A stretch of DNA of 63,204 bases from positions 1 through 63,204 of IMG/VR virus record IMGVR_UViG_3300046412_000211; one strand, given 5' to 3'. The stretch is from a virus. The stretch's first letter is position 1, and every line of letters starts with the position of its first letter. Under the pieces are notes generated by a model. The model was not told where the DNA came from. It made no database searches and saw nothing but the letters and a program-made list of their open reading frames with translations. A program made the translations under genes and the position numbers. This document shows positions 1 through 63,204 of the stretch, one piece after another.

Positions 1-2
1 TG

Positions 3-371
3 AGACAAATGTCTATAGGGAGTAATGGTGAAATCAATACAGCAAACGCTTCAACCGATAGACCTAATAGTTCAGCTCCATATGCTATGAGTGAGTTTTA
101 TTCTTATGACCACGATAAAACTACTACTAAAGCGTTTACAGCAAATGGTAGTCCGAACAATACCCAGGTATGTGGAAATACTCCCAATACAACCTATTAT
201 CACAATGGAAGTGGAACAAATCCAACGATTGGTGATACAATATACACAAACTCAAGCGGTGCTACAGAAGCAGGAGCAGGATTCTTAGCATTAAGTACAA
301 CTACTGGTATTCAAATTAATAGTAGTAGTGTTGTATCTGCAACATATACTTGTAGTGAGAAGAAAAAGTAA
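3..371 (+). CDS. C-terminal part of a virion/tail-fibre-type protein (truncated by window edge)
   Basis: The frame is open to the left edge of the window, so the first ATG (nt 9) is probably an internal Met and this is the C-terminal end of a longer protein. The visible part is rich in Ser, Thr, Asn and Gly and contains the segment RPNSSAPYAMSEFYSYD. From memory, similar segments occur in structural and tail-fibre-type phage proteins; this was not searched. Its place just before the neck genes fits a virion component. No enzymatic motif is visible. Confidence 0.55.
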   Translation, partial: RQMSIGSNGEINTANASTDRPNSSAPYAMSEFYSYDHDKTTTKAFTANGSPNNTQVCGNTPNTTYYHNGSGTNPTIGDTIYTNSSGATEAGAGFLALSTTTGIQINSSSVVSATYTCSEKKK

Positions 372-390
372 AAAATAACATAACTATCTG

Positions 391-406
391 ATAACCAATT
401 GGTTAT
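391..406. repeat. 16-bp perfect palindrome
   Basis: ATAACCAATTGGTTAT is its own reverse complement. It lies between the end of the fibre-like gene and the promoter-like motif of the neck operon. No T-run follows, so an intrinsic terminator is unlikely; a protein-binding site is possible. Confidence 0.45.
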
Positions 407-472
407 GATAGTGATAGTGGAACGTGTTGAGTATCAATAACTTACAAAACAAAGTGATTCTTAAAGATTTCC

Positions 473-481
473 ATATTTATA
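473..481 (+). promoter_or_regulatory. Late-type motif ATATTTATA before the neck operon
   Basis: ATATTTATA lies 22 bases before the ATG of the gp13-like gene, followed by an AGGAG ribosome site. It is one of fifteen copies in this window placed before virion, lysis or envelope genes. Confidence 0.55.
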
Positions 482-503
482 TAAAAGATTTAGGAGATAG
501 TAA

Positions 504-1664
504 ATGGCAGTAAATATTCCAATATGGCCGGGTTCATCATCTTTCTCAGCTGGTAAAACACCTTTTGGGCATTATGATACCGATACAGAGTTTCAATCAT
601 CAGTTGATAAAACGGCTGGGTGGTGTGCTAAGAGATTAGGTTATCCTATAGTTGATATTGAACTACAGGATATAAATTTCTATGCTTGTTTTGAAGAAGC
701 GGTAACAGAATATTCATCTCAAGTTAATCAATTCAACATTAGAGAAAATTTACTTTCATTAAAAGGGCATTCAACTGGTTCTAACTTATCTCAAACCCAA
801 CTTAACGCAAATTTAGGTGGATTAGTAACATTAGCAAAAGATTATGGTAGCGAAGTTGGTAGTGGTGGTTCAATAACCTATTATACAGGTTCATTTGAAG
901 CTAAAAAGGGAAAACAAATTTATGATTTAACAAATATAACCGATTCAAGCGCATCTTTAGAAAATGGTGTTGTTGGTACGGATAAATTTGAAATCAAAAA
1001 GATGATGCACAACGCACCACCTGCTATGGTTAGATATTTTGACCCGTTTGTAGGAACTGGTTTAGGTTCACAACAAATGATGGATACATTTGGATGGGGT
1101 AATTACTCACCTGGTGTATCATTTATGATGCAACCACTTTACGATGATTTATTAAGATTACAAGCGATTGAATTTAACGATAAAGTTCGTAAATCACAAT
1201 ATGGGTTTGATATTCAAAACAATAGAATCAGAATATTCCCTATTCCACAAAATAATTACACAATACACTTTCATTATGTATTGGAATCGGAAAGAAACAA
1301 CCCAATCGTACAAGCATCAGTAGTATCTGATTACTCAAATGCTAAATATGATAGAATTGAATATAAACACATCAATCACGTTGGTAAAAGATGGATTGAA
1401 AAATACACATTAGCGTTAGCTAAAGAAATGTTAGGTGCAGTAAGAGCTAAATTTAGTTCTATACCAATTCCTAACGCAGATGTAACATTAGATGGGGCAG
1501 ATTTAAGAAGTGAGGCGGCATCTGAAAAAGAAATCTTAATTACAGAGTTAAGAGAAAACTTAGAAGCTACTTCTAGAAGAGCATTATTACAAGCACAGCA
1601 AGAAGAATCTGAAGCGATGGAATTAACTCTTAATAGAGTTCCTCGTGCAATTTATATAGGGTAA
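504..1664 (+). CDS. Neck protein, gp13-like
   Basis: A 386-residue protein likely to form the ring joining head and tail. The C-terminal third (about residues 290-386) has the T4 gp13 pattern: a KYTLALAKEMLGAVRAKF helix, then a 'NADVTLDGADL' segment and a long charged helix. It is longer than T4 gp13 (309 residues), with extra Gly/Ser-rich sequence around residues 90-150. An AGGAG-type ribosome site precedes the ATG. It heads a block followed by gp14-like and gp15-like genes, the usual T4 neck order, which supports the call more than any single motif. Confidence 0.6.
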   Translation: MAVNIPIWPGSSSFSAGKTPFGHYDTDTEFQSSVDKTAGWCAKRLGYPIVDIELQDINFYACFEEAVTEYSSQVNQFNIRENLLSLKGHSTGSNLSQTQLNANLGGLVTLAKDYGSEVGSGGSITYYTGSFEAKKGKQIYDLTNITDSSASLENGVVGTDKFEIKKMMHNAPPAMVRYFDPFVGTGLGSQQMMDTFGWGNYSPGVSFMMQPLYDDLLRLQAIEFNDKVRKSQYGFDIQNNRIRIFPIPQNNYTIHFHYVLESERNNPIVQASVVSDYSNAKYDRIEYKHINHVGKRWIEKYTLALAKEMLGAVRAKFSSIPIPNADVTLDGADLRSEAASEKEILITELRENLEATSRRALLQAQQEESEAMELTLNRVPRAIYIG

Positions 1665-1667
1665 AAA

Positions 1668-2195
1668 ATGGCACTATTCGGTGGAAAGCGAGATATGGCT
1701 TTGTTTAGTAAAATAAACAAAGAACTAATAACGGATATCATAGATACCGAAGTGTATTACTATAAAATTATTATAGATGATACAAATGCTAACTTATATG
1801 GTGAAGGTAAGAACAAAGTTTACTATAATCCCGTAAAAATACCAACATTAGTTGATAGAACAAATGCAGAAGCTATATTTGATGAGTTTGGTACATCTTA
1901 CACTAGAAATGTAAACTTTTACTTTTTGAGAGATACTTTAGTAGAAAAAAATATATTTCCTGAATTAGGTGATGTGATTGAATGGAATGATGAACAACAT
2001 ATTGTAGATGTAACGTTCCAAAATCAATTCTTCGCAGGTAAAAACCCAACTACTTGGGATGGTGGTGATGAGCAAGGATATAGTGTATCTATTATTTGTG
2101 AAACGCATGTAGCAAAGAGAAGTCAACTAAAATTAAGAGATGATTTTAGAGTAGGTGTTAATAAAGATAACAATGATTTACCAGTAGGAATCTAA
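1668..2195 (+). CDS. Neck protein, gp14-like
   Basis: A 175-residue protein three bases after the gp13-like gene. It has the feel of the gp14 family: an early 'ELITDIIDTEVYYYKI' helix/strand, a central YFLRDTLVEKNIFPELGDVIEW stretch and 'FFAGKNPTTW' near the end. It is shorter than T4 gp14 (256 residues). The assignment rests mostly on its place between gp13-like and gp15-like genes; a different head-completion protein cannot be excluded. A second in-frame Met (residue 11) is a possible alternative start. Confidence 0.5.
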   Translation: MALFGGKRDMALFSKINKELITDIIDTEVYYYKIIIDDTNANLYGEGKNKVYYNPVKIPTLVDRTNAEAIFDEFGTSYTRNVNFYFLRDTLVEKNIFPELGDVIEWNDEQHIVDVTFQNQFFAGKNPTTWDGGDEQGYSVSIICETHVAKRSQLKLRDDFRVGVNKDNNDLPVGI

Positions 2196-2196
2196 T

Positions 2197-3000
2197 ATGG
2201 CTCAAAGATATAGAATACAAAGAGATGATAAAGTTGATTTGAAGAGAACCCAAAGTTCTTTTACAGATGACCCTAAATTGGATAAATCCAAGCAAATATC
2301 TCGTAGAACTGATGATGTAAAAAACGTTCAGGTTGGTATCTATGATATTGATTTAGCATTTAAGGATTTCTTAGAAAGAGATGTTAAACCAATCATCGAA
2401 GAGAATGGTAAGTTTATTCCTGTTCCTGTTATGTATGCATCTCCAGAGAATTGGGCATCGGCACAAAGAGAAGGGTTTTTAAGAGATAACAATGGTAAAG
2501 TACAAACACCACTAATCTCATTTAAGAGAAATTCTTTAGATATCAATACAGAATACTCTAAACTTAAAGTGATGACAGATGAAGATACATCACAATCATT
2601 TGTAAAGAAGTATTCTAAGGAAAACAGATACGACCAATTTTCTATATTACAAGACCAGAGGCCTGTTGTAGAAAAATATATAGTAGATAGACCAGATTAC
2701 GTTAATATAGCATATGATGTGATTGTGTGGTGTGATTTTATGGAAGATTTGAATAAGGTTGTAGAACAAATAGTTTATTTTCAAGGTGGTGCGTTTGGGC
2801 AAAGATATAAGTTCCAAATAAAAGGTGAATCATACTCATTTGATACAACAAATGGAGTAGGTGAGGAAAGAATTGTTAGAAGTAATGTAACACTAACTGC
2901 TAAAGCGTATTTAGTTCCAGAACAGACTGGATTGAAGATAAATACACAAAAAGCATTCGGAACATCGAAGATAGTTTGGAAAACAACTCCTAAAATCTAA
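2197..3000 (+). CDS. Tail sheath stabilizer/completion protein, gp15-like
   Basis: A 267-residue protein close to T4 gp15 in length (272). Matching segments are 'GKFIPVPVMYASPENWA' (T4 has FIRVPITYAS), 'TPLISFKRNSLDIN' and 'YVNIAYDVIVWCDFMEDLNK' followed by VVEQIVYF, which mirrors the T4 'YELSIFTRYEDDMFQIVEQ' region. gp15 caps the tail tube and sheath and docks the tail to the neck. It starts one base after the previous stop, so it is translationally coupled to the neck genes. Confidence 0.75.
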   Translation: MAQRYRIQRDDKVDLKRTQSSFTDDPKLDKSKQISRRTDDVKNVQVGIYDIDLAFKDFLERDVKPIIEENGKFIPVPVMYASPENWASAQREGFLRDNNGKVQTPLISFKRNSLDINTEYSKLKVMTDEDTSQSFVKKYSKENRYDQFSILQDQRPVVEKYIVDRPDYVNIAYDVIVWCDFMEDLNKVVEQIVYFQGGAFGQRYKFQIKGESYSFDTTNGVGEERIVRSNVTLTAKAYLVPEQTGLKINTQKAFGTSKIVWKTTPKI

Positions 3001-3019
3001 TCTTTAGAAAAAAATTATC

Positions 3020-3028
3020 ATATTTATA
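3020..3028 (+). promoter_or_regulatory. Late-type motif ATATTTATA
   Basis: It sits 43 bases upstream of the ATG of the 99-residue coiled-coil gene, in a short gap after gp15. Confidence 0.5.
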
Positions 3029-3071
3029 TACATAAAAGTATAACAACCAAAAATTTATAAAACTAAAAGTT

Positions 3072-3371
3072 ATGGCAGAAGTAAAAAACATTGAAGAAAA
3101 ACAAGTTGTTAAAATAGAAGAAAAAGATATCGAAAGAGTTAAAAAATTTCGAAGCGACTTTGCAGAAGTAACTGCTAAATTGGGTGAGGTAGAGGTAGAA
3201 TTAATCAACGCTATGATGATAGTCGATAATATCAAAATGGCTAAAGATAATTTTGTTAACACATTCAAACAACTAAGAACTGATGAAGTATCATTAACAA
3301 AAGAGTTTAATGAGAAATATGGTACTGGTGAGTTTGATATTGAAAACGGAACTTTTACTCCTATCCCATAA
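3072..3371 (+). CDS. Small coiled-coil protein of unknown function
   Basis: A 99-residue, strongly charged protein. Residues 1-80 are mostly helical with Lys/Glu-rich heptad-like spacing, and the C-terminus is 'GTGEFDIENGTFTPIP', likely a short strand. It has its own late-type motif and lies between gp15 and the tail sheath, so a virion or assembly role is likely. No family recognised. Confidence 0.6.
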   Translation: MAEVKNIEEKQVVKIEEKDIERVKKFRSDFAEVTAKLGEVEVELINAMMIVDNIKMAKDNFVNTFKQLRTDEVSLTKEFNEKYGTGEFDIENGTFTPIP

Positions 3372-3397
3372 ATATAATCGTTTTGAGTTTTTTGATG

Positions 3398-3405
3398 TAT
3401 TTATA
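3398..3405 (+). promoter_or_regulatory. Late-type motif TATTTATA before the tail sheath gene
   Basis: GTATTTATAG, 40 bases before the sheath ATG; an AGGAG site lies between. Confidence 0.5.
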
Positions 3406-3445
3406 GATATAAATAAAAACCAAAAGAAATTAATAGGAGAATCAA

Positions 3446-5848
3446 ATGGCAGAAAGAATAGTAAGTCCTGGAGTATTTACGAGAGAAAAGGACTTGTCAT
3501 TTCTACCTCAAGGGATTGGCGAAATTGGAGCAGCATTAATAGGTTCAGCAGTTAAAGGACCTGCGTTCGTTCCAACTAAAGTATCATCTTTTCAAGAGTT
3601 TCAACAAGTATTCGGTGGATTGACAGAAGATTCATATCTACCATATACTGCACAAGCTTATTTGGAAGATGCTGGTACTGCAACAATCGTTAGGGTATTA
3701 GGACAAGATGGATATACTCTTGAAAATCCAGTAGCATTGACAGTATCATCATCGCATGGTAGTAAAGTAGTAGCAGTATTACACCCAACACATGAAGTGG
3801 TATCAGATACAGATGTGTTTGGCACATCAACAATTACAGACCATAATGGTTCATCTGATGTATCAGCATCGTTGTTCTCATTAAAATTAAATGGTTCTGA
3901 AGTAACAGAAAAAGATTTTACAGCATCGTTAAATCCAACAAATGATAATTATTTTACTAAATCATTTGGATTTTCACCTAGAGGTTCGGAAGAAGCTTAT
4001 GTTTTAACAAACTTTAAAACATTCCAATCAGCATCATTCGCTAAATCTGGTGAGATTCCTGTAGTAACAATTGATGTTGCTAAAGATATTGATTATAGTA
4101 AAGCATATACGGAAGCATCAACACCATTTATTACATCACAAAAAGTTGGTGGTAACACTACTAACTTATTTAAGTTCCATACCTTATCACATGGTACAGC
4201 AACTAACTACGAATTCAAAATCGGTATTCAAGATATCAAACCAGCTGGTACAGTACCAGGTTCTGAGTATGGTTCATTTACTGTAGTAGTAAGAAGAGTT
4301 GACCAAGATAAGATTGCTGGTTCACCATTCGTAGGTGTAGTTGATTCAGATATCAGACCTAACTTAGTTGAAACCTTCCAAGGTGTTAACTTAGACCCTG
4401 ATTCACCAAACTACATTGTTAGAGTAATCGGTGATAAATACATTACTGTAGATGCAGATGGAAAATTATCAACAAATGGTGATTACGCTAACAACTCAGA
4501 AAATATTAGAGTTGAAGCTTCAAACGCAGTTAAGAATAAAGCTATTGATGAATCATTAGTACCATTCGGATTTGGAGCATTACAAAATCCATTCGGAAGT
4601 AAACTTTCATTACCGAATCCAACGTATGTATCAGCACAACAAATCAATAATTCATACAATCCTAAGAAATTCTACGGATTAGATTTTGATTTTGCAGTAA
4701 CAGATAATAGAAACTTCTTAGCACCAACTCCTGATTCAGCTACGGCTACAGTAGGTACGGCATTCTACTTAGGTGATTACAACCAAGAAAGTGGAGCTAA
4801 TTATCCATCATCAGCAGCACCTAATACAGGCGCAATTTCATTGAATGATGCAGTAACTTCTATTAACTCTAGAAAGTTCTTAGTACCATTCCAAGGTGGT
4901 TTTGATGGATTCAAACCATCGAGAGTTGTTTCATTAGGAAACGATATATCATCAGGAAACTCACAAGGATATGATTTATCATCTAACACAGCAGCAGGAA
5001 CATTAGCATACAGAAAAGCAATCAATTCAGTATCTAATCCTGATGAATTTGATATCAATATGTTAGTATTACCAGGTGTTATCCACAGATTACACTCAGC
5101 AGTAACTACTTTCGCTAAAGATATGTGTGAAGATAGACAAGATACATTCTTTGTAATGGATGCATCTGCATGGAGTGATTCAATTTCAACGGCTGTTAAC
5201 GCAGTTCAAGCATTTGATTCAAACTATGTAGCATCTTACTATCCTTGGGTTAAGATACTTAATACTGATAAAAACAAACCAGTATGGGTGCCACCATCAG
5301 TTGTACTTCCTGGCGTTATCGCATTTAACGACCAAGTAGCCGCTGAGTGGTTCGCTCCTGCAGGATTGAATAGAGGTGGATTAACTTCAGTAATTGAAGC
5401 TAAGACAAGATTGACTAGAGTTGAGAGAGATTCACTTTATGAAGGTAGATTGAATCCTATCGCAACATTCCCTGGTCAAGGTGTTACTGTATTTGGACAG
5501 AAAACATTACAAGCTAAACCATCGGCATTGGATAGAATCAATGTAAGAAGATTGTTAATCGCAGTGAAGAAATTCATCGCATCATCTACTCGTTACTTAG
5601 TGTTCGAAAACAACACAGCAGCTACGAGAAATAGATTCTTATCAATCGTTAATCCTTACTTAGAATCAATTCAACAAAGACAAGGTTTATACGCATTTAA
5701 AGTGAAGATGGATGAAACCAACAACACTCCAGATGTGATTGATAGAAACATTATGGTAGGTGAGATATTCTTACAACCAGCAAAAACAGCAGAGTTTATA
5801 GTACTTGATTTCAATGTATTACCAACTGGAGCAGCATTTCCAGAATAG
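3446..5848 (+). CDS. gp18: Tail sheath protein (gp18)
   Basis: An 800-residue contractile sheath subunit. The N-terminus 'AERIVSPGVFTREKDLSFL' is the classic sheath start, followed by 'GAALIGSAVKGPAFVPTKV'. The conserved C-terminal domain includes LRPxxG-like 'LNPIATFPGQGVTVFGQKT', 'LDRINVRRLLIAVKKFI' and 'RYLVFENNTAATRNRFL'. It is longer than T4 gp18 (659), the extra length being in the central surface-exposed part (about residues 90-500). It is transcribed from its own late-type motif and followed by a strong hairpin terminator, consistent with high expression. Confidence 0.96.
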   Translation: MAERIVSPGVFTREKDLSFLPQGIGEIGAALIGSAVKGPAFVPTKVSSFQEFQQVFGGLTEDSYLPYTAQAYLEDAGTATIVRVLGQDGYTLENPVALTVSSSHGSKVVAVLHPTHEVVSDTDVFGTSTITDHNGSSDVSASLFSLKLNGSEVTEKDFTASLNPTNDNYFTKSFGFSPRGSEEAYVLTNFKTFQSASFAKSGEIPVVTIDVAKDIDYSKAYTEASTPFITSQKVGGNTTNLFKFHTLSHGTATNYEFKIGIQDIKPAGTVPGSEYGSFTVVVRRVDQDKIAGSPFVGVVDSDIRPNLVETFQGVNLDPDSPNYIVRVIGDKYITVDADGKLSTNGDYANNSENIRVEASNAVKNKAIDESLVPFGFGALQNPFGSKLSLPNPTYVSAQQINNSYNPKKFYGLDFDFAVTDNRNFLAPTPDSATATVGTAFYLGDYNQESGANYPSSAAPNTGAISLNDAVTSINSRKFLVPFQGGFDGFKPSRVVSLGNDISSGNSQGYDLSSNTAAGTLAYRKAINSVSNPDEFDINMLVLPGVIHRLHSAVTTFAKDMCEDRQDTFFVMDASAWSDSISTAVNAVQAFDSNYVASYYPWVKILNTDKNKPVWVPPSVVLPGVIAFNDQVAAEWFAPAGLNRGGLTSVIEAKTRLTRVERDSLYEGRLNPIATFPGQGVTVFGQKTLQAKPSALDRINVRRLLIAVKKFIASSTRYLVFENNTAATRNRFLSIVNPYLESIQQRQGLYAFKVKMDETNNTPDVIDRNIMVGEIFLQPAKTAEFIVLDFNVLPTGAAFPE

Positions 5849-5860
5849 TATAAAATAATT

Positions 5861-5896
5861 TAGTTCCCCTTTTTTAAGGGGGACTAACTATTTTTT
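5861..5896 (+). terminator. Intrinsic terminator after the tail sheath gene
   Basis: TAGTTCCCC (5861-5869) pairs with GGGGGACTA (5878-5886) with one G-U pair, and a T6 run follows at 5891-5896. Confidence 0.85.
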
Positions 5897-5906
5897 GAAA
5901 TAAACT

Positions 5907-5915
5907 ATATTTATA
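5907..5915 (+). promoter_or_regulatory. Late-type motif ATATTTATA before the tail tube gene
   Basis: It lies 27 bases before the tube ATG and directly after the sheath terminator, so the tube gene appears to be transcribed independently; a GGAG ribosome site follows. Confidence 0.6.
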
Positions 5916-5942
5916 TTAAAGAATTAGAAACGGAGAAACTAA

Positions 5943-6431
5943 ATGGCACAATTATTAGACCCAACAGAAGTAATGTTCACATCATTCGAACCGAAGATGT
6001 CGAACAGATTTATTATGTACATTGAGGGTATTCCAGCGTACTTAATAAAGGCAGCCAACAGACCAGAAATAGGAAATGGTAAAGTTACCATCGACCATAT
6101 CAATGTTAGAAGATATGTAAAAGGAAGAAGTGAGTGGAGTGATTTAACAATTTCATTGTACGACCCAGTAGTTCCATCAGCAGCGCAAGCAGCAATGGAG
6201 TGGGTAAGATTACATCACGAATCAGTAACAGGTAGAGATGGTTACTCCGACTTCTACAAAAAAGATATCACATTTAACAGTTTGGGTCCTGTTGGTGATA
6301 AAGTAGAAGAGTGGACATTAAAAGGAGCATTCATTCAAACAGCAAAGTTCTCAGATATGGACTATACTGGTGAAGATTTAGCAACTGTAGATTTAACACT
6401 TTCATACGATTACGCAATACTACAATACTAA
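5943..6431 (+). CDS. gp19: Tail tube protein (gp19)
   Basis: A 162-residue tube subunit, the same size as T4 gp19 (163). Typical features: N-terminal 'FEPKMSNRFIMYIEGIPAYLIK', then 'RYVKGRSEWSDLTISLYDP', 'AAMEWVRLHHESVTGRDGYS', and C-terminal 'DLATVDLTLSYDYAILQY'. Hexameric rings of this protein form the inner tail tube. It is a single-gene unit with its own motif upstream and a hairpin terminator downstream. Confidence 0.96.
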   Translation: MAQLLDPTEVMFTSFEPKMSNRFIMYIEGIPAYLIKAANRPEIGNGKVTIDHINVRRYVKGRSEWSDLTISLYDPVVPSAAQAAMEWVRLHHESVTGRDGYSDFYKKDITFNSLGPVGDKVEEWTLKGAFIQTAKFSDMDYTGEDLATVDLTLSYDYAILQY

Positions 6432-6443
6432 TTTCGGATTGTT

Positions 6444-6452
6444 ATATTTATA
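6444..6452 (+). promoter_or_regulatory. Late-type motif ATATTTATA (first of two before the chaperone gene)
   Basis: It lies just after the tube stop codon and ahead of the tube terminator; a second copy follows 80 bases later. It may be redundant. Confidence 0.35.
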
Positions 6453-6474
6453 TATTAGAAATTAAATAATGAGA

Positions 6475-6502
6475 AACCTCAGCAGAAATGTTGAGGTTTT
6501 TT
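6475..6502 (+). terminator. Intrinsic terminator after the tail tube gene
   Basis: AACCTCA (6475-6481) pairs with TGAGGTT (6492-6498) and is followed by TTTT. Confidence 0.8.
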
Positions 6503-6523
6503 CGTTTAATTAATAATATTTGT

Positions 6524-6532
6524 ATATTTATA
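6524..6532 (+). promoter_or_regulatory. Late-type motif ATATTTATA before the tail chaperone gene
   Basis: It lies 44 bases before the ATG at 6577. The same bases could be read as coding from a TTG at 6520, but the motif argues that translation starts downstream. Confidence 0.5.
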
Positions 6533-6576
6533 TATGGTTAACCAATATTAAAATAAGTTTTAAAACGAGAAACGTT

Positions 6577-7461
6577 ATGAGTAAAGAAGAATTACAAGAT
6601 GATTACAAAGCACCAGTTTCCAATAAGGATATGGTGGAGCTCGCTAAAAAGCAATATGAGCAAAAACAGGTTTCTGATTACAAATTTCCAACAGAAATCA
6701 TAGATTTACCTTCTAAGGGTCTTATATATTCGAAAGATAATCCTTTATCAACTGGAAAGATAGAGATGAAGTATATGACTGCTAAAGAAGAAGATATCTT
6801 AACTACCCAATCTTATATAAAAGATGGTTCAGTATTAGATAGATTATTCCAATCTCTTATTATATCAAATGGTGAAGGTGTTGCGGTAAAGTATGTAGAC
6901 CTTACTTTAGGTGATAAAAACGCTATTATGATTGCAGCCAGAATCTTAGGATATGGTAAAGATTATGAAGTAGAGATTGATGACCCAACCCAACCAGGTA
7001 CAAAACAAAAAGAAGTTATTGATTTAACTCAATTTGATGGATTTGAATATGATGGTACGGGGCAAGTAGAACTACATAAGAATGAGTTTGAGTTTGATTT
7101 ACCACAATCTAAGAGAAAAATTACTTTTATGGCACTGACTGAAAGTAAAGAAAGAAAAATTAAACATCAATTAGAAGCACAAAAGAAAGCATCTAAAAAG
7201 ATGGGTGATAAAACGGATAGGCAACTAACCATTAGATTAAAAAACACAATCACATCAGTTGATGGAAGTTTCGACCAGAGTGTAATAGATAACTTTGTTA
7301 ACAATGAACTATTTGCGGCAGATTCAAGGGCTCTCAGAGCGCATATTAGTTCAGTTATACCAGATGTTGATTTAACATATGAATTTATATCTGAAGAGAC
7401 CGGGGAAAGGAGAGATATGCTACTGCCTATGGATATCGGGTTTTTTTGGCCTCAATCTTAA
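6577..7461 (+). CDS. gp26-like baseplate hub / tail assembly chaperone-type protein
   Basis: A 294-residue protein starting MSKEELQDDYK. Core motifs 'FPTEIIDLPSKGLIYSKDNP' and 'MKYMTAKEEDILTTQSYI' and the C-terminal FFWP match the family annotated as gp26 in marine T4-type phages. I prefer the ATG at 6577 over an upstream TTG at 6520, which lies in the promoter motif. The gene lies between the tail tube and the tape measure, the position of tail assembly chaperones in many tailed phages. Its last codons (GGG TTT TTT TGG) overlap another frame that continues into a conserved-looking 70-residue extension, suggesting a frameshift product. Confidence 0.75.
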   Translation: MSKEELQDDYKAPVSNKDMVELAKKQYEQKQVSDYKFPTEIIDLPSKGLIYSKDNPLSTGKIEMKYMTAKEEDILTTQSYIKDGSVLDRLFQSLIISNGEGVAVKYVDLTLGDKNAIMIAARILGYGKDYEVEIDDPTQPGTKQKEVIDLTQFDGFEYDGTGQVELHKNEFEFDLPQSKRKITFMALTESKERKIKHQLEAQKKASKKMGDKTDRQLTIRLKNTITSVDGSFDQSVIDNFVNNELFAADSRALRAHISSVIPDVDLTYEFISEETGERRDMLLPMDIGFFWPQS

Positions 7462-7654
7462 CTATAGACAATTACTGCATTCTCAAATTTTTGATTTAAT
7501 ATTCCACGGAAATGGTGGATTTACTTTTTCGGATGTTTACAATATGCCTGTTTGGGCTAGGAAGTTTTATATTGGTAAAATAATAAAATGGAAAGAAGAA
7601 GAAAAGAAAGCATATGATAAAGAATCTCAGAAAGCTAAATCAAAACGAAGATAA
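7379..7654 (+). CDS. Overlapping downstream frame of the tail chaperone gene (gp51-like or frameshift extension)
   Basis: This frame is +1 relative to the gp26-like gene and overlaps its end by 83 bases. The first ATG (7379) has no ribosome site and gives an unnatural N-terminus; the protein-like part begins about 7439, at the T7 run, and reads 'LLHSQIFDLIFHGNGGFTF' then VYNMPVWARKFY and a Lys/Glu-rich tail. Similar 60-90-residue proteins follow gp26 in marine T4-type phages, sometimes called gp51. Either it is made by ribosomal frameshifting at the T run, or it initiates at a non-standard codon. Confidence 0.6.
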   Translation: MNLYLKRPGKGEICYCLWISGFFGLNLNYRQLLHSQIFDLIFHGNGGFTFSDVYNMPVWARKFYIGKIIKWKEEEKKAYDKESQKAKSKRR

Positions 7655-7658
7655 TTTA

Positions 7659-7697
7659 ATACCCAACAGATTTTTTGATGATTTGTTGGGTATTTCT
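7659..7697 (+). terminator. Hairpin after the chaperone genes
   Basis: ATACCCAACA (7659-7668) is perfectly complementary to TGTTGGGTAT (7684-7693). Only a weak T run follows (TTCT), so termination may be partial. Confidence 0.6.
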
Positions 7698-7706
7698 ATA
7701 TTTATA
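7698..7706 (+). promoter_or_regulatory. Late-type motif ATATTTATA before the tape-measure operon
   Basis: 28 bases before the ATG at 7735 and immediately after the hairpin. Confidence 0.5.
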
Positions 7707-7734
7707 GAATATAAGAACAACGGGATATACTATT

Positions 7735-7971
7735 ATGAAAACAATAAAAGAATCACAACTTAAAGAATTATTCGAAAAATTCGGATTATCAGAAGGGTTA
7801 TTTGATATCTTTAAAAAGAAAACTAAAGGTAACGTATCAAAATCCACAAAGAAAAAATTAGCAGCTATAGATAGTGATATAGAAGATGTAATTTCATCTG
7901 CTCCTACTGAAGAAGAAAGAAAAGCACTAAAAGATATGGCTGATTTCTTAAAAGGTGCAAAATACTTATAA
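7735..7971 (+). CDS. Small charged protein of unknown function
   Basis: A 78-residue, Lys/Glu-rich, probably helical protein with a basic centre (KKKTKGNVSKSTKKK, residues 27-41). It is the first gene of the tape-measure transcription unit, 24 bases ahead of the tape measure. A tail assembly role is possible from position only. Confidence 0.55.
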   Translation: MKTIKESQLKELFEKFGLSEGLFDIFKKKTKGNVSKSTKKKLAAIDSDIEDVISSAPTEEERKALKDMADFLKGAKYL

Positions 7972-7995
7972 TATCAATATTAAGGGTTTAACGAA

Positions 7996-10701
7996 ATGGC
8001 TTCTGAAAAACAGAGATTACAATACGCACAACGAAGGGCTGAATACTTAGCTAAAGAGACTGCCAAGTTAGAAGAGCAAGTTAATCTTTCTCAAAAGTTA
8101 ACATCGTTTGCCAAAACGGCTCAAGAACGTGCATCAAAATCCAACAACTTAAACCAAAAAGGTCTTGATATTCAAAAAAAATATCTTGAATCTATTAAAG
8201 AAACAACAAACTCCAAAGATGCGTTAACAGCCATTGATACAGCTATTGCTGATTTACTAAAGGAACAAGCCGTAACAGGTACTGAAATAAATTCAGAATT
8301 ATTAGCACAGTTAGAAAGAATGAGAGGCGTTCAAACTTTAATTGTTGAACGTAATAAGGCAGAAGAACAGATTCAAGCAACAACAAAGAAAACTAAAGAT
8401 AATCTATATGGTTCTTTAGGTACTTTAGGTGAAATGTTAAAAACTGGTACTGTATTAGGTGCTTCTCTGGCTCTATTAGAATCAGTCACCAAAGGAATAC
8501 AAGAAGGATTTAAAAACACATTAGGATTTGCAGCAGAACTTACATATGAAATAGGGTTATCAGCTGATGAAGCAGGAAGAGTAACTTCTGCAACAATTGG
8601 TGCACAAATTCAGAATATGAGATTCTCTCAAGAAGAATTAAATACTGCGGCAAAAGAGTATGTTGATATATATGGTACTGCTGGGGGGTTAACCGCAGAT
8701 TTAATAGGAAACATAGCAGAGTTACAAAAACTTACAGGCGATTCCGCATCCGCAGTTCAGTTAGAATCTATATTCAGTAACGCTAGTGGTGATGCTGGTG
8801 TGATGACTGATACCATAAAAGAACTTGCTAAGAAAGAAGGTATAGCCGCATCTGCCGTTATGAAAGATATGGCGGGTAATATGGAGAATTTAGTTGGTGC
8901 ATCTGAAGAAGCATTAGAAGCATTTGCTAAACAAAACATAGAATTGAGGAAGCAAGGCCTCAATATGGAAAAATTAGAATCTATAGCTGATAATATGTTA
9001 GATATAGAAGGTTCTATGAAAGCTCAAGCAAAAGCCAGAGCTATGTTAGCAGGAAAATTAGGACAAGATGCGTTTAAAGGTGTAGATGGTATCCGAGCTC
9101 AAGCATTGGCATATAAAAATGGTGAAATGAACCTCAAAGAATTTGGCCACTCGATAGAAAAGATGTTAATATCACAAGAAGATTTCAATGAGTTAGGACC
9201 TCTTGGTATGCAACAATACGCTGCTATGGTTGGTATGACTAAAAAAGAATTACAAGAAGTTTATACTCAACAAAACGCTGTTGCGAATCAAATTACTCCT
9301 GATTGGGTAGATTCAACTATAGGTTACTTAGGTGAAACTTGGAGTGGAATGCCAGGATTTCTTAAAGAAGCAACCACTGGGATACTCGGATTTATAGCAC
9401 AATACTCAGTTCTATCAGCTATGCAAGGTGGTGGATTTACTGGCGGTATTAAAAATATGTTTGGTATGGGTGGTGGTGGCGGTGATATATCACAAGATGT
9501 TGCAAATACAAATCAAGGTGGTGGTGATGTAGGTGGAGCAGCTGAAGGTTCTGGTGGTGGATTAAAATCACTAGCCGAAGGTTTGAGAGAAATGGGTGAT
9601 GGTAAAGTATTGGCGGGTGTTGGTGTTGTTGCATTAGCAGGACCTGCTTTCGTTATGGCACTTCCAGCAATCCCATTTTTATTGTTTATGGGTAAAATTA
9701 AACTAAAAGCATTAGAAGAAAACTTTACGGGATTATCATCTGGTTTACAATCAATGAGTCAAGCGGCGGTTGGTGCGTTAGTAATGATGTTGGTAGGGCC
9801 GGCATTAGCATTAGGATTATTAGCATTACCATTTTTACTATTTATGTCTATACCCGGCTTAGGACCGATAATTTCAACAAACTTCACCGCATTAGCAGCA
9901 GGTTTAGCGGCATTTGGTAATCCAGCAACAGCATTATTTGTATTAATTGGAATTGGTTTGATGGCGGCATTGGGTGTGGCTATGATTCCATTCGCATTTG
10001 CATTATCTTTACTAACACCATTATTAGAAGCATTTGGTACTATTGTAGTAAATGTGATGAGTGCGATTCCACCTATTATTGGAGCTATAGCTGATGGATT
10101 TGTAACAATGTTTACAGCAATATCTCCAGAAAATGTATTAGGAATGATGATGTTAGGGCCAGCACTACTATCAGCATCAGTTGGTATGATTGCATTTTCA
10201 GCAGCGTTAGCCGTTGGTGGTATAGCATCATTCTTTGGTGGTGGTGTGATAGACCAAATAAAAGAACTATCAACAATTGGGCCTGGAGTTGCCGCAGCAG
10301 GTGAAGGATTAGCAGAGGTAGCTACACACGTAGCAATTCTTACAAGTTCTTTAACTGGATTAGGAAGTTTAGTATCACCATTATATGCATTAGGTGGTGG
10401 GTTAATGTCTATAAGTGCAGGATTAACTACTATGGCATTTAGTGGAATGATGGCAATTCCAATCATCGGAGCATTGATGGGATTAGCAGCTGTAGCTCCC
10501 GCATTAGAAGGGTTAGGAAACTTCTTTGGAATCGGTGGTGATGATAGTGGAGATTCTGATTCAGAATTATTAGATGAGATAAAAGGATTGAGAAGTGATT
10601 TACAAGCTCAACCAATAGTATTAAACATTGACGGTAAAGCAGTACATCGAATTACTAGAGTACAGAGTAGACAGGCCGTAAGTACAAGAGGAATGGCATA
10701 A
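7996..10701 (+). CDS. Tail tape measure protein
   Basis: A 901-residue protein between the tail chaperone and hub genes. Residues 1-150 are charged coiled coil; residues 150-175 and several segments between about 480 and 850 are strongly hydrophobic and Ala/Gly-rich, as in tape measures that span the tube lumen and contact the membrane. A Gly-rich stretch (about 490-525) links the halves. The C-terminus 'LLDEIKGLRSDLQAQPIVLN' is a typical tape-measure end. At about 1.5 angstrom per residue it would set a tail of roughly 130 nm (inference). The stop overlaps the next start (TAATG). Confidence 0.88.
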   Translation: MASEKQRLQYAQRRAEYLAKETAKLEEQVNLSQKLTSFAKTAQERASKSNNLNQKGLDIQKKYLESIKETTNSKDALTAIDTAIADLLKEQAVTGTEINSELLAQLERMRGVQTLIVERNKAEEQIQATTKKTKDNLYGSLGTLGEMLKTGTVLGASLALLESVTKGIQEGFKNTLGFAAELTYEIGLSADEAGRVTSATIGAQIQNMRFSQEELNTAAKEYVDIYGTAGGLTADLIGNIAELQKLTGDSASAVQLESIFSNASGDAGVMTDTIKELAKKEGIAASAVMKDMAGNMENLVGASEEALEAFAKQNIELRKQGLNMEKLESIADNMLDIEGSMKAQAKARAMLAGKLGQDAFKGVDGIRAQALAYKNGEMNLKEFGHSIEKMLISQEDFNELGPLGMQQYAAMVGMTKKELQEVYTQQNAVANQITPDWVDSTIGYLGETWSGMPGFLKEATTGILGFIAQYSVLSAMQGGGFTGGIKNMFGMGGGGGDISQDVANTNQGGGDVGGAAEGSGGGLKSLAEGLREMGDGKVLAGVGVVALAGPAFVMALPAIPFLLFMGKIKLKALEENFTGLSSGLQSMSQAAVGALVMMLVGPALALGLLALPFLLFMSIPGLGPIISTNFTALAAGLAAFGNPATALFVLIGIGLMAALGVAMIPFAFALSLLTPLLEAFGTIVVNVMSAIPPIIGAIADGFVTMFTAISPENVLGMMMLGPALLSASVGMIAFSAALAVGGIASFFGGGVIDQIKELSTIGPGVAAAGEGLAEVATHVAILTSSLTGLGSLVSPLYALGGGLMSISAGLTTMAFSGMMAIPIIGALMGLAAVAPALEGLGNFFGIGGDDSGDSDSELLDEIKGLRSDLQAQPIVLNIDGKAVHRITRVQSRQAVSTRGMA

Positions 10702-13601
10702 TGGCGCTTAAAGATTTAAAATCGGATTTATCAAAATTTAGAATGCCAAAGAAAGACCCGTTGGTATCTAAAGAAAGAGTTGATGTTAATAAGAACTTAA
10801 ATAAAACACCATTAAGTTCTATGGTAGATTCAGCGCCAAAGATTCCACGTTCTCAAACTACTACTAATAAAGAAGGTGTAAATCCACAAAAAGTAAATCA
10901 ATCAGAAAAATTTAAAGGTGAGACAACACCTCAACCTATGGATAATTCAGAAAAATTCAAAGGTGAAACAACTCCTAAACCAATGAGTTTAGAAGAACGA
11001 TATTTAGGGCAAACAGACCCAACATTGGTTAATCAATCTGAAAAATTCAAAGGTGAAACATCACCAACCCAAATGGATAACTCAGAAAAGTTCAAAGGTG
11101 AAACATCACCAAAGGAAATGAACAACTCTGAAAACTTCTTAGGTGAGACTACTCCTAACGAAATGAACAACTCAGAGCAATTCTTAGGGGAAACTACTCC
11201 TAAACCAATGAGTTTAGAAGAAAGATTCTTAGGTGAAACAAATCCTACAGAAATGAACAACTCAGAGAAATTCTTAGGGGAAACTACTCCTAATGAAATG
11301 AATAATTCTGAACAATTCTTAGGTGAAACAACACCCAATGAATCAGATAGAAGTTCTAAGTTTTTAGGTGAAACTACTCCTAATGAAATGAATAACTCAA
11401 CTCAATTCTTAGGTGAAACAACGCCTGTAGAATCGGATAGAAGTTCTAAGTTCTTAGGTGAAACAACACCTGTAGAATCGGATAGAAGTTCTAAGTTCTT
11501 AGGTGAAACAACACCAACACCAATGAACATACCAAATGGTGAAAAGGGATTGGGTGAAACAACACCCATACCAATGAACATACCAAATGGTGAAAAGGGA
11601 TTGGGTGAAACAACACCAACACCAATAACGCAAGGTGATAGACAAAAAGGTGAAACAACACCAACTGATTTCACATTTAGTGGTAAATTAGAAAATGAAG
11701 GTAAAGAATTCCAAGAAGTAAATAATCTTACAGATATACATGCATTAGGATTTAATTCTAAATTTGGTGGAGTAGAGGCTAGTAAATTCATTGGTGTAAA
11801 TCCTGATAATACTGTATTTGATGGTACAACATCATTATTTGGTGATATAACCAATAATTCATTTACATTAGGTAAAACATATGGTGGTTCATATAATGAT
11901 GCAGGTGGTATAAATTCAGGTGAAGAAGGATTTGGAATTGGTATGGGACATGCCAAAAGACAATCACCATCTTTCTTAGATGAACAATATTCTAAATTTA
12001 ATTTAAAAGAAGATTCATTTAATAGAGGGTTGGGATTATTTAGACAACCATTTATATTAAGAGGTATCCAACGAAAGAAAATATCAAAAGGTGAACCGCA
12101 AGTTTGGGGATTAGGTGGATTTAATTATGATGAAGGTGCTATCAGAGGTGGTATTGTTACATCAACTGTTAGAGCACTTATAGATGTTGCTAGAATTGGT
12201 AGTTGGTTCGCATCCGTTCCAGGTATTCTATGGGGGGCAAAACAATTTGGAATGCAACGTTCTCAGAAATTTGGTAAAGTATGGACACCTGCTGGTATGT
12301 TAGCGGCTATTGGTGGACAGCATGTTGGATTAAAAGCACAGCGACCTGGTCTAATACCATTAGTAGATGATACATTCCAATATCAAGATAATACTCTAAA
12401 TATCGTAAAAGATAAATTAGAGACAATGTATAAAACTGATTTATTTTTACCAACTACATTAGTTGGAACTCCATTTGTAACTCAAACTGATGCAAAAGGT
12501 GGGTTCAATTCTTTATATGGTATCAATATTATGGGTCCTGGTCTTACGACTAGAGGTACTGATACATTTGATAATCAATCACAAAGAGAAGCTTCTAATA
12601 GAGCAAATCATTATCAATGGTACACCCCAGTTGGTAGTCCATTTAACGCGGGGCCTGCTGGTGGTGATGAATTTAATACTTATGGTGATGATACACCATT
12701 AGATGCCGATGAAGCCGAAAACTTTGGGTTAGGAAAAAAACTAAAAGATGGTAATTACACTAAATATGATGATGTTAGTGTTAGTAACTTTGATGATATA
12801 ACAATCAATACAAATGATTCACCACACCCATTACATAGATTTGATGGTGGTGAACTTATAAAATCCTATGAAACTGTTGCTTATGGAAACCGACCTGATA
12901 GGTGTGTTGGTGATGACCAAATAAACGATTTTAGAGATTTATTAGAACCTGGACAAGATAAGAGTAGAGCAGAAAAAGCAAAATATGTAGATAACTCATT
13001 AGAAGCCAAATTCGGATTTCAGAATCCTGGAATTGTTGGGGCGGATAGAACAGATTATGAAATATCACACGCAGCTGACCCTATACAATCTGGCGCAATA
13101 GATGCAGATGAGGCAAATGATTTAGTTAAATTGATATTTAATTTACGTGGTGGTGGTTCTAGATTACAATTCAGAGGTACTATTAGTGGATTAACGGAAA
13201 CATTCTCACCAAGTTGGGATGGGCAAAAATATAATGGTAGAGCAGATTCAGCATTTAAGTATTCTACTTTTGAAAGAAGTTTAAGTTTTAATTTTCAAGT
13301 ATATCCAACTACAAAAGCAGAATTAGTACCATTGTATGAAAAACTATCTAGGTTAGCATCTATGACAATGCCTAAATATGGTACAAATGGATATCAGGGT
13401 ATCCTTATGGATTTCACTTTAGGTTCAATGTATGTTGACCAATTAACTTTTATTGATAGTTTATCATATACATACTCAGATGAAGTTCCTTGGGATATTG
13501 ATATGGGTGCATCGATGGGTGTTGATGTAAGTATAGGATTAAAATTATTAGCTAACGAAAAACCAAAATATTCAAATAAAGTATATGACTTTTTAGGGTA
13601 A
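10701..13601 (+). CDS. Tube/baseplate protein with an N-terminal 15-residue repeat array
   Basis: A 966-residue protein coupled to the tape measure. Residues 1-64 are basic; 65-323 are seventeen tandem repeats of about 15 residues (consensus MNNSEKFLGETTPNE); the rest looks globular. The C-terminal 180 residues ('RLQFRGTISGLTETFSPSWD', 'STFERSLSFNFQVYPTTKAE', 'PWDIDMGASMGVDVSIGLKL') read as a beta-rich domain of the type seen in tube-initiator or baseplate proteins, but I cannot name the family. Position between tape measure, LysM protein and hub supports a role at the tube-baseplate junction. The long repeat arm is unlike T4 gp48/gp54. Confidence 0.65.
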   Translation: MALKDLKSDLSKFRMPKKDPLVSKERVDVNKNLNKTPLSSMVDSAPKIPRSQTTTNKEGVNPQKVNQSEKFKGETTPQPMDNSEKFKGETTPKPMSLEERYLGQTDPTLVNQSEKFKGETSPTQMDNSEKFKGETSPKEMNNSENFLGETTPNEMNNSEQFLGETTPKPMSLEERFLGETNPTEMNNSEKFLGETTPNEMNNSEQFLGETTPNESDRSSKFLGETTPNEMNNSTQFLGETTPVESDRSSKFLGETTPVESDRSSKFLGETTPTPMNIPNGEKGLGETTPIPMNIPNGEKGLGETTPTPITQGDRQKGETTPTDFTFSGKLENEGKEFQEVNNLTDIHALGFNSKFGGVEASKFIGVNPDNTVFDGTTSLFGDITNNSFTLGKTYGGSYNDAGGINSGEEGFGIGMGHAKRQSPSFLDEQYSKFNLKEDSFNRGLGLFRQPFILRGIQRKKISKGEPQVWGLGGFNYDEGAIRGGIVTSTVRALIDVARIGSWFASVPGILWGAKQFGMQRSQKFGKVWTPAGMLAAIGGQHVGLKAQRPGLIPLVDDTFQYQDNTLNIVKDKLETMYKTDLFLPTTLVGTPFVTQTDAKGGFNSLYGINIMGPGLTTRGTDTFDNQSQREASNRANHYQWYTPVGSPFNAGPAGGDEFNTYGDDTPLDADEAENFGLGKKLKDGNYTKYDDVSVSNFDDITINTNDSPHPLHRFDGGELIKSYETVAYGNRPDRCVGDDQINDFRDLLEPGQDKSRAEKAKYVDNSLEAKFGFQNPGIVGADRTDYEISHAADPIQSGAIDADEANDLVKLIFNLRGGGSRLQFRGTISGLTETFSPSWDGQKYNGRADSAFKYSTFERSLSFNFQVYPTTKAELVPLYEKLSRLASMTMPKYGTNGYQGILMDFTLGSMYVDQLTFIDSLSYTYSDEVPWDIDMGASMGVDVSIGLKLLANEKPKYSNKVYDFLG
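10893..11669 (+). repeat. Seventeen tandem ~45-bp coding repeats
   Basis: Fourteen 15-codon units, two 17-codon units (MNIPNGEKGLGETTPIP type) and one last 15-codon unit. The invariant core is G-E-T-T/S-P; the variable half alternates NNSE, DRSS and SLEE types, suggesting both expansion and shuffling. Confidence 0.9.
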
Positions 13602-13604
13602 GAT

Positions 13605-13904
13605 ATGGCAAATAGATACGAAGATATAGAAATACTAAAAACCGAAAAGGGTAAACGATACAAAAAAACTATCAGATATCCAAAGATGGAAAAAACATCT
13701 AATGATATATACATTATATCAATACAAGGTGATAGGTTAGATAATCTTGCTTTCAAATACTATGAAGATGCAAGATTGTGGTGGATATTAGCTAGAGCTA
13801 ATAATTTAGGTAAAGGTGATTTAGAAGTTCCAATCGGAACACAACTAAGAATACCACATAGATTTGTAGAAATACAAGATGAATATGAAAAGTTAAACAA
13901 TTAA
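13605..13904 (+). CDS. LysM-type baseplate protein (gp53/XkdP-like)
   Basis: A 99-residue protein with a LysM-like fold: 'IISIQGDRLDNLAFKYYEDA', then RLWWILARANNL and PIGTQLRIP, the usual start, middle and end of tail LysM domains. In phages these domains hold the hub and baseplate wedge together rather than bind cell wall. The order tape measure, LysM, hub is the same as in PBSX-like tails (xkdO-xkdP-xkdQ). Confidence 0.8.
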   Translation: MANRYEDIEILKTEKGKRYKKTIRYPKMEKTSNDIYIISIQGDRLDNLAFKYYEDARLWWILARANNLGKGDLEVPIGTQLRIPHRFVEIQDEYEKLNN

Positions 13905-13916
13905 ATAGAATAAGTT

Positions 13917-15896
13917 ATGAGTATATCCTTTGATAAGCCGTTTCCTGATGATTTAGCTAAAGAGCTTAATGCGAGAAGTGGTTCTATAGCAAACCGAAGT
14001 GTTTCTTGGAACTATGAAAAATATGCTTATATAAAAATGCAGGGTACTGGTGATACTAAAACAATTATAGAGGCTATACCTGGTATGAAGATGGGTGATG
14101 GAACTAATGGTGGTACACCTGAGAGTTTATACACATCAGAAGATGGTATAAAAAAATTCAAACCATTATTGAAATCTGTAAGTATATCAAATCAAGGAGC
14201 ACAAGATTATACGGATTCTTACATATATGAAATTGAAGCTCAATTCACTGTTTATACACAAGATGATTTAGATTTAGCCGAATCAGTTTATATGAGGCCT
14301 GGAGCTGAAATACAATTTGATTTTGGTTGGATAGGTGGAACTGGTGCTAAATGTAATAAGGGTTCGGTGAAAGCAAATGTATATAATTTTAGTTTTGGTT
14401 TAGGAGATGATGGTGCGTTTGATTGTACAATTAAATGTATGTCTCCATCTGGATTATGGGCAGGTGATGAAATGGGAACTCCTGCTGAAGAGGTAACAGA
14501 TGATGAAGGGGAAAAGAAAACACCAGAATTATTAGAATCCTTAGAAAATAGTTTTAGAAAAGCATTCGGATTAGGTTCTGAAGATGATGCATCTGATGTT
14601 AGTAAATTAGGTGATAATAAAATAAGATTTAAACGTGCTAAAATGATAGGTGGTGGTAAAGTCGCTAATATAGATGGATTATTTGGGGCAGCAGAATTGA
14701 TTGTAGAATCCAAATGGTATAATGATACTGAAAATTATATTGCGTTCACTAATTTAGATACATTAATTCAGTATTTGAACGCACAAATTAAAGGTTCTGA
14801 TAATACATATTCTATCGCAGAAACAGGTGATATTTCGAAATATCCAGATGGTGTAGGTTTTGGTTCAGCTGACCCTAATAAGTTTTTCTTACCAGGTCCG
14901 CAAGGTGCATATGGAGACCCATCACTTGGTGGTGGTGGAAACGAAGCAAACTTTTCTAGATGGGGGAAAAACTTAGAAAATGAAAGTTCTAGTAATAAAT
15001 TCAAAGGAGAAATCGCTAAAATAGCTATTAGTATAAGACATATTATTGATACTTATGAAAGCTTAGAAAAGGATACTCCAAGAGTAGGTGGTTTCAAAAA
15101 AGCAGTAAAAGTATCAGATTTCCTAAATACATTATTTTCAGATTTAGAAACAGTTACAGGTGGATTAATTTCATTATCATTAATTCCAACAAAAAATGGT
15201 GAGGTATTAAGTCCAGATAATCAAGAAGGTTCTATAGAGTTGATGGTTGCTAATAAACGAATGGTATCAAATTCTGATGATGCTAAAGCAAACGCAACAT
15301 CAGGTACATATACATTCAAAATATTGGGGGCGGGTTCTATAACTAAATCAGTTAGTTTAGATAGTGATTTTGATTCTGATATGTTAGTAGCTGCTACTCG
15401 TACAAGTGTAGAAAAGGGAACTTCCAACGGCCATCTAATAATAGAAGATGGTACTTTAAAATTAAACCCCGCAGGAGCAAATGGGGGGTTATATCCACCA
15501 TCCCCATCTGGAAAGGCAATTGATATTTCAAAACAACAAGCTGGCGCAACTATGGATAAGTTAAAAGAAAAACGTTGGGCTATGGGTAAAGATGGATGTG
15601 ACCCTCCAAAAACCAAATCGTATCAAAATGCTATGCGAAACTACATAAATCAGAATTGTAAAAAAGATGCTGGTTTAAAAGGTGGTAGATATGGGGAAAT
15701 GATTTATACATTAAATCTTGGTGTTACTATAGATGGTATATGGGGTATTCCATTCTTAGCACCGATTACTATTGATAGATTACCTAAACCATTTAAAAAA
15801 GATAATTGTTTCTTTACTATAACAGGTGTAACTCATAATTTTGATGGACAAGGTGGTTGGGAAACTTCATTGGAAACTGTAATGAGGATAGTGTAA
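13917..15896 (+). CDS. Baseplate hub protein (gp27/gpD-like)
   Basis: A 659-residue protein after the LysM gene. N-terminal residues about 80-175 ('LLKSVSISNQGAQDYTDSYI', 'GAEIQFDFGWIG', 'NVYNFSFGLGDDGAFDCTIK') match the first tube-like domain of hub proteins, and the C-terminal 'FTITGVTHNFDGQGGWETSL' followed by ETVMRIV is the usual end of gpD/gp27-type hubs. A Gly/Glu-rich insertion lies around residues 190-220. It forms the trimer on which tube and spike assemble. No lysozyme domain is visible, unlike T4 gp5. Confidence 0.75.
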   Translation: MSISFDKPFPDDLAKELNARSGSIANRSVSWNYEKYAYIKMQGTGDTKTIIEAIPGMKMGDGTNGGTPESLYTSEDGIKKFKPLLKSVSISNQGAQDYTDSYIYEIEAQFTVYTQDDLDLAESVYMRPGAEIQFDFGWIGGTGAKCNKGSVKANVYNFSFGLGDDGAFDCTIKCMSPSGLWAGDEMGTPAEEVTDDEGEKKTPELLESLENSFRKAFGLGSEDDASDVSKLGDNKIRFKRAKMIGGGKVANIDGLFGAAELIVESKWYNDTENYIAFTNLDTLIQYLNAQIKGSDNTYSIAETGDISKYPDGVGFGSADPNKFFLPGPQGAYGDPSLGGGGNEANFSRWGKNLENESSSNKFKGEIAKIAISIRHIIDTYESLEKDTPRVGGFKKAVKVSDFLNTLFSDLETVTGGLISLSLIPTKNGEVLSPDNQEGSIELMVANKRMVSNSDDAKANATSGTYTFKILGAGSITKSVSLDSDFDSDMLVAATRTSVEKGTSNGHLIIEDGTLKLNPAGANGGLYPPSPSGKAIDISKQQAGATMDKLKEKRWAMGKDGCDPPKTKSYQNAMRNYINQNCKKDAGLKGGRYGEMIYTLNLGVTIDGIWGIPFLAPITIDRLPKPFKKDNCFFTITGVTHNFDGQGGWETSLETVMRIV

Positions 15897-16528
15897 TGAG
15901 TGAATTTAAAAGACGTAGAGTATATTACACAAAAAACCAAATTGATAGTGGTTTGGTAACATTGGGTAAAGAATGGATGTTCATAGATGGTACTGAATAT
16001 ATAGGGCAATACCACAAATACATTACAGATGAAGTATTTTCTAAATCTACTTTTGTAAAAGGAAAATCAAGAAAGTTAATTCCATATGTAGATTTAACTA
16101 GCATCGGAACTCAGAATTCAGAAGGTATGGATTTCGCTAAAAATTTCATATACGATGAAATTAAATCTGTGGATGTTAAAAAAACTCAAACTCCAAATAA
16201 ATCTGTAGAACCGATTAAAGAAAAAGATTTAAAAAACGGATTCTTTATTAGATACGTTGCTTACAAATATGATGATACTTGTATTGAGTTGAACAAAGAT
16301 AAATTTGGTGAAATAGGTACTGATAAAGGATTATCAGATGTACTTTACAAAAAATTAAAAATAAGATGGAAGATTACTGGTAATCTATACGATATTAAAG
16401 ATGATATGGGTAATATAATAGAATCTGGAGTATTTGATACCAATAAACGAACAATAGCACTACTTTCAGAGGATTACCCAGCCTTAAAATCAAAGTTCAT
16501 TGATTATTTAGAATTCTATCAACCATAA
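15896..16528 (+). CDS. Baseplate-associated protein of unknown function
   Basis: A 210-residue protein whose ATG overlaps the hub stop (TAATG); an upstream in-frame ATG at 15857 would overlap the hub gene by 40 bases and is less likely. The N-terminus 'RRRVYYTKNQIDSGLVTLGK' followed by EWMFIDGTEYIGQYHKY looks like a beta-rich domain, and a second strand-rich region follows residue 115. Coupling to the hub gene suggests a tail or baseplate part. No family recognised. Confidence 0.6.
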   Translation: MSEFKRRRVYYTKNQIDSGLVTLGKEWMFIDGTEYIGQYHKYITDEVFSKSTFVKGKSRKLIPYVDLTSIGTQNSEGMDFAKNFIYDEIKSVDVKKTQTPNKSVEPIKEKDLKNGFFIRYVAYKYDDTCIELNKDKFGEIGTDKGLSDVLYKKLKIRWKITGNLYDIKDDMGNIIESGVFDTNKRTIALLSEDYPALKSKFIDYLEFYQP

Positions 16529-16532
16529 CACT

Positions 16533-16610
16533 ATGAATCCAAAAAAAGATATTAGCACAATCATATATATCCTACTAATGGTAACATTCTTCATTATTGG
16601 TATTTGTTAA
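16533..16610 (+). CDS. Putative 25-residue single-span membrane peptide
   Basis: ATG at 16533 opens a 25-codon frame: a short basic start (MNPKKD) then one hydrophobic helix to the stop. It lies in the gap after the baseplate gene and before a host-type promoter. It has no clear ribosome site and may not be translated. Confidence 0.3.
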   Translation: MNPKKDISTIIYILLMVTFFIIGIC

Positions 16611-16649
16611 TAACTTTGTTGAAAACTTAACAATTTCTTAACATTAAAA

Positions 16650-16681
16650 TTTGGTTAATTCAAATATTATTCGTATATTAG
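16650..16681 (+). promoter_or_regulatory. Host-type promoter TTTG-N20-TATATTAG
   Basis: TTTG at 16650-16653 and TATATTAG at 16674-16681, preceded by an A/T-rich tract. The 72 bases 16622-16693 closely match those at 39304-39375. Confidence 0.8.
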
Positions 16682-16699
16682 TACTGTAATAATTGAGAA

Positions 16700-16975
16700 A
16701 TGAATAATATGAATAAAGTAAAAGAATTTGAAAAGAGTATTGAGGGTGTTAAGTTCACTCCAGCTCAAAAAAAGATTGTTGATTTAATCCTTAAAGGATA
16801 TGAAATCAAAGTTGTTAATAAACACCATATGAGTGGTGGCCAGATGATGTGGAAATCTCCACATTCAGATTACTTAGAACATGCTGGTAAAGTTTACAAA
16901 GCATTTTTCAACGTTTTCTACCAAATCAAAAAACAAAAAGGAATCGAAGTTCCTACTAAATTATTTTGTAGTTAA
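16700..16975 (+). CDS. Small basic protein of unknown function
   Basis: A 91-residue protein just downstream of a host-type promoter, so probably made early. The N-terminal half ('FTPAQKKIVDLILKGYEIKV') reads like a helix-turn-helix, the middle carries HHMSGGQMMW, and the C-terminus is Lys-rich ending in Cys-Ser. A Met at residue 4 (16709) is an alternative start. Function unknown; a DNA-binding or takeover role would fit but is only inference. Confidence 0.6.
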   Translation: MNNMNKVKEFEKSIEGVKFTPAQKKIVDLILKGYEIKVVNKHHMSGGQMMWKSPHSDYLEHAGKVYKAFFNVFYQIKKQKGIEVPTKLFCS

Positions 16976-16978
16976 GAT

Positions 16979-17155
16979 ATGAGTAGTTTAGATAATATGT
17001 TTGGTGGAAATCCAGTCAAAGAAATAAACACAATTTTAGATGAAATGTTACTATTCGTAAAAACGGCAGGTAAGGTTACTGATTGTGGAGTTTGTAAAAA
17101 CACAAAAGTATATTTAGAAAAAGAATGTAAGGTTTGTTTGGATAACTCAAAATAA
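16979..17155 (+). CDS. 58-residue zinc-ribbon-like protein
   Basis: ATG at 16979 gives MSSLDNMFGGNPVKEINTIL, a helical stretch, then CGVC and CKVC pairs 11 residues apart (residues 36/39 and 50/53), a compact zinc-binding arrangement. Its last codons contain the -33 element of the next promoter. Function unknown. Confidence 0.6.
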   Translation: MSSLDNMFGGNPVKEINTILDEMLLFVKTAGKVTDCGVCKNTKVYLEKECKVCLDNSK

Positions 17156-17168
17156 ATTCGTATATTTG
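17137..17168 (+). promoter_or_regulatory. Host-type promoter TTTG-N20-TATATTTG
   Basis: TTTG at 17137-17140 lies inside the preceding gene and TATATTTG is at 17161-17168. The first ATG of the next gene begins only 4 bases after the box. Confidence 0.8.
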
Positions 17169-17172
17169 ATGT

Positions 17173-18432
17173 ATGATTGAATTTCTTAAAGAAGGAAATA
17201 TCTCAATGGATAAGGTATATGTTCACCCTATATGGGAGAGTGTATCTGTACACCCACATAATGATGGGTTATCTTTGTTGTATATATACGATATAGAGGG
17301 TGATAGAGAGATTCTAATCAACTTAAACAATATAGACAACCATACAACCACATTGGAAAAATTCAACTTTGATTTCAACGAATGTTATGTGTATGATAAC
17401 AAATCATTATTGAATCATCTTTCATTGGATAATTCAGTTGATGCAAGTTTAGTAAAGTATTTACAATCGAATTCCCAACTCAAATCTACCCCAACACCAA
17501 CCCATACGTTTTATGAACGTAGATTCAGTTCCTTCAAAGGGGTAAACAACCTTATTCCAATATCTAAACATATAGAAACCATCAGAGATATTAGAAACGA
17601 ATTCCTATCGTATTACGATTTGGGTTGGGATTCGGATTGTGTGAAGAAATTTGAAAATTTCTATATTAAGTCATTACACTTAGTAGAACAGAGTGGTATC
17701 AAAACTACAAATGGGATGGAGTGGACTCAATATCACCCATTTACAACAACATCACGTCCATCAAATAACTTTGGTGGAGTAAACTACGCAGCTTTGAACA
17801 AAGATGATGGTAGTAGGGATAGATTTATTAGTAGGTTCGAAGGGGGTAAATTGATTCAATTTGATTATGATGCTTATCATCCTCGTATTATCGGTAAGAT
17901 GGTAGATGAACCTATTCCGATGGATGTAAGTGGACACCAAACCTTAGCAGATATGTATGGAGTACCTTACAACGATTCAAAAGCAATCACATTCCGACAA
18001 TTGTATGGTGGAGTACAACAGGAATATCTTCATATTCCGTTGTTCTCTAAAGTTTCACACAAAATTGATAAAATGTGGATGGAATTCAATCGTAGAGGGT
18101 ATGTAACTACTCCATTAGGTAGAAAGTTATCAAAATCTAACCTAAATGATATGAATGCTAACAAATTATTCAACTATATGTTACAGGCAACTGAAACAGA
18201 ACTAAATATGAAAATTCTGAGTAAGGTAATGGACTTTTTGAAAGATAAACGCTCAAAAATGGTTTTATATACTTATGATTCATATTTATTAGATATGCAC
18301 GCTGATGATTTTAACAGTTTACAAAATTTAAAGATACTTATAGAAGGGAATGGATTCCCTACTAAAGTTGAAATCGGAGATAGATATTCTGAGATGAAAT
18401 CTATCGATATAGAAACAATGGATAGAATATGA
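17173..18432 (+). CDS. Family A (PolA-like) DNA polymerase domain protein without exonuclease
   Basis: A 419-residue protein with a shortened family A polymerase pattern. Motif A is QFDYDAYHPR (about 229-238; E. coli Pol I has DYSQIELR). The O-helix is KAITFRQLYGG (about 270-280; K-x3-F-x3-YG is kept). 'GYVTTPLGRKL' matches the GYVxTxxGRRR element. Motif C is TYDSYLLD (about 367-374) in place of VHDE, so Asp is kept but His and Glu are not. No 3'-5' exonuclease is visible in the first 150 residues. A Met at 17206 with a GAAGGA site is an alternative start. The phage also has a full family B polymerase, so a repair, priming or specialised role is likely. Confidence 0.7.
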   Translation: MIEFLKEGNISMDKVYVHPIWESVSVHPHNDGLSLLYIYDIEGDREILINLNNIDNHTTTLEKFNFDFNECYVYDNKSLLNHLSLDNSVDASLVKYLQSNSQLKSTPTPTHTFYERRFSSFKGVNNLIPISKHIETIRDIRNEFLSYYDLGWDSDCVKKFENFYIKSLHLVEQSGIKTTNGMEWTQYHPFTTTSRPSNNFGGVNYAALNKDDGSRDRFISRFEGGKLIQFDYDAYHPRIIGKMVDEPIPMDVSGHQTLADMYGVPYNDSKAITFRQLYGGVQQEYLHIPLFSKVSHKIDKMWMEFNRRGYVTTPLGRKLSKSNLNDMNANKLFNYMLQATETELNMKILSKVMDFLKDKRSKMVLYTYDSYLLDMHADDFNSLQNLKILIEGNGFPTKVEIGDRYSEMKSIDIETMDRI

Positions 18433-20681
18433 ATGAATTTCTTAAAGAAATAGCTAGGTTATGGTGGGTTGAGGTTGGAACAGAACTACAAAATCCTTTA
18501 TCCGAAAATTCCATAAAGGGCTTACGAAAAATATTAGAAGAAGAATATGATTTCGATTCAGAAGTAATCGAATACATTATAGAATCTGCAATCAAAACAC
18601 CTACAAACTTCCATTTGGGTGGTAATAGAGAATCAGGTATGCAGGTAGGTTCAAATGATACTGCAGTATCGGCACATCTACATAGTGATGAAGATGATGA
18701 TTTAGATGGTGCTATCGAATATGATGAACCAATAGAAGAAGAGGAAGAAAAAGATGAAAAAGAAGATTCAGAAGATAAAGAAAGACCTGATAGTGGGGAT
18801 GATAAAGAAAAAGTTATTGACAAGTTGGGACAAGGCGCTCTCACTGCTATCGAAAAAGAAAAATTAAAAGAAAACTTACTAATCGAAATAGGTGCGTTAA
18901 TTAGTGAAGCAAGTGTATATAATGATAAGTACGGATATGGGCATAAAGTTATGTGGAGTTCGACGGGTGAAAAAGCATTTGCTAATCAATTACCAGAAGG
19001 AGCTCCAATGATGGTAATGCCAGCTTCTAAAGTTAAAGCTCAAAGTGATGTAATCAAAATTGGTGGTGGAAATGGTATAGAAGTTTACTTAAAAGGTGCT
19101 AATGGAAAAGTTTATCATATTATAGGAGCAGGTTCTACAGTAGGTAAGTGGTTCAAACACTATAAATCAAATACAGAGTTTAAATTAGATACAAATGCTA
19201 AAGAAACTGCATCATTATTAGGTGTTTATATGGATGCTGAAAAATATCTGATTGATTTTAATGAGGCTGATGATGAAACACTTCCAGCCTTAGTTACTAG
19301 ATTTAAAAATGATGTAACAAAAACACTAACGGGACAAGATTGGGTGAATACCAAATTGATAGGTATGTTAAGTAAAGCATCACTACCTAATATTATTCAA
19401 GTTTGTGCTATTGCAGCCGGAATGGATAGGTTTTGTAAAACAAAAGGAATTAAAGGTTATAATATTATCCACGGAAAAATCGATAAATATTATAAAGCTG
19501 AGATAAAAAATCCATATACCAAAACTGAAGGTGGTAAAGATAATACTGCGGATTGTGTTATCGTAAAAGGTAATGCTGATTCATTCTTAGTGAATATGGA
19601 ATCCGAAAAGATTTCATATGAATCTAATGGATTATGTAGATTAGCTAGTGGTGAAGAGTTTTATCAAGTTTCATTAAAACAAGCCGAAGGTGAGGCTCAA
19701 TTAGGAAAAATTACTTCGGATTTTGCAAACACATTTGGTATGTATTCTAATAAGGATTTGGTAAATATGTTTATACATGAGAATTCACAAATTCTTTTAG
19801 ATGAGGGGTTGAAAGATTTATTTAATAAAGGGTTAGAGTTTGTAAAATCAGTTGGTAAAAAAGTAATTGATAAAATAATGCAAATTGGTAATCTGTTTAA
19901 AGGACTCTTTAGTAAAAACTTAAAAAGTTTACAAAAAAATCAAAAAAAATCTGAAAAAAAGGTTGATAATTTCATAATGAAGTTAAAGGTAGATAAAAAA
20001 TATCTTAATGAAGAATTACTTTTAGAGAAAAAAGGAAAAGTATCAATAGAAGATAAAGTTATAGGAATTTCTAAAGATGCTAACGCTATGAAAGCGTTGT
20101 ATAAGTTTGCAGATGAAAATTTCCAAAATGTATTCACAAAAACACAAAAGCCAGGTTTAAAACACGTAGGAAGTACCTCTTTTCCAGTATCAAAAAATTA
20201 CGATGCAGATTTAGTTAGAAAGTTAATGGCCAATTCTAAAGCATATGATTGTATTAGTAGGATGTTAGGTGAAGCTGGAAATCAACAAAAAGATTTAAGA
20301 ACATTGTTTTCCGATATGGTAGCTTTAGAAAGAGAAATGTACTTTGGAAGAACATCATTACCATTGGTAAAAGTATTTGGTTTAAAATCAAATGGTGGTG
20401 GAACTGCATGGAAGTTCTTAAAGACGGGTAAAGAATTTGTAGAAGAACGAGTATCTGCATTTGCTGATATGCCTGAAAATGTACTTATTGTAAATAGTTC
20501 AGCACAAGACGGGTATATGTCTGTTGAAGCTATTATGTTGAGTTCTTTGGATTCAAAAACACAAAAACCTATGTATAATATAGTAGCTATGAGAACTAAT
20601 AGTACAGATACCACAACATTTGTAATAGAGGGTTCAAAAGTTGTAACCTTAGACTTTTTGAAAGATACTAGAGGAATATAA
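18429..20681 (+). CDS. Large protein of unknown function with a possible PD-(D/E)xK-like core
   Basis: A 750-residue protein overlapping the PolA-like gene by 4 bases (ATGA). Residues 1-55 are helical; 75-125 are extremely acidic (DEDDDLDG, EEEEEKDEKEDSEDK). The region about 370-430 contains 'DNTADCVIVKG' and then 'FYQVSLKQAEGEAQLGK', which resembles the spaced Asp and E-x-K pattern of PD-(D/E)xK nucleases, but the fit is loose. Residues 455-520 are basic and coiled. The C-terminal part (540-750) looks globular and is unrecognised. Coupling to a polymerase hints at DNA metabolism; an internal virion protein is another option. Confidence 0.5.
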   Translation: MNEFLKEIARLWWVEVGTELQNPLSENSIKGLRKILEEEYDFDSEVIEYIIESAIKTPTNFHLGGNRESGMQVGSNDTAVSAHLHSDEDDDLDGAIEYDEPIEEEEEKDEKEDSEDKERPDSGDDKEKVIDKLGQGALTAIEKEKLKENLLIEIGALISEASVYNDKYGYGHKVMWSSTGEKAFANQLPEGAPMMVMPASKVKAQSDVIKIGGGNGIEVYLKGANGKVYHIIGAGSTVGKWFKHYKSNTEFKLDTNAKETASLLGVYMDAEKYLIDFNEADDETLPALVTRFKNDVTKTLTGQDWVNTKLIGMLSKASLPNIIQVCAIAAGMDRFCKTKGIKGYNIIHGKIDKYYKAEIKNPYTKTEGGKDNTADCVIVKGNADSFLVNMESEKISYESNGLCRLASGEEFYQVSLKQAEGEAQLGKITSDFANTFGMYSNKDLVNMFIHENSQILLDEGLKDLFNKGLEFVKSVGKKVIDKIMQIGNLFKGLFSKNLKSLQKNQKKSEKKVDNFIMKLKVDKKYLNEELLLEKKGKVSIEDKVIGISKDANAMKALYKFADENFQNVFTKTQKPGLKHVGSTSFPVSKNYDADLVRKLMANSKAYDCISRMLGEAGNQQKDLRTLFSDMVALEREMYFGRTSLPLVKVFGLKSNGGGTAWKFLKTGKEFVEERVSAFADMPENVLIVNSSAQDGYMSVEAIMLSSLDSKTQKPMYNIVAMRTNSTDTTTFVIEGSKVVTLDFLKDTRGI

Positions 20682-20694
20682 TCGGAGAGAATGA

Positions 20695-21084
20695 GTGAGA
20701 ACGCAACTACTATGTACGTTTACAACAGAATCTTCGTTTGAAGAGTTGTTAACTAAGATTTTTGATGGATACCAACTATTCAGTAGAAAGATATTCATTC
20801 TTAAATTAGAACCATCTAAAGAATTGGTGATTAGTTACAATATCATACCAAATAGAGAAAATAGGTTTTTACCTAACAGTATAATGGTACACAGAAAAAA
20901 AGAATCAAACACTATTTACACAATCAACGCATTAAACCGATTGATTAAAGAATTAAATGGTGGTAAAGAAGATAAATCTTATCAAGTAAATTGGAACGAT
21001 TATCGTAATTCCATTATCCTTACAGATGGTGATGGATATAAGGTTATGGGTACAAAATTGTTCCGAATAGTTGACGTTAATTAA
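20695..21084 (+). CDS. 129-residue conserved-looking protein, unknown function (GTG start)
   Basis: The start appears to be GTG at 20695, following a CGGAGAG ribosome site; the nearby ATG (20691) runs into a stop after 16 codons. The sequence 'ESSFEELLTKIFDGYQLFSR' then KIFILKLEPSKELVISYNI and 'NSIILTDGDGYKVMGTKLFR' reads as a compact alpha/beta protein. It is the last gene of the unit begun by the PolA-like gene. No family recognised. Confidence 0.6.
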   Translation: MRTQLLCTFTTESSFEELLTKIFDGYQLFSRKIFILKLEPSKELVISYNIIPNRENRFLPNSIMVHRKKESNTIYTINALNRLIKELNGGKEDKSYQVNWNDYRNSIILTDGDGYKVMGTKLFRIVDVN

Positions 21085-21093
21085 AAAATTTTA

Positions 21094-21102
21094 ATATTTA
21101 TA
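21094..21102 (+). promoter_or_regulatory. Late-type motif ATATTTATA before the Cys-rich peptide
   Basis: Only 4 bases separate it from the ATG at 21107, so a transcript from it would be leaderless or nearly so. Confidence 0.45.
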
Positions 21103-21106
21103 GTAT

Positions 21107-21202
21107 ATGGAAGAATGTAACTGCAAAGAATGTATTTGTGAATCAAAAGTAGAGTGTAGCTCGACTTGTGGTTGTAACAATCAATGTGATTGTTGTAAAT
21201 AA
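21107..21202 (+). CDS. Metallothionein-like cysteine-rich micropeptide
   Basis: A 31-residue frame beginning MEECNCKECICES with ten cysteines (positions 4, 6, 9, 11, 17, 21, 23, 27, 29, 30), arranged as CxC, CxxC, CxC, CxC, CxC and CC, and ending in Lys. Such density and CxC/CC spacing is the hallmark of metal-thiolate peptides. It is too short for most gene finders. Its stop codon abuts the next promoter and a late-type motif lies directly upstream. A disulfide-knotted peptide is the alternative, but no signal peptide is present, so a cytoplasmic metal or redox role is more likely. Confidence 0.6.
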   Translation: MEECNCKECICESKVECSSTCGCNNQCDCCK

Positions 21203-21203
21203 A

Positions 21204-21235
21204 TTTGGTAGTTTAAAATATTTTTCGTATATTGT
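21204..21235 (+). promoter_or_regulatory. Host-type promoter TTTG-N20-TATATTGT (first of two before gp32)
   Basis: TTTG 21204-21207 and TATATTGT 21228-21235. It would give a leader of about 120 bases for gp32 containing CAACAC...GTGTTG, a possible hairpin. Confidence 0.7.
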
Positions 21236-21290
21236 AACCAAATCAACACTTGGGATTAAATAGTGGTGTTGAAAAAAAAATGAAATATAA

Positions 21291-21322
21291 TTTGGAAGTT
21301 TGAAAAAACTTTCGTATATTTG
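21291..21322 (+). promoter_or_regulatory. Host-type promoter TTTG-N20-TATATTTG (second before gp32)
   Basis: TTTG 21291-21294 and TATATTTG 21315-21322, a perfect fit to the Bacteroidota consensus, about 40 bases before the gp32 ATG. Tandem promoters fit the high need for this protein. Confidence 0.85.
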
Positions 21323-21362
21323 TATAAATAATAAATGTTTAATAACTAAAAAAAGGTAAATT

Positions 21363-22145
21363 ATGGCAATTGACTTAAATGCAATCCGAAACCGTTTGGA
21401 CAGTCTACAAACGAAAACTACAAAGACTGATAATCTATGGAAGCCGAAACCAGGCAAGCAACAAGTAAGAATCGTTCCTTACGTTCACAATCCATCAAAT
21501 CCATTCATTGAACTATTTTTCCACTACAACTTTGGTGGTAAGAATATTCTATCACCTCAGACACATGGTGAAGCAGACCCATTAGTGGAGTTCGCTGACC
21601 AATTGAAATCAACTGGTGATAGAAACGATTGGAATCTTTCAAAACAACTTACACCAAAAATGAGAACTTATGTTCCTGTATTAGTAAGGGGTGAAGAATC
21701 CGAAGGTGTTAAGTTTTGGGGATTTGGTAAAACTGTATATCAAGAACTTCTTGCTTTCTTTGCAGACCCTGATTATGGTGATTTAACAGACCCAACAAAT
21801 GGTAGAGATATCACTGTTGAGTTTAAAACAGCAAAAGAATTAGGAAAGAACTATCCTGAAACTTACATCAGAGTTAAACCAAATCAAACTCCTATCACCG
21901 AAGATAAGAATGTATTGGAAAACATCAAAGACCAAATTGAACTTCCAAATATGTTCAAAAAGTACACTTACGATGATATGAAAGGTTTGTTGGAAACTTG
22001 GATGGAAACTGGACAAGTTGGTGAAACAGAAGAGCCAGAAGCTCAACCAACTCAAACGAACAATCAAACTAAAAACGAACCAGCAGCAGCAACTACATCA
22101 AATTCTGATGTAAAAGATGCATTTGAAGATTTATTCAATAATTAA
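21363..22145 (+). CDS. gp32: Single-stranded DNA-binding protein (gp32)
   Basis: A 260-residue gp32-type SSB. The basic N-terminus 'DLNAIRNRLDSLQTKTTKTD' is the cooperativity arm; the OB core holds 'KPKPGKQQVRIVPYVHNPSN', 'FIELFFHYNFGGKNILSPQT' and 'FWGFGKTVYQELLAFFADPD'; the C-terminal tail ends SDVKDAFEDLFNN, the acidic partner-binding tip. It has no cysteine at all, so the zinc finger of T4 gp32 is absent. It is followed 13 bases later by uvsX, its recombination partner, under two tandem host-type promoters. Confidence 0.93.
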   Translation: MAIDLNAIRNRLDSLQTKTTKTDNLWKPKPGKQQVRIVPYVHNPSNPFIELFFHYNFGGKNILSPQTHGEADPLVEFADQLKSTGDRNDWNLSKQLTPKMRTYVPVLVRGEESEGVKFWGFGKTVYQELLAFFADPDYGDLTDPTNGRDITVEFKTAKELGKNYPETYIRVKPNQTPITEDKNVLENIKDQIELPNMFKKYTYDDMKGLLETWMETGQVGETEEPEAQPTQTNNQTKNEPAAATTSNSDVKDAFEDLFNN

Positions 22146-22158
22146 AAACTAAGTTACT

Positions 22159-23283
22159 ATGGCTAAAACAAATCGAGATGAATTATCATCGATTTTAGCA
22201 GATAACCTGAACAAAAAGTTCAAAGGACAATCAAAAGTAGCTTACTTCCTTGATGGCTCCGAGCAGACACCCACCGACTTAACTGAGTGGGTGTCTACAG
22301 GAGATGATATGTTAGATTTAGCTATATCAAATCGACCTAATGGTGGATTTCCTGTTGGAAGGATTGTTGAGGTTACGGGACTAGAAGCGAGTGGTAAATC
22401 TCTGTTATCAGCACATACATTAGCAAATACTCAGAAGAAGGGTGGTTTGGCAGTGTATATTGATACAGAGAACGCAATCAATCAAGAATTCTTAGAAGCA
22501 TTAGGTGTTGATACTCAAAAGTTACTTTATGTACCTTTAGAATCAGTAGAAGATATCTTTGATGCTATGGATTCAATTATCGAATCAGTTAGAAAATCTG
22601 ATAACGATAGATTGGTAACAATAGTAGTTGACTCTGTAGCGGCAGCAACAACTAAAGTAGAATTAGCAGCTGATTATGACCAAGCTGGCTATGCTACTCA
22701 AAAAGCAATCATTATCTCAAAAGCAATGAGAAAGATTACAAATCTTATTGGTAGAGAGAGAATATTGGTTGTATTCACAAATCAACTTAGAGTTAGAATG
22801 GGAGTATCATTTGGTGACCCTTATACTACATCAGGTGGGAAAGCATTAGGTTTTCACGCATCTTGTAGATTGAGAATGAAACAAATGGGTAAACTCAATT
22901 CTAAAGTTGGGGGTGTTGACCAGACTGTTGGTATTAAGACTAGAGTTCAAGTCATTAAGAACAGAATGGGCCCACCACTAAGAGCAGTTGATTTTGAAAT
23001 CTATTTTGATAGAGGTATTGATAGATATGGTTCGTGGTTGAATACTATGAAAACATATAAGTTAGTACAAATTAGTGGAGCATGGTACACTTGGGTTGAT
23101 GAATCAACTGGAGAGGAAATTAAATTCCAAGCTAAGAATTTCACTAAACTCTTAGAAGAAAGACCAGAGGTAAAGGAACAAATGTATAAACAAATCTGTG
23201 ATAAGTATATCTTAGGATACAAAGAAGCATCCGAAGCTGCAAACACAGATTCAACACAACTTGATGAAGGATACGAAATCTAA
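22159..23283 (+). CDS. uvsX: Recombinase UvsX (RecA family)
   Basis: A 374-residue RecA-fold strand-exchange protein. Walker A is GLEASGKS (74-81), Walker B is the 'LVTIVVDSVAAATTK' strand, and 'ILVVFTNQLRVRMGV' with 'TTSGGKALGFHASCRLRMKQ' covers the L1 region and DNA-binding loops. It loads on gp32-coated ssDNA for recombination-dependent replication and repair. UvsY is not evident in this window. The gene lies between gp32 and the 5' nuclease in one apparent operon. Confidence 0.95.
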   Translation: MAKTNRDELSSILADNLNKKFKGQSKVAYFLDGSEQTPTDLTEWVSTGDDMLDLAISNRPNGGFPVGRIVEVTGLEASGKSLLSAHTLANTQKKGGLAVYIDTENAINQEFLEALGVDTQKLLYVPLESVEDIFDAMDSIIESVRKSDNDRLVTIVVDSVAAATTKVELAADYDQAGYATQKAIIISKAMRKITNLIGRERILVVFTNQLRVRMGVSFGDPYTTSGGKALGFHASCRLRMKQMGKLNSKVGGVDQTVGIKTRVQVIKNRMGPPLRAVDFEIYFDRGIDRYGSWLNTMKTYKLVQISGAWYTWVDESTGEEIKFQAKNFTKLLEERPEVKEQMYKQICDKYILGYKEASEAANTDSTQLDEGYEI

Positions 23284-23293
23284 TTACAGAGAA

Positions 23294-24304
23294 ATGTTTA
23301 ATAACTTATCAAATACTCCCAAAAGGAATGTTAATGATAAGGTAATGATTGTAGATGGATTAAATCTTTTCATCAGATGTTTTGGGGCAGTTCCAACTCT
23401 GAATGATGATGGAGAACACGTCGGGGGATTAACAGGTTGTCTGTTATCCCTCGGCGCTCTTATCCGTAAGAACAAACCAACGAGAGTTTTGGTGGTTTTT
23501 GATGGTAAGGGTGGTTCACATCGTAGAAAGAAAATGTATAGTGGTTACAAAGAAGGTAGGACTGGATTAACAAAGGTAAATAGATTGGTTGGTTATGAAG
23601 ATTTGGAAGACCAAGCAGAATCTATGAAGAAGAATTTTAACTTACTAATTAAGTATTTAGGATTCTTACCCGTTGATTTATGTTATATTGACCACATTGA
23701 AGCAGATGATATTATGGCATATGTTGCCAGACACATCTTTGAAAAAGAAGTTATGATAATTTCCTCTGATAAGGATTTCTTACAATTGGTAGATGATAGA
23801 ATTTCAGTATATCTACCAACTAAGAAAAAACTTATGAAAAAAGAGGATGTAAAAGAGTTATATGGAGTTCCATCAAAAAACTTAGTATATTATAGAATTT
23901 TTGATGGTGATAAATCCGATAATATTCCTGGCGTAAGGGGTATCGGGCCAAAAACACTAATAAATAAATTAGATTTCCTTCAATCGGATGGATTAACATT
24001 AGATACCTTATTCGAAAGGGTATCTCAATTGGATGATGAGAAACTGAAAACCAAAATATTGGAACATACCGATACTTTGAAATTAAATTACGATTTAATG
24101 CAGTTATCAGAACCAATAATGGGTTCAGCGATTACATCAAATGTACGAAATATCATTGATTCACCAATCAACGGATTAAATTCTTTTGGATTCAAAAAAG
24201 AGTTTATGGTTGATAAACTTTACACTGCGTTTAAGAATGTAGAAACGTGGTTGGTAAATACTTGGGGTGATTTGGATAAATATTCAAAACAAACCAGAAA
24301 ATAA
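23294..24304 (+). CDS. 5'-3' exonuclease / RNase H of the FEN family (T4 Rnh-like)
   Basis: A structure-specific nuclease that would remove RNA primers and flaps. It has the metal-binding pattern of the family: 'VMIVDGLNLFIRCF' (first Asp), 'VLVVFDGKGGSHRRKKMY', 'IDHIEADDIMAYVA', 'MIISSDKDFLQLV' and the helix-hairpin-helix region 'GDKSDNIPGVRGIGPKT'. I chose the ATG at 23294, 10 bases after uvsX; ATG 23264 would overlap uvsX by 20 bases. About 336 residues, close to T4 Rnh (305). Confidence 0.88.
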   Translation: MFNNLSNTPKRNVNDKVMIVDGLNLFIRCFGAVPTLNDDGEHVGGLTGCLLSLGALIRKNKPTRVLVVFDGKGGSHRRKKMYSGYKEGRTGLTKVNRLVGYEDLEDQAESMKKNFNLLIKYLGFLPVDLCYIDHIEADDIMAYVARHIFEKEVMIISSDKDFLQLVDDRISVYLPTKKKLMKKEDVKELYGVPSKNLVYYRIFDGDKSDNIPGVRGIGPKTLINKLDFLQSDGLTLDTLFERVSQLDDEKLKTKILEHTDTLKLNYDLMQLSEPIMGSAITSNVRNIIDSPINGLNSFGFKKEFMVDKLYTAFKNVETWLVNTWGDLDKYSKQTRK

Positions 24305-24336
24305 TTTGGTAGTTACAATAATAATTCGTATATTGG
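24305..24336 (+). promoter_or_regulatory. Host-type promoter TTTG-N20-TATATTGG before the helicase gene
   Basis: TTTG 24305-24308, TATATTGG 24329-24336. The helicase ATG begins 6 bases after the box, and no other suitable Met follows, so the message should be essentially leaderless. Confidence 0.8.
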
Positions 24337-24342
24337 TACAAT

Positions 24343-25701
24343 ATGGATAAATTCGGAAACAAATTTGGTACATCATTTCAGCTAAAGATTATATCTTGCT
24401 TATTAACAGATAGAATATTCTTACAACAAGTATATGATATTCTTAAACCTGAAATGTTTGATTCTGATGCTAATGAATGGTTAGTAACCAAAACAATGTC
24501 TCACTTTGATTCTTATTCATCTTTACCTACCTTAGATGTATTTAAAAATGAAGTAGATAAGGTTGAGAGGGATGTTCTTAAACAATCGATTGTAGACAAC
24601 CTAAAGCAAGTTTGGAACTTCTTAGAATCAGATGATTTAGATTATGTAAAAGAACAAACTTTAGAGTTCTGTAAAAATCAAACATTTAAGAACGCAATCT
24701 TAGAATCAGTTGATTTGTTGAATGATGGTAAATTCGATGTAATTAAATCGAAGATTGATAATGCTATGAAAGCAGGACAAGATACCGATATTGGACACGA
24801 ATATAAAGAAAATATTGTTGAAAGATACGAAGCTACAGTTAGAGATGTTGTTTCTTGTGGTTGGGATGTTATTGATGAATTAGTAGATGGTGGTTTTGGT
24901 AAAGGTGAACTAATAATGTTCGCAGCACCACCAGGTATTGGTAAATCTTGGGCATTGGTAAATGTTGGAATGGCAGCTGCTAAGAAAGGTAAGACTGTAG
25001 TTCATTATACATTAGAACTTAATGAGGGTTATGTAGGACAACGATATGATGCAGTATTAACTGGAATCGCAGTTCCTAACCTTAAATTCAATATCGATGA
25101 TGTTAGAACTCAAGTAGAGGGGTTGAGTGGTGATATTATTGTTAAACATTGGCCTACAAAATCTGCTGGATTGAATACTATGAGAGCATCTTTGGATAAA
25201 CTAAAGCTGCAAGGTAAGAATCCTGATGTGATTATTGTAGATTACGCTGATTTGTTAAAAGGTAATAGTAGAAAAGAACGACACGAAGAATTAGAAGAAA
25301 TCGTAGAAGGGTTACGAGGTATTGCAGGTGAATATGAGTGTCCATTGTTTACAGCATCACAAATTAATCGTAGTGGAGCTGAAGATGATATTATTACTGG
25401 TACTAAAATCGCTGGTTCATTCTCAAAATTGATGACAGCTGATTTCGTAGTATCACTCAGTAGAAAAATTGAAGATAAATTAGCAGGTACAGGCCGTTGG
25501 CATGTAATTAAAAACAGATTTGGACCAGATGGAATGACTTTGCCTTCAAAAGCAAATATGAGTAATGGTAGAATTAACATTTACTCTGATGATTCCATTG
25601 ATGGTAAAAAAACCCAAAGTGATATGAACAAAGGGGAGAGTTTAGTAAGAAAAAATTTGTTACAAAAATATAACGAAATGAATCCAGATATTAGTTTTTA
25701 A
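24343..25701 (+). CDS. gp41: Replicative DNA helicase (gp41, DnaB family)
   Basis: A 452-residue hexameric helicase. Residues 1-150 are the helical N-terminal domain. The RecA-like motor has Walker A APPGIGKS (about 195-202), 'GKTVVHYTLELNEGYVGQRY' (H1a-type Glu), Walker B VIIVDYADLL and a 'CPLFTASQINRSGAEDD' motif H3/H4. 'HVIKNRFGPDGMTLP' carries the arginine-finger region. It unwinds DNA ahead of the gp43 polymerase. No primase (gp61) or loader (gp59) gene is evident in the window. Confidence 0.93.
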   Translation: MDKFGNKFGTSFQLKIISCLLTDRIFLQQVYDILKPEMFDSDANEWLVTKTMSHFDSYSSLPTLDVFKNEVDKVERDVLKQSIVDNLKQVWNFLESDDLDYVKEQTLEFCKNQTFKNAILESVDLLNDGKFDVIKSKIDNAMKAGQDTDIGHEYKENIVERYEATVRDVVSCGWDVIDELVDGGFGKGELIMFAAPPGIGKSWALVNVGMAAAKKGKTVVHYTLELNEGYVGQRYDAVLTGIAVPNLKFNIDDVRTQVEGLSGDIIVKHWPTKSAGLNTMRASLDKLKLQGKNPDVIIVDYADLLKGNSRKERHEELEEIVEGLRGIAGEYECPLFTASQINRSGAEDDIITGTKIAGSFSKLMTADFVVSLSRKIEDKLAGTGRWHVIKNRFGPDGMTLPSKANMSNGRINIYSDDSIDGKKTQSDMNKGESLVRKNLLQKYNEMNPDISF

Positions 25702-25756
25702 TCCATACTTATAATCACCGAAAAGAACTTAAATACAAAAATAATAGAACAAAATT

Positions 25757-26752
25757 ATGGCAAAAATATTCACAGAACGCATACCATTTAAACCATTTGA
25801 ATACCCAGAATATTATACCGAAGGTTGGTTGAAACAAGCACAAGCATTTTGGTTACATACTGAAATACCAATGCAAGGGGATTTAAAGGATTGGAATGAA
25901 AATCTTAATAAATCAGAAAAACATTTAGTAGGTAATATCCTATTAGGATTTGCACAAACAGAATGTGCAGTATCGGATTATTGGACTACTATGGTAACCA
26001 AATGGTTTCCTAAACATGAAATAAAACAAATGGCTATGATGTTTGGTTCGCAAGAAACAATTCATGCAACCGCTTACTCATACCTAAACGAATCTTTGGG
26101 ATTAGAAGATTTCGAAGCTTTCCTACACGAACCTGCAATAGCAGAAAAGTTTGAATTCCTAACCGCTACTTCGGCAGATTGGACACATGAGGATTTACAA
26201 ACAAATCCTAAAGCAAGAAAAGAAGTAGCCCGTTCATTAGCGATATTCTCAGCTTTTGCAGAAGGTGTATCTTTATATAGTAGTTTTGCAGTTCTGTATT
26301 CTTTTCAGATGAGAAATCTTCTGAAAGGAATCGGACAGCAAATGAAGTGGAGTGTTAGAGATGAATCTCTTCATTCTAAAATGGGATGTCAGTTATTTAG
26401 ACATATGTGTGATGAATATCCTGAACTTTTTGATGAAGTAAAGGATGATGTTACTCAAGCAGCTAAATATATGGTTGAAATGGAACACAAATTTATCGAT
26501 AAGATGTTTGAAATGGGTGATTTGGAAAATATGAAAGCAGATGATTTAAAACACTTTATATCTAAAAGAGGTAATGAAAAATTAAAAGAGTTAGGATATG
26601 AAGGTGTATTTGAATTTAACGATAAGAAAGCATCTAACTTAGATTGGTTCTACCATTTGACAGGTGGAACAACACATACAGATTTCTTCGCAGTAAGGCC
26701 TACTGATTACTCTAAGGCAAACGAAGGAGAAGATTTCAACGATATTTGGTAA
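25757..26752 (+). CDS. nrdB: Class I ribonucleotide reductase small subunit (NrdB)
   Basis: A 331-residue radical-generating subunit. Diiron ligands are visible in 'SQETIHATAYSYL' (E-x2-H, with the radical Tyr four residues on, as in E. coli E115/H118/Y122), 'FAEGVSLYSSFAVL' and 'RDESLHSKMG' (E-x2-H). It makes the tyrosyl radical used by NrdA to reduce ribonucleotides for phage DNA synthesis. The C-terminus ends DFNDIW, a likely NrdA-docking tail. It heads the nrdB-mazG-nrdA-trx group. Confidence 0.95.
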   Translation: MAKIFTERIPFKPFEYPEYYTEGWLKQAQAFWLHTEIPMQGDLKDWNENLNKSEKHLVGNILLGFAQTECAVSDYWTTMVTKWFPKHEIKQMAMMFGSQETIHATAYSYLNESLGLEDFEAFLHEPAIAEKFEFLTATSADWTHEDLQTNPKARKEVARSLAIFSAFAEGVSLYSSFAVLYSFQMRNLLKGIGQQMKWSVRDESLHSKMGCQLFRHMCDEYPELFDEVKDDVTQAAKYMVEMEHKFIDKMFEMGDLENMKADDLKHFISKRGNEKLKELGYEGVFEFNDKKASNLDWFYHLTGGTTHTDFFAVRPTDYSKANEGEDFNDIW

Positions 26753-26772
26753 AATAATAAAAAAATAAAGTT

Positions 26773-27072
26773 ATGGATTTTAATGAATTAATTACAAATG
26801 TAATTGGGTGGGCTGATGATAAAGGTATCTTAGTAAAAGATAACGCACCCAAACAAATGTTAAAAGTTTTGGAAGAAGTGGGTGAAACCGCTGGAGCATT
26901 ACTTAAAGATGATAAAGATGAGATAGTAGATGGTATCGGAGATTCATTCGTTACACTAATCATACTATCAATGCAGTTAGGATTACATCCTTCAGAATGT
27001 TTAGAAGCTGCTTGGAATGAGATTAAGGATAGAAAAGGTAAAACAGAAAACGGAGTGTTTATAAAAGAATGA
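26773..27072 (+). CDS. MazG-like nucleotide pyrophosphohydrolase
   Basis: A 99-residue all-alpha NTP-PPase domain: 'KQMLKVLEEVGETAGALLKD' gives the EExxE half and 'DEIVDGIGDSFVTLIILSMQ' the ExxxD half of the metal site. It hydrolyses (d)NTPs to monophosphates, possibly clearing unusual nucleotides or altering alarmone pools. It sits between nrdB and nrdA and overlaps nrdA by 4 bases, tying it to dNTP supply. Confidence 0.85.
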   Translation: MDFNELITNVIGWADDKGILVKDNAPKQMLKVLEEVGETAGALLKDDKDEIVDGIGDSFVTLIILSMQLGLHPSECLEAAWNEIKDRKGKTENGVFIKE

Positions 27073-28841
27073 AAAATTATGGAGCTGAGTTAGGTTGGGA
27101 AATAGACGTAGATTTTCCATCTTGGGCAAATACAGAAATCTACGTTAAGACAATATCAAAGGGTTATTTATTAGAGGGTGAGAAACCCAAAGATGCTTAT
27201 TGGAGAGTAGCAACAACCGCTGCTAGAAGATTGGGTAAACCTCAGATGGCAACTAAATTCTTCGATTACATTTGGAAGGGTTGGTTGAACTTAGCGACTC
27301 CTGTTTTATCAAACACTGGTACTGATAGAGGATTACCTATCAGTTGTTTTGGAATTGATGTAGCCGATTCTATCCAAGATATCGGTACTAAGAATTTAGA
27401 AATGATGTTACTCGCCAAACATGGTGGTGGAGTAGGTGTTGGTTTGAATATGATTCGACCAGCAGGTTCTAATATTACACAAAACGGAACATCCGATGGT
27501 GTTGTTCCATTTGCTAAAATTTATGATTCTACAATCCTTGCTACAAATCAAGGTAGTGTAAGACGGGGGGCAGCATCTGTTAACCTTAATATCGACCACG
27601 AAGATTTTGATGATTGGATTGAAATTAGAGAACCAAAAGGTGATGTAAATAGACAATGTTTGAATTTACATCAATGTGTGGTTGTTGGTGATAAGTTTAT
27701 GAGAAGATTAGAAGATGGGGATTCAGAAGCTCGTAGAAAATGGGGTAAGGTACTTCAAAAGAGAAAAGCAACTGGTGAACCATATGTGATGTACAAAGGT
27801 AACATCAACAAAGCAAACCCATCAATGTATAAGGATAATGGATTAAAAGTTCATATGACTAACATTTGTTCTGAGATTACATTACATACAGATGAATCAC
27901 ATTCATTCGTTTGTTGTTTATCTTCACTTAATCTATCAAAGTACGATGAGTGGAAACATACCGATTTAATCTATACTGCAACTTGGTTCTTAGATGGTAT
28001 CCTATCAGAGTTCTTACAAAGAGCTAAGAATATGAGAGGATTCGAAAATGCAGTACGTTCAGCAGAAAAGGGTAGGGCATTAGGATTAGGTGTATTAGGA
28101 TGGCATACATATCTACAACAAAAAGGTATTCCATTTGATTCACTACCAGCTCAGTTTGAAACTCGTAGAATTTTCTCACAACTAAAGATTGAATCAGAAA
28201 GAGCAAGTAGAGATATGGGTGCAGAATTAGGTGAACCATTGTGGTGTAAAGATAGTGGTATGAGAAATACTCACCTAAGAGCAGTTGCCCCAACTGTATC
28301 AAACTCAAAGTTAGCAGGAAATGTATCACCAGGTATTGAACCTTGGGCAGCAAACGTATTTACAGAACAAACCTCAAAAGGAACGTTCATTAGAAAAAAC
28401 AGAGAATTAGAAAAAGCACTTAGAAAAGCAGGTATCAACAACAAAGAAACTTGGGATAAAATCTTAGCTGATGGTGGTTCTATTCAAGATATCAAAGAAT
28501 TAGATAAGTGGGTATATTGTGATGGAAAACTAACTGAGGTTGATGGTGATATCGATACTACTAAGTGTGATAAGGTAAAAGATGTATTCAAAACATTCAA
28601 AGAGATTAATCAATTAGAGTTGGTTAGACAAGCAGGTGTTAGACAGCAATACATAGACCAATCAGTTTCATTGAACCTAGCATTCCCATCAGAGGCAACT
28701 CCGAAGTGGATGAATATGGTTCATATGGAAGCATGGAAGCAGGGTGTAAAAACATTATATTACACTCGAACTGAATCTGTACTTAGAGGTGATATCGCAG
28801 CACAGGCGATGGACCCGGATTGTATAAGTTGTGATGGATAA
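27069..28841 (+). CDS. nrdA: Class I ribonucleotide reductase large subunit (NrdA)
   Basis: A 590-residue catalytic subunit. The redox Cys is in 'GLPISCFG', its partner in 'FVCCLSSLNLS', and the radical Cys in NICSEIT (N-x-C-x-E). The C-terminal CISCDG is the swinging pair re-reduced by thioredoxin. It is much shorter than E. coli NrdA (761) and starts close to the barrel, so the N-terminal ATP cone is missing; dATP feedback inhibition is therefore probably lost, which would suit a phage. A thioredoxin gene follows directly. Confidence 0.95.
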   Translation: MKNYGAELGWEIDVDFPSWANTEIYVKTISKGYLLEGEKPKDAYWRVATTAARRLGKPQMATKFFDYIWKGWLNLATPVLSNTGTDRGLPISCFGIDVADSIQDIGTKNLEMMLLAKHGGGVGVGLNMIRPAGSNITQNGTSDGVVPFAKIYDSTILATNQGSVRRGAASVNLNIDHEDFDDWIEIREPKGDVNRQCLNLHQCVVVGDKFMRRLEDGDSEARRKWGKVLQKRKATGEPYVMYKGNINKANPSMYKDNGLKVHMTNICSEITLHTDESHSFVCCLSSLNLSKYDEWKHTDLIYTATWFLDGILSEFLQRAKNMRGFENAVRSAEKGRALGLGVLGWHTYLQQKGIPFDSLPAQFETRRIFSQLKIESERASRDMGAELGEPLWCKDSGMRNTHLRAVAPTVSNSKLAGNVSPGIEPWAANVFTEQTSKGTFIRKNRELEKALRKAGINNKETWDKILADGGSIQDIKELDKWVYCDGKLTEVDGDIDTTKCDKVKDVFKTFKEINQLELVRQAGVRQQYIDQSVSLNLAFPSEATPKWMNMVHMEAWKQGVKTLYYTRTESVLRGDIAAQAMDPDCISCDG

Positions 28842-28881
28842 TATTAAATAAATTGTAGAATGATTAAAAAGAAGGAAAAAG

Positions 28882-29121
28882 ATGAAGTATTTGTATTTCT
28901 CAGCCCAATGGTGTGGTCCGTGTAAGACCTTATCACCAATAATGAACGAAGTATCAGCATTAGTTTCTGTTGAAAAAATTGATGTTGATTTAGATTACGA
29001 AAGAGCACAACAATATGGTGTTAGGAATATCCCAACAGTTGTATTGGTTGAAGGTGAAACTGAAGTAAAACGATTTATTGGAGTTCAGCCAAAACAAAAT
29101 TATATTAATGCAGTAAAATAA
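28882..29121 (+). CDS. Thioredoxin
   Basis: A 79-residue thioredoxin with the active site WCGPCK (residues 10-15) and the cis-Pro strand 'GVRNIPTVVLVEGETE'. It is shorter than E. coli thioredoxin (108) because the N-terminal strand/helix is trimmed. It lies right after nrdA and likely re-reduces the NrdA C-terminal Cys pair. A GAAGGA ribosome site precedes the ATG. Confidence 0.9.
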   Translation: MKYLYFSAQWCGPCKTLSPIMNEVSALVSVEKIDVDLDYERAQQYGVRNIPTVVLVEGETEVKRFIGVQPKQNYINAVK

Positions 29122-29122
29122 A

Positions 29123-29154
29123 TTTGGATTTTTGAAAAAAAAGTTGTATATTAG
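29123..29154 (+). promoter_or_regulatory. Host-type promoter TTTG-N20-TATATTAG
   Basis: TTTG 29123-29126 and TATATTAG 29147-29154, ahead of the HTH and Mom-like genes. Its presence argues against a TTG start at 29132, which lies between the two boxes. Confidence 0.8.
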
Positions 29155-29173
29155 TAATAAGTTACGAAAAAGT

Positions 29174-29377
29174 ATGGCATTAAGAGGTGAATCACATCCA
29201 CAACATAAATTAACTGAAGAGCAAGTTTATACAATCCGAAAACTATGGAAAGTAGGGCATCGGAATGTTAGAGTATTGGCTAGAAATAATGGTGTATCAC
29301 CTGCTAATATTCGTAGAATCGTTAAGAATGAAACGTGGACTCATCTTTTAGTGGGTGAATTTGATAAATACCAATAA
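29174..29377 (+). CDS. Small helix-turn-helix protein related to HNH homing endonuclease DNA-binding tails
   Basis: 67 residues from the ATG at 29174. 'GESHPQHKLTEEQVYTIRKL' followed by 'RVLARNNGVSPANIRRIVKN' and 'ETWTHL' is the DNA-binding module that usually ends HNH homing endonucleases, but no HNH nuclease domain is present. It may be a remnant of a mobile endonuclease or a stand-alone regulator. It overlaps the first Mom-like gene by one base. Confidence 0.75.
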   Translation: MALRGESHPQHKLTEEQVYTIRKLWKVGHRNVRVLARNNGVSPANIRRIVKNETWTHLLVGEFDKYQ

Positions 29378-30135
29378 TGAAAGAAGTAGGAAAGAAGTAT
29401 TGTGATACATCCAAATTATCAGTAAGAAAAATTTCCAAATCCGTAGCTAAAGATATAGTAATAAAAAACCACTATTCACATTTGTGGACTAAAGTATCTT
29501 ACGCTATTGGTTTGTATGTTGAGGATGATTCACATCAGTTCTTTAATACTTCAGAAAAACTTATAGGTGTTGCTTGTTATGGAGACCCGATTGGTAGATT
29601 GAGTGGACAATCCATAACTGAACTATTAGATAGAACGGAAGTTTTAGAATTAGTTCGACTATTTGTATTTGATGATTATGGTTCAAATATAGAAAGTTGG
29701 TTCTTAGGTAAAACCTTTCAATGGTTAAGAGAGAACGCGCCACATATCAAAGGATTAATATCATATTCAGACCCTAAAGAAGGTCATAACGGAACTATCT
29801 ACCAAGCAACGAATTGGATTTATCAAGGTGATAAGTTACGATTCAACGATAGTTGGAGTTTTAAGTTTAGTGAAGATGGGGAGTGGCAGCATGGGAGAAC
29901 GATATTTCCATATTATGGAACTAACAACCCAAAGAAAATCCAACAACAGATTGATAAACCATTTTGGATTCGTAAAGAACCTCGTAAACACAGATATGTT
30001 TACATTCTTGCGAAGGGTGGTGAAAGAAGGAAGTTACTCAAAAATCTGAAACATCCAACTTTACCATATCCAAAATCAGAAAATGAAGTAGAATTAGAAA
30101 TACATAAATTAGAACCAATTGAAAGTAGAAGGTAA
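29377..30135 (+). CDS. Mom-like DNA modification (GNAT-fold) protein, copy 1
   Basis: A 252-residue protein with features of the Mu Mom group of acyltransferase-fold base modifiers: an early 'IVIKNHYSHLWTKVSYAIGL', 'LELVRLFVFDDYGSNIESWF' and 'LISYSDPKEGHNGTIYQATN' with WIYQG. Mu Mom converts adenine to a carbamoylmethyl derivative that blocks restriction. The next gene is a clear paralogue. DNA modification is inferred from family resemblance only; other GNAT substrates are possible. Confidence 0.65.
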   Translation: MKEVGKKYCDTSKLSVRKISKSVAKDIVIKNHYSHLWTKVSYAIGLYVEDDSHQFFNTSEKLIGVACYGDPIGRLSGQSITELLDRTEVLELVRLFVFDDYGSNIESWFLGKTFQWLRENAPHIKGLISYSDPKEGHNGTIYQATNWIYQGDKLRFNDSWSFKFSEDGEWQHGRTIFPYYGTNNPKKIQQQIDKPFWIRKEPRKHRYVYILAKGGERRKLLKNLKHPTLPYPKSENEVELEIHKLEPIESRR

Positions 30136-30922
30136 ACATTATTGTGATGTAAGTAGAGTTAGTGTAGCTCCGATAGCAAAATCTATCGCTAAAGATATTA
30201 TCATAAAGAAACACTATACTCACGCTTGGACTGCGTGTAGATACGCATTGGGTATTTACTACAGAGGTGATGAAGAAGATGTATTTGGTAACCAACAACA
30301 ACTTATCGGATGTGCTATTTACGGATTCCCAGTCGGAGCAAAAGCACCAACTTCAGTATGTGAGGATTTAACCAAAGATAATATCTTAGAGTTGACTCGT
30401 TTGTACGTTGATGATGGATATGGTTCTAATATCGAATCAAACGCACTATCTAAAACATTTAAGTGGATTAAGGAAAACGATAAGAATATCAAAGTTCTAT
30501 TATCATACGCTGATAATGGACAAGAACACTTAGGTGGTATTTACCAAGCTACCAATTGGATATATCAAGGGTTGAATACTGATATCGCTCTAATGCCTAA
30601 TTGGGGTATATCATTAACCAAAGACCCATATGGATGGATTCATAGTAGAACTGTATTCAACAATTGGGGTAGTGGTAATTTAGAACACTTAAAAAGAGAA
30701 ATCGGTAAAGATGGATACAAAGAGTTTTGGAGAAGAGAAGAACCACCAAAACATAGATACATCCAATTACTACCTCAGAATAAAAAAGAAAAGAAGAATT
30801 TAATGAAAAGGTTGAAGCACGAAATCAAACCTTATCCTAAATCAGCAAGAGATTATAATACAGATGTTATCAGACATGATACATATCCACCAGAAGAAAG
30901 TAATGAGATAAATTTTTGGTAG
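30119..30922 (+). CDS. Mom-like DNA modification (GNAT-fold) protein, copy 2 (TTG start)
   Basis: A 267-residue paralogue of the preceding gene. The N-termini align residue for residue from the start (MKVEGKHYCDVSRVSV against MKEVGKKYCDTSKLSV), which supports TTG at 30119 as a genuine start overlapping the first gene by 17 bases; the next Met is far inside. It shares 'LELTRLYVDDGYGSNIESNA', 'LLSYADNGQEHLGGIYQATN' and WIYQG. The two have diverged over most of their length, so they probably act on different targets or as a heteromer. Confidence 0.65.
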   Translation: MKVEGKHYCDVSRVSVAPIAKSIAKDIIIKKHYTHAWTACRYALGIYYRGDEEDVFGNQQQLIGCAIYGFPVGAKAPTSVCEDLTKDNILELTRLYVDDGYGSNIESNALSKTFKWIKENDKNIKVLLSYADNGQEHLGGIYQATNWIYQGLNTDIALMPNWGISLTKDPYGWIHSRTVFNNWGSGNLEHLKREIGKDGYKEFWRREEPPKHRYIQLLPQNKKEKKNLMKRLKHEIKPYPKSARDYNTDVIRHDTYPPEESNEINFW

Positions 30923-30946
30923 TTTGAAAAATATTTTGTATATTAG
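30915..30946 (+). promoter_or_regulatory. Host-type promoter TTTG-N20-TATATTAG
   Basis: TTTG 30915-30918 overlaps the end of the second Mom-like gene; TATATTAG 30939-30946; 24 bases to the next ATG. Confidence 0.8.
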
Positions 30947-30970
30947 TATTAACCATCGTATAAAAAAATT

Positions 30971-32092
30971 ATGAAAGTATTAGTAATACCTAATTACACT
31001 AACTTTGGACAAGTAAAGGATATCAATAGGGATTCATTCCTATTGGTGTTTAAATCTTTCTTAGATAATACCAAAATAGGAAAAGAATGGGAATGGATTT
31101 TACCATATCCTGGCGGCCATCATAATCATCCAGGGATTATCAATGGATTTGATTATCCAAATGTTAGTTTAAGGAAGATGGATATCATTGAACCATTTCC
31201 ACCTAAAATGAGGGTGGATTATCCGTATAGGTTCTTTGATAAACTTATAGAAAAAGAAGAATCAAAATTTAATTTGATTTGGTCACATCTTCCTGAGTGG
31301 ACTAACAATTATGTTATCACTCGAATCTATAACAAATTACAACCGATTATTGGATATTGTCATTGGAGTGAAATACCTAATAACGGAGCAAGAACTGAGA
31401 ATTCCTTTTGGAATAATCTTAGAGGTATCTTACAAATGAAAGTATGTGGTGTAAACTCAAACTATCAGAAAGGTGTTATTCTTGAAAACGCAGCTAAAGA
31501 TTTCCAACCACATATTGTTGAAAAATTAGATAAGATTATTCAACCTTGGTATTTGGGATGTGATTCAGCTACTCCATCAAATGGATATGATGAGAAAACA
31601 ATTGTGTTCAATCATAGAGAAGGTGTTTATACTGGTTCTAAATGGTTCTTTGAAACTATGGATAAACTATGGGAAGAAAGACAAGATTTCAAAGTTTACA
31701 CTACTCTAAAAGAAATGGGTAAACCATATACTAAATATATTGGACACGCTGATAGAGAAGTATATCTAAATCAGTTATCCAAATCACATTTTGGAGTTGG
31801 GTGTTTTGAAGGTTATTCAGCTTGGAGTATGAGTGCTACTGATGGATTAAGTAGAGGTGTACCATATCTACTTCCAAATGGATATTGTTATCCTGAAATG
31901 GTAGGTAATGATTATCCACTATTATATAATGGTAGAAAAGAATTTAAAGAAATGGTTGGTAAACTCTTAGATGGTGAAATAGAAAGACCAGATGTAACAA
32001 ATATAGCACAATCTTTGTTATGGGAAAGCCAACTAAAGAAATGGGATATCGAAAATAATTTTGTAAAAAATTGTAGGATATTTGAAGAATAA
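30971..32092 (+). CDS. GT-B glycosyltransferase (GT4-like)
   Basis: A 373-residue protein with a GT-B layout: an N-terminal Rossmann half ('MKVLVIPNYTNFGQVKDINR') and a C-terminal half with 'IVFNHREGVYTGSKWFFETM' and the donor-site region 'SHFGVGCFEGYSAWSMSATD' followed by GLSRGVPYLLP. In T4-type phages such enzymes may glucosylate modified bases or decorate virions. Here it stands beside Mom-like genes and the DNA polymerase under an early-type promoter, far from the glycan island, so a DNA substrate is plausible but unproven. Confidence 0.7.
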   Translation: MKVLVIPNYTNFGQVKDINRDSFLLVFKSFLDNTKIGKEWEWILPYPGGHHNHPGIINGFDYPNVSLRKMDIIEPFPPKMRVDYPYRFFDKLIEKEESKFNLIWSHLPEWTNNYVITRIYNKLQPIIGYCHWSEIPNNGARTENSFWNNLRGILQMKVCGVNSNYQKGVILENAAKDFQPHIVEKLDKIIQPWYLGCDSATPSNGYDEKTIVFNHREGVYTGSKWFFETMDKLWEERQDFKVYTTLKEMGKPYTKYIGHADREVYLNQLSKSHFGVGCFEGYSAWSMSATDGLSRGVPYLLPNGYCYPEMVGNDYPLLYNGRKEFKEMVGKLLDGEIERPDVTNIAQSLLWESQLKKWDIENNFVKNCRIFEE

Positions 32093-32102
32093 TTCGTATA
32101 TT

Positions 32103-32285
32103 ATGGTAATATTCAAATTCAAAGGTAAAACATATCAAATCACATCGAATGATAACTATCGTTCTAACGAAGATTTACTGCGTGATTTCGAATATTGTTT
32201 AGAGGTTAGAGATTACCAAACGATTAATAATAGAATAACCAATGGCTTAAAGTGGGGTTGGATGAAAGAACTAAAAAATAATTAA
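32103..32285 (+). CDS. 60-residue protein upstream of the DNA polymerase
   Basis: Starts at ATG 32103 (MVIFKFKGKTYQITSNDNYR). A TATATT box sits directly at the start codon but the TTTG element is misplaced, so its promoter is doubtful. Its stop overlaps the polymerase start (TAATG), so the two are translated together. Function unknown. Confidence 0.55.
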   Translation: MVIFKFKGKTYQITSNDNYRSNEDLLRDFEYCLEVRDYQTINNRITNGLKWGWMKELKNN

Positions 32286-34801
32286 TGTATCAAAACGTAT
32301 ATTACGAAAAAGAAGGTGGTATCATCCATTGTTGGGATGATAGAAAAGGTTATTTTACAAAGAAGTATAGAAACTATGCTTATGTAAGAGATGGTAATGG
32401 AGCGCATGAATCAATTAATGGTGAGAGGTTAAAGAAGATTAGTTTTTGGAAAAACGAAGATAATCTTAAACTCTATGAATCTGATGTGAATGAAATGACT
32501 CGTTTCTTAATTGATGAGTATGGTGATTCAGATGAGGTATCCGATGGGCATGTAATTATGACATTTGATATTGAGGTTGAGATGAATAGTGGATTGCCTG
32601 ATACTGATAAAGCAGAGAACACAATCACATCTGTAGCATTCCATGATTCAGCAACAAACGATTATTATGCTTATGTACTAAGTGAGGGTGAAGAGATAAA
32701 CAAAACTATCAAAGGGGCTAAAGTTCGTTCTTTCAAAACGGAAGAAGATATGTTGGTAGCATTTGTAAATGCTTGGGAAGAAATTTCACCATCTATTATT
32801 ACTGGGTGGAATATTGATTTCTTTGATGTTACTTATCTTTACAATAGATTGAAAAGAGTATTAGGTACAAAACAAGCAAACAGATTATCACCAATCGGTA
32901 AAGTTCATTGGAACAAATATCGTAAGAGATATCTAATCGCTGGAGTATCTGCATTAGATTACATCGCACTATTTAAGAACTTTACATATACTGAGTATCC
33001 AAACTATCGATTAGATACAATCGCTCAGTTAGAGTTGGGTAGAGGTAAGATTGAATACGATGGTAACTTAGACCAACTATTCAGAGATGATATTGAAAAA
33101 TTTATTGAGTACAACTTAGTAGATGTTGAGTTGGTAGTTGATTTGGATAAGAAACTACAATTCATTGATTTGGCGAGAGCCATCTGTCATGCAGGCCACG
33201 TTTTCTATGAGGATTTCTTATTCTCATCGAAATGGTTAGAAGGGGCTATTCTTACATTCCTTAGAAGGAGTGGTAGGGTAGCTCCCAACAAACCTCAACG
33301 TAAACAAAAAAACGATGATGGTTCGGATGGTGAAGGAAAGTTTGTAGGTGCATATGTGAAACAACCAAAGCCAGGTCTTTACAAATGGGTTTATGATTTG
33401 GATTTAACATCACTATATCCATCAATCATTATGAGTATCAACATCTCACCTGAAACTAAGATTGGTAAGGTAAAAGGTTATACTGCTGAATCACATATGA
33501 AAAGTGAGATGGATTCTTACACTATTGTTGATGAGGGGGGTAGAGAATCTAAACCAATGCCAAAACAGAACTTTACTAACTTTATAGAACAACAGAAACT
33601 ATCGATAGCATCAAATGGGGTGTTGTATTCGCAAGATAGAGTTGGGGTTATTCCTGAGATTCTTAATGTGTGGTTCGATAAAAGGGTGGAGTATAAAGAC
33701 CAGATGAAAAAGTTTGGTAAAGCTGGAAACGATAAACTATACAAATTCTATTCCCAAAGGCAATTAGTACAAAAGATTATGTTGAATTCCCTTTACGGAG
33801 TATTGGGATTACCATCATTCAGATTCTATGATGTTGATAACGCAGAAGCAGTAACACTTACAGGTCAGACTGTAATTAAAACTACTGAGATGATTGCTAA
33901 TCAATATTATAGTAAGAACATTGGTGAAACAAAAGATTACAACATCTATGTTGATACTGATTCTGTATTCTATGAAGCAGCTCCATTGGTAAAGGCTAGG
34001 AATCCTAATATTGATGTTACATCAGATGAACAAATGATTCCTGCTATTTTGGAAGTAGCACAAGAAGTTGAGAAACACATCAACAAAGTTTATGATTCGA
34101 TGGCATTGAAAATGTTTAATATCCATTCACATAGATTTGATATTAAGCAAGAAACTATCGCTAAGGGTGGGTTTTGGGTATCTAAGAAACGATACGCTCA
34201 ATGGATTATCAATGATAATACTGTAGATTGTGATAAGTTGGATGTGAAAGGATTGGATGTGAAACGTTCATCATTCCCAACTTACTTCAAAGAAGTGATG
34301 AGTACTGTATTGATGGATATCCTAAAGGATGAGAACAAAGATAAGATTGATGAGTATATTCTTAGAAAGAAAGATGAGATGAAAACTACCAACTTTATCG
34401 ATATAGCAAAGAATTCAGCAGTTAAAGGTATGAGTAAGTACACATTTAAGAATCAAGCATTGGGAGAGTTTATGAAAGGAACACCAGCGCATGTTAAAGC
34501 AGCACTTACTTACAATCAACTATTAAAATATTTCAAAGCAGCTTACAAATATGAACCAATGAAAGATGGTGATAAGATTAAGTGGGTGTATTTGAAACCT
34601 AATCCATTAGGATTAGAATCCGTTGGGTTGACGGGATATAACGACCCAAAACAAATTTTGGATTTGGTAGAACAACATATAGATTATGATTTAATTTGGC
34701 AAAAAGAGTTAGAGAATAAGCTAGATGATTTCTATTCAGCGATGGGTTGGGAAAAACCAAATCCGAATTTAGCTAAGGCATCACAATTTTTTGGATTTTA
34801 A
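32285..34801 (+). CDS. gp43: DNA polymerase, family B (gp43)
   Basis: An 838-residue replicative polymerase. The 3'-5' exonuclease has 'IMTFDIEVEMNSG' (Exo I, about residue 96), 'ITGWNIDFFDVTYLYNR' (Exo II) and 'FIEYNLVDVELV' (Exo III). Polymerase motifs are DLTSLYPSI (about 372), KIMLNSLYG (about 496) and YVDTDSVF (about 555). The C-terminus ends ASQFFGF, a likely clamp-binding peptide. The clamp gene follows. No intein or break is seen. Length is near T4 gp43 (898). Confidence 0.97.
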   Translation: MYQNVYYEKEGGIIHCWDDRKGYFTKKYRNYAYVRDGNGAHESINGERLKKISFWKNEDNLKLYESDVNEMTRFLIDEYGDSDEVSDGHVIMTFDIEVEMNSGLPDTDKAENTITSVAFHDSATNDYYAYVLSEGEEINKTIKGAKVRSFKTEEDMLVAFVNAWEEISPSIITGWNIDFFDVTYLYNRLKRVLGTKQANRLSPIGKVHWNKYRKRYLIAGVSALDYIALFKNFTYTEYPNYRLDTIAQLELGRGKIEYDGNLDQLFRDDIEKFIEYNLVDVELVVDLDKKLQFIDLARAICHAGHVFYEDFLFSSKWLEGAILTFLRRSGRVAPNKPQRKQKNDDGSDGEGKFVGAYVKQPKPGLYKWVYDLDLTSLYPSIIMSINISPETKIGKVKGYTAESHMKSEMDSYTIVDEGGRESKPMPKQNFTNFIEQQKLSIASNGVLYSQDRVGVIPEILNVWFDKRVEYKDQMKKFGKAGNDKLYKFYSQRQLVQKIMLNSLYGVLGLPSFRFYDVDNAEAVTLTGQTVIKTTEMIANQYYSKNIGETKDYNIYVDTDSVFYEAAPLVKARNPNIDVTSDEQMIPAILEVAQEVEKHINKVYDSMALKMFNIHSHRFDIKQETIAKGGFWVSKKRYAQWIINDNTVDCDKLDVKGLDVKRSSFPTYFKEVMSTVLMDILKDENKDKIDEYILRKKDEMKTTNFIDIAKNSAVKGMSKYTFKNQALGEFMKGTPAHVKAALTYNQLLKYFKAAYKYEPMKDGDKIKWVYLKPNPLGLESVGLTGYNDPKQILDLVEQHIDYDLIWQKELENKLDDFYSAMGWEKPNPNLAKASQFFGF

Positions 34802-34833
34802 TTTGGATAATTCAAAAAGTTTTTGTATATTTG
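34802..34833 (+). promoter_or_regulatory. Host-type promoter TTTG-N20-TATATTTG before the clamp gene
   Basis: TTTG 34802-34805 starts at the polymerase stop codon; TATATTTG 34826-34833; 30 bases to the clamp ATG. Confidence 0.85.
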
Positions 34834-34863
34834 TGTAACAATAATTAATAAAAAGTAAAATTT

Positions 34864-35559
34864 ATGAAGAAAGCAAGTCTTGAACAGTTCATTAACCGAT
34901 ACAATCTCGGTGGTGAAGTAGAATCGGTAAAGATTACATCTACTGATTCAGAAATGAAGGTAAGTTTTATCTCAGATGATAAAACATTACTTGGTGAAGT
35001 AACTTCGAAAGAAGGAGAATTCCCAAATGGTGAGTTTGGTGTTTATACAACATCACAACTTAAAGCACTCTTAGGAGTATTAGAATCATCTATGGATGTT
35101 GATTCAACAGAATCTTATATTAAGTTTTCTGATAAAGGAACTTCTGTAAACTATATGTTAGCAGATTTATCTGTTATTCCTGTAGTACCAGATTTGAAAG
35201 CAGTTCCACCGATGAATGTACAAATCACATTAGATGATGATTTTACATCTAAGTTCATCAAATCTAAAGGAGCTCTTAGTGAATCCGATACTTTTACATT
35301 TGAGTGTAAAAATAATAATGGAGAGATTATCTTAGGGTACTCATCAATCAACACAAACAGAATTTCTATGAAAGTAGATTGTAAATGTGATGGAGATGTA
35401 TCACCTATCTCATTCTCAGCTAAGTATTTGAAAGAAATCCTAAATGCGAATAGAGGTTCTAAATCAGCTAACCTACAGATTTCATCGCAAGGATTGGCAC
35501 ACATTGAGTTTGAGAAGGATAATTTAACATCTAAGTATTACTTAGTAGAGATAAAGTAA
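34864..35559 (+). CDS. gp45: Sliding clamp (gp45)
   Basis: A 231-residue processivity clamp, near T4 gp45 (228). Recognised by order and by the pattern of two PCNA-like domains: 'FGVYTTSQLKALLGVLESSM' in the first and 'ISFSAKYLKEILNANRGSKS' in the second, ending 'LTSKYYLVEIK'. It tethers gp43 and, in T4, also activates late transcription with gp33 and gp55. No gp33 or gp55 homologue is recognisable in this window. Confidence 0.88.
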   Translation: MKKASLEQFINRYNLGGEVESVKITSTDSEMKVSFISDDKTLLGEVTSKEGEFPNGEFGVYTTSQLKALLGVLESSMDVDSTESYIKFSDKGTSVNYMLADLSVIPVVPDLKAVPPMNVQITLDDDFTSKFIKSKGALSESDTFTFECKNNNGEIILGYSSINTNRISMKVDCKCDGDVSPISFSAKYLKEILNANRGSKSANLQISSQGLAHIEFEKDNLTSKYYLVEIK

Positions 35560-35563
35560 GTAT

Positions 35564-36772
35564 ATGAATTTTTGGGATACAGAGCCGGCTAAACCAGTAT
35601 TTGATTACGATACTCAGAGAAAAGAGTTAATCGAAAATATGGATTACCTTGCAGCAATGACTGTTGAAGAACAAACACTTTACAAAAAGTGGGTTGAGTT
35701 GCAAGAACCTAATATGATTAGAGATAAATCTTTGATTTCTGAATTGTATGATACACAATGGAAGCCAACAGATATTAATAATTTGGAACAAACTATCAAA
35801 GAGATTGAAGAGTTAGAACCATATGTTGAAATCTTAGATGACCCCAAAGAATCTACTAAGTGGACTTATGTTAGAAAGATGATTCACACTATGGGCTTTA
35901 CTGCTAATCCTGGTCGTAACGTTAAGATTAATGTTAAGGATAAGAAAAGTGGTAAACTCTTAGGACAGATTTCATTAGCATCCGATGTAACATCTATGGC
36001 AGTTAGAGATAACTACATTGGGTGGAGTAAGGATAATAAGTTTAAAGATGGAAAACTGAATCATACTACAATAGCATCTACAATTGTATGTACTCAACCA
36101 TTAGGATATAATTTTTTAGGTGGGAAGTTAGTTGCTATGATGACTACGGTTCCTGAAATTAGAAACCTTTGGAAAGAAAAGTATGGACAAACTCTAATCG
36201 CAGTTGGTACAACATCGTTATATGGAATACATTCTCAGTACAATGGTATTCCACATTTCAAAACACTCGGAGAATCCGCTGGTAAAATATCTTTGAAACC
36301 TGATGATAAGTTCTATGAACCTTGGCATCAATGGATTAAAGAAAACAGAGCAGAGTGGTACGAAACTGCTATTACGAATGAAAGAATCCGTAATGGTAAG
36401 AGTATGGGAATCGCAAGTGGGCCTGTAAGTGGTATCAAACAAAAGATTCTTGGACAGATATTCAAAGAATGTGGTATCAAACAATCAGAGTATCATCATG
36501 GTTTTAAAAGAGGTGTATATCTCGCTATGATGTATGAGAATGGACCTGAGTATCTTCGTAAGGAGATTGAAGAGGATGAGTTAGTGATGAAAAAGAAGTT
36601 TACTGAAGGTGTTGATTACATTAATCGATGGTGGAAGAAGAAAGCTATCAAACGATACACTAAACTACATTCAGAAGGTAGATTGAAACCAGAACATCTG
36701 TTTTACATAGATGCAATTGGTATGAGTTGGGAACAAATGAAAGCTAAATATTTAAAAGAAGTCGGAAGATAA
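35564..36772 (+). CDS. DruA-like (DUF4338-type) protein inside the replisome operon
   Basis: A 402-residue protein between the clamp and clamp-loader genes. The central part resembles DruA of the Druantia defence system: 'GKLLGQISLASDVTSMAVRD' with YIGWS, then LNHTTIASTIVCTQPLGYNF, a W-x3-YG element ('NLWKEKYGQTLIAVGTTSLY') and 'SQYNGIPHFKTLGESAG', parallel to the family's GxxYxAxNWxxxGxTxG. The N-terminal 90 residues and the basic C-terminal 120 residues are additional. The biochemical activity of DruA is not established, so no reaction is assigned. It overlaps gp44 by one base. Confidence 0.55.
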   Translation: MNFWDTEPAKPVFDYDTQRKELIENMDYLAAMTVEEQTLYKKWVELQEPNMIRDKSLISELYDTQWKPTDINNLEQTIKEIEELEPYVEILDDPKESTKWTYVRKMIHTMGFTANPGRNVKINVKDKKSGKLLGQISLASDVTSMAVRDNYIGWSKDNKFKDGKLNHTTIASTIVCTQPLGYNFLGGKLVAMMTTVPEIRNLWKEKYGQTLIAVGTTSLYGIHSQYNGIPHFKTLGESAGKISLKPDDKFYEPWHQWIKENRAEWYETAITNERIRNGKSMGIASGPVSGIKQKILGQIFKECGIKQSEYHHGFKRGVYLAMMYENGPEYLRKEIEEDELVMKKKFTEGVDYINRWWKKKAIKRYTKLHSEGRLKPEHLFYIDAIGMSWEQMKAKYLKEVGR

Positions 36773-37701
36773 TGAATAATACAGAAAATACATTGTGGGT
36801 TGAGAAATACAGACCCGATACATTAGAAGGGTATGTTGGTAATGAACATATCTTAGAAAAAGTAAGAATCTATATAGAGAATGAAGATGTACCACATCTA
36901 CTTTTATATGGACAAGCTGGTACGGGTAAAACCACATTGGCTAAAATCATTACAAACCAAATTGATTGTGATGTTATGTACATTAATGCATCTGATGAAA
37001 ACTCAGTAGATGCAGTTAGGGATAAGATTAGAGGATTCGCATCATCTATGGGTTTCCGTAAATGGAAAGTTATTATCTTAGATGAATCTGATTATCTTAC
37101 ACCAAATGCACAAGCAGCACTTCGTAATCTGATGGAAACATTCTCTAAATCTACTAGGTTTATTTTGACTTGTAACTATGTAGAGAAAGTGATTGACCCG
37201 ATTCAGAGTAGATGTCAAACATTTGGAATTACACCACCATCTAAAAAAGAGGTGGCTATGAGGTTAAAAGATATTTTAGATACTGAGGGTGTTAAGTACG
37301 AAATGAGTGATTTGGCAGTATTGGTAAATAGTGGATATCCTGATATTCGTAGAGTTCTAAACGCAGGACAACGACAGGTTATCAAAGGTGAGTTGAAGAT
37401 TGATAAAACATCAACGATTCAAGCCAACTATATGGATGAGGTGTTAACTTTATTGAAATCCGATGGAAATGTAAAAGATATATTCACATCAATCAGAAAA
37501 GTTATCGCAGATTCCAAAGTAAAAGATTTTACACCATTCTACAGATTTATGTATGATAATGTAGATGATTACGCAAATGGTAAGGTGGGTAACACCATAC
37601 TAAAGATTGCAGATGGGCAATACAAAGATGCATCAGTAGTTGATAAAGAGATTAATATTATGGCGATGATGCTAGAAATAATAATCGATATAAAACAATA
37701 A
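36772..37701 (+). CDS. gp44: Clamp loader large subunit (gp44, AAA+)
   Basis: A 309-residue AAA+ ATPase. 'LWVEKYRPDTLEGYVGNEHI' is the standard start, Walker A GQAGTGKT (47-54), Walker B 'VIILDESDYLTPNAQAALRN', sensor 1 'FILTCNYVEKVIDPIQSRCQ' with the SRC arginine-finger motif, and a helical collar at the C-terminus. Four copies with one gp62 open the gp45 ring. The size matches T4 gp44 (319). Confidence 0.96.
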   Translation: MNNTENTLWVEKYRPDTLEGYVGNEHILEKVRIYIENEDVPHLLLYGQAGTGKTTLAKIITNQIDCDVMYINASDENSVDAVRDKIRGFASSMGFRKWKVIILDESDYLTPNAQAALRNLMETFSKSTRFILTCNYVEKVIDPIQSRCQTFGITPPSKKEVAMRLKDILDTEGVKYEMSDLAVLVNSGYPDIRRVLNAGQRQVIKGELKIDKTSTIQANYMDEVLTLLKSDGNVKDIFTSIRKVIADSKVKDFTPFYRFMYDNVDDYANGKVGNTILKIADGQYKDASVVDKEINIMAMMLEIIIDIKQ

Positions 37702-37723
37702 TTAATTAAAAAAAGGAAACGTT

Positions 37724-37894
37724 ATGGCAACATCACAACAACTATTCGAACAGATAAGAGATTTATTTGTAGAATTTGAAACAGAACACAATGGTACAAC
37801 TAAAGCATCTAAAGGTAGAGCTAGAAAAGCTATTGGAGAAATTAAAAAATTAGTAACAGATTACAGAAAAGTATCAGTAGAAGAGAATAAGTAA
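37724..37894 (+). CDS. Histone H1-like (Hc1-type) small basic protein
   Basis: 56 residues from ATG 37724, after an AAGGAA ribosome site. 'MATSQQLFEQIRDLFVEFET' then 'KASKGRARKAIGEIKKLVTD' and YRKVSVEE closely recalls the small histone H1-like proteins encoded by Bacteroidota chromosomes. These bind and compact DNA. Lying between the two clamp-loader genes, it may coat newly made phage DNA or displace host nucleoid proteins. Acquisition from the host is likely by inference. Confidence 0.7.
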   Translation: MATSQQLFEQIRDLFVEFETEHNGTTKASKGRARKAIGEIKKLVTDYRKVSVEENK

Positions 37895-37896
37895 TT

Positions 37897-38166
37897 ATGG
37901 GAAAAGGTAAAGGAAAAGTAATCGGTATGGGTGGTTCTAAGCAAGGACCACCACAAGCCCAAATGAAATTAGACCCAACAAAACTTCCAACAGTTAGTTG
38001 TGAGAATTGTGATTCTATCTTTTGGGAAGAAGTAACAATGTTTAAAGAAGTTCCAGCAGTACAATCACCAAATGGACAGAAATCAATGTTACCGATTCCT
38101 GTAGTTAGATGTGCAGAGTGTGGGCATGTATCGGAAAAGTTTTTACCTAAAGAATTGTTACCATAA
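37897..38166 (+). CDS. Zinc-ribbon protein of unknown function
   Basis: An 89-residue protein. The first 25 residues are Gly/Lys-rich and flexible (MGKGKGKVIGMGGSKQG); then CENC and CAEC pairs (residues about 35-38 and 72-75) form a single zinc ribbon around 'MLPIPVVR'. It lies two bases after the H1-like gene within the clamp-loader cluster. A nucleic-acid-binding role is likely; no named family recognised. Confidence 0.7.
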   Translation: MGKGKGKVIGMGGSKQGPPQAQMKLDPTKLPTVSCENCDSIFWEEVTMFKEVPAVQSPNGQKSMLPIPVVRCAECGHVSEKFLPKELLP

Positions 38167-38168
38167 GT

Positions 38169-38621
38169 ATGGCTAAGAAATCAACAAATACTGTTAAGGC
38201 TAAAACCATATTTCAACACCTAAGTGGTATAAAGGAGAAAAAGGAATCTTGGGAATCTCTTTCTGAGATGGATAAGAAATCCTTTACTCCTTTTATCATA
38301 AATCGGTGGTTGAGTATGAATATGGGGTTATTACCTATTATAAATGTACTACAGAAATATACCATTGGGTTGTTATCTGCTAGAGATGTTTATAAAGTAT
38401 ATTTGGATTTTTTACCCAAACAAAAAACATTTGATAAGTACATCAAAGGTAGCAAAGCAGGTAAGTACAACAAAGAGTGTTTAGAATATCTATCAAAATG
38501 GTATGGAGTATCTCAAAGAGAGGTGATGGATTATTTAGATATACTATCAAAAGATGATGTGATAAACATTTTAATGAAATATGGTTTAACAGAAAAAGAA
38601 TCTAAAAAGTTATTAAAATGA
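38169..38621 (+). CDS. gp62: Clamp loader small subunit (gp62)
   Basis: A 150-residue helical protein. 'SLSEMDKKSFTPFIINRWLS' is the conserved gp62 start pattern, followed by 'KYTIGLLSARDVYKVYLDFL' and a C-terminal helical part. Size fits the short gp62 of marine T4-type phages (T4: 187). gp62 bridges the gp44 ring during clamp loading. Its separation from gp44 by two small genes is unusual, since they are adjacent in T4. Confidence 0.7.
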   Translation: MAKKSTNTVKAKTIFQHLSGIKEKKESWESLSEMDKKSFTPFIINRWLSMNMGLLPIINVLQKYTIGLLSARDVYKVYLDFLPKQKTFDKYIKGSKAGKYNKECLEYLSKWYGVSQREVMDYLDILSKDDVINILMKYGLTEKESKKLLK

Positions 38622-38890
38622 GCATACAATTAAAAATACCATTTCCAGATATGCCAATGGATGCAAAAGAAGAAATGGGATATTGGAATTATAGAATTAT
38701 CAAAAGAGAAAATCCTTCAGGTGAAGTAACATATGGTATATATGAAACTTACTATGATATGGAAGGTAATTTAAAAGGACATACTGAAACCCCAATAAGC
38801 GTTATTGGTGAAAGTGTTGAAGATTTAAAATTTGATATAGAGAACCTTAGAGAATCCTTAAATAAGGATGTATTAACATACCAAAACTAA
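38618..38890 (+). CDS. Conserved small phage protein of unknown function
   Basis: A 90-residue protein overlapping gp62 by 4 bases (ATGA). The core 'MGYWNYRIIKRENPSGEVTY' with GIYETYYDMEGN and a C-terminal helix 'VEDLKFDIENLRESLNKDVL' is, from memory, a small domain common in phages and some bacteria, but its activity is not known to me. Confidence 0.65.
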   Translation: MSIQLKIPFPDMPMDAKEEMGYWNYRIIKRENPSGEVTYGIYETYYDMEGNLKGHTETPISVIGESVEDLKFDIENLRESLNKDVLTYQN

Positions 38891-38893
38891 AAT

Positions 38894-39304
38894 ATGGCAG
38901 AAGTATTAAGAGAAGCAAAAACAAAAGTAGTTCATAAAGGTGAACGAACAATAAAAGAAGAAAAAGAAGAAAATGCAATAGAATATTGTGAAAGGATGTA
39001 TCCTGAAACAACTGATGAGTTCAAACAGATATTAGATGAGATGTATGTAACCTTTTGTAAGAAACAAAGGAACTATGGGCCAGGTAACATTTCAGTTGGA
39101 ACTGATTTAAAATCAGATGATGATATTAAATTATCTTTGGTTGGACTGTGGTTCAGAATGAATGATAAAATTCAAAGATTGAAGCAGTTGGTTGTATTAG
39201 GACAGCCAGATGAAGTAGGTGAGAATATTCAAGATACCTACGAAGATATGAGTGTTTACGGAGTAATCGCTCAAATAGTCCAAAGAAAGAAGTGGGCTAA
39301 GTAA
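38894..39304 (+). CDS. Nucleotide-modification-associated domain protein (NMAD1/DUF1599-like)
   Basis: A 136-residue protein. 'FCKKQRNYGPGNISVGTDLK', 'VGLWFRMNDKIQRLKQLVVL' and 'IQDTYEDMSVYGVIAQIVQR' match the DUF1599 pattern (K-x4-Y-G-x-x-N, R-x3-K-x-x-R-L, D-x2-x-D-x2-x-Y). The family has been linked by genome context to systems that make modified bases. Here it accompanies two Mom-like genes and an unassigned glycosyltransferase in the replication region. The biochemical role is not proven. Confidence 0.6.
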   Translation: MAEVLREAKTKVVHKGERTIKEEKEENAIEYCERMYPETTDEFKQILDEMYVTFCKKQRNYGPGNISVGTDLKSDDDIKLSLVGLWFRMNDKIQRLKQLVVLGQPDEVGENIQDTYEDMSVYGVIAQIVQRKKWAK

Positions 39305-39331
39305 AAACTTAACAATTTAATAACATTAAAA

Positions 39332-39363
39332 TTTGGTAAATACAGTATTTTTTCGTATATTAG
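39332..39363 (+). promoter_or_regulatory. Host-type promoter TTTG-N20-TATATTAG
   Basis: TTTG 39332-39335 and TATATTAG 39356-39363 within the 72-base block that is nearly duplicated at 16622-16693. Confidence 0.85.
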
Positions 39364-39387
39364 TACTGTAATAATAGATATAACTAT

Positions 39388-40335
39388 ATGAAAGAATCTA
39401 AGATAAGTAATGTATTTACTTTTGGTGTTAAAGAACCAAAACCAAATGATACAAAAGTATCGTATTCACAATATACGATGTATGCCAACTGTCCACATCA
39501 ATGGAAGTTGAACTATATGGATGGATTCCGAACATTCGACCCATCTATACATTTGGTTTTCGGTACAGCTATGCACGAAGTTCTGCAGGAATGGTTAGAT
39601 ACTTTATATAACAAATCTATCGATGAAGCTTCGAAATTAGATTTAGGTAAGATGTTATATGAACATATGGTTACTGAGTATAAGAAGATGAGAGAAGATA
39701 CATCTATTGAATTTAGTAACCCATCTCAGATGGAAGAGTTCTTAGAAGATGGTATAGCTATACTTAATGAGGTTACTAAAAACAGAATTGATTACTTCAA
39801 TACCCGTCATATGAATTTGGTGGCTATTGAATTACCAATATATTCAAAAGCATTAGATTCTCACAATGTGTATATGAGAGGATTCTTAGATTTGGTATTT
39901 GAAGATACATACGAAAACAAACTACAGATTTGGGATATCAAAACATCTACCAATGGTTGGAACAAATGGATGAAAGCTGATAAAACCAAAACTGCACAAT
40001 TGGTTTTGTATAAGAAGTTCCTATCAGAACAATTCGGATATCCATTGGATAGAATCAGTACAAAATATTTTATCGTAAAACGTAGGTTGATGGAAGGTAT
40101 GATGTTCGCTCAGAAGAGAGTACAAACATTTGAACCTGCTAGTGGTAAACCTACCTTAAATAAGATTACTAAGAGTTTCGAAGATTTTGTTAGAAACTCA
40201 TTCAATGAAGATGGTTCTTATAGAACAGATTCAGAGTTCCCAGCTATGGCTGGTAAGAACAATAAGAATTGTAAGTGGTGTCCATTTAAGAATGATTACG
40301 ATAAATGCCCGAAAGAAAATAGACATAAAGTATGA
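39388..40335 (+). CDS. RecB/Cas4-like PD-(D/E)xK nuclease with Fe-S-type cysteines
   Basis: A 315-residue nuclease. 'YSQYTMYANCPHQWKLNY' provides the first Cys; 'FGTAMHEVLQEW' the conserved His; 'YMRGFLDLVFEDTYENKLQI' with WDIKTS the catalytic D and D-x-K; and 'NCKWCPFKNDYDKCPKE' the last three cysteines. This 1+3 Cys layout is typical of iron-sulfur Cas4/AddB-type exonucleases. It probably processes DNA ends for recombination or degrades host DNA. Confidence 0.85.
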   Translation: MKESKISNVFTFGVKEPKPNDTKVSYSQYTMYANCPHQWKLNYMDGFRTFDPSIHLVFGTAMHEVLQEWLDTLYNKSIDEASKLDLGKMLYEHMVTEYKKMREDTSIEFSNPSQMEEFLEDGIAILNEVTKNRIDYFNTRHMNLVAIELPIYSKALDSHNVYMRGFLDLVFEDTYENKLQIWDIKTSTNGWNKWMKADKTKTAQLVLYKKFLSEQFGYPLDRISTKYFIVKRRLMEGMMFAQKRVQTFEPASGKPTLNKITKSFEDFVRNSFNEDGSYRTDSEFPAMAGKNNKNCKWCPFKNDYDKCPKENRHKV

Positions 40336-40865
40336 GAAAGTTAATGTTAATGATACCTATCCTAATTGGGATGGGTAATGTTCAGTACACCGAAGTAGAA
40401 CCTATTGAATCTTTAGAGATAGAGATGATTGAAATTGAGGTGGTTGAACCAAAGTTTGTAGTACCTGAATATACCTTAGATGTTGAACCATTGATTCAAG
40501 CGATGATTATGGTTGAAAGTGAAGGTAATGATTCTGCGTACGCAAAAAAAGAAGAAGCGGTTGGATGTTTACAAATCAGACCTATTATGGTTAGAGAAGT
40601 AAATCGTATATTAGAGATTCAGAAATCTGATTTAGAATATACATTAGAGGATAGATGGAGTAGAGAGAAATCGATTGAAATGTTTCACATCGTAAATGGT
40701 TATCACAATAAAAATAGTACATATGAAGAAATCGCAAGAGCTTGGAATGGTGGTCCGAACTGGTTTAAAAAAGGTCTTACAAAAAGATATTGGAAACGAG
40801 TACAAAAGCAACTCAAAAAACAGGAGAAAAATGAACGTAGCAATACTCAGTTCACCGAAGTATGA
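40332..40865 (+). CDS. Secreted lytic transglycosylase (SLT-like)
   Basis: A 177-residue protein overlapping the nuclease by 4 bases. Residues 1-18 are a signal-peptide-like hydrophobic start (MRKLMLMIPILIGMG). The lysozyme-like fold shows 'LIQAMIMVESEGNDSAYAKK' (catalytic Glu in VESEG), 'AVGCLQIRPIMV' and 'YEEIARAWNGGPNWF'. It would cut murein glycan strands in the periplasm. It lies in an early-type operon, away from the endolysin and holin genes, so it may act during entry or wall remodelling rather than lysis. Confidence 0.8.
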   Translation: MRKLMLMIPILIGMGNVQYTEVEPIESLEIEMIEIEVVEPKFVVPEYTLDVEPLIQAMIMVESEGNDSAYAKKEEAVGCLQIRPIMVREVNRILEIQKSDLEYTLEDRWSREKSIEMFHIVNGYHNKNSTYEEIARAWNGGPNWFKKGLTKRYWKRVQKQLKKQEKNERSNTQFTEV

Positions 40866-41226
40866 AAACGTTAGAAAGTTAAGAGAATTCCTACATACAA
40901 TCAAAGAAAAATTAGGAACTGATGTTAATATTATAACGAGGGGGAATAAAGATGGTGGTGAAAAACATATTAGAAAATACGCAATTGAATTTGGATTTAG
41001 ATATACTGAATATAATCCAGCTAATAGTGTTAGGAATCTTTATAGTGGTATGAATGATGATTATTATGGTAAACCATATCATCCAACCCAAACACTACAT
41101 CAGTATGATTGTGTTGTAAAGCACGCAGATAAATTGTTTTATTTTGGTGGTATCAAACCATCAGAACAAAAACACTTTGAAAAATTATTAGTTAGATTTG
41201 GGAAAAAAGTTAATTATATAAATTAA
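40831..41226 (+). CDS. SLOG-fold protein (YspA/DUF2493-like)
   Basis: 131 residues from ATG 40831, which has an AGGAGAAAA ribosome site and lies inside the transglycosylase 3' end. The start 'MNVAILSSPKYENVRKLREF' with 'VNIITRGNKDGGEKHIRKYA' and 'GFRYTEYNPA' fits the small Rossmann-like SLOG family that binds nucleotide ligands. A late Met-rich extension upstream (from 40696) has no support. Function in phages is unknown; nucleotide sensing is inferred from the fold. Confidence 0.65.
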   Translation: MNVAILSSPKYENVRKLREFLHTIKEKLGTDVNIITRGNKDGGEKHIRKYAIEFGFRYTEYNPANSVRNLYSGMNDDYYGKPYHPTQTLHQYDCVVKHADKLFYFGGIKPSEQKHFEKLLVRFGKKVNYIN

Positions 41227-41231
41227 TTACT

Positions 41232-41240
41232 ATATTTATT
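41232..41240 (+). promoter_or_regulatory. Late-type motif ATATTTATT
   Basis: 19 bases before the ATG of the first glycosyltransferase of the glycan island; one-base variant of the motif. Confidence 0.45.
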
Positions 41241-41259
41241 TAAAAGAGAAAAATTAGTT

Positions 41260-42657
41260 ATGGCAGATAAAAAGAAAAAACCTCTGATACTTTTGTTATC
41301 AGATGATATGAGATTACATAGTGGTATCGCCACAATGTCAAAGGAGTTCGTACTCCATACAGCCCACAAATATGATTGGATTCAAGTCGGAGCAGCAGTA
41401 AAACATCCTGATAAAGGTAAGTTTTTTGATGTATCCGATTCTATAAATAAAGAAGCAGGTATTGATAATGCTAGTGTTAAAATCATTCCTTCAGATGGGT
41501 ATGGTAACCAATCATTAATCAGACAATTAATTACCACCGAAGATGTAGATGCAATCTTACACTTTACAGACCCACGTTTTTGGGATTGGTTATATGCTAT
41601 GGAAGATGAGGTTCGTAAACACATTCCTATTATGTACTATAACATTTGGGATGATTTACCAGACCCAATGTGGAACGCACCTTTCTATGGAAGTTGTGAT
41701 TTATTAATGGGAATATCAAAACAAACGTATGGTATTAACAAAAGAGTGCTAGATAAGTTTGGTATGGATATGGAAGATTGGCAAATACAATATGTACCAC
41801 ATGGTGTTTCTAAAAGTTTTAAACCTATTCTGAAAGGTGTTGATGGGTATGAAAAAGTTGAAGATATGAAAGTTAACTTAGGAATAGATAAAAAGGAGTT
41901 TGTTCTATTCTTTAATAACAGAAATATTCGTAGAAAGAATCCAGGTGATATTGTATTGGCATATAAAACATTTTGTGATGGATTAACAAAAGAAGAAGCA
42001 GATAAGTGTTGTTTGTTGATGCATACACAACCAACCGATGATAACGGAACGGATTTAGTTGAAGTTATTAAGAATGTTTGTCCTGATTACGATGTTCTAT
42101 TTACAAATAAACAATTTAGTACAGATGAACTAAATTTAGTTTACAATTCAGTAGATGTTACAATCAATATGGCATCTAACGAAGGGTTTGGTTTAACTAC
42201 TTGTGAATCTGTAAATGCAGGAACACCTATTATTCTTAATGTTACTGGTGGGTTACAAGACCAATGTAATTTTACTATTGATGGTAAATATATTACATCA
42301 GAACAATATGTTGAGTTGGGTTCATTACATGATAGAAAGAAACTACCACAAAATTTAAGTTGGGGTAGTTGGGTAAATCCTATATGGCCAACCAATCGTT
42401 CACTACAAGGTTCACCAATGACTCCTTATATTTTTGATGACAGATGTTCGTATGAAGATGCAGCAAAAGCAATCAGACAATGGTACGATACTTTACCAGA
42501 AAGAAGAGTAGAGTGTGGATTGGAAGGTTCAGAGTGGATGAAAGGTAATGAAAGTAATATGAGTGCACCTAATATGGGTAAAAGATTTATCGAATGTATG
42601 GATGCGTGTTTTAAAAATTGGAAACCAAAAAATGAGTTAGTATTATGGAAGATATAA
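41260..42657 (+). CDS. GT4-family glycosyltransferase
   Basis: A 465-residue GT-B enzyme. The N-terminal half opens 'PLILLLSDDMRLHSGIATMS'; the linker region has 'QYVPHGVSKSFKPI'; the donor half has 'FNNRNIRRKNPGDIVLAYKT' and the E-x7-E signature region 'NMASNEGFGLTTCESVNAGT'. Transfers a sugar from a nucleotide donor; acceptor unknown. A late-type motif precedes it, so virion or envelope glycans are more likely than DNA. It overlaps the next glycosyltransferase by 13 bases. Confidence 0.85.
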   Translation: MADKKKKPLILLLSDDMRLHSGIATMSKEFVLHTAHKYDWIQVGAAVKHPDKGKFFDVSDSINKEAGIDNASVKIIPSDGYGNQSLIRQLITTEDVDAILHFTDPRFWDWLYAMEDEVRKHIPIMYYNIWDDLPDPMWNAPFYGSCDLLMGISKQTYGINKRVLDKFGMDMEDWQIQYVPHGVSKSFKPILKGVDGYEKVEDMKVNLGIDKKEFVLFFNNRNIRRKNPGDIVLAYKTFCDGLTKEEADKCCLLMHTQPTDDNGTDLVEVIKNVCPDYDVLFTNKQFSTDELNLVYNSVDVTINMASNEGFGLTTCESVNAGTPIILNVTGGLQDQCNFTIDGKYITSEQYVELGSLHDRKKLPQNLSWGSWVNPIWPTNRSLQGSPMTPYIFDDRCSYEDAAKAIRQWYDTLPERRVECGLEGSEWMKGNESNMSAPNMGKRFIECMDACFKNWKPKNELVLWKI

Positions 42658-43988
42658 AAAAGTTTTGTGTAGTTAGTTGTCCAATATCTACGAGAAGTGG
42701 GTATGGCGCTAGAAGTAGGGATTTTGTAAGAGCATTAATTGATGCTAGACCCGATTGGGATGTTCAGATACTATCTCAAAGATGGGGTAATACACCAATG
42801 GATGCATTAATTCCTGGTGAAGATGATGATTTGTTAAATAGAATCATTACAAAAAAAGAAGATAAAAAACCAAATGTTTGGATTCAGATTACTGTTCCAA
42901 ATGAGTTTCAACCTATAGGTGATTATAACATTGGTGTAACTGCTGGTGTTGAAACGACTATCATGCCTCCTGAGTGTTTAGAAGGTATGAATCGTATGGA
43001 TAAGGTATTAGTATCATCAAACTTTACAAAAGAAGTAATTAACAGTACTCAATTTGATAAAAAAGATAAAGATACTGATAGATTGTTAGGTCAATTAAAA
43101 ATAGAAAAACCAGTAGATGTTTTATTCGAAGGAATTGATTTGGAAGTTTATGATAATAAAGCACCATCTGAAAAACGAATTGATGAGATATTCAAAGGTG
43201 TTAAAGAATCATTTTGTTTCTTATTCGTTGGCCATTGGTTAAAGGGTGAATTTGCACAAGATAGAAAAAATATCGGTGGGATGATTCAAACGTTTTTAGA
43301 AGTATTTAAAAATAAAAAGAATCCACCTGCATTGATTCTAAAAACAAATAGAGGTAATAGTTCATTGACTGATAGAGTTTACACTAAAAAGATAATTGAA
43401 CAAATTAAAGATAGTGTAGATACTAAACGATTACCTAATATTTATTTATTGAACTCAGATTTAACTGATTGGGAAATGAACGCATTGTACAATCACCCAA
43501 AAGTAAAAGCTCACGTTTCATTTACGAGAGGTGAAGGATTTGGTAGACCTTTGTTAGAAGCAACTATTAGTGGTAAACCAATGGTAGTATCAGCTTGGAG
43601 TGGGCAAACTGATTTCTTAAATAACGAAATGGTTACAACGGTTGGTGGTAAATTAACACAAGTACACCCATCAGCAGCTGATAATTTTATCTTAAAAGAT
43701 GCATCTTGGTTTGAGATTGATTATAACTTAGCAGGTGGTACTATGAAAGATATTTTTGATAATTATAAGAAATACTTAACAAAATCAAGAAAACATAGGC
43801 AATACACTAAGGATAACTTTACTTGGGAACATATGAGAGATTTATTAAGTGAACAACTTAAAGATGCAGATTCTGCTAAAGTATCACCAACTCAAGTTGG
43901 ATTGCAATTACCTAAGTTAAAGAAAAAAGGTGAAACACCAACGTTACCTAAGTTAGAATTACCTAAGTTAAAGAAAGTAGATAAATAA
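42645..43988 (+). CDS. GT4-family glycosyltransferase with C-terminal repeat tail
   Basis: A 447-residue GT-B enzyme paralogous in layout to the previous gene: 'CPISTRSGYGARSRDFVRAL', 'VDVLFEGIDLEVYDN', 'FLFVGHWLKGEFAQDRKNIG' and donor-site 'SFTRGEGFGRPLLEATISGK'. The last 35 residues repeat LPKLKK and LPKLEL, a short basic linear tail that could dock a partner. Acceptor unknown. Confidence 0.85.
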   Translation: MEDIKKFCVVSCPISTRSGYGARSRDFVRALIDARPDWDVQILSQRWGNTPMDALIPGEDDDLLNRIITKKEDKKPNVWIQITVPNEFQPIGDYNIGVTAGVETTIMPPECLEGMNRMDKVLVSSNFTKEVINSTQFDKKDKDTDRLLGQLKIEKPVDVLFEGIDLEVYDNKAPSEKRIDEIFKGVKESFCFLFVGHWLKGEFAQDRKNIGGMIQTFLEVFKNKKNPPALILKTNRGNSSLTDRVYTKKIIEQIKDSVDTKRLPNIYLLNSDLTDWEMNALYNHPKVKAHVSFTRGEGFGRPLLEATISGKPMVVSAWSGQTDFLNNEMVTTVGGKLTQVHPSAADNFILKDASWFEIDYNLAGGTMKDIFDNYKKYLTKSRKHRQYTKDNFTWEHMRDLLSEQLKDADSAKVSPTQVGLQLPKLKKKGETPTLPKLELPKLKKVDK

Positions 43989-44512
43989 TGTCAGGATTTT
44001 ATAATACTCATTTAAGGAAAACATCAGACCCGACACCTCTTCCAAAAACAAAATTGGAAAGGGGTATGGTTGTTAAAATAAAATATAAGAAAGGTACTAG
44101 TCAAAAATTGTATTTAGTTTTGGTATTACAACCAAAATGGCCAAATACAACTGAAGGTAAGTTACATGGATTATCATTAGATGCTATTCCACCAGCAAAG
44201 TTTCAAGAATTAGCTGAATCTTATAATGAGGTTATATCAAAAGGTTCTAAAGTAAGAAGATTAGATTTGGCTAAGATTCAAATCAATGAAGCATCTAAAG
44301 CATTCTATACAAAAGAAATTAAAACTGAAGCGAAATTAAGGGGTGGGTATAGAACATTTAATCTGTTAGATATTAAATCAATCCAATCGGTAAACTATGA
44401 TTGGGGTAAGTTTGATAAGGTAGCAGATAGAGATGAACGAAGAAAACAGATAGAAGAAGAAGCTAGAGAAAGAAGAGAAGCGGAAGAAGCTAGAAGAGAA
44501 TCGGGTAACTAA
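43988..44512 (+). CDS. Protein of unknown function with possible SH3-like start and charged tail
   Basis: A 174-residue protein overlapping the preceding stop by one base. 'LERGMVVKIKYKKGTSQKLY' and LVLVLQPKWP look like a small beta-barrel; the last 35 residues are Arg/Glu-rich helix (RKQIEEEARERREAEEARRE). It closes the late glycosyltransferase unit. Not recognised. Confidence 0.6.
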   Translation: MSGFYNTHLRKTSDPTPLPKTKLERGMVVKIKYKKGTSQKLYLVLVLQPKWPNTTEGKLHGLSLDAIPPAKFQELAESYNEVISKGSKVRRLDLAKIQINEASKAFYTKEIKTEAKLRGGYRTFNLLDIKSIQSVNYDWGKFDKVADRDERRKQIEEEARERREAEEARRESGN

Positions 44513-44565
44513 CTGATTATCAACACGTTGACTATGATAGTGAACACGAATGAAAATATCATAAC

Positions 44566-44593
44566 AAATGTTTGTTTATTCGAACATTTTTTT
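44566..44593 (+). terminator. Intrinsic terminator overlapping the next promoter
   Basis: AAATGTTTG (44566-44574) pairs with CGAACATTT (44581-44589) with one G-U, then TTTT. The -33 TTTG of the next promoter lies in the left arm. Confidence 0.7.
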
Positions 44594-44602
44594 GTATATT
44601 AG
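44571..44602 (+). promoter_or_regulatory. Host-type promoter TTTG-N20-TATATTAG for the sialic-acid-type operon
   Basis: TTTG 44571-44574 and TATATTAG 44595-44602, 18 bases before the ATG at 44621. Eight coupled genes follow. Confidence 0.8.
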
Positions 44603-44620
44603 TAGTATTATTTAAACATT

Positions 44621-45241
44621 ATGAAAATAAGTTACGCAATAACAGTATGTAATGAGTTTGTAGAAATACAAAAACTCATACCATTCCTTTTGAAACACAA
44701 AAGACACGAAGATGAAATCGTAGTTCTATACGATTATAAGAATGGTGATAAAAAAATCGAAGAATTCCTAAGAGCAAAATCTATAAACGCCGAATTCCAA
44801 TGGTTCGGTAGTGGGTTTGATGGGCATTTCGCAGATTGGAAAAACAAACTAAATTCATTCTGTAGTGGTGATTACATTTTTCAGATTGATGCAGATGAGA
44901 TTCCAAACGAAGTATTGATTGAAAATTTACCTGAAATCTTAAAAGGTAACGATGTGGATGTTATCTTAGTTCCAAGAGTAAATACAGTTGAAGGATTAAC
45001 CGATGAACATATCCAAAAGTGGAGATGGAATGTTGATGAGAAGGGTTGGGTAAATTGGCCTGATTTTCAATACAGAATCTACAAAAACTCAGATGATATT
45101 AATTGGAAAAACAAAGTACATGAAGTATTAGATGGGTTTAGAACAATATCTCATTTACCAATGGATGAAGATTTAGCGTTGTATCACCCAAAAGAAATTG
45201 AAAGACAAGAGAAGCAAAACGAATACTACGATACATTATGA
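44621..45241 (+). CDS. GT2-family glycosyltransferase
   Basis: A 206-residue GT-A enzyme: 'ISYAITVCNEFVEIQKLIPF' start and metal-binding DAD in 'DYIFQIDADEIPNEVL'; 'FQYRIYKNSDDINWKNKVHE' is usual near the C-terminus. First gene of the operon that also makes the CMP-sugar. It overlaps the HAD gene by 4 bases. Confidence 0.85.
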   Translation: MKISYAITVCNEFVEIQKLIPFLLKHKRHEDEIVVLYDYKNGDKKIEEFLRAKSINAEFQWFGSGFDGHFADWKNKLNSFCSGDYIFQIDADEIPNEVLIENLPEILKGNDVDVILVPRVNTVEGLTDEHIQKWRWNVDEKGWVNWPDFQYRIYKNSDDINWKNKVHEVLDGFRTISHLPMDEDLALYHPKEIERQEKQNEYYDTL

Positions 45242-45531
45242 AAATTTATGTAGATATTGATGAAACTATATGTTTTTATGATGGAGAGCGTGAGTATCCA
45301 AATGCAGTTCCTAGTAAAGAGAACATAGCTAAAATAAATAAGTTATATGATGAGGGGCATGAAATAACTTATTGGACAGCTAGAGGAACTGTTACTGGTT
45401 TTAATTGGTTTAAAGTAACACAAGAACAATTATCGAAGTGGGGGTGTAAATATCACCATTTAAGTGTTGGTTATAAACCAGCATATGATTTGTTAATTTG
45501 TGATAAAACAAAAAGAATTGAAGAGATATGA
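45238..45531 (+). CDS. Small HAD-family phosphatase
   Basis: A 97-residue HAD enzyme with motif I 'IYVDIDETICFY' (D-x-D-x-T) and motif II 'ITYWTARG'; 'YDLLICDKTKRI' carries the last acidic motif. Similar tiny HADs occur in capsule and LPS loci, where they dephosphorylate sugar or ulosonic-acid phosphates. Within a NeuA/NeuB operon, a Neu-9-P phosphatase-like job is possible (inference). Confidence 0.8.
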   Translation: MKIYVDIDETICFYDGEREYPNAVPSKENIAKINKLYDEGHEITYWTARGTVTGFNWFKVTQEQLSKWGCKYHHLSVGYKPAYDLLICDKTKRIEEI

Positions 45532-46229
45532 AAAAAGAAATATTAGATAGTTTAAATAAAGTAGGTATTTGTGTAATAGAAGATTACTTCCCATCAGATT
45601 GGTGTGATAAAGCAGTATCTCATATGGAAGATGCTTTAGTAACATATAAAGATAAAGTACAATCTCAAGCTACGGAAGGAACATCAGGTGATTTTAGAGT
45701 ATTCAAAATGGAAAACCAATACGATACTGCTAAAGAATTTGCAGATGATAAATTTTTATTAGATGTTGGTACGGAATATTTTGGGTATCCGATAGTAAGC
45801 CATTTTGTATTAGGGGGTAAGGTTCAACATAATCCAAATCAAACTACCAATAGTGGTGGTGGATGGCACAGAGATAATAGAGGTAAACAAATCAAAACAA
45901 TTGTTTATCTTACAGATGTATCTGAAGAATCAGGCCCGTTTTCATTTTTACCACTATCTAATCAGTTTGATTTACAGACGAGAGATGGTATCGGAAAGGC
46001 AACTAGATATGATGATTCTATAGTTGATGAATTTTGTAAAGAAAATAATATAGAACCATTTAAAGTAATTGGTAAAAAGGGAACTATAATATTTGTTGAT
46101 ACATCATTTATTCATAGAGGATTAAATATTCAATCTGGTTCTAGATACACTTATACTAATTACTATTTTGAGAATCACCCACAACGAATTCAGATGAGTG
46201 AAGATAAGTGGGGTAAAAATTATATATAA
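45528..46229 (+). CDS. Phytanoyl-CoA dioxygenase-like 2OG-Fe(II) oxygenase
   Basis: A 233-residue PhyH-type enzyme. The iron site is WHRD (H-x-D, about 112-115) and the distal His in 'TSFIHRGLNIQSGSRYTYTN' with the 2OG-binding Arg after it. 'IVYLTDVSEESGPFSFLPLS' is typical of the family. It would hydroxylate a small molecule or a sugar; operon context points to a glycan or nucleotide-sugar substrate. Confidence 0.85.
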   Translation: MKKEILDSLNKVGICVIEDYFPSDWCDKAVSHMEDALVTYKDKVQSQATEGTSGDFRVFKMENQYDTAKEFADDKFLLDVGTEYFGYPIVSHFVLGGKVQHNPNQTTNSGGGWHRDNRGKQIKTIVYLTDVSEESGPFSFLPLSNQFDLQTRDGIGKATRYDDSIVDEFCKENNIEPFKVIGKKGTIIFVDTSFIHRGLNIQSGSRYTYTNYYFENHPQRIQMSEDKWGKNYI

Positions 46230-47290
46230 TGGCACATATTTTTAAATATCCAACTGAATCTAACAAAGGAATCATTGTGTTTACTCACAAAGAATGGCCT
46301 GGTTTATTGGAAACCGCATTTCCTACCCTTCAAGATTTGAAAAAATACTTTTTCTTAGGATGGAATCAAGGAATTTATTTTGGTAATATACAAATGCCGC
46401 CGATTGTTGATTTTGCATTTACTAGTCCAAATGCTATAACTTTTCCTGATAATGGTAATACTCAAAATATAGAATTATTAGATAGAAACTTTATATTAGA
46501 TGATTTTAAAGACTTAAATATTAAAGATAAAACATTTGATATAATAACAGTAAGTAGAGTAGCTAAATGGAAAAACGTACCTAGTTTGTTACATGCTATT
46601 AGAGAGTTAAACGATAAAAAAATATATCCAAACTGTCTATTAGTTATGCCTACATCACTCCACGAAACTACAGAAAACGCTGATGTTGATATTGTAAGAT
46701 TATACGAAAAATTATTTAACGTTGAAGAACGTAAAAATATAACTATGCTTAGGTTATCTGATGAGTTGGGGTATTTGGGTGTTTCTCCAAAAACTATTAA
46801 TTGGTTTTATAATAATTCTAAGATTTTATACATTGGTTCTGATTCAGAAGGTGGGTGTAGGGTTGTACATGAAGCATTACTTACGGGGTGTGATGTGGTA
46901 TATTTCAAAGACCATAGAGGTCCTCTAAAAGATTATTTAGATGATACAAATAGTATATCTTTTGAATCTTATGATAAAGTTAGTGTTGCTCTTGAAAAAG
47001 CAATAAATAATTACAAATATTTCAAAGATAAAGGGAAAAAATATGATGAATTGTTGAGTGAACGATTTGCTTTAAAAAAATTAATTCCCCATTTTGAAAA
47101 ATTATATGAAAGACATAACCAAATTTTTGATGGTAAATTGATTAATTGCGATAACCTATCCAATAGACTTCCAGCCCATTATGGTGATGTAGAGTGGAAA
47201 AATCCTGAAGGTCATTATACATTAACAGCTGATATTAAAACTATGGAACAATTTCACAAATTTATAGAACACATAAATAAAAATATATGA
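46229..47290 (+). CDS. GT-B glycosyltransferase
   Basis: A 353-residue protein with a GT4-like C-terminal half: 'FDIITVSRVAKWKNVPSLLH', 'NCLLVMPTSLHETTENADVD' and donor-site 'LYIGSDSEGGCRVVHEALLT' (E-x7-E pattern). The N-terminal half is short and divergent. It is coupled on both sides within the operon (start overlaps the PhyH stop, end overlaps neuA by 4 bases). Confidence 0.75.
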   Translation: MAHIFKYPTESNKGIIVFTHKEWPGLLETAFPTLQDLKKYFFLGWNQGIYFGNIQMPPIVDFAFTSPNAITFPDNGNTQNIELLDRNFILDDFKDLNIKDKTFDIITVSRVAKWKNVPSLLHAIRELNDKKIYPNCLLVMPTSLHETTENADVDIVRLYEKLFNVEERKNITMLRLSDELGYLGVSPKTINWFYNNSKILYIGSDSEGGCRVVHEALLTGCDVVYFKDHRGPLKDYLDDTNSISFESYDKVSVALEKAINNYKYFKDKGKKYDELLSERFALKKLIPHFEKLYERHNQIFDGKLINCDNLSNRLPAHYGDVEWKNPEGHYTLTADIKTMEQFHKFIEHINKNI

Positions 47291-47814
47291 GAGTTGTAGG
47301 ATTAGTAGCGGCCAAAGAGAATTCGAATAGATTCCCAAACAAAAATATTCATATGGTAAATGAAGTACCTATGTTTATGAATTCAGTACAACCAATGCTT
47401 GATTCAAATATGGTTGATGAGGTGTATGTTATTACGGATTCTAAGTTTATTAAATCATATTGTGATGAAAATGGTATTGGGGTTATTTGGAGAGCTAAAA
47501 ACGCAACGCGTGATGAAGATAAACTTATAACGATACTTAGATATGGATATTATAATTTAGATATTGAATATGATATTGTGGTATCATTAATGGCTAATTG
47601 TCCAGGAAATCAAACATCAGATATTGATAATGGAATCGATACTATGATTAAACACAAATTAAAAGAAGTACGAGGATTTGGTACTGATGGTGTTGAAAAT
47701 GGTTTGATGATATTAGATAAAGAAATACTCCAAAGTAATAGAGATGTATCTTATTATTTAGGTGGAGTTATAACAAATGGAAAAGAAATACACTATAAAA
47801 AAGATTTATTATGA
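47287..47814 (+). CDS. neuA: CMP-sialic acid (acylneuraminate) cytidylyltransferase, NeuA-like
   Basis: A 175-residue nucleotidyltransferase with the signature 'VAAKENSNRFPNKNIHMVNE' (A-x3-S-x-R-x-P-x-K-N) and 'VYVITDSKFIKSYCDENGIG'. It activates a nonulosonic acid with CTP. It is shorter than typical NeuA (about 220-230), with the C-terminal dimerisation part reduced. It is translationally coupled to neuB, so the pair makes and activates one sugar. Confidence 0.82.
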   Translation: MRVVGLVAAKENSNRFPNKNIHMVNEVPMFMNSVQPMLDSNMVDEVYVITDSKFIKSYCDENGIGVIWRAKNATRDEDKLITILRYGYYNLDIEYDIVVSLMANCPGNQTSDIDNGIDTMIKHKLKEVRGFGTDGVENGLMILDKEILQSNRDVSYYLGGVITNGKEIHYKKDLL

Positions 47815-48677
47815 AAATTAACAACCAACATCCTGTATATTTTATAGCAGAAATAGGACAAAATCATCAAGGTGATATTAACATAGCAAAAAAGATGGTG
47901 GATAGTCTAAAAGGACTTCCCGTTTCTTGTATCAAAACGGCTAAACGTGATATAGATGTATGTTTATCAGATGAACAAAAAGAAATGATTTATGATAATC
48001 CTAATTCATTTGGTAGAACATACTATGAACACAGAAAGGCATTAGAGTTATCTAAAGATGATTTTATTGAGTTTAAAAACTATGTAGAATCAGCAGGATT
48101 TGATTTTATTAGTTCGTTTACCGATAAACCGAGTTTAGATTTCTTACAGGAAATTGGTACGACTGGGTTAAAGATTGCATCACAACGTACTGCTGATTTA
48201 GAACTACTTAGGGCAGTAGCAGATACTAAGTTACCAACTATTCTAAGTACTGGAATGTCAAATATTGATGATGTTGATAGAGCAGTTGAAATACTAAAGA
48301 ACAACGATGAGTTACACTTATTACAATGTACCAGCACATATCCTACTCCAGAAAATGAACTAAATCTGAATGTAATTCCAATGTATCAAAAACGATATGA
48401 GGGTATTGTAAATAGTGTTGGGTTTAGTGGACATCACGGCGGTGTTGCTCCTGATATTGCGGCATATATGATGGGTTCTCGTATTATTGAAAGACATTAT
48501 ACATTAAGTAGAAGTATGAAAGGTACAGACCATCCGGGTTCATTGGAATTGCAAGGTGTTCAATACATACTAAAATATATCGAACAAGTTAAACAAGCTA
48601 TGGGTACTTCTGAAAAGTATGTGTTAGAATCAGAAAAACCAGCTCTGATGAAATTAAGAGGGGATTTGAAAAGATGA
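47811..48677 (+). CDS. neuB: N-acetylneuraminate (nonulosonic acid) synthase, NeuB-like
   Basis: A 288-residue TIM-barrel synthase: 'YFIAEIGQNHQGDINIAKKM', 'FDFISSFTDKPSLDFLQEIG', 'LKIASQRTADLELLRAVADT', 'LLQCTSTYPTPENELNLN' and 'GFSGHHGGVAPDIAAYMMGS' plus 'IIERHYTLSRSMKGTDHPGS'. It condenses PEP with a ManNAc-type sugar. The C-terminal SAF (antifreeze-like) domain usual in NeuB is missing. Legionaminic or pseudaminic acid synthases (LegI/PseI) share the fold, so the exact sugar is open. No NeuC epimerase is present. Confidence 0.88.
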   Translation: MKINNQHPVYFIAEIGQNHQGDINIAKKMVDSLKGLPVSCIKTAKRDIDVCLSDEQKEMIYDNPNSFGRTYYEHRKALELSKDDFIEFKNYVESAGFDFISSFTDKPSLDFLQEIGTTGLKIASQRTADLELLRAVADTKLPTILSTGMSNIDDVDRAVEILKNNDELHLLQCTSTYPTPENELNLNVIPMYQKRYEGIVNSVGFSGHHGGVAPDIAAYMMGSRIIERHYTLSRSMKGTDHPGSLELQGVQYILKYIEQVKQAMGTSEKYVLESEKPALMKLRGDLKR

Positions 48678-49336
48678 AAATAGATATTAATAATACTACA
48701 CTTAATCCATTTTTAACATCTACATATCCTGAGATGTTTAACCTACCATCTACATCAAAAGTATGTTTAGTTGGTAATAGTGGATTAATGAAAACAAAAG
48801 AGTGGGGTGTTGAAATAGATGATTATGATGTTGTTGTTCGATTCAACCACGCACCAACAGATGGTTATGAGAACTATGTAGGTAGTAAAACAACTATTAG
48901 ATTGGTGAATGGGCATTGTTTTGGTGGTACAACCAAAGTAGAAAGAAACCCATCAGCAAACTCAAAATTCCTACCAACACTTCCAGCTCAAGATATCATA
49001 TGTAAGACTTGGAATGTTGAAGAATTTATGTTAGGTGTTTTTAATAACGTAAACAAACATAATTTGTTCTTTATAAATCCCCAATTTATAATGGAAGTAT
49101 CAAAATATACTCCTGGTCAAGAACCAACTGCTGGATTTGTAATGTTAATGTTATTACTATCTAAATTCAGTAATATAAGTATGTATGGATTTACATTTTG
49201 GGAAGATGGTTACGATTACCATTATTTTGAAAAAGTTCCATTAGCAGCTAATGATTTAGGACATGATTTTAATAGTGAACGTGATATAATACAACAACTA
49301 TCAAATGATAATAAAATAAAAATACATAAGTTATGA
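48674..49336 (+). CDS. GT29-type sialyltransferase
   Basis: A 220-residue protein with eukaryote-style sialylmotifs. L-motif, residues about 29-79: 'KVCLVGNSGLMKTKEWGVEI', then DDYDVVVRFNHAPT and YENYVGSKTTIRLVN. S-motif, 151-175: PTAGFVMLMLLLSKF followed by ISMYGFTFW. VS-like motif HYFE, 183-186. This fits GT29, mostly known from animals, and differs from the bacterial sialyltransferase families GT42, GT52 and GT80. It would move sialic acid from the CMP-sugar made by NeuA/NeuB to a glycan. No membrane anchor is present. Confidence 0.82.
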   Translation: MKIDINNTTLNPFLTSTYPEMFNLPSTSKVCLVGNSGLMKTKEWGVEIDDYDVVVRFNHAPTDGYENYVGSKTTIRLVNGHCFGGTTKVERNPSANSKFLPTLPAQDIICKTWNVEEFMLGVFNNVNKHNLFFINPQFIMEVSKYTPGQEPTAGFVMLMLLLSKFSNISMYGFTFWEDGYDYHYFEKVPLAANDLGHDFNSERDIIQQLSNDNKIKIHKL

Positions 49337-50541
49337 TAAGTAAAAAAGATATAAGTTTCATTCAACCGAGTAGAAACAATTTAAAATACCTAAAGTGGTC
49401 TTATGATTCCATTAGAAAGAATGGTGGACCAGAACCAACCATTTGTGTTGCTGATGATTTCAGTAACGATGGAACTTGGGAATGGTGTGAAGAGATGATG
49501 AAGAAAGACCCAAACTTCAAAGCAATTAGAAACGAAGGGCCTAAACGATTAGGACATACGATTCTATATGATGAATTAGTAAAGATAGCAGATACTCCGA
49601 TTGTAGGAATCTATCACGCAGATATGTATCTTATGCCAAAAGCATTGGATTTCGTAATAAAACACATCAAACCTCTAAGTGTGGTATCATTGACTAGAAT
49701 CGAACCACCACTTCATCCCGATGGGCCTGAGAAAATGTTAATGGATTTCGGAATCGAACCTGAAGAGTTCAAAGAAGAAGAGATGTTAGAGTGGTTCAAA
49801 GATGTACAGATGAATCAAGCAACTAAACAAACCGAAGGGATATTTGCTCCGTGGTTTATCTTCAAAGAAGATTTCACATCAATCGGTGGGCATGACCCAT
49901 TATTTGCTCCACAATCAAAAGAGGATACTGATATTTTTAACAGATTCCAACTTAATGGATATAAGTTTATTCAAACTTGGGGTGGTTGTGTATATCATAT
50001 GACTTGTAGAGGTAGTAGATTCGCAGATGGGGCAAAACGAAACCCAAATGGTGAAGTGTTTATGAAAAATAGAGAAACGGATGAGTGGTTGATTCAGAAT
50101 CAACGTTCAACTCGTAACTTTTTAAGAAAGTGGGGACATTATTGCCAACACGATTCATTAATGAAACCAATAATACCACCAAAGTATAATACTCAGTTTA
50201 TAATTGAAAATGGTAATGAAGGATTATTAGAGTTATTAGAACCTTGGTGTGATAATATTAATATCGATATACCTCAAGAAAAAATTGATGAATATATCAA
50301 AAAAGAACAACCTGATACTGATTTTGATTTGAGTAAAAGAATAAATCAAAATGTATCAAATGATATAAAAATAAGCTTTGATGGAAATAAATTTACACAA
50401 AGTTCTTATGATAATATACAACGGTTATCTGCCATACTTGAGTCTAATGAAATTGAGGTAGGTGAGTTCGAACTTGATATACTTAGTATAAAGATACAAA
50501 GAGTAAAAACGTATGAACATACATTGATTTCAGTTGATTAA
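49333..50541 (+). CDS. GT2-family glycosyltransferase
   Basis: A 402-residue GT-A enzyme: 'DISFIQPSRNNLKYLKWSYD', 'CVADDFSNDGTWEWCEEM', the HAD in 'GIYHADMYLMPKALDF' in place of DxD, and 'WFIFKEDFTSIGGHDPLFAP' with EDTDIFNRF as acceptor-side acidic motif. The last 120 residues are extra and unrecognised. Last gene of the sialic-acid-type operon. Confidence 0.82.
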   Translation: MISKKDISFIQPSRNNLKYLKWSYDSIRKNGGPEPTICVADDFSNDGTWEWCEEMMKKDPNFKAIRNEGPKRLGHTILYDELVKIADTPIVGIYHADMYLMPKALDFVIKHIKPLSVVSLTRIEPPLHPDGPEKMLMDFGIEPEEFKEEEMLEWFKDVQMNQATKQTEGIFAPWFIFKEDFTSIGGHDPLFAPQSKEDTDIFNRFQLNGYKFIQTWGGCVYHMTCRGSRFADGAKRNPNGEVFMKNRETDEWLIQNQRSTRNFLRKWGHYCQHDSLMKPIIPPKYNTQFIIENGNEGLLELLEPWCDNINIDIPQEKIDEYIKKEQPDTDFDLSKRINQNVSNDIKISFDGNKFTQSSYDNIQRLSAILESNEIEVGEFELDILSIKIQRVKTYEHTLISVD

Positions 50542-50543
50542 GG

Positions 50544-50551
50544 TATTTATA
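50544..50551 (+). promoter_or_regulatory. Late-type motif TATTTATA
   Basis: 6 bases before the ATG at 50558, immediately after the glycosyltransferase stop. Confidence 0.45.
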
Positions 50552-50557
50552 AGTGTT

Positions 50558-50800
50558 ATGATGTACTATATTTTACTTCCAGATGACACCGATGAAGGTG
50601 TTCAATATTCAACAAATATTTTGGGTGAATCCTCTTTCAAAAACTTTTGGGCAGACCAAGGTTTTGATATATTTGAAAGATTAGTACACAAATATCCTGA
50701 TACTTTAGATGAAATTAAAATTAAAGATGAAAAAGGAAAACAATACACTCCTGAAGAATTCTTAGGAGCAGTAGGTAAATTAAATATAATTCGTAGTTAA
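50558..50800 (+). CDS. Small conserved-looking protein of unknown function
   Basis: 80 residues from ATG 50558 (or 79 from 50561), starting MMYYILLPDDTDEGVQYSTN and continuing GESSFKNFWADQGFDIFERL, 'DEIKIKDEKGKQYTPEEFL'. An upstream start at 50534 would overlap the glycosyltransferase and include the promoter motif. The preceding late-type motif suggests a virion or assembly role; not recognised. Confidence 0.6.
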   Translation: MMYYILLPDDTDEGVQYSTNILGESSFKNFWADQGFDIFERLVHKYPDTLDEIKIKDEKGKQYTPEEFLGAVGKLNIIRS

Positions 50801-50821
50801 ACCCACAAAATAAGGATTAAA

Positions 50822-51016
50822 ATGGGCAAGATTAGATTGAGTGATTTCGTAGATGATTATGATGAGTACGATGAACTCTATGGTGGCAAACAAAAAATAA
50901 TCAAAAAAAATGATAAAAACAAAAATGAAGAAAACCTTCAACAATCACAGGGGCTGCCTGCCGGTTGGAGAGAGGGTGATAGTTATATCGGCAGACGAAA
51001 AAAAGCAAGAAATTAG
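50822..51016 (+). CDS. Small charged protein of unknown function
   Basis: 64 residues with an acidic, Tyr-rich start (LSDFVDDYDEYDELYGG), a Lys/Asn-rich middle and a basic end (YIGRRKKARN). An AGGATT site precedes the ATG. Its 3' half is overlapped by another plausible frame at 50925. Confidence 0.5.
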   Translation: MGKIRLSDFVDDYDEYDELYGGKQKIIKKNDKNKNEENLQQSQGLPAGWREGDSYIGRRKKARN

Positions 51017-51080
51017 AGTATCAGACCCCTTCGATAGAGAGTGGGTAGTACCGATGGAGTTCGTTTTTTATCCTATATAA
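50925..51080 (+). CDS. Overlapping 51-residue SH3-like protein candidate
   Basis: ATG 50925 opens a frame +1 to the 64-residue gene and runs 51 codons: MKKTFNNHRGCLPVGERVIV, then 'ISADEKKQEIRVSDPFDREW' and VVPMEFVFYP. The sequence looks like a folded small beta-barrel rather than random translation. Overlap with the previous gene is 92 bases. The first codons use AGG, GGC, TGC, CTG and CCG, unusual for this AT-rich genome. Confidence 0.4.
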   Translation: MKKTFNNHRGCLPVGERVIVISADEKKQEIRVSDPFDREWVVPMEFVFYPI

Positions 51081-51088
51081 TATTTATA
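51080..51088 (+). promoter_or_regulatory. Late-type motif ATATTTATA before the endolysin
   Basis: 31 bases before the endolysin ATG; a CGGAG ribosome site lies between. Confidence 0.55.
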
Positions 51089-51119
51089 GTTAGAATAGAA
51101 TAAAAAAACGGAGTTAATT

Positions 51120-52001
51120 ATGTTATTAAAAGTAGGTTCAAAAGGACCAGAAGTCAAATCATTACAAGAGTTTTTAGGAATATCAGCTGATGGTATCTTT
51201 GGTAAAGGTACAGAGTTTGCAGTTAAGGAATTTCAAAAACTAAATGGATTAACAGTTGATGGATTAGTAGGGCCTGGAACTTGGGATTGTATGGGATTAG
51301 CAACAACTGATGATTCAGAAAAAACTTATACAACTGATAACGGATTAATAATCAATAGACACTTTTTACCGCCAGGTGAATATAAAAGTGGAATCACAAA
51401 AAAAGAATATTGTTTCTTACACCATACAGCAGGATGGCAAAACCCATATAGAACTGTAGACCATTGGGGTAGAGATAGTAGAGGTGCAGTAGCAACTGAA
51501 TTCGTTTTAGGTGGTCAATCAATCAAAGGTAACGATGAAACTTACGATGGTGAAATGGTTCAAGCATTTCCTGAAGGACATTATGGATGGCACTTAGGGA
51601 AAAATGGTTCACAACATATGCATACACATTCTGTAGGTATCGAAGTAAATAATTTCGGATACTTAAAGAATGGTAAAACATATGCTGGAACTACGGCACA
51701 TGAATCTCAAATCGTTACATTACCAAAACCATTCAGAGGGTTTAAAGATTGGCATAGATATTCTGATAAACAAATAGAAGCTTTAAGATTATGGATTCTT
51801 TGGATTGCAGAGAGAGATGGTATCGATGTAAGAAAAGGATTAGTAGAAGAAGTTAAGAAAAAAGGTGCAGATGGATTTGAATTCAATGAAGATGCATACT
51901 ATGGTAGAGTAAAAGGTATGTGGACTCATACTAATACTAGAAAAGATAAGTTTGATATGTTCCCACAACCCGAACTATTAGACATGTTGGTAGGGTTGTA
52001 A
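51120..52001 (+). CDS. Endolysin: peptidoglycan-binding domain plus N-acetylmuramoyl-L-alanine amidase
   Basis: A 293-residue lysin. Residues 1-60 are a PG_binding_1 domain ('GSKGPEVKSLQEFLGISADG', then GIFGKGTEFAVKEFQ and DGLVGPGTW). Residues about 90-230 are an Amidase_2 domain with zinc-site 'YCFLHHTAGWQNPYRTVDHW', 'GWHLGKNGSQHMHTHSVGIE' and 'WHRYSDKQIEALR'. It cuts the amide between muramic acid and the stem peptide. No signal peptide, so it needs a holin; two holin-like genes lie 5 kb downstream. Confidence 0.92.
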   Translation: MLLKVGSKGPEVKSLQEFLGISADGIFGKGTEFAVKEFQKLNGLTVDGLVGPGTWDCMGLATTDDSEKTYTTDNGLIINRHFLPPGEYKSGITKKEYCFLHHTAGWQNPYRTVDHWGRDSRGAVATEFVLGGQSIKGNDETYDGEMVQAFPEGHYGWHLGKNGSQHMHTHSVGIEVNNFGYLKNGKTYAGTTAHESQIVTLPKPFRGFKDWHRYSDKQIEALRLWILWIAERDGIDVRKGLVEEVKKKGADGFEFNEDAYYGRVKGMWTHTNTRKDKFDMFPQPELLDMLVGL

Positions 52002-52038
52002 AATTAAGTAGTAATTTAGAATTTTTAATTTTATTTTT
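51999..52038 (+). terminator. AT-only hairpin with T-run after the endolysin
   Basis: TAAAATTAA (51999-52007) is perfectly complementary to TTAATTTTA (52025-52033), followed by TTTTT. The stem begins at the stop codon and has no G-C pair, so its strength is uncertain. Confidence 0.5.
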
Positions 52039-52040
52039 AC

Positions 52041-52048
52041 TATTTATA
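52041..52048 (+). promoter_or_regulatory. Late-type motif TATTTATA before the T9SS surface protein
   Basis: Directly after the hairpin and 42 bases before the ATG at 52091, so this envelope gene appears to be under phage late control. Confidence 0.5.
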
Positions 52049-52090
52049 TCAAAATAAGTTTAACGTATAACAGTATTTGGAAAATTTTCT

Positions 52091-55078
52091 ATGAAAAAGT
52101 ATTTAGTAAGTCTATTATTTTTGATGCCTTTCTTCTTAATGGCTCAAGATAGCTGGTTCAAATTAGAGGTGCAGTTCGATGCATACGCTGATGATGAATC
52201 ATTCGCATTATTAACACAAAATGGTGATACCTTAGTAAACTATCAACCATCAAATCCTTTCGAACTATGGTCAACCATAATCGAAGCAGATTCAGGAACT
52301 ATCGATATATCATTATTAGATGATTGGGGTGATGGATGGCAAGGTGGACCACAAAACAACAATTCAAACACAACGGCATGGTTAAAGATATCAAACGAAT
52401 GTCAAGGTACAATATTAGATTTAGATGTAGCAGGGTTGGGTAGTTTTACTCAATATGATACATCTTTTGTTTTAGACCCATGTGCACCTGCTGTTTGTAA
52501 TTTCTTAAATGAAACCACATATCAGATTTGTTTAAGTGGTGAACAAGCATTAGTAGTATGGGAATGGGAAAACGAATGGTGTGACCCAGTCAATGTAATC
52601 TTTTGGAATGATGAAGGATGGGGGCCATTTACACAAGGTGTAAATCCTGGCGCTACAAATTATGGAATGTTAGCTGGAAACGGGCAGATGCCACCTAATT
52701 GGAGTAGTGAACATTATCTTTATATAGAATATGCAGATGGTTCAGTATCAGATACAATGACATATACACCAACACCATGTATAGAAGGGTGTTTGGATAC
52801 AAATGAAACTGCATTCAACCCTTGGGCTACTGAGGATGATGGAAGTTGTAGTACAACTCTTTGCGACCCAGCAACTGAATATCCAATTACAATGGAAATC
52901 ACATTAGATAATTGGCCAGGTGAAACTTCGTGGATAATGACTACAAATACGCCAGCTGGTAACGTTTCAGTTCCTGTTGGTGAATATGATTATTCTGATT
53001 TTGGACAAACTTATACTTATGATTTTTGTGTATCTCAAACAGCAGGGTTCGAACTTGTTGTAAATGATACCTATGGTGATGGTATGGGTGGAACTGCACA
53101 ATCAGGACCAGGCGCTATCGTTATAAAAGATTGTTCTGGTGATACTATTTGGGAAATGACTAATCCAAACTTCGGAACTACACTTTACTCAGGAAACCAA
53201 ATGGCAACTGCGTGTCCTGTTATTCCTGATGTATTAGGATGTACAGACCCATTATATCAAGAATATAATCCAAATGCAAATATAGATGATGGTAGTTGTG
53301 CTACACCTCATATTTTTGGATGTATGGATACAAACTCAATAAATTATGATTCAAATGCAACTAAACAATCAATCGTTCCTGTATGTGATTACACATTAAC
53401 TATCGAAGATGGTGGTGGAGATGGTTGGGGTAATTCTTGGTTAGGTGTTGCTCAAGATGGTGTTCCTGTTGGAGTATTCACTATGGGACCAGGTAACTAC
53501 GAACAAACGTTCCAATTCCAATTGGAAACAGATAAAACTGTAGAAGTTTATTACTTTGAAGTTGCAGCACCACAACAATCACCTCAACAAGTAGAGTTCC
53601 AAACTTTACAGAACTCATTTACATTAGAAAATTCAGATAGTGTTGTTCTATTAGCATGGGGGCAAAACCCATTCTCTAATAACGGAGCAGGTGCATTACA
53701 ACCATTTGAAGCACCTTTCTATGAAAGGTGGGTAGGTGAACCTTATTGTGGTGATTCTTGTATTCCTATTGTTTTAGGTTGTACAGACCCAACGGCTCTA
53801 AACTATAATCCAGACGCAAATACAGAGGACCCAAATAATCCTTGTATTCCTTACATTGAAGGATGTATGAATCCATTAGCATTCAACTACAACCCTAACG
53901 CAACAGTCGATGATGGTAGTTGTGTTCCTGTAATCGTAGGTTGTATGGATGATACAATGTGGAATTATGATTCTACGGCAAATACGCCAGGTACTTGTAT
54001 TCCATTTATCTATGGTTGTACAGACCCTACCTCATTCAACTATGACCCTAACGCTAATACAGATGATGGTAGTTGTGTACCTATTATATATGGTTGTACA
54101 GACCCAACGGCATTCAACTACGATTCAACGGCAAATACTGATGATGGTTCGTGTATCGCAAGAGTGTATGGTTGTATGGATTCAACAATGTTTAATTACG
54201 ACCCATTAGCAAATACTGATGATGGTTCGTGTATTCCTTTCATCTACGGATGTATGGACCCACAATCGTTGAACTACGACCCATCAGCAAATACAAACCA
54301 AACATCAGCAACAGATTTCACAAATCCTTGTATTCCTATTGTATATGGGTGTATGGATTCAACATCATTTAATTATGACCCTAATGCAAACGTAGATAAC
54401 GGAAGTTGTGTACCATTTGTATATGGATGTATGGACCCGAATTCGTTTAATTACGACCCTGCCGCAAATGTGAATCAAGTATCCGCAACTGATTTATCGA
54501 ATCCTTGTATTCCGATTGTGTATGGTTGTACTGATTCAACATCGGTAAACTATGACCCGAATGCAAATGTTGATAACGGAAGTTGTATTACGGCAGTGGT
54601 TGGATGTACGGATGTATCGGCTTATAACTATGACCCGAACGCAAACGTATCAGATTCAACTGCTTGTTTATATGATGCGGGTTGTATTGGTGGACCAGGA
54701 AATCCATATTGGTTAAACAATCCTTGTTACGCTTGGGTAATTGATGTAGATACATATTGTTGTGATACAGAATGGGATTCAGATTGCCAGGAATTATACA
54801 ACTATTGTGAAGATGGATATCCATTAGATATTAGTGAATTAGGTGGAAGTAAGATTGCAGTTTATCCTAATCCAACAAATGATAAAATAACTATTAATAC
54901 TTCATTAAGAGATGTAAGTTATATGTTATTTGATTTGACTGGTAGATTACTACAAAGTGGTGAAGGAGTAAAGAGAGAAGAAGTTGATATATCAAATTAT
55001 CCAAACGCTGTTTACTTACTTAGAATAGAGTATGATGGAAACATTTACAATAAAAAAATTATAAAAGAGGATAGGTAG
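52091..55078 (+). CDS. Secreted repeat protein with a type IX secretion (T9SS) C-terminal sorting domain
   Basis: A 995-residue exported protein. Residues 1-19 are a signal peptide (MKKYLVSLLFLMPFFLMAQ). About residues 20-560 hold beta-rich domains with repeated 'DDWGDGWQGG', 'DTYGDGMGG' and 'DGGGDGWGNSW' loops. From 563 to about 860 are eleven contiguous units of G-C-T/M-D-P-x-x-x-N-Y-D-P-x-A-N-x-D-D-G-S-C. After a further Cys-rich stretch, residues about 918-995 form a type A sorting domain: 'SKIAVYPNPTNDKITINTSL', 'MLFDLTGRLLQSGEG' and 'YLLRIEYDGNIYNKKIIKED'. This tail is used only by Bacteroidota T9SS machines. The protein would be displayed on or released from infected cells. Confidence 0.85.
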   Translation: MKKYLVSLLFLMPFFLMAQDSWFKLEVQFDAYADDESFALLTQNGDTLVNYQPSNPFELWSTIIEADSGTIDISLLDDWGDGWQGGPQNNNSNTTAWLKISNECQGTILDLDVAGLGSFTQYDTSFVLDPCAPAVCNFLNETTYQICLSGEQALVVWEWENEWCDPVNVIFWNDEGWGPFTQGVNPGATNYGMLAGNGQMPPNWSSEHYLYIEYADGSVSDTMTYTPTPCIEGCLDTNETAFNPWATEDDGSCSTTLCDPATEYPITMEITLDNWPGETSWIMTTNTPAGNVSVPVGEYDYSDFGQTYTYDFCVSQTAGFELVVNDTYGDGMGGTAQSGPGAIVIKDCSGDTIWEMTNPNFGTTLYSGNQMATACPVIPDVLGCTDPLYQEYNPNANIDDGSCATPHIFGCMDTNSINYDSNATKQSIVPVCDYTLTIEDGGGDGWGNSWLGVAQDGVPVGVFTMGPGNYEQTFQFQLETDKTVEVYYFEVAAPQQSPQQVEFQTLQNSFTLENSDSVVLLAWGQNPFSNNGAGALQPFEAPFYERWVGEPYCGDSCIPIVLGCTDPTALNYNPDANTEDPNNPCIPYIEGCMNPLAFNYNPNATVDDGSCVPVIVGCMDDTMWNYDSTANTPGTCIPFIYGCTDPTSFNYDPNANTDDGSCVPIIYGCTDPTAFNYDSTANTDDGSCIARVYGCMDSTMFNYDPLANTDDGSCIPFIYGCMDPQSLNYDPSANTNQTSATDFTNPCIPIVYGCMDSTSFNYDPNANVDNGSCVPFVYGCMDPNSFNYDPAANVNQVSATDLSNPCIPIVYGCTDSTSVNYDPNANVDNGSCITAVVGCTDVSAYNYDPNANVSDSTACLYDAGCIGGPGNPYWLNNPCYAWVIDVDTYCCDTEWDSDCQELYNYCEDGYPLDISELGGSKIAVYPNPTNDKITINTSLRDVSYMLFDLTGRLLQSGEGVKREEVDISNYPNAVYLLRIEYDGNIYNKKIIKEDR
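53777..54669 (+). repeat. Coding repeat array of eleven GCxDPxxxNYDPxANxDDGSC units
   Basis: Units of about 21-33 codons, two lengthened with NQxSATDxxNPC endings; three looser copies lie upstream. Paired Cys in each unit suggest disulfide-braced, Asp-rich (possibly calcium-binding) modules. Confidence 0.85.
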
Positions 55079-55080
55079 AG

Positions 55081-56193
55081 ATGAAAAAATTAATATTTTT
55101 ATTATGTTTTATACCTTTTGTTATGCAAGGGCAGGATTCAATAACGCCGGTTGTAAAAGAAAAGAAAGAAGTTAAAAAACCATCTGAATTTAAGAAGAAA
55201 TTAAAAAGAGAGTTTAAGTTCTCTACTTTTTATGCGGCTTACAATGGGGCTAACTCAATTTCAGATGTAACAACATATTCAGTAACAGATGGGTTGACAA
55301 CTACAAGAACATCAACTCCATATGATTACTCAGCAGTATTTGGTATTAGAAAAATTCAAAGATTTGGATACGAACCAAATATTCAAAATAGATTTAAAAA
55401 TGGTACTGAAAACTCATTCTCAGATGCAGCTACTATCGGTAGTAAATCAAAAGGATTTGAGTATCTATTTGAATGGGATTTTAGAAGGCAGCAAGGTAAA
55501 ACATTCCTTAGCCAAGACCACTTCCTTAGATATATAGGTGATTGGTATGTGGTTAAGGTTGAATATCTACAAGACCAACTTGCAGATATTAATTACTTCG
55601 AAGCATCTCAGAGATACAGATATAAATTCAATAGAAAGTTTTCTGTAAACGCTGGATTAGTTCAAAGAATTTCAGAACCATATGGATTCGACCCTTTAGC
55701 AGATTGGATATTACAAACTGGTGATATTCATTTTACTAACTTAGCAATTAATGAAATGGGTTATGGGGTAGATTTTAGTGATGTAGATAATATTCAATAT
55801 TTAGACCCAAATGGTAATGTTGTAGCAAACTCAACAGAAGTGTGGGAAGCAGTTGTAATTCCTCAGGTTCTATCTGATTATGTGGATAGAGAAAGAGAAT
55901 TACTCCCATCTAAATTAGAATACTCTTTTGTCGTTGGATTTGATTATTACAAATATACTAAAGATTTTTGGTTACACTCTTGGGCAAATGTAATGCCATA
56001 CCATATAAAAAGTGATGACCAATATAGTTATCATAAGTATAATGGTGGAAATTGGATAGATTATTCAGGAGGATTAATTTTTGGATATAGATTTACAAAA
56101 TCATTAGGAATATTTACGGAAGGTAAATACCACAAATACTGGAATCGTAGTTGGTACGATTTCTCAATGGGTATAAACTTCATTATATTATAA
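55081..56193 (+). CDS. Putative outer-membrane beta-barrel protein
   Basis: A 370-residue exported protein two bases after the T9SS cargo gene. The signal peptide MKKLIFLLCFIPFVMQGQDS ends in a Bacteroidota-type site (Q at +1). After a Lys-rich segment (25-45), alternating aromatic/polar strands run to the C-terminus, which ends 'NRSWYDFSMGINFIIL', an aromatic-rich last strand of outer-membrane barrels. A phage-encoded surface barrel could mask receptors or partner the neighbouring cargo protein (inference). It does not look like PorP/SprF. Confidence 0.65.
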   Translation: MKKLIFLLCFIPFVMQGQDSITPVVKEKKEVKKPSEFKKKLKREFKFSTFYAAYNGANSISDVTTYSVTDGLTTTRTSTPYDYSAVFGIRKIQRFGYEPNIQNRFKNGTENSFSDAATIGSKSKGFEYLFEWDFRRQQGKTFLSQDHFLRYIGDWYVVKVEYLQDQLADINYFEASQRYRYKFNRKFSVNAGLVQRISEPYGFDPLADWILQTGDIHFTNLAINEMGYGVDFSDVDNIQYLDPNGNVVANSTEVWEAVVIPQVLSDYVDRERELLPSKLEYSFVVGFDYYKYTKDFWLHSWANVMPYHIKSDDQYSYHKYNGGNWIDYSGGLIFGYRFTKSLGIFTEGKYHKYWNRSWYDFSMGINFIIL

Positions 56194-56203
56194 GGGGTAA
56201 AAA

Positions 56204-56488
56204 ATGGCAAAACAGTTAAGTGAAGAAACTAAAATTACGTTAGACCTTAAAACAATAGGCTTGATTTTGGTAGGAGTTGCAACAGTAGTTGGTATGTGGT
56301 TCGCTCTACAAGCGGATATAGAGGAAGCAAAAGAGTTACCCGCTCCACTACCACCAGATGTTACTCGTATGGAATACGATATGAAAGACCAGTTGATTAG
56401 ACAAACAATTATGACTACTCAGGAGGATGTTGGTGAATTAAAGGAAGATATTAAACGTATCGAAGAAAAAATAGACAAACTACGATAA
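56204..56488 (+). CDS. Single-span membrane protein with coiled-coil (possible inner spanin)
   Basis: 94 residues: short cytoplasmic start, one transmembrane helix (about 17-35, 'TIGLILVGVATVVGMWFAL'), a Pro-rich linker (ELPAPLPPDV) and a C-terminal coiled coil ('QEDVGELKEDIKRIEEKIDK'). This is the topology of an inner-membrane spanin, and it lies just upstream of the holin-like genes. No lipoprotein partner is adjacent, though a 59-residue lipoprotein is encoded 3.2 kb downstream. Confidence 0.55.
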   Translation: MAKQLSEETKITLDLKTIGLILVGVATVVGMWFALQADIEEAKELPAPLPPDVTRMEYDMKDQLIRQTIMTTQEDVGELKEDIKRIEEKIDKLR

Positions 56489-56499
56489 AAGGGGTTTAT

Positions 56500-56826
56500 A
56501 TGAAAAAGTTTTTATTAATACCATTCATACTACTTAGTAACTTATTAGGAGCGCAAGTAGTAGTATTACATTTTAATGCTGGTTGGAATGAAGCTAACGA
56601 TGTTACTTGGGTTGATGAGTTGGAAGATTGTGAGATAGAACACATTGATATTGCAAAAAAACCAAAGTTACAACAAAAATGGAAAGTAGTAGTTGTACCT
56701 ACTGTACTAATTCTTCAGTACGATGAAGAGAAGAAACGGTATCAAGCTGATTTGAGTTTTAAGATGGCAGCGACTAGAGAAGAAGTTCAAGAAAAAATTG
56801 ATGAGATAATTTTGAGTGGATTCTAA
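56500..56826 (+). CDS. Exported thioredoxin-fold protein lacking the active-site cysteines
   Basis: 108 residues. Signal peptide about 1-18 (MKKFLLIPFILLSNLLGA, cleaved before Q). The rest follows a thioredoxin fold: 'VVVLHFNAGWNEANDVTWVD' where WCxxC would be, and the cis-Pro strand 'KWKVVVVPTVLILQYDEEKK'. No Cys is at the active site, so redox catalysis is unlikely; a binding or chaperone role in the periplasm is more probable. Confidence 0.65.
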   Translation: MKKFLLIPFILLSNLLGAQVVVLHFNAGWNEANDVTWVDELEDCEIEHIDIAKKPKLQQKWKVVVVPTVLILQYDEEKKRYQADLSFKMAATREEVQEKIDEIILSGF

Positions 56827-56834
56827 TATTCACC

Positions 56835-56843
56835 ATATTTATC
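56835..56843 (+). promoter_or_regulatory. Late-type motif ATATTTATC before the holin genes
   Basis: 21 bases before the ATG at 56865; an AAAGGAG ribosome site lies between. Confidence 0.45.
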
Positions 56844-56864
56844 ATTATAAAAAGGAGTTACATT

Positions 56865-57110
56865 ATGTTTAAATATATCGGGAGAAAATGGATGGCATTT
56901 AAGAATATTTTTAAGGATGATAACAACATTAACGAAAAAAACGTAATTGGGTTCATGTCTTTCGCAGTAATGACCTTATTCGCAGTAGTAGACTTAACTA
57001 CGGGTTACTTTGGAAAAGATTTAGTAATTAATGAGTTCATATACAATTCATTCGTTTGGATTACATTGGGCTGTTTCGGAATTGCGGGAATAGAGAAGTT
57101 CGCAAAATAA
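56865..57110 (+). CDS. Small two-span membrane protein (holin-like)
   Basis: 81 residues: a basic amphipathic start (MFKYIGRKWMAFKNIFKDD), then two hydrophobic segments (about 27-45 and 60-77). Size, topology and place before a larger holin-family gene suggest a holin or antiholin. No specific family recognised. Confidence 0.55.
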   Translation: MFKYIGRKWMAFKNIFKDDNNINEKNVIGFMSFAVMTLFAVVDLTTGYFGKDLVINEFIYNSFVWITLGCFGIAGIEKFAK

Positions 57111-57126
57111 ACTGAGTTTTTAAATT

Positions 57127-57570
57127 ATGGAAAATAATATGATGGTATTGAAAAACACTTACCTAATGGTAGGTATGGGCTTATCTTCAGCATGTGCTTT
57201 TATTGGGGCTTATCTGATGGAAGTAACAATGGGTAACGCAGAACAATATATGGCAGTAATGTTAGTTCTGTTATTAGATGGGTTTTTCGGAATCATCGCA
57301 GGTATAAAAAGAGAGGGGTTTAAAACCTACAAAGCTCTCAAAGTTTTGAAAAATATGTTTGCGTGGGTAGTAATACTAACTGTTATACTATCAATCGAAT
57401 TAGGGTTTCAGGGTACGGCATGGTTATCTGAAACAATTATAGCGCCATTTATGGTATTCCAAATGGCATCAGCGTTAAAGAACGCTTCTATGGCGGGATT
57501 CATTAAGAATGAACTACTTAATGAAATATTAGACAGAATCGACTCTCACAAAGGAAAACGCCAAAAATAA
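57127..57570 (+). CDS. Holin of the Phage_holin_4/TcdE-like family
   Basis: A 147-residue membrane protein with about four hydrophobic spans. 'VMLVLLLDGFFGIIAGIKRE' then 'FKTYKALKVLKNMFAWVVIL' is the diagnostic 'D-x-x-x-G-x-x-A' plus KxxxGxxxK-type region of this holin family, followed by 'MVFQMASALKNASMAGF'. It would form the inner-membrane lesion that releases the endolysin encoded at 51120. Confidence 0.75.
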   Translation: MENNMMVLKNTYLMVGMGLSSACAFIGAYLMEVTMGNAEQYMAVMLVLLLDGFFGIIAGIKREGFKTYKALKVLKNMFAWVVILTVILSIELGFQGTAWLSETIIAPFMVFQMASALKNASMAGFIKNELLNEILDRIDSHKGKRQK

Positions 57571-57589
57571 CTTTATTCTTTATAACTCC

Positions 57590-57598
57590 ATATTTATT
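57590..57598 (+). promoter_or_regulatory. Late-type motif ATATTTATT
   Basis: 5 bases before the ATG at 57604. Confidence 0.4.
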
Positions 57599-57603
57599 CA
57601 TAT

Positions 57604-57768
57604 ATGAATAGTATTAGACAATATGGTTGGAAAGATTGGATTTCAAATCCTCAGAACAAATCTTTATATGAAAAAGATATGAATGAAGGATTACGTCAAT
57701 TCAAATTGGAACAACAAAGAAGAACTAAATTAGTCCAAGTGGCTACATTTAATCAAAGAGGATATTAA
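57604..57768 (+). CDS. 54-residue protein of unknown function
   Basis: MNSIRQYGWKDWISNPQNKS followed by a basic helix (GLRQFKLEQQRRTKLVQ) and FNQRGY. Its stop overlaps the next start (TAATG), which supports translation. Not recognised. Confidence 0.5.
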   Translation: MNSIRQYGWKDWISNPQNKSLYEKDMNEGLRQFKLEQQRRTKLVQVATFNQRGY

Positions 57769-57962
57769 TGGAAAAGATAGAGAAATTAATGATTCTTTTA
57801 GAGAAGAAATATGGTGGAAAGACCATAACTGATGAAAGTAAGGATAAGATTAGAGAAATAGTACGTGAAGAGATAGCAAGGGTCGTAGAATCCCTTGAAG
57901 AAGTTAATGATTCGGAACACCCGATGACATTTGAATCACTCCAAAAAGTTTTGGATAAGTAG
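57768..57962 (+). CDS. 64-residue helical protein of unknown function
   Basis: A strongly charged, all-helical protein (EKIEKLMILLEKKYGG, 'DKIREIVREEIARVVESLEE'), ending FESLQKVLDK. Coupled to the preceding gene. Could be a small coiled-coil assembly factor; not recognised. Confidence 0.5.
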   Translation: MEKIEKLMILLEKKYGGKTITDESKDKIREIVREEIARVVESLEEVNDSEHPMTFESLQKVLDK

Positions 57963-57963
57963 A

Positions 57964-58062
57964 ATGTTGATGATTGGGTTTACGCAAACTAAATCTCACA
58001 GAAGAGTATCTATTTTAGATTACAATTCAGTAAAAGGAGAAAAAGTATATGCCTTTGTATAG
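57964..58062 (+). CDS. Possible 32-residue peptide overlapping the next gene
   Basis: ATG 57964, one base after the previous stop, reads MLMIGFTQTKSHRRVSILDY then NSVKGEKVYAFV. It overlaps the ParB-like gene by 14 bases. Too short to judge. Confidence 0.25.
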   Translation: MLMIGFTQTKSHRRVSILDYNSVKGEKVYAFV

Positions 58063-59170
58063 CAGAAAAGATATGCCTCAAGTGAATACTCAAAATTTGG
58101 GTAAGGCACTCGGTATGACTAAGCGTAAAGCTAAGGTTACAAAGGGTATGTCTCTTGCCGTAAATCTCAAACAATCTCAAAAAGAACTAATCAAATCCAA
58201 AGTAAAGGGAGTAGCTGCGAAATATAGTAAACCTACTGATATGAAACCTTTAATCATATCTAAGGATAATTACATAATAGATGGGCATCATCGTTGGGCA
58301 GCCGCAATTTACAAATTTGGTAAAGATGTAGAAATACCTACATATACAATACATCTTAAAAAAGATGAAGCAATCGAACTATATAACTCAGTAGCTAAAT
58401 CATTGGGTGAGAACATAACAGTTCCTATTAAGGTAGGTGATACTGTATTGGGTGGTAAGTTCAAAAACAAAAGAATCGTTGTTAAATCAATCGGTAAGAA
58501 CGAAAAAGGTGATATCACAATCAATAATAAACCACTTCTAAAATTTAGATTAATTCCTAAAACCGAAGGGTGGAGTAACAACTACAAAAAAAGTATTGAT
58601 TGTAACAATCCAAAAGGATTTTCTCAGAAAGCACATTGTGCTGGTAAAAAGAAAAGAGAGAATGTAGCACCAAATCACGATGGTAAATCAGCACCATATG
58701 GAAGTGGATATAAAAAGAAAAATGAAATCTACTTTGATATGTTTGGTAACAAATGTAAAAACGCAACTACATTGGATGGTAGATGTATCGATAAGTATCA
58801 CCCATCACCAACTATCAGAGAACCATTATCAGAAATACCAATGGCTGATTTACAGAAGATAGATAAGTTTGCAGATAAAAAACTTAATCCTGTTGATGTA
58901 GTAATCACCGATAAACATTTCTTTGATAGGTTGAATGACCCGAGAAATGATAAAGAGATATCATCAGCTGAACTTATAGGATTCTTTAAAAGATTGGCTA
59001 AAAAGAAAAAAGAGTTTTTATCATTCTTAGATAAATACAATCAGGTTGTAGCATCAGATGATAGAACTAATATCAATATACCTTTTATGAAACAAGCTAA
59101 CAAAGTGATAGCTAAAACAGTAATGAGAAAGAAAGATTTCAAAACTCAGAATCAGAAGGTTGAGATATGA
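58049..59170 (+). CDS. ParB-like nuclease-domain multidomain protein
   Basis: 373 residues. A ParB/sulfiredoxin-like N-terminal domain (about 30-130) has 'PLIISKDNYIIDGHHRWAAA', the DGHHR phosphate-binding loop. Around 180-200 is 'KSIDCNNPKGFSQKAHCAGK', a Cys-containing basic motif that I recall from several marine T4-type phage proteins. A second CKNATTLDGRC pair follows near 240. The C-terminal 90 residues ('VVITDKHFFDRLNDPRNDKE') resemble a small basic nuclease or toxin-like domain. ParB-fold domains act as CTPases or nucleases; which applies is unknown. Confidence 0.6.
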   Translation: MPLYSRKDMPQVNTQNLGKALGMTKRKAKVTKGMSLAVNLKQSQKELIKSKVKGVAAKYSKPTDMKPLIISKDNYIIDGHHRWAAAIYKFGKDVEIPTYTIHLKKDEAIELYNSVAKSLGENITVPIKVGDTVLGGKFKNKRIVVKSIGKNEKGDITINNKPLLKFRLIPKTEGWSNNYKKSIDCNNPKGFSQKAHCAGKKKRENVAPNHDGKSAPYGSGYKKKNEIYFDMFGNKCKNATTLDGRCIDKYHPSPTIREPLSEIPMADLQKIDKFADKKLNPVDVVITDKHFFDRLNDPRNDKEISSAELIGFFKRLAKKKKEFLSFLDKYNQVVASDDRTNINIPFMKQANKVIAKTVMRKKDFKTQNQKVEI

Positions 59171-59403
59171 TTAAGTTATTAAAAAAATTAAAAGATATAA
59201 TAGACCCAAACTATTGGGCTACCAAAATCGGTGAAAAATCTGGTTTATACGATAAAGCAGAAAAATCATCTATCCGTAAATGGGCATTAGGATTAGAAGG
59301 TTGGAAATGGTGGGCTTGGCAAATCGGTGGTGGAATATTGTTTGTAGTTATTGTAGAGTTTTTATTAAATAAAGTTGGGATGACAATGTTACCATGGCGA
59401 TAA
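59167..59403 (+). CDS. Small membrane protein of unknown function
   Basis: 78 residues, overlapping the ParB-like gene by 4 bases. A basic N-terminal half is followed by a Trp-rich amphipathic stretch (GWKWWAWQIGGG) and one hydrophobic helix (about 55-70). An additional lysis or envelope protein is possible. Confidence 0.5.
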   Translation: MIKLLKKLKDIIDPNYWATKIGEKSGLYDKAEKSSIRKWALGLEGWKWWAWQIGGGILFVVIVEFLLNKVGMTMLPWR

Positions 59404-59720
59404 AACTAAAAGACATACTAAACGAAAAGTTCGATTCAAAAGCTCAACAAAGGTATATGTTTAAGAACAAACCAAAGGTAGCTAAGAAGTTGGCAAGTAA
59501 GATGACTAAGCAGGATTACAAAGAACTTCCTGATAAGATAGATGAAACACTTCAGTATAATCAGATACCAACATCTATGATGAAAGATTTCTTACCAGTT
59601 GGTGCTATGACTTATACAACACCTGAAGAAAAGAAAAAAGCATTAAAATTATATAAAGATTTAAAAGATACAATCAACAAGTTTTGGAAAGACCATAAAA
59701 TTAATAGAAAGATAAAATAA
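59394..59720 (+). CDS. Small basic protein of unknown function
   Basis: 108 residues, Lys-rich and helical. 'KAQQRYMFKNKPKVAKKLAS' is a motif that I recall at the C-terminal ends of various marine phage proteins. It overlaps the previous gene by 10 bases and the following lipoprotein by one. Probably nucleic-acid-binding by charge; not recognised. Confidence 0.55.
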   Translation: MAIKLKDILNEKFDSKAQQRYMFKNKPKVAKKLASKMTKQDYKELPDKIDETLQYNQIPTSMMKDFLPVGAMTYTTPEEKKKALKLYKDLKDTINKFWKDHKINRKIK

Positions 59721-59899
59721 TGAAGAAACTTATAGTATTAGGATTAGTTAGTACATTATTAGTGGGATGTGGTTCTACAAAACCAGCTTCAGATGGATGT
59801 TGTAAATCACCTAAAGTAACACAAAACGATAGGGTTACATTAGGAGTGTTATTTTCTGGTATGGTGTTGTTTGTATTACATACAGCTACGACTAGATAA
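59720..59899 (+). CDS. 59-residue lipoprotein with a C-terminal hydrophobic helix
   Basis: ATG 59720 (overlapping the previous TAA). Lipoprotein signal MKKLIVLGLVSTLLVGCGST with lipobox LVGC (Cys 17), a CC pair at 28-29, and a hydrophobic C-terminal segment (about 40-55). Lipobox plus C-terminal membrane segment is the layout of single-gene spanins, but 59 residues is far too short to cross the periplasm; it could be the outer partner of the 56204 protein. Confidence 0.6.
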   Translation: MKKLIVLGLVSTLLVGCGSTKPASDGCCKSPKVTQNDRVTLGVLFSGMVLFVLHTATTR

Positions 59900-59923
59900 T
59901 TTAACAAATTTTAACAAAAATAA

Positions 59924-59955
59924 TTTGGTAAATCCAAATAAAATTCGTATATTAA
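59924..59955 (+). promoter_or_regulatory. Host-type promoter TTTG-N20-TATATTAA before the tRNA-repair fusion
   Basis: TTTG 59924-59927, TATATTAA 59948-59955, and the ATG follows 3 bases later, so the message should be leaderless. Preceded by A/T-rich TTTAACAAATTTTAAC. Confidence 0.75.
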
Positions 59956-59958
59956 GGT

Positions 59959-62244
59959 ATGATGAGAAAAGTAGATTTTATAAAGAAAGTGTTCAATTTG
60001 AATGAATCTTCAAACTTACAGTTGAAGATACCATCGGATATTCTCAAAATACACAAAGCGTTTAAAAAGAGTGGATACAAACTCTATGTAGTAGGTGGAG
60101 CAGTAAGAGATGCAATCTTAGGTTCTAATCCAAAAGATTTCGATTTGGCAACTGATGCAAAACCAGATGAGGTTCTGAAAATAGCTAGGGATAATAAGTT
60201 CTCAACTGCTGAGGTTGGTAAATCATTCGGAGTTGTAATCGTAAATGGTAATGAAATAGCTACATTTAGAAAAGATATTGGTAAGGGTAGGAGACCTTCA
60301 TCTGTTGATTATACAGATATCGAAGGTGATGTACGAAGAAGAGATTTGACAGTTAACGCTTTATTCTATGATTTAGATAAAAAAGAAATCGTAGATTTAG
60401 TTGGTGGTATCGCTGATTTGAAAAAGAAGAAAATCAGAACTGTTGGTAAAGCAGAAGAAAGATTTGAAGAGGACCCATTAAGAAAACTCAGAGCTCTTAG
60501 ATTTCAAGCGAGGTTAGGTGGTACATTCGATAAGGATTTATTATCATCTCTACAGAAAGACCCAACACTTAAAGGTGTCAGTTCAGAGAGAATTAGAGAT
60601 GAGTTCGTAAAATCACTTAAATCGGCTAAGAACCCACAAAAATATATGGAAATGAACGATAAGATTGGATTTACCAAACTTATACTTCCAAATCTTAAAG
60701 TAACCAAACCATACATAAATGATAATGATTACATTTTGTTCTTATCTTCGATTCTTAGAAAGAATCCACCAAGTTACTTATCAAAAACTTTAAATAAGTT
60801 AACTTACTCAAATGATGAAAGAAACAATATTGTATTTTTAGTATCACTACAACAATTCAAACCTGAAGAAATATTAGTTTACAAAAAAGCTCAAACAAAA
60901 ACTTCGTTATCTGATGAACAAATCATTAAATTCGGAAGTATTATTGGTAACGATATGAAGAAGTTTGTAAACTTTAAATTATCAGTTGGTGGAAACGATG
61001 TACCTAAAGATATCAAAGGACCTGAAATCGGTATGTGGATTAAAAATAAAGAAAAAGAAAACTTTTTAAGTGAAGCTATCGTAGGTGATAAAATTGAGTG
61101 TGATAATTGTAATCATAGTTGGGAAATAAAAGATGGTGGTGATGATTTATATATTTGCCACGAATGTGGATATGATAATGAACCTAATATTGATGAAAAT
61201 CTAAAAGATTTAGGAATCACAGATTTCAAATCACTATTTAAAAAGATGCCATCGGATTTACAAAAGAGAGTTTATAATCTAAAAAACTTCGGACAACGAT
61301 TAGATAAACATCCAGAAGGTAATGTTCTAAAACATACAATAGTGGTTGTAAATCGTTCAATAAAAGAAGATGATATTGATATAGCGATTGCTGCTATGTT
61401 TCACGATATAGGAAAAGATGAAACTGCTGGTATTCATCCAAAGAAAGGACACATTACACACTTTGGACACGAAAAGGTATCGGCATCTTTAGTATCACAA
61501 TATAGAGATTGGATTAAATCAGTAGGTGGTAACACCGCTAATGTTTTCTATATTGTAAAGAATCATATGAGATACAAGCAATTAGATGATATGAGAATAA
61601 AAAAAGTTATGAAACTTAAATCATTCAGAGCGTTTGATAAACTAAGTAAGTTTTCCAAACATGATAAGGGTGGATTGGGTGAAGGTATTATCAATGAAGG
61701 TGGTAGAATCCTCAGAGTATTTGATTTTGATGATACTCTTGCTAAATCAGATGCATTTATATATGTAAAACATAAGGATGGTTCTGAGAGTAAGTTAGAC
61801 CCTGCTCAATACGCAAAATATAATTCTAAATCATCCGATGTGTTTGATTTTAGAGATTTCAATAAATTACTAAATAACCCAAAGGTAATCCAAAAGAATT
61901 TTAAACTTCTACAAAGAATGTTGGATAATGCAAATAAGAAGGTTACAATACTTACCGCAAGAAAACTTGCATATCCAATTAGAAAGTTCTTTAAAGATGA
62001 ATTTGGAATGGAAGTGTATGTTGTAGCATTAGGTAGTAACAATCCAAAAGATAAATCAGATTGGATTGAGAAACATATTAAGAAAGGATATACTGATATT
62101 GCGTTTATGGATGATTCATCAAAGAACATCAAAGCAGTAGATAAATTGAAATCAAAATATCCTGATGTGAGAATCAAAACTCACTTAGTTAGAGAACATA
62201 TTGATGTAGAAGTACAAAAATATGTACAAAAGATAATTCACTAA
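59959..62244 (+). CDS. Fused CCA-adding nucleotidyltransferase, zinc ribbon, HD hydrolase and HAD phosphatase (candidate tRNA repair enzyme)
   Basis: A 761-residue four-part protein. Residues about 22-260: class II CCA-adding/poly(A) polymerase head, with 'YVVGGAVRDAILGSNPKDFD' (GG...DxD) and 'DVRRRDLTVNALFYD', then 'FEEDPLRKLRALRFQARLGG'. About 381-403: zinc ribbon (CDNC...CHEC). About 440-570: HD domain with 'EGNVLKHTIVVVN', 'AMFHDIGKDETAGIHPKKGH' and a late His in 'IVKNHMRY'. About 585-761: HAD phosphatase with 'RVFDFDDTLAKSDAF', 'VTILTARKLAYPIRKFF' and 'IAFMDDSSKNIKAV', like the 3'-phosphatase of T4 Pnkp. Together these could trim a damaged 3' end and restore CCA. An early host-type promoter drives it. 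Confidence 0.85.
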   Translation: MMRKVDFIKKVFNLNESSNLQLKIPSDILKIHKAFKKSGYKLYVVGGAVRDAILGSNPKDFDLATDAKPDEVLKIARDNKFSTAEVGKSFGVVIVNGNEIATFRKDIGKGRRPSSVDYTDIEGDVRRRDLTVNALFYDLDKKEIVDLVGGIADLKKKKIRTVGKAEERFEEDPLRKLRALRFQARLGGTFDKDLLSSLQKDPTLKGVSSERIRDEFVKSLKSAKNPQKYMEMNDKIGFTKLILPNLKVTKPYINDNDYILFLSSILRKNPPSYLSKTLNKLTYSNDERNNIVFLVSLQQFKPEEILVYKKAQTKTSLSDEQIIKFGSIIGNDMKKFVNFKLSVGGNDVPKDIKGPEIGMWIKNKEKENFLSEAIVGDKIECDNCNHSWEIKDGGDDLYICHECGYDNEPNIDENLKDLGITDFKSLFKKMPSDLQKRVYNLKNFGQRLDKHPEGNVLKHTIVVVNRSIKEDDIDIAIAAMFHDIGKDETAGIHPKKGHITHFGHEKVSASLVSQYRDWIKSVGGNTANVFYIVKNHMRYKQLDDMRIKKVMKLKSFRAFDKLSKFSKHDKGGLGEGIINEGGRILRVFDFDDTLAKSDAFIYVKHKDGSESKLDPAQYAKYNSKSSDVFDFRDFNKLLNNPKVIQKNFKLLQRMLDNANKKVTILTARKLAYPIRKFFKDEFGMEVYVVALGSNNPKDKSDWIEKHIKKGYTDIAFMDDSSKNIKAVDKLKSKYPDVRIKTHLVREHIDVEVQKYVQKIIH

Positions 62245-62254
62245 TTTTAAAACT

Positions 62255-62263
62255 ATATTTATA
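62255..62263 (+). promoter_or_regulatory. Late-type motif ATATTTATA
   Basis: 5 bases before the ATG at 62269. Confidence 0.45.
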
Positions 62264-62268
62264 ATCAA

Positions 62269-62511
62269 ATGAACTACGAGAAGAAAGTAATGATACAAGC
62301 CTATAATATCCTTACAAAAAAGGATTTTAAATGGACTGATGAGTTTAGTTTGGAAATGAGAAATCAATTTTTAGATTTACTTCTCAACTACTTTACAGAG
62401 ATTGAACATTATGAAAAATGTGCAGTTATTGTAAAGTTACAAAAACAAAGTTTGGAGATTATGAATGAAAATATTAGCAAAACAAATATCACCGGAAGTG
62501 AAATCCGTTAG
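62269..62511 (+). CDS. 80-residue helical protein of unknown function
   Basis: MNYEKKVMIQAYNILTKKDF, 'FSLEMRNQFLDLLLNYFTEI' and a charged C-terminal helix. First gene of a four-gene small cluster. Its 3' end overlaps the next small gene by 47 bases. Not recognised. Confidence 0.55.
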   Translation: MNYEKKVMIQAYNILTKKDFKWTDEFSLEMRNQFLDLLLNYFTEIEHYEKCAVIVKLQKQSLEIMNENISKTNITGSEIR

Positions 62512-62626
62512 TGGTTGGATAGTATATGTTATGGATGTAACAGGAAGGCCTTTAGAGGCTAAAGTATGTGATTTGGATGAATTAGTACCAACAATTAGAA
62601 TCTTCGAATCAGTTTTTAATATATGA
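62465..62626 (+). CDS. 53-residue protein of unknown function
   Basis: ATG 62465 in another frame from the preceding gene, with a GGAG site 6 bases upstream. MKILAKQISPEVKSVSGWIV, then 'YVMDVTGRPLEAKVCDLDEL' and a helix to the end. Its stop overlaps the clpS start (ATATGA), supporting translation. Confidence 0.5.
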   Translation: MKILAKQISPEVKSVSGWIVYVMDVTGRPLEAKVCDLDELVPTIRIFESVFNI

Positions 62627-62844
62627 AACTATTTATATTAAATGATGATGTGAATTCTTTTGAACACGTTGTTAGGTGCATACAAAGATATTTGAATTAT
62701 CCTTATATGCAGGGTTGTTCTATAGCTAGTATAGTTCACAACTCAGGACAATGTTTAGTTAAAGAATCCAATGATGAAGTTTTAATAAAGGGTATTTATA
62801 AAGCGTTAGTAAAAGAAGGTTTACGTTTAAGGATAGAAGGATAA
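62623..62844 (+). CDS. clpS: ClpS-like adaptor for ClpAP protease
   Basis: 73 residues forming the ClpS core: 'LFILNDDVNSFEHVVRCIQR' (NDD at 7-9, the N-degron pocket), 'GCSIASIVHNSGQCLVKESN' (His 39 of the pocket) and a final 'KALVKEGLRLRIE'. It matches the Bacteroidota style of ClpS (NDDxNSF, KGxCxVK-like) better than the E. coli form (NDDYTPM). The N-terminal extension that contacts ClpA is almost absent. It could redirect host proteolysis or block N-end-rule binding. Confidence 0.8.
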   Translation: MKLFILNDDVNSFEHVVRCIQRYLNYPYMQGCSIASIVHNSGQCLVKESNDEVLIKGIYKALVKEGLRLRIEG

Positions 62845-62846
62845 CA

Positions 62847-63011
62847 ATGGCAAAATCTAAAGGTTTAGGAGATACAATAAAGAAGGTAACATCAGCTACT
62901 AAGTTAGATGTACTTGCTGAGAAGATTGCTCATAAATTAGGTAAAGCTGATTGTGGGTGTTCAAAACGCCAAGAATATTTAAACGCTAAATTTCCATATA
63001 AGGGTAGATAA
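62847..63011 (+). CDS. 54-residue basic protein with a CxC motif
   Basis: MAKSKGLGDTIKKVTSATKL, then DCGCSKRQEYLNAKFPY. Similar short 'CGC-x-KR...LN...FPY' tails occur, from memory, in Bacteroidota phages and prophages. Its stop overlaps the next start (TAATG). Function unknown. Confidence 0.55.
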   Translation: MAKSKGLGDTIKKVTSATKLDVLAEKIAHKLGKADCGCSKRQEYLNAKFPYKGR

Positions 63012-63204
63012 TGAACTTAAAAGAATTTATACATAGTGAAATCAGAAATACTTTGCTTGAATCTGTAAATGAGGATAGAGTAAATGATTTCTTTTATATT
63101 GCTTTAAAAAAGCATATGTGGAATCGTAGAAAAGATTACTCCAACAAAATTAAAAAATTAAATGGTTTAGAAAAAACCGAATACTTAGAAGATTTATACA
63201 TCAA
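63011..63204 (+). CDS. Partial gene at the right edge, unknown function
   Basis: MNLKEFIHSEIRNTLLESVN continues, open, to the end of the window (64 codons visible). The opening 'KEFIHSEIRNTLLE' is a style shared by many small proteins of marine T4-type phages, often structural. Incomplete, so not assignable. Confidence 0.5.
   Translation, partial: MNLKEFIHSEIRNTLLESVNEDRVNDFFYIALKKHMWNRRKDYSNKIKKLNGLEKTEYLEDLYI

Follow-up and report, generated by a model that had tools for sequence, protein, structure and literature searches.

Gene content and organization

What would a phage do with a eukaryote-type sialyltransferase gene, which sugar would be transferred, and to what acceptor? These questions are raised by a marine virus of bacteria, IMGVR_UViG_3300046412_000211, of which a stretch of 63,204 nt (hereafter the window) was analyzed. 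The window is a genome fragment (relatives are 160-178 kb), and neither a terminase nor a capsid gene was seen among its ORFs. The original prediction described a coupled set of eight genes at 44621-50541 behind a single promoter. All eight ORFs are present on the plus strand, with translational coupling throughout: neighbors mostly overlap by 1-4 nt (ATGA/TAATG-type), and at 46229 the genes abut within 1 nt.

44572..44602, + strand: promoter-like TTG-N20-TATATTAG of the cassette, from motif counts in the window
44621..45241, + strand: GT2a, first slot gene, fixed (PF00535, 1e-06; breakpoint at the stop codon)
45238..45531, + strand: small HAD-family phosphatase-like protein, 97 aa (phrog_1238, 4.7e-24; Pfam weak, 0.096)
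45528..46229, + strand: PhyH-like Fe(II)/2OG dioxygenase (PF05721, 3.8e-08; HxD...H triad in WHRD and FIHRG)
46229..47290, + strand: GT-B (GT4) glycosyltransferase (PF00534, 2e-10)
47287..47814, + strand: short NeuA/KdsB-like cytidylyltransferase (PF02348, CTP_transf_3, 1.5e-13, residues 5-122)
47811..48677, + strand: NeuB-like 3-deoxy-ulosonate synthase without SAF domain (PF03102, 4.6e-60; catalytic residues kept)
48674..49336, + strand: GT29 sialyltransferase-family protein, 220 aa (PF00777, 2.8e-30; fold match)
49333..50541, + strand: GT2b, fixed downstream flank (PF00535, 3.2e-13; breakpoint at the start)

The promoter-like motif TTG-N20-TATATTAG occurs 11 times on the plus strand of the window and once on the minus strand, with about 0.95 sites expected per strand. 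No further site lies between the copy ahead of the cassette and position 50647, in agreement with a single phage promoter; scans for sigma-70 promoters and terminators did no better than shuffles. The predicted assignments of GT2, PhyH, GT-B, NeuA-like, NeuB-like, GT29, and the second GT2 are each backed by Pfam. For HAD the Pfam match is weak, but the phrog_1238 match and conserved HAD motif residues uphold the call (D6, D8, T47, and D84 are invariant in ten relatives; K80 and D89 are nearly so).

A sialyltransferase-family protein

The product of 48674..49336 almost certainly has the GT29 family assignment and fold. The score against PF00777 (Glyco_transf_29) was 106.1 bits with a cut-off of 23, and PDB profile matches included ST3Gal1 (1.8e-28) and ST6Gal1 (1.5e-23). 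An AlphaFold model (pLDDT 85.7, pTM 0.86) was searched against the PDB; all 30 matches at E<=0.001 were mammalian GT29 chains, and the next match was at 0.048. The profile search and fold comparison named as checks in the original prediction thus both came out in favor of GT29. Four sialylmotifs were located.

48761..48910, + strand: sialylmotif L (VCLVGNSG...VVRFNHAPT...VGSKTTIRLVN), aligned to ST3Gal1 and ST6Gal1
49124..49192, + strand: sialylmotif S (PTAGF...YGF), from alignments with phage proteins, ST3Gal1, and ST6Gal1
49220..49231, + strand: sialylmotif III (HYFE); H183 and Y184 shared by all 17 phage proteins aligned
49262..49279, + strand: sialylmotif VS (H-x4-E), region of the catalytic histidine; no variation at H197 or E202 among 17 phage proteins

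The L, S, and HYFE motifs had been recognized earlier, with the L motif placed from 48697; it actually starts at about 48761 (residue 30), and the VS motif had been overlooked. All four motifs are intact in each of the 17 aligned phage GT29s, and within the L motif G45, I48, D49, R56, N58, A60, E66, V69, G70, T73, R76, and N79 are invariant across them. A hydropathy scan found no segment over threshold that could serve as an N-terminal membrane anchor, and the phage GT29 alignment has no S-motif cysteine for an L-S disulfide. Transfer from a CMP-activated sialic acid is a candidate activity of the window GT29, pointed to by the synthase and cytidylyltransferase genes that accompany GT29 in these records.

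An exchangeable slot between fixed flanks

Comparison with related viral records indicates that the locus is very probably an exchangeable glycan slot, laid out as GT4-GT4-p174-GT2, then the cassette, then GT2-p88-amidase. The flanking features are the following.

41260..42657, + strand: GT4a, fixed upstream flank (PF00534, 3.5e-07; GT4-conflict, 6.5e-07)
42645..43988, + strand: GT4b, fixed upstream flank (PF00534 weak; phrog_2170, 1.9e-15)
43988..44512, + strand: p174, fixed flank protein (no Pfam match)
50534..50800, + strand: p88, fixed flank protein (in relatives, retained beside GT2b and the amidase)
51120..52001, + strand: Amidase_2/PG-binding endolysin-like slot anchor (PF01510, 5.9e-08; PF01471, 9.7e-13)

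GT4a is retained in L034, L041, and the immuto phage, and p174 in L034, L035, L041, and L114; GT4b is 47.9% identical to a protein of Flavobacterium phage immuto, and the anchor amidase has 205 viral relatives. The exchange breakpoints fall at gene borders, with conserved flanks and unrelated contents. Nucleotide similarity to L034, L041, and L051 stops at 45242-45244, at the GT2a stop codon, and similarity to L034 starts again at 49328 with 93% identity. GT2b is 66-90% identical across different cassettes; its structure model was poor (pLDDT 58.6). In relatives the slot holds other sugar pathways, and close relatives lack both ulosonate routes. Two records carry GT29 in the same slot with a different synthase set: L046 has NeuB-NeuC-NeuA-GT29 (NeuC by TIGR03568 at 3e-120, above the cut-off; NeuB with SAF) and L048 has Kdo-8-P synthase plus GT29. 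In a small, hand-counted comparison of 13 distinct same-slot cassettes, ulosonate genes were present in 4/4 with GT29 vs 1/9 without it (Fisher p = 0.007). The exchangeable slot was absent from the original prediction.

Linkage of GT29 to ulosonate synthases

A DNA pattern built from the L motif only, and hence blind to neighboring genes, was run on viral sequences and gave 23 loci, 22 of them GT29. The same strict pattern found one GT29 in 84,980 species genomes, the other five of six matches not being GT29. The linkage set comprised 25 GT29-bearing records, including the window; several are near duplicates and the independent lineages are fewer, and in this set NeuB was present in 14, KdsA in 10, and both in one. 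A PEP-dependent ulosonate synthase was thus found in 23/25, in every case within 1.7 kb of a GT29, and a CTP_transf_3 cytidylyltransferase likewise in 23/25. In contrast, a tblastn search of 50,697 phage records with the window NeuB gave matches in only 3.

The donor type cannot be taken from the GT29 tree, and this approach was rejected: NeuB-type and KdsA-type switch at least five times, and closely related GT29s differ in their synthase (NeuB vs KdsA in the L006/L020 and L046/L048 pairs). As related GT29s are paired with NeuB in one record and KdsA in another, the GT29 sequence does not reveal the donor.

Donor sugar

The donor is likely to be a CMP-ulosonate. The window NeuB scored 203.5 bits against PF03102, and its metal/PEP residues (E14, K42, K121, H208, E227, H229, and D240) are invariant in the alignment. 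Its best model was TIGR03569 (NeuB_NnaB, 1.2e-62; PseI, 1.7e-46), at 211.9 bits vs an equivalog cut-off of 399.65, which it does not reach. The C-terminal SAF (antifreeze-like) domain found in the L046 NeuB is absent, and a non-acidic residue stands at the position aligned to E134 of the meningococcal enzyme. The cytidylyltransferase is reduced as well: it has 175 aa, matches PF02348 (51.5 bits) over the N-terminal half only, is missing both the central substrate-binding part and the C-terminal DID metal motif, and has AK in place of AR in the P-loop. No NeuC/Epimerase_2 was found within the 63 kb, as predicted; since the window is a fragment, this does not mean that the phage lacks the gene. 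Because of the short, DID-less cytidylyltransferase, the SAF-less NeuB, and the missing NeuC, we leave the donor sugar of the window cassette unnamed.

A nonulosonic rather than an octulosonic donor is somewhat favored. The same machinery with CMP-Kdo or a Kdn-like sugar, the NeuB-like enzyme using a common aldose, is possible though on balance unlikely; this alternative concerns the donor alone, fits any acceptor, and its probability is not additive with those of the other alternatives. Kdo-8-P synthase pairs with GT29 in ten records, sister L002 has both synthases, the best-scoring models for the window cytidylyltransferase are of the Kdo type (5.4e-12), and the 25 GT29-bearing records contain no Epimerase_2 match (the NeuC-bearing L046 lies outside that set). 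Against it stand the full NeuB-NeuC-NeuA set of L046 and NeuB_NnaB as the best model for the window NeuB. In favor of it, sugar-isomerase-like domains are fused to NeuB in other phages and point to other aldoses, so that the host-supplied ManNAc-type precursor of the original prediction is one option only. The sialic-acid-type (3-deoxy-ulosonate) pathway proposed there is strongly supported by the GT29/synthase linkage and the L046 set, while its preference for a nonulosonic acid over Kdo or a Kdn-like sugar is not established.

Partial decay of the cassette, with GT29 and NeuB left as remnants and no new sugar made, would account for the reduced cytidylyltransferase and NeuB and the absent NeuC; it is nevertheless highly improbable, as every cassette frame is open and coupled, a short NeuA near NeuB recurs in L057, and the conservation in sister L002 (NeuB 91%, short NeuA 81%, and GT29 77% identity), with GT29 and NeuB catalytic residues kept, suggests selection.

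Accessory genes

A dedicated Neu-9-P phosphatase function for HAD was considered and dropped, because HAD also occurs in the ulosonate-free cassettes L051 and L056. PhyH (34.3 bits against PF05721, cut-off 22) is present in L046 and L048 and absent from sister L002. Its earlier suggested hydroxylation of the sugar is not established, given its absence from L002 and its presence in the same-slot, Kdo-type L048. GT-B also occurs in L046, and its relatives stand beside NeuA/NeuB in L009, L010, L011, L023, and L025.

Proposed function and acceptor

The window would carry one form of a glycan cassette that is exchanged among T4-like phages of Flavobacterium-type Bacteroidota. GT4a, GT4b, GT2a, and GT2b would be fixed around the slot, and the block-swapped content would set the sugar added. 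The NeuB-like enzyme would condense PEP with a host-supplied aldose to a 3-deoxy-ulosonic acid, the CMP sugar would be made by a cytidylyltransferase of the phage, the host, or both, and GT29 would add the ulosonic acid to a growing glycan, with GT-B, PhyH, and HAD in accessory steps. This work would be cytosolic and directed at an acceptor made by the phage itself, with a virion protein as the foremost candidate, and would alter the surface of new particles. We give this full reading, a swappable cassette that makes an ulosonic acid and transfers it to a phage-made acceptor, about an even chance; a virion protein as the acceptor is an equally balanced proposition.

No multi-pass membrane protein was found in any called cassette, with at most one candidate segment per protein (hydropathy scan with a holin-like positive control). 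As the enzymes also look soluble, cytosolic glycosylation of a phage-made acceptor is the best reading; what points to it in the gene content consists of negatives, namely no multi-pass membrane proteins and no DNA-hydroxymethylation genes.

It is less probable, at roughly one chance in four, that the cassette remodels the host surface (lipopolysaccharide, capsule, or a surface protein) by placing ulosonate on host glycans, whereby adsorption of competing phages would be blocked or progeny freed from receptors. The genes do resemble bacterial O-antigen/capsule loci (GT2 and GT4; UGD, GMD, GFS, and WecE in relatives). Bacterial serotype loci swap content between fixed flanks, and the exchange seen here matches them. 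The called cassettes, however, hold no flippase, polymerase, or GtrA/GtrB-type anchor, and de novo synthesis of an activated sugar is a high cost for short-lived masking.

Glycans on phage DNA (hypermodified bases), of the kind known from T4 and other phages with DNA glycosyltransferases, are very unlikely. The phage is T4-like, and T4 glucosylates its own DNA. Virus-encoded glycosyltransferases adding diverse glycans to DNA are cited in PMC12619734 (its reference 46). Tet_JBP, however, was found in 0/16 related records (control genomes likewise gave none), the window, which holds replication genes, has no thymidylate-synthase/dCMP-hydroxymethylase family member, and the phage already encodes two Mom-family DNA-modification proteins.

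If the reading of a virion-directed, swappable cassette is true, phages switch surface sugars by block swaps in a fixed slot, much like bacterial capsule-type switching. In some of them, members of an enzyme family known chiefly from animals would then build sialic-acid-like or Kdo caps. Small soluble sialyltransferases would become accessible to testing by way of this locus, and the question of where GT29 arose gains a new set of prokaryotic sequences. It is conceivable, but improbable, that phages are a main prokaryotic reservoir of eukaryote-type GT29, that the family arose there as CMP-ulosonate transferases within exchangeable virion-glycan cassettes, and that eukaryotic sialyltransferases descend from this pool. 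This idea is supported by the 22 virus loci vs one bacterial gene with the strict eukaryote-type L motif. In the GT29 tree, two mammalian sequences, on long branches, join the side of the window and huge phages (88/82).

Comparison with known systems

The window protein resembles eukaryotic GT29s (ST3Gal1, ST6Gal1, ST8Sia3, and ST6GalNAc2) in the four sialylmotifs, profile, and fold; it differs from them in being a soluble, anchor-free protein of 220 aa without the S-motif cysteine and about 25% identical. Twenty-three bacterial and one archaeal GT29 sequences have been described, the bacterial proteins having the L, S, III, and VS motifs with neither anchor nor disulfide (Petit et al., 2018; PMC5811610). 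The window GT29 is like these in all three respects; a text search of that paper found no mention of a phage or virus. Other viruses that encode a GT29 mostly infect eukaryotes; they are herpesviruses of animals, squirrelpox virus, and giant viruses, plus an uncultured Caudovirales phage with one auto-annotated protein (A0A6J5NLG3). What is described here for phages is GT29 linked to a donor-synthesis cassette; our literature search, mainly of open-access papers, turned up no earlier account of GT29 cassettes in phages.

The bacterial NeuB-NeuC-NeuA (Neu5Ac) and KdsA-KdsB (Kdo) pathways use the same enzyme families, and the L046 slot has all three Neu genes. Compared with the Neu5Ac pathway, the window is without NeuC and has reduced NeuA and NeuB. 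In mycobacteriophages, as cited in PMC12619734, phage-encoded glycosyltransferases act on capsid and tail proteins; no sialic-acid-type sugar is mentioned in that paper.

The Immutovirus Flavobacterium phage vB_FspM_immuto has the same GT4a, GT4b, GT2a, and GT2b, with a small gene at the p174 position. Neither GT29 nor NeuB was found in its cassette, which, unlike that of the window, consists of aminotransferases, a methyltransferase, a mannosyltransferase, and an epimerase. Immuto is a cultured relative that shares the slot, and virion glycans are measurable there.

Gene Content of the Cassette

Eight ORFs were found at 44621-50541 on the + strand of the 63,204-base IMG/VR record, most of them joined by overlaps of 1-4 nt. 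Pfam matches across the cassette (GT2, PhyH, GT4-type GT-B, CTP_transf_3, NeuB, Glyco_transf_29, and GT2) agree with the families named in the original prediction; the 97-aa HAD protein, marginal in Pfam, was identified by a match to phrog_1238 and by HAD residues kept in ten relatives. The promoter motif TTG-N20-TATATTWG, probably of host type in view of Bacteroidota promoters in general, has 11 copies on the + strand of the window and one on the - strand, where 0.95 would be expected on each. One copy lies directly 5′ of GT2a (44572-44602) and no further copy was found downstream of it until 50647. Given this single copy and the ORF overlaps, it is reasonable to describe the locus as eight coupled genes behind one promoter.

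Strand-biased phage promoter motif (examples)
16651, 17138, 21292, 24306, 29124, 30916, 34803, 39333, 44572; + strand; usual form TTGGwwAwT...GTATATTWG

The GT29 Protein

The 220-aa GT29 protein scored 106.1 bits with PF00777 (cut-off 23), and its phmmer alignment to mammalian ST3Gal1, an enzyme of known structure, spanned most of the protein (1.2e-15). A profile of 17 phage GT29 proteins matched ST3Gal1 (1.8e-28), ST6Gal1 (1.5e-23), and ST8Sia3 (4.3e-20). Every PDB chain that the AlphaFold model (pLDDT 85.7, pTM 0.86) matched at E ≤ 0.001, 30 in total, was a mammalian GT29; the next match of any other kind came at 0.048. Profile and fold thus both bear out the predicted family. The L, S, and III motifs first read from the sequence also stood, but that list was incomplete, having overlooked VS.

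Sialylmotifs of the window GT29 (key residues invariant in 17 phage proteins)
48761-48910, sialylmotif L
49124-49192, sialylmotif S
49220-49231, sialylmotif III
49262-49279, sialylmotif VS

Linkage of GT29 to Ulosonate Synthesis

A back-translated L-motif pattern (R-[FLM]-N-x-A-P-x7-V-G-S-[RK]-T), blind to neighboring genes, found 23 loci in viral sequences, 22 of them with GT29, and six in bacterial and archaeal genomes, one with GT29 (Pelagibacteraceae). The viral GT29 loci, the window, its sister L002 (same contig as L027), huge phage LR756508, and Stenotrophomonas phage DLP6 made up 25 GT29-bearing records, which were searched whole. CTP_transf_3 was present in 23, NeuB in 14, and KdsA-family proteins in 10, both synthases together in L002 only. 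The two records lacking a synthase are DLP6 and a 9-kb fragment with HAD and DHDPS genes. The gap from GT29 to the nearest synthase was 57 to 1,714 bases (median 745), although the records themselves span 30 to 484 kb. The product of the per-record proximity chances is ~10^-25, a figure that overstates independence, some of the records being nearly identical to one another. For comparison, only 3 of 50,697 phage records were matched by the window NeuB in tblastn; NeuB, NeuA, and GT29 had no PHROG match. The donor is not readable from GT29, since the synthase beside closely related GT29s can be NeuB in one phage but KdsA in the next.

LR756508 (484 kb) carries at least five GT29 genes, four around one NeuB gene, beside GDP-fucose-type genes. 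The DLP6 "hypothetical protein" AMQ65952.1 (L004, 7938-8729) is a divergent GT29; NeuB and KdsA were not found in that record. Two shorter GT29-like paralogues with the L-motif variant VGPSPHLEGMGLG lie beside the main GT29 of L002 (6970-7578 and 7554-8123). In each of the KdsA-type cassettes L005, L008, L012, L014, L022, and L048, a DHDPS/KDG-aldolase-like gene adjoins Kdo-8-P synthase.

An Exchangeable Slot

Amidase-anchored relatives share fixed borders (GT4a, GT4b, p174, and GT2a upstream; GT2b, p88, and the amidase downstream) around differing contents. Relatives L034/L035 are ~83-84% identical to the window in nucleotides as far as the end of GT2a (stop at 45242), and identity is 93% from the GT2b start (49328) onward; between these two points lie three unrelated genes, one polysaccharide-deacetylase-like. 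In L038-L045 the slot is filled by UDP-sugar dehydrogenase and fucose-type pathways, among others. The slot of L046 holds PhyH, GT-B, NeuB with SAF, NeuC (TIGR03568 3e-120, 401 bits against a cut-off of 236), NeuA, and GT29, a full sialic-acid-type route. L048 carries HAD, a DHDPS-like gene, Kdo-8-P synthase (above the NF003543 cut-off), PhyH, a NeuA-like gene, and GT29. The records L057-L059 (173-178 kb) have NeuB and a short NeuA without GT29. Among distinct, hand-counted slot cassettes, ulosonate genes occurred in 4/4 with GT29 versus 1/9 without (Fisher p = 0.007); GT29 was found in the slot only together with ulosonate genes. An IMP dehydrogenase/GMP reductase-like gene lies 3′ of GT29 in L046 (5911-7023, IMPDH match) and L048 (6752-7834, same starting sequence).

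Donor Sugar

Gene content, family membership, and the swap pattern are evident from sequence comparison; the chemistry is predicted. NeuB would condense PEP with an aldose, in agreement with its invariant E14, K42, H208, E227, H229, and D240; SAF is absent from the window protein, and its score falls short of the NeuB cut-off. Within the putative pathway, the cytidylyltransferase step is the least secure, since neither the P-loop arginine nor the DID motif is present in the 175-aa protein. This step may instead depend on a CMP-sugar synthetase of the host, or on a gene in the part of the genome that the record lacks. An additional, full-length cytidylyltransferase is encoded in sister L002. 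As originally predicted, no NeuC-type epimerase was found in the window (Epimerase_2, whole-record search), nor was Epimerase_2 detected in any of the 25 GT29-bearing records searched whole. Other phage NeuBs are fused to isomerase-like domains.

NeuB fusion proteins in phages (partner xylose-isomerase-like, with SAF, or cupin/lyxose-isomerase-like)
L006, 3767-5617
L009, 11348-12868

With no NeuC in the window, these fusions make a Kdn-like or other donor sugar possible.

Host and Acceptor

In the cultured Flavobacterium phages vB_FspM_immuto, the same flanks as in the window enclose an aminotransferase/epimerase cassette. These flanks and a type IX secretion signal in a 995-aa window protein point to a Bacteroidota host. 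That protein (52091-55078; GCTD...NYDPNAN repeats; sorting domain PF18962, 4.7e-12) reads as phage-encoded cargo of a Bacteroidota secretion system, and, owing to its internal repeats, comparisons between relatives yield many matches that are out of register.

By hydropathy (positive control run), the cassette proteins called have at most one candidate membrane segment each, which argues against lipid-linked assembly and export of a surface glycan. Tet_JBP was not found in the window, the control genomes for it being likewise silent, and neither were dCMP-hydroxymethylase-type genes. Two tandem Mom-family DNA-modification proteins are present.

Mom-family proteins of the window
29377-30135, PF25680 1.5e-46
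30119-30922, PF25680 2.3e-44

On these observations, glycosylation of virion proteins is the best reading of the cassette, one we put at about an even chance.

Comparison with Known Systems

GT29 is already known in bacteria (PMC5811610), in viruses of animals, and in giant viruses; automatic annotation also assigns one protein of an uncultured Caudovirales phage to GT29. Within the literature searched, we found no account that links phage GT29 with ulosonate synthases, nor one of this exchangeable slot. Animal GT29 enzymes have a membrane anchor and an S-motif cysteine, whereas the window GT29 is without both, like the bacterial GT29 enzymes (PMC5811610).
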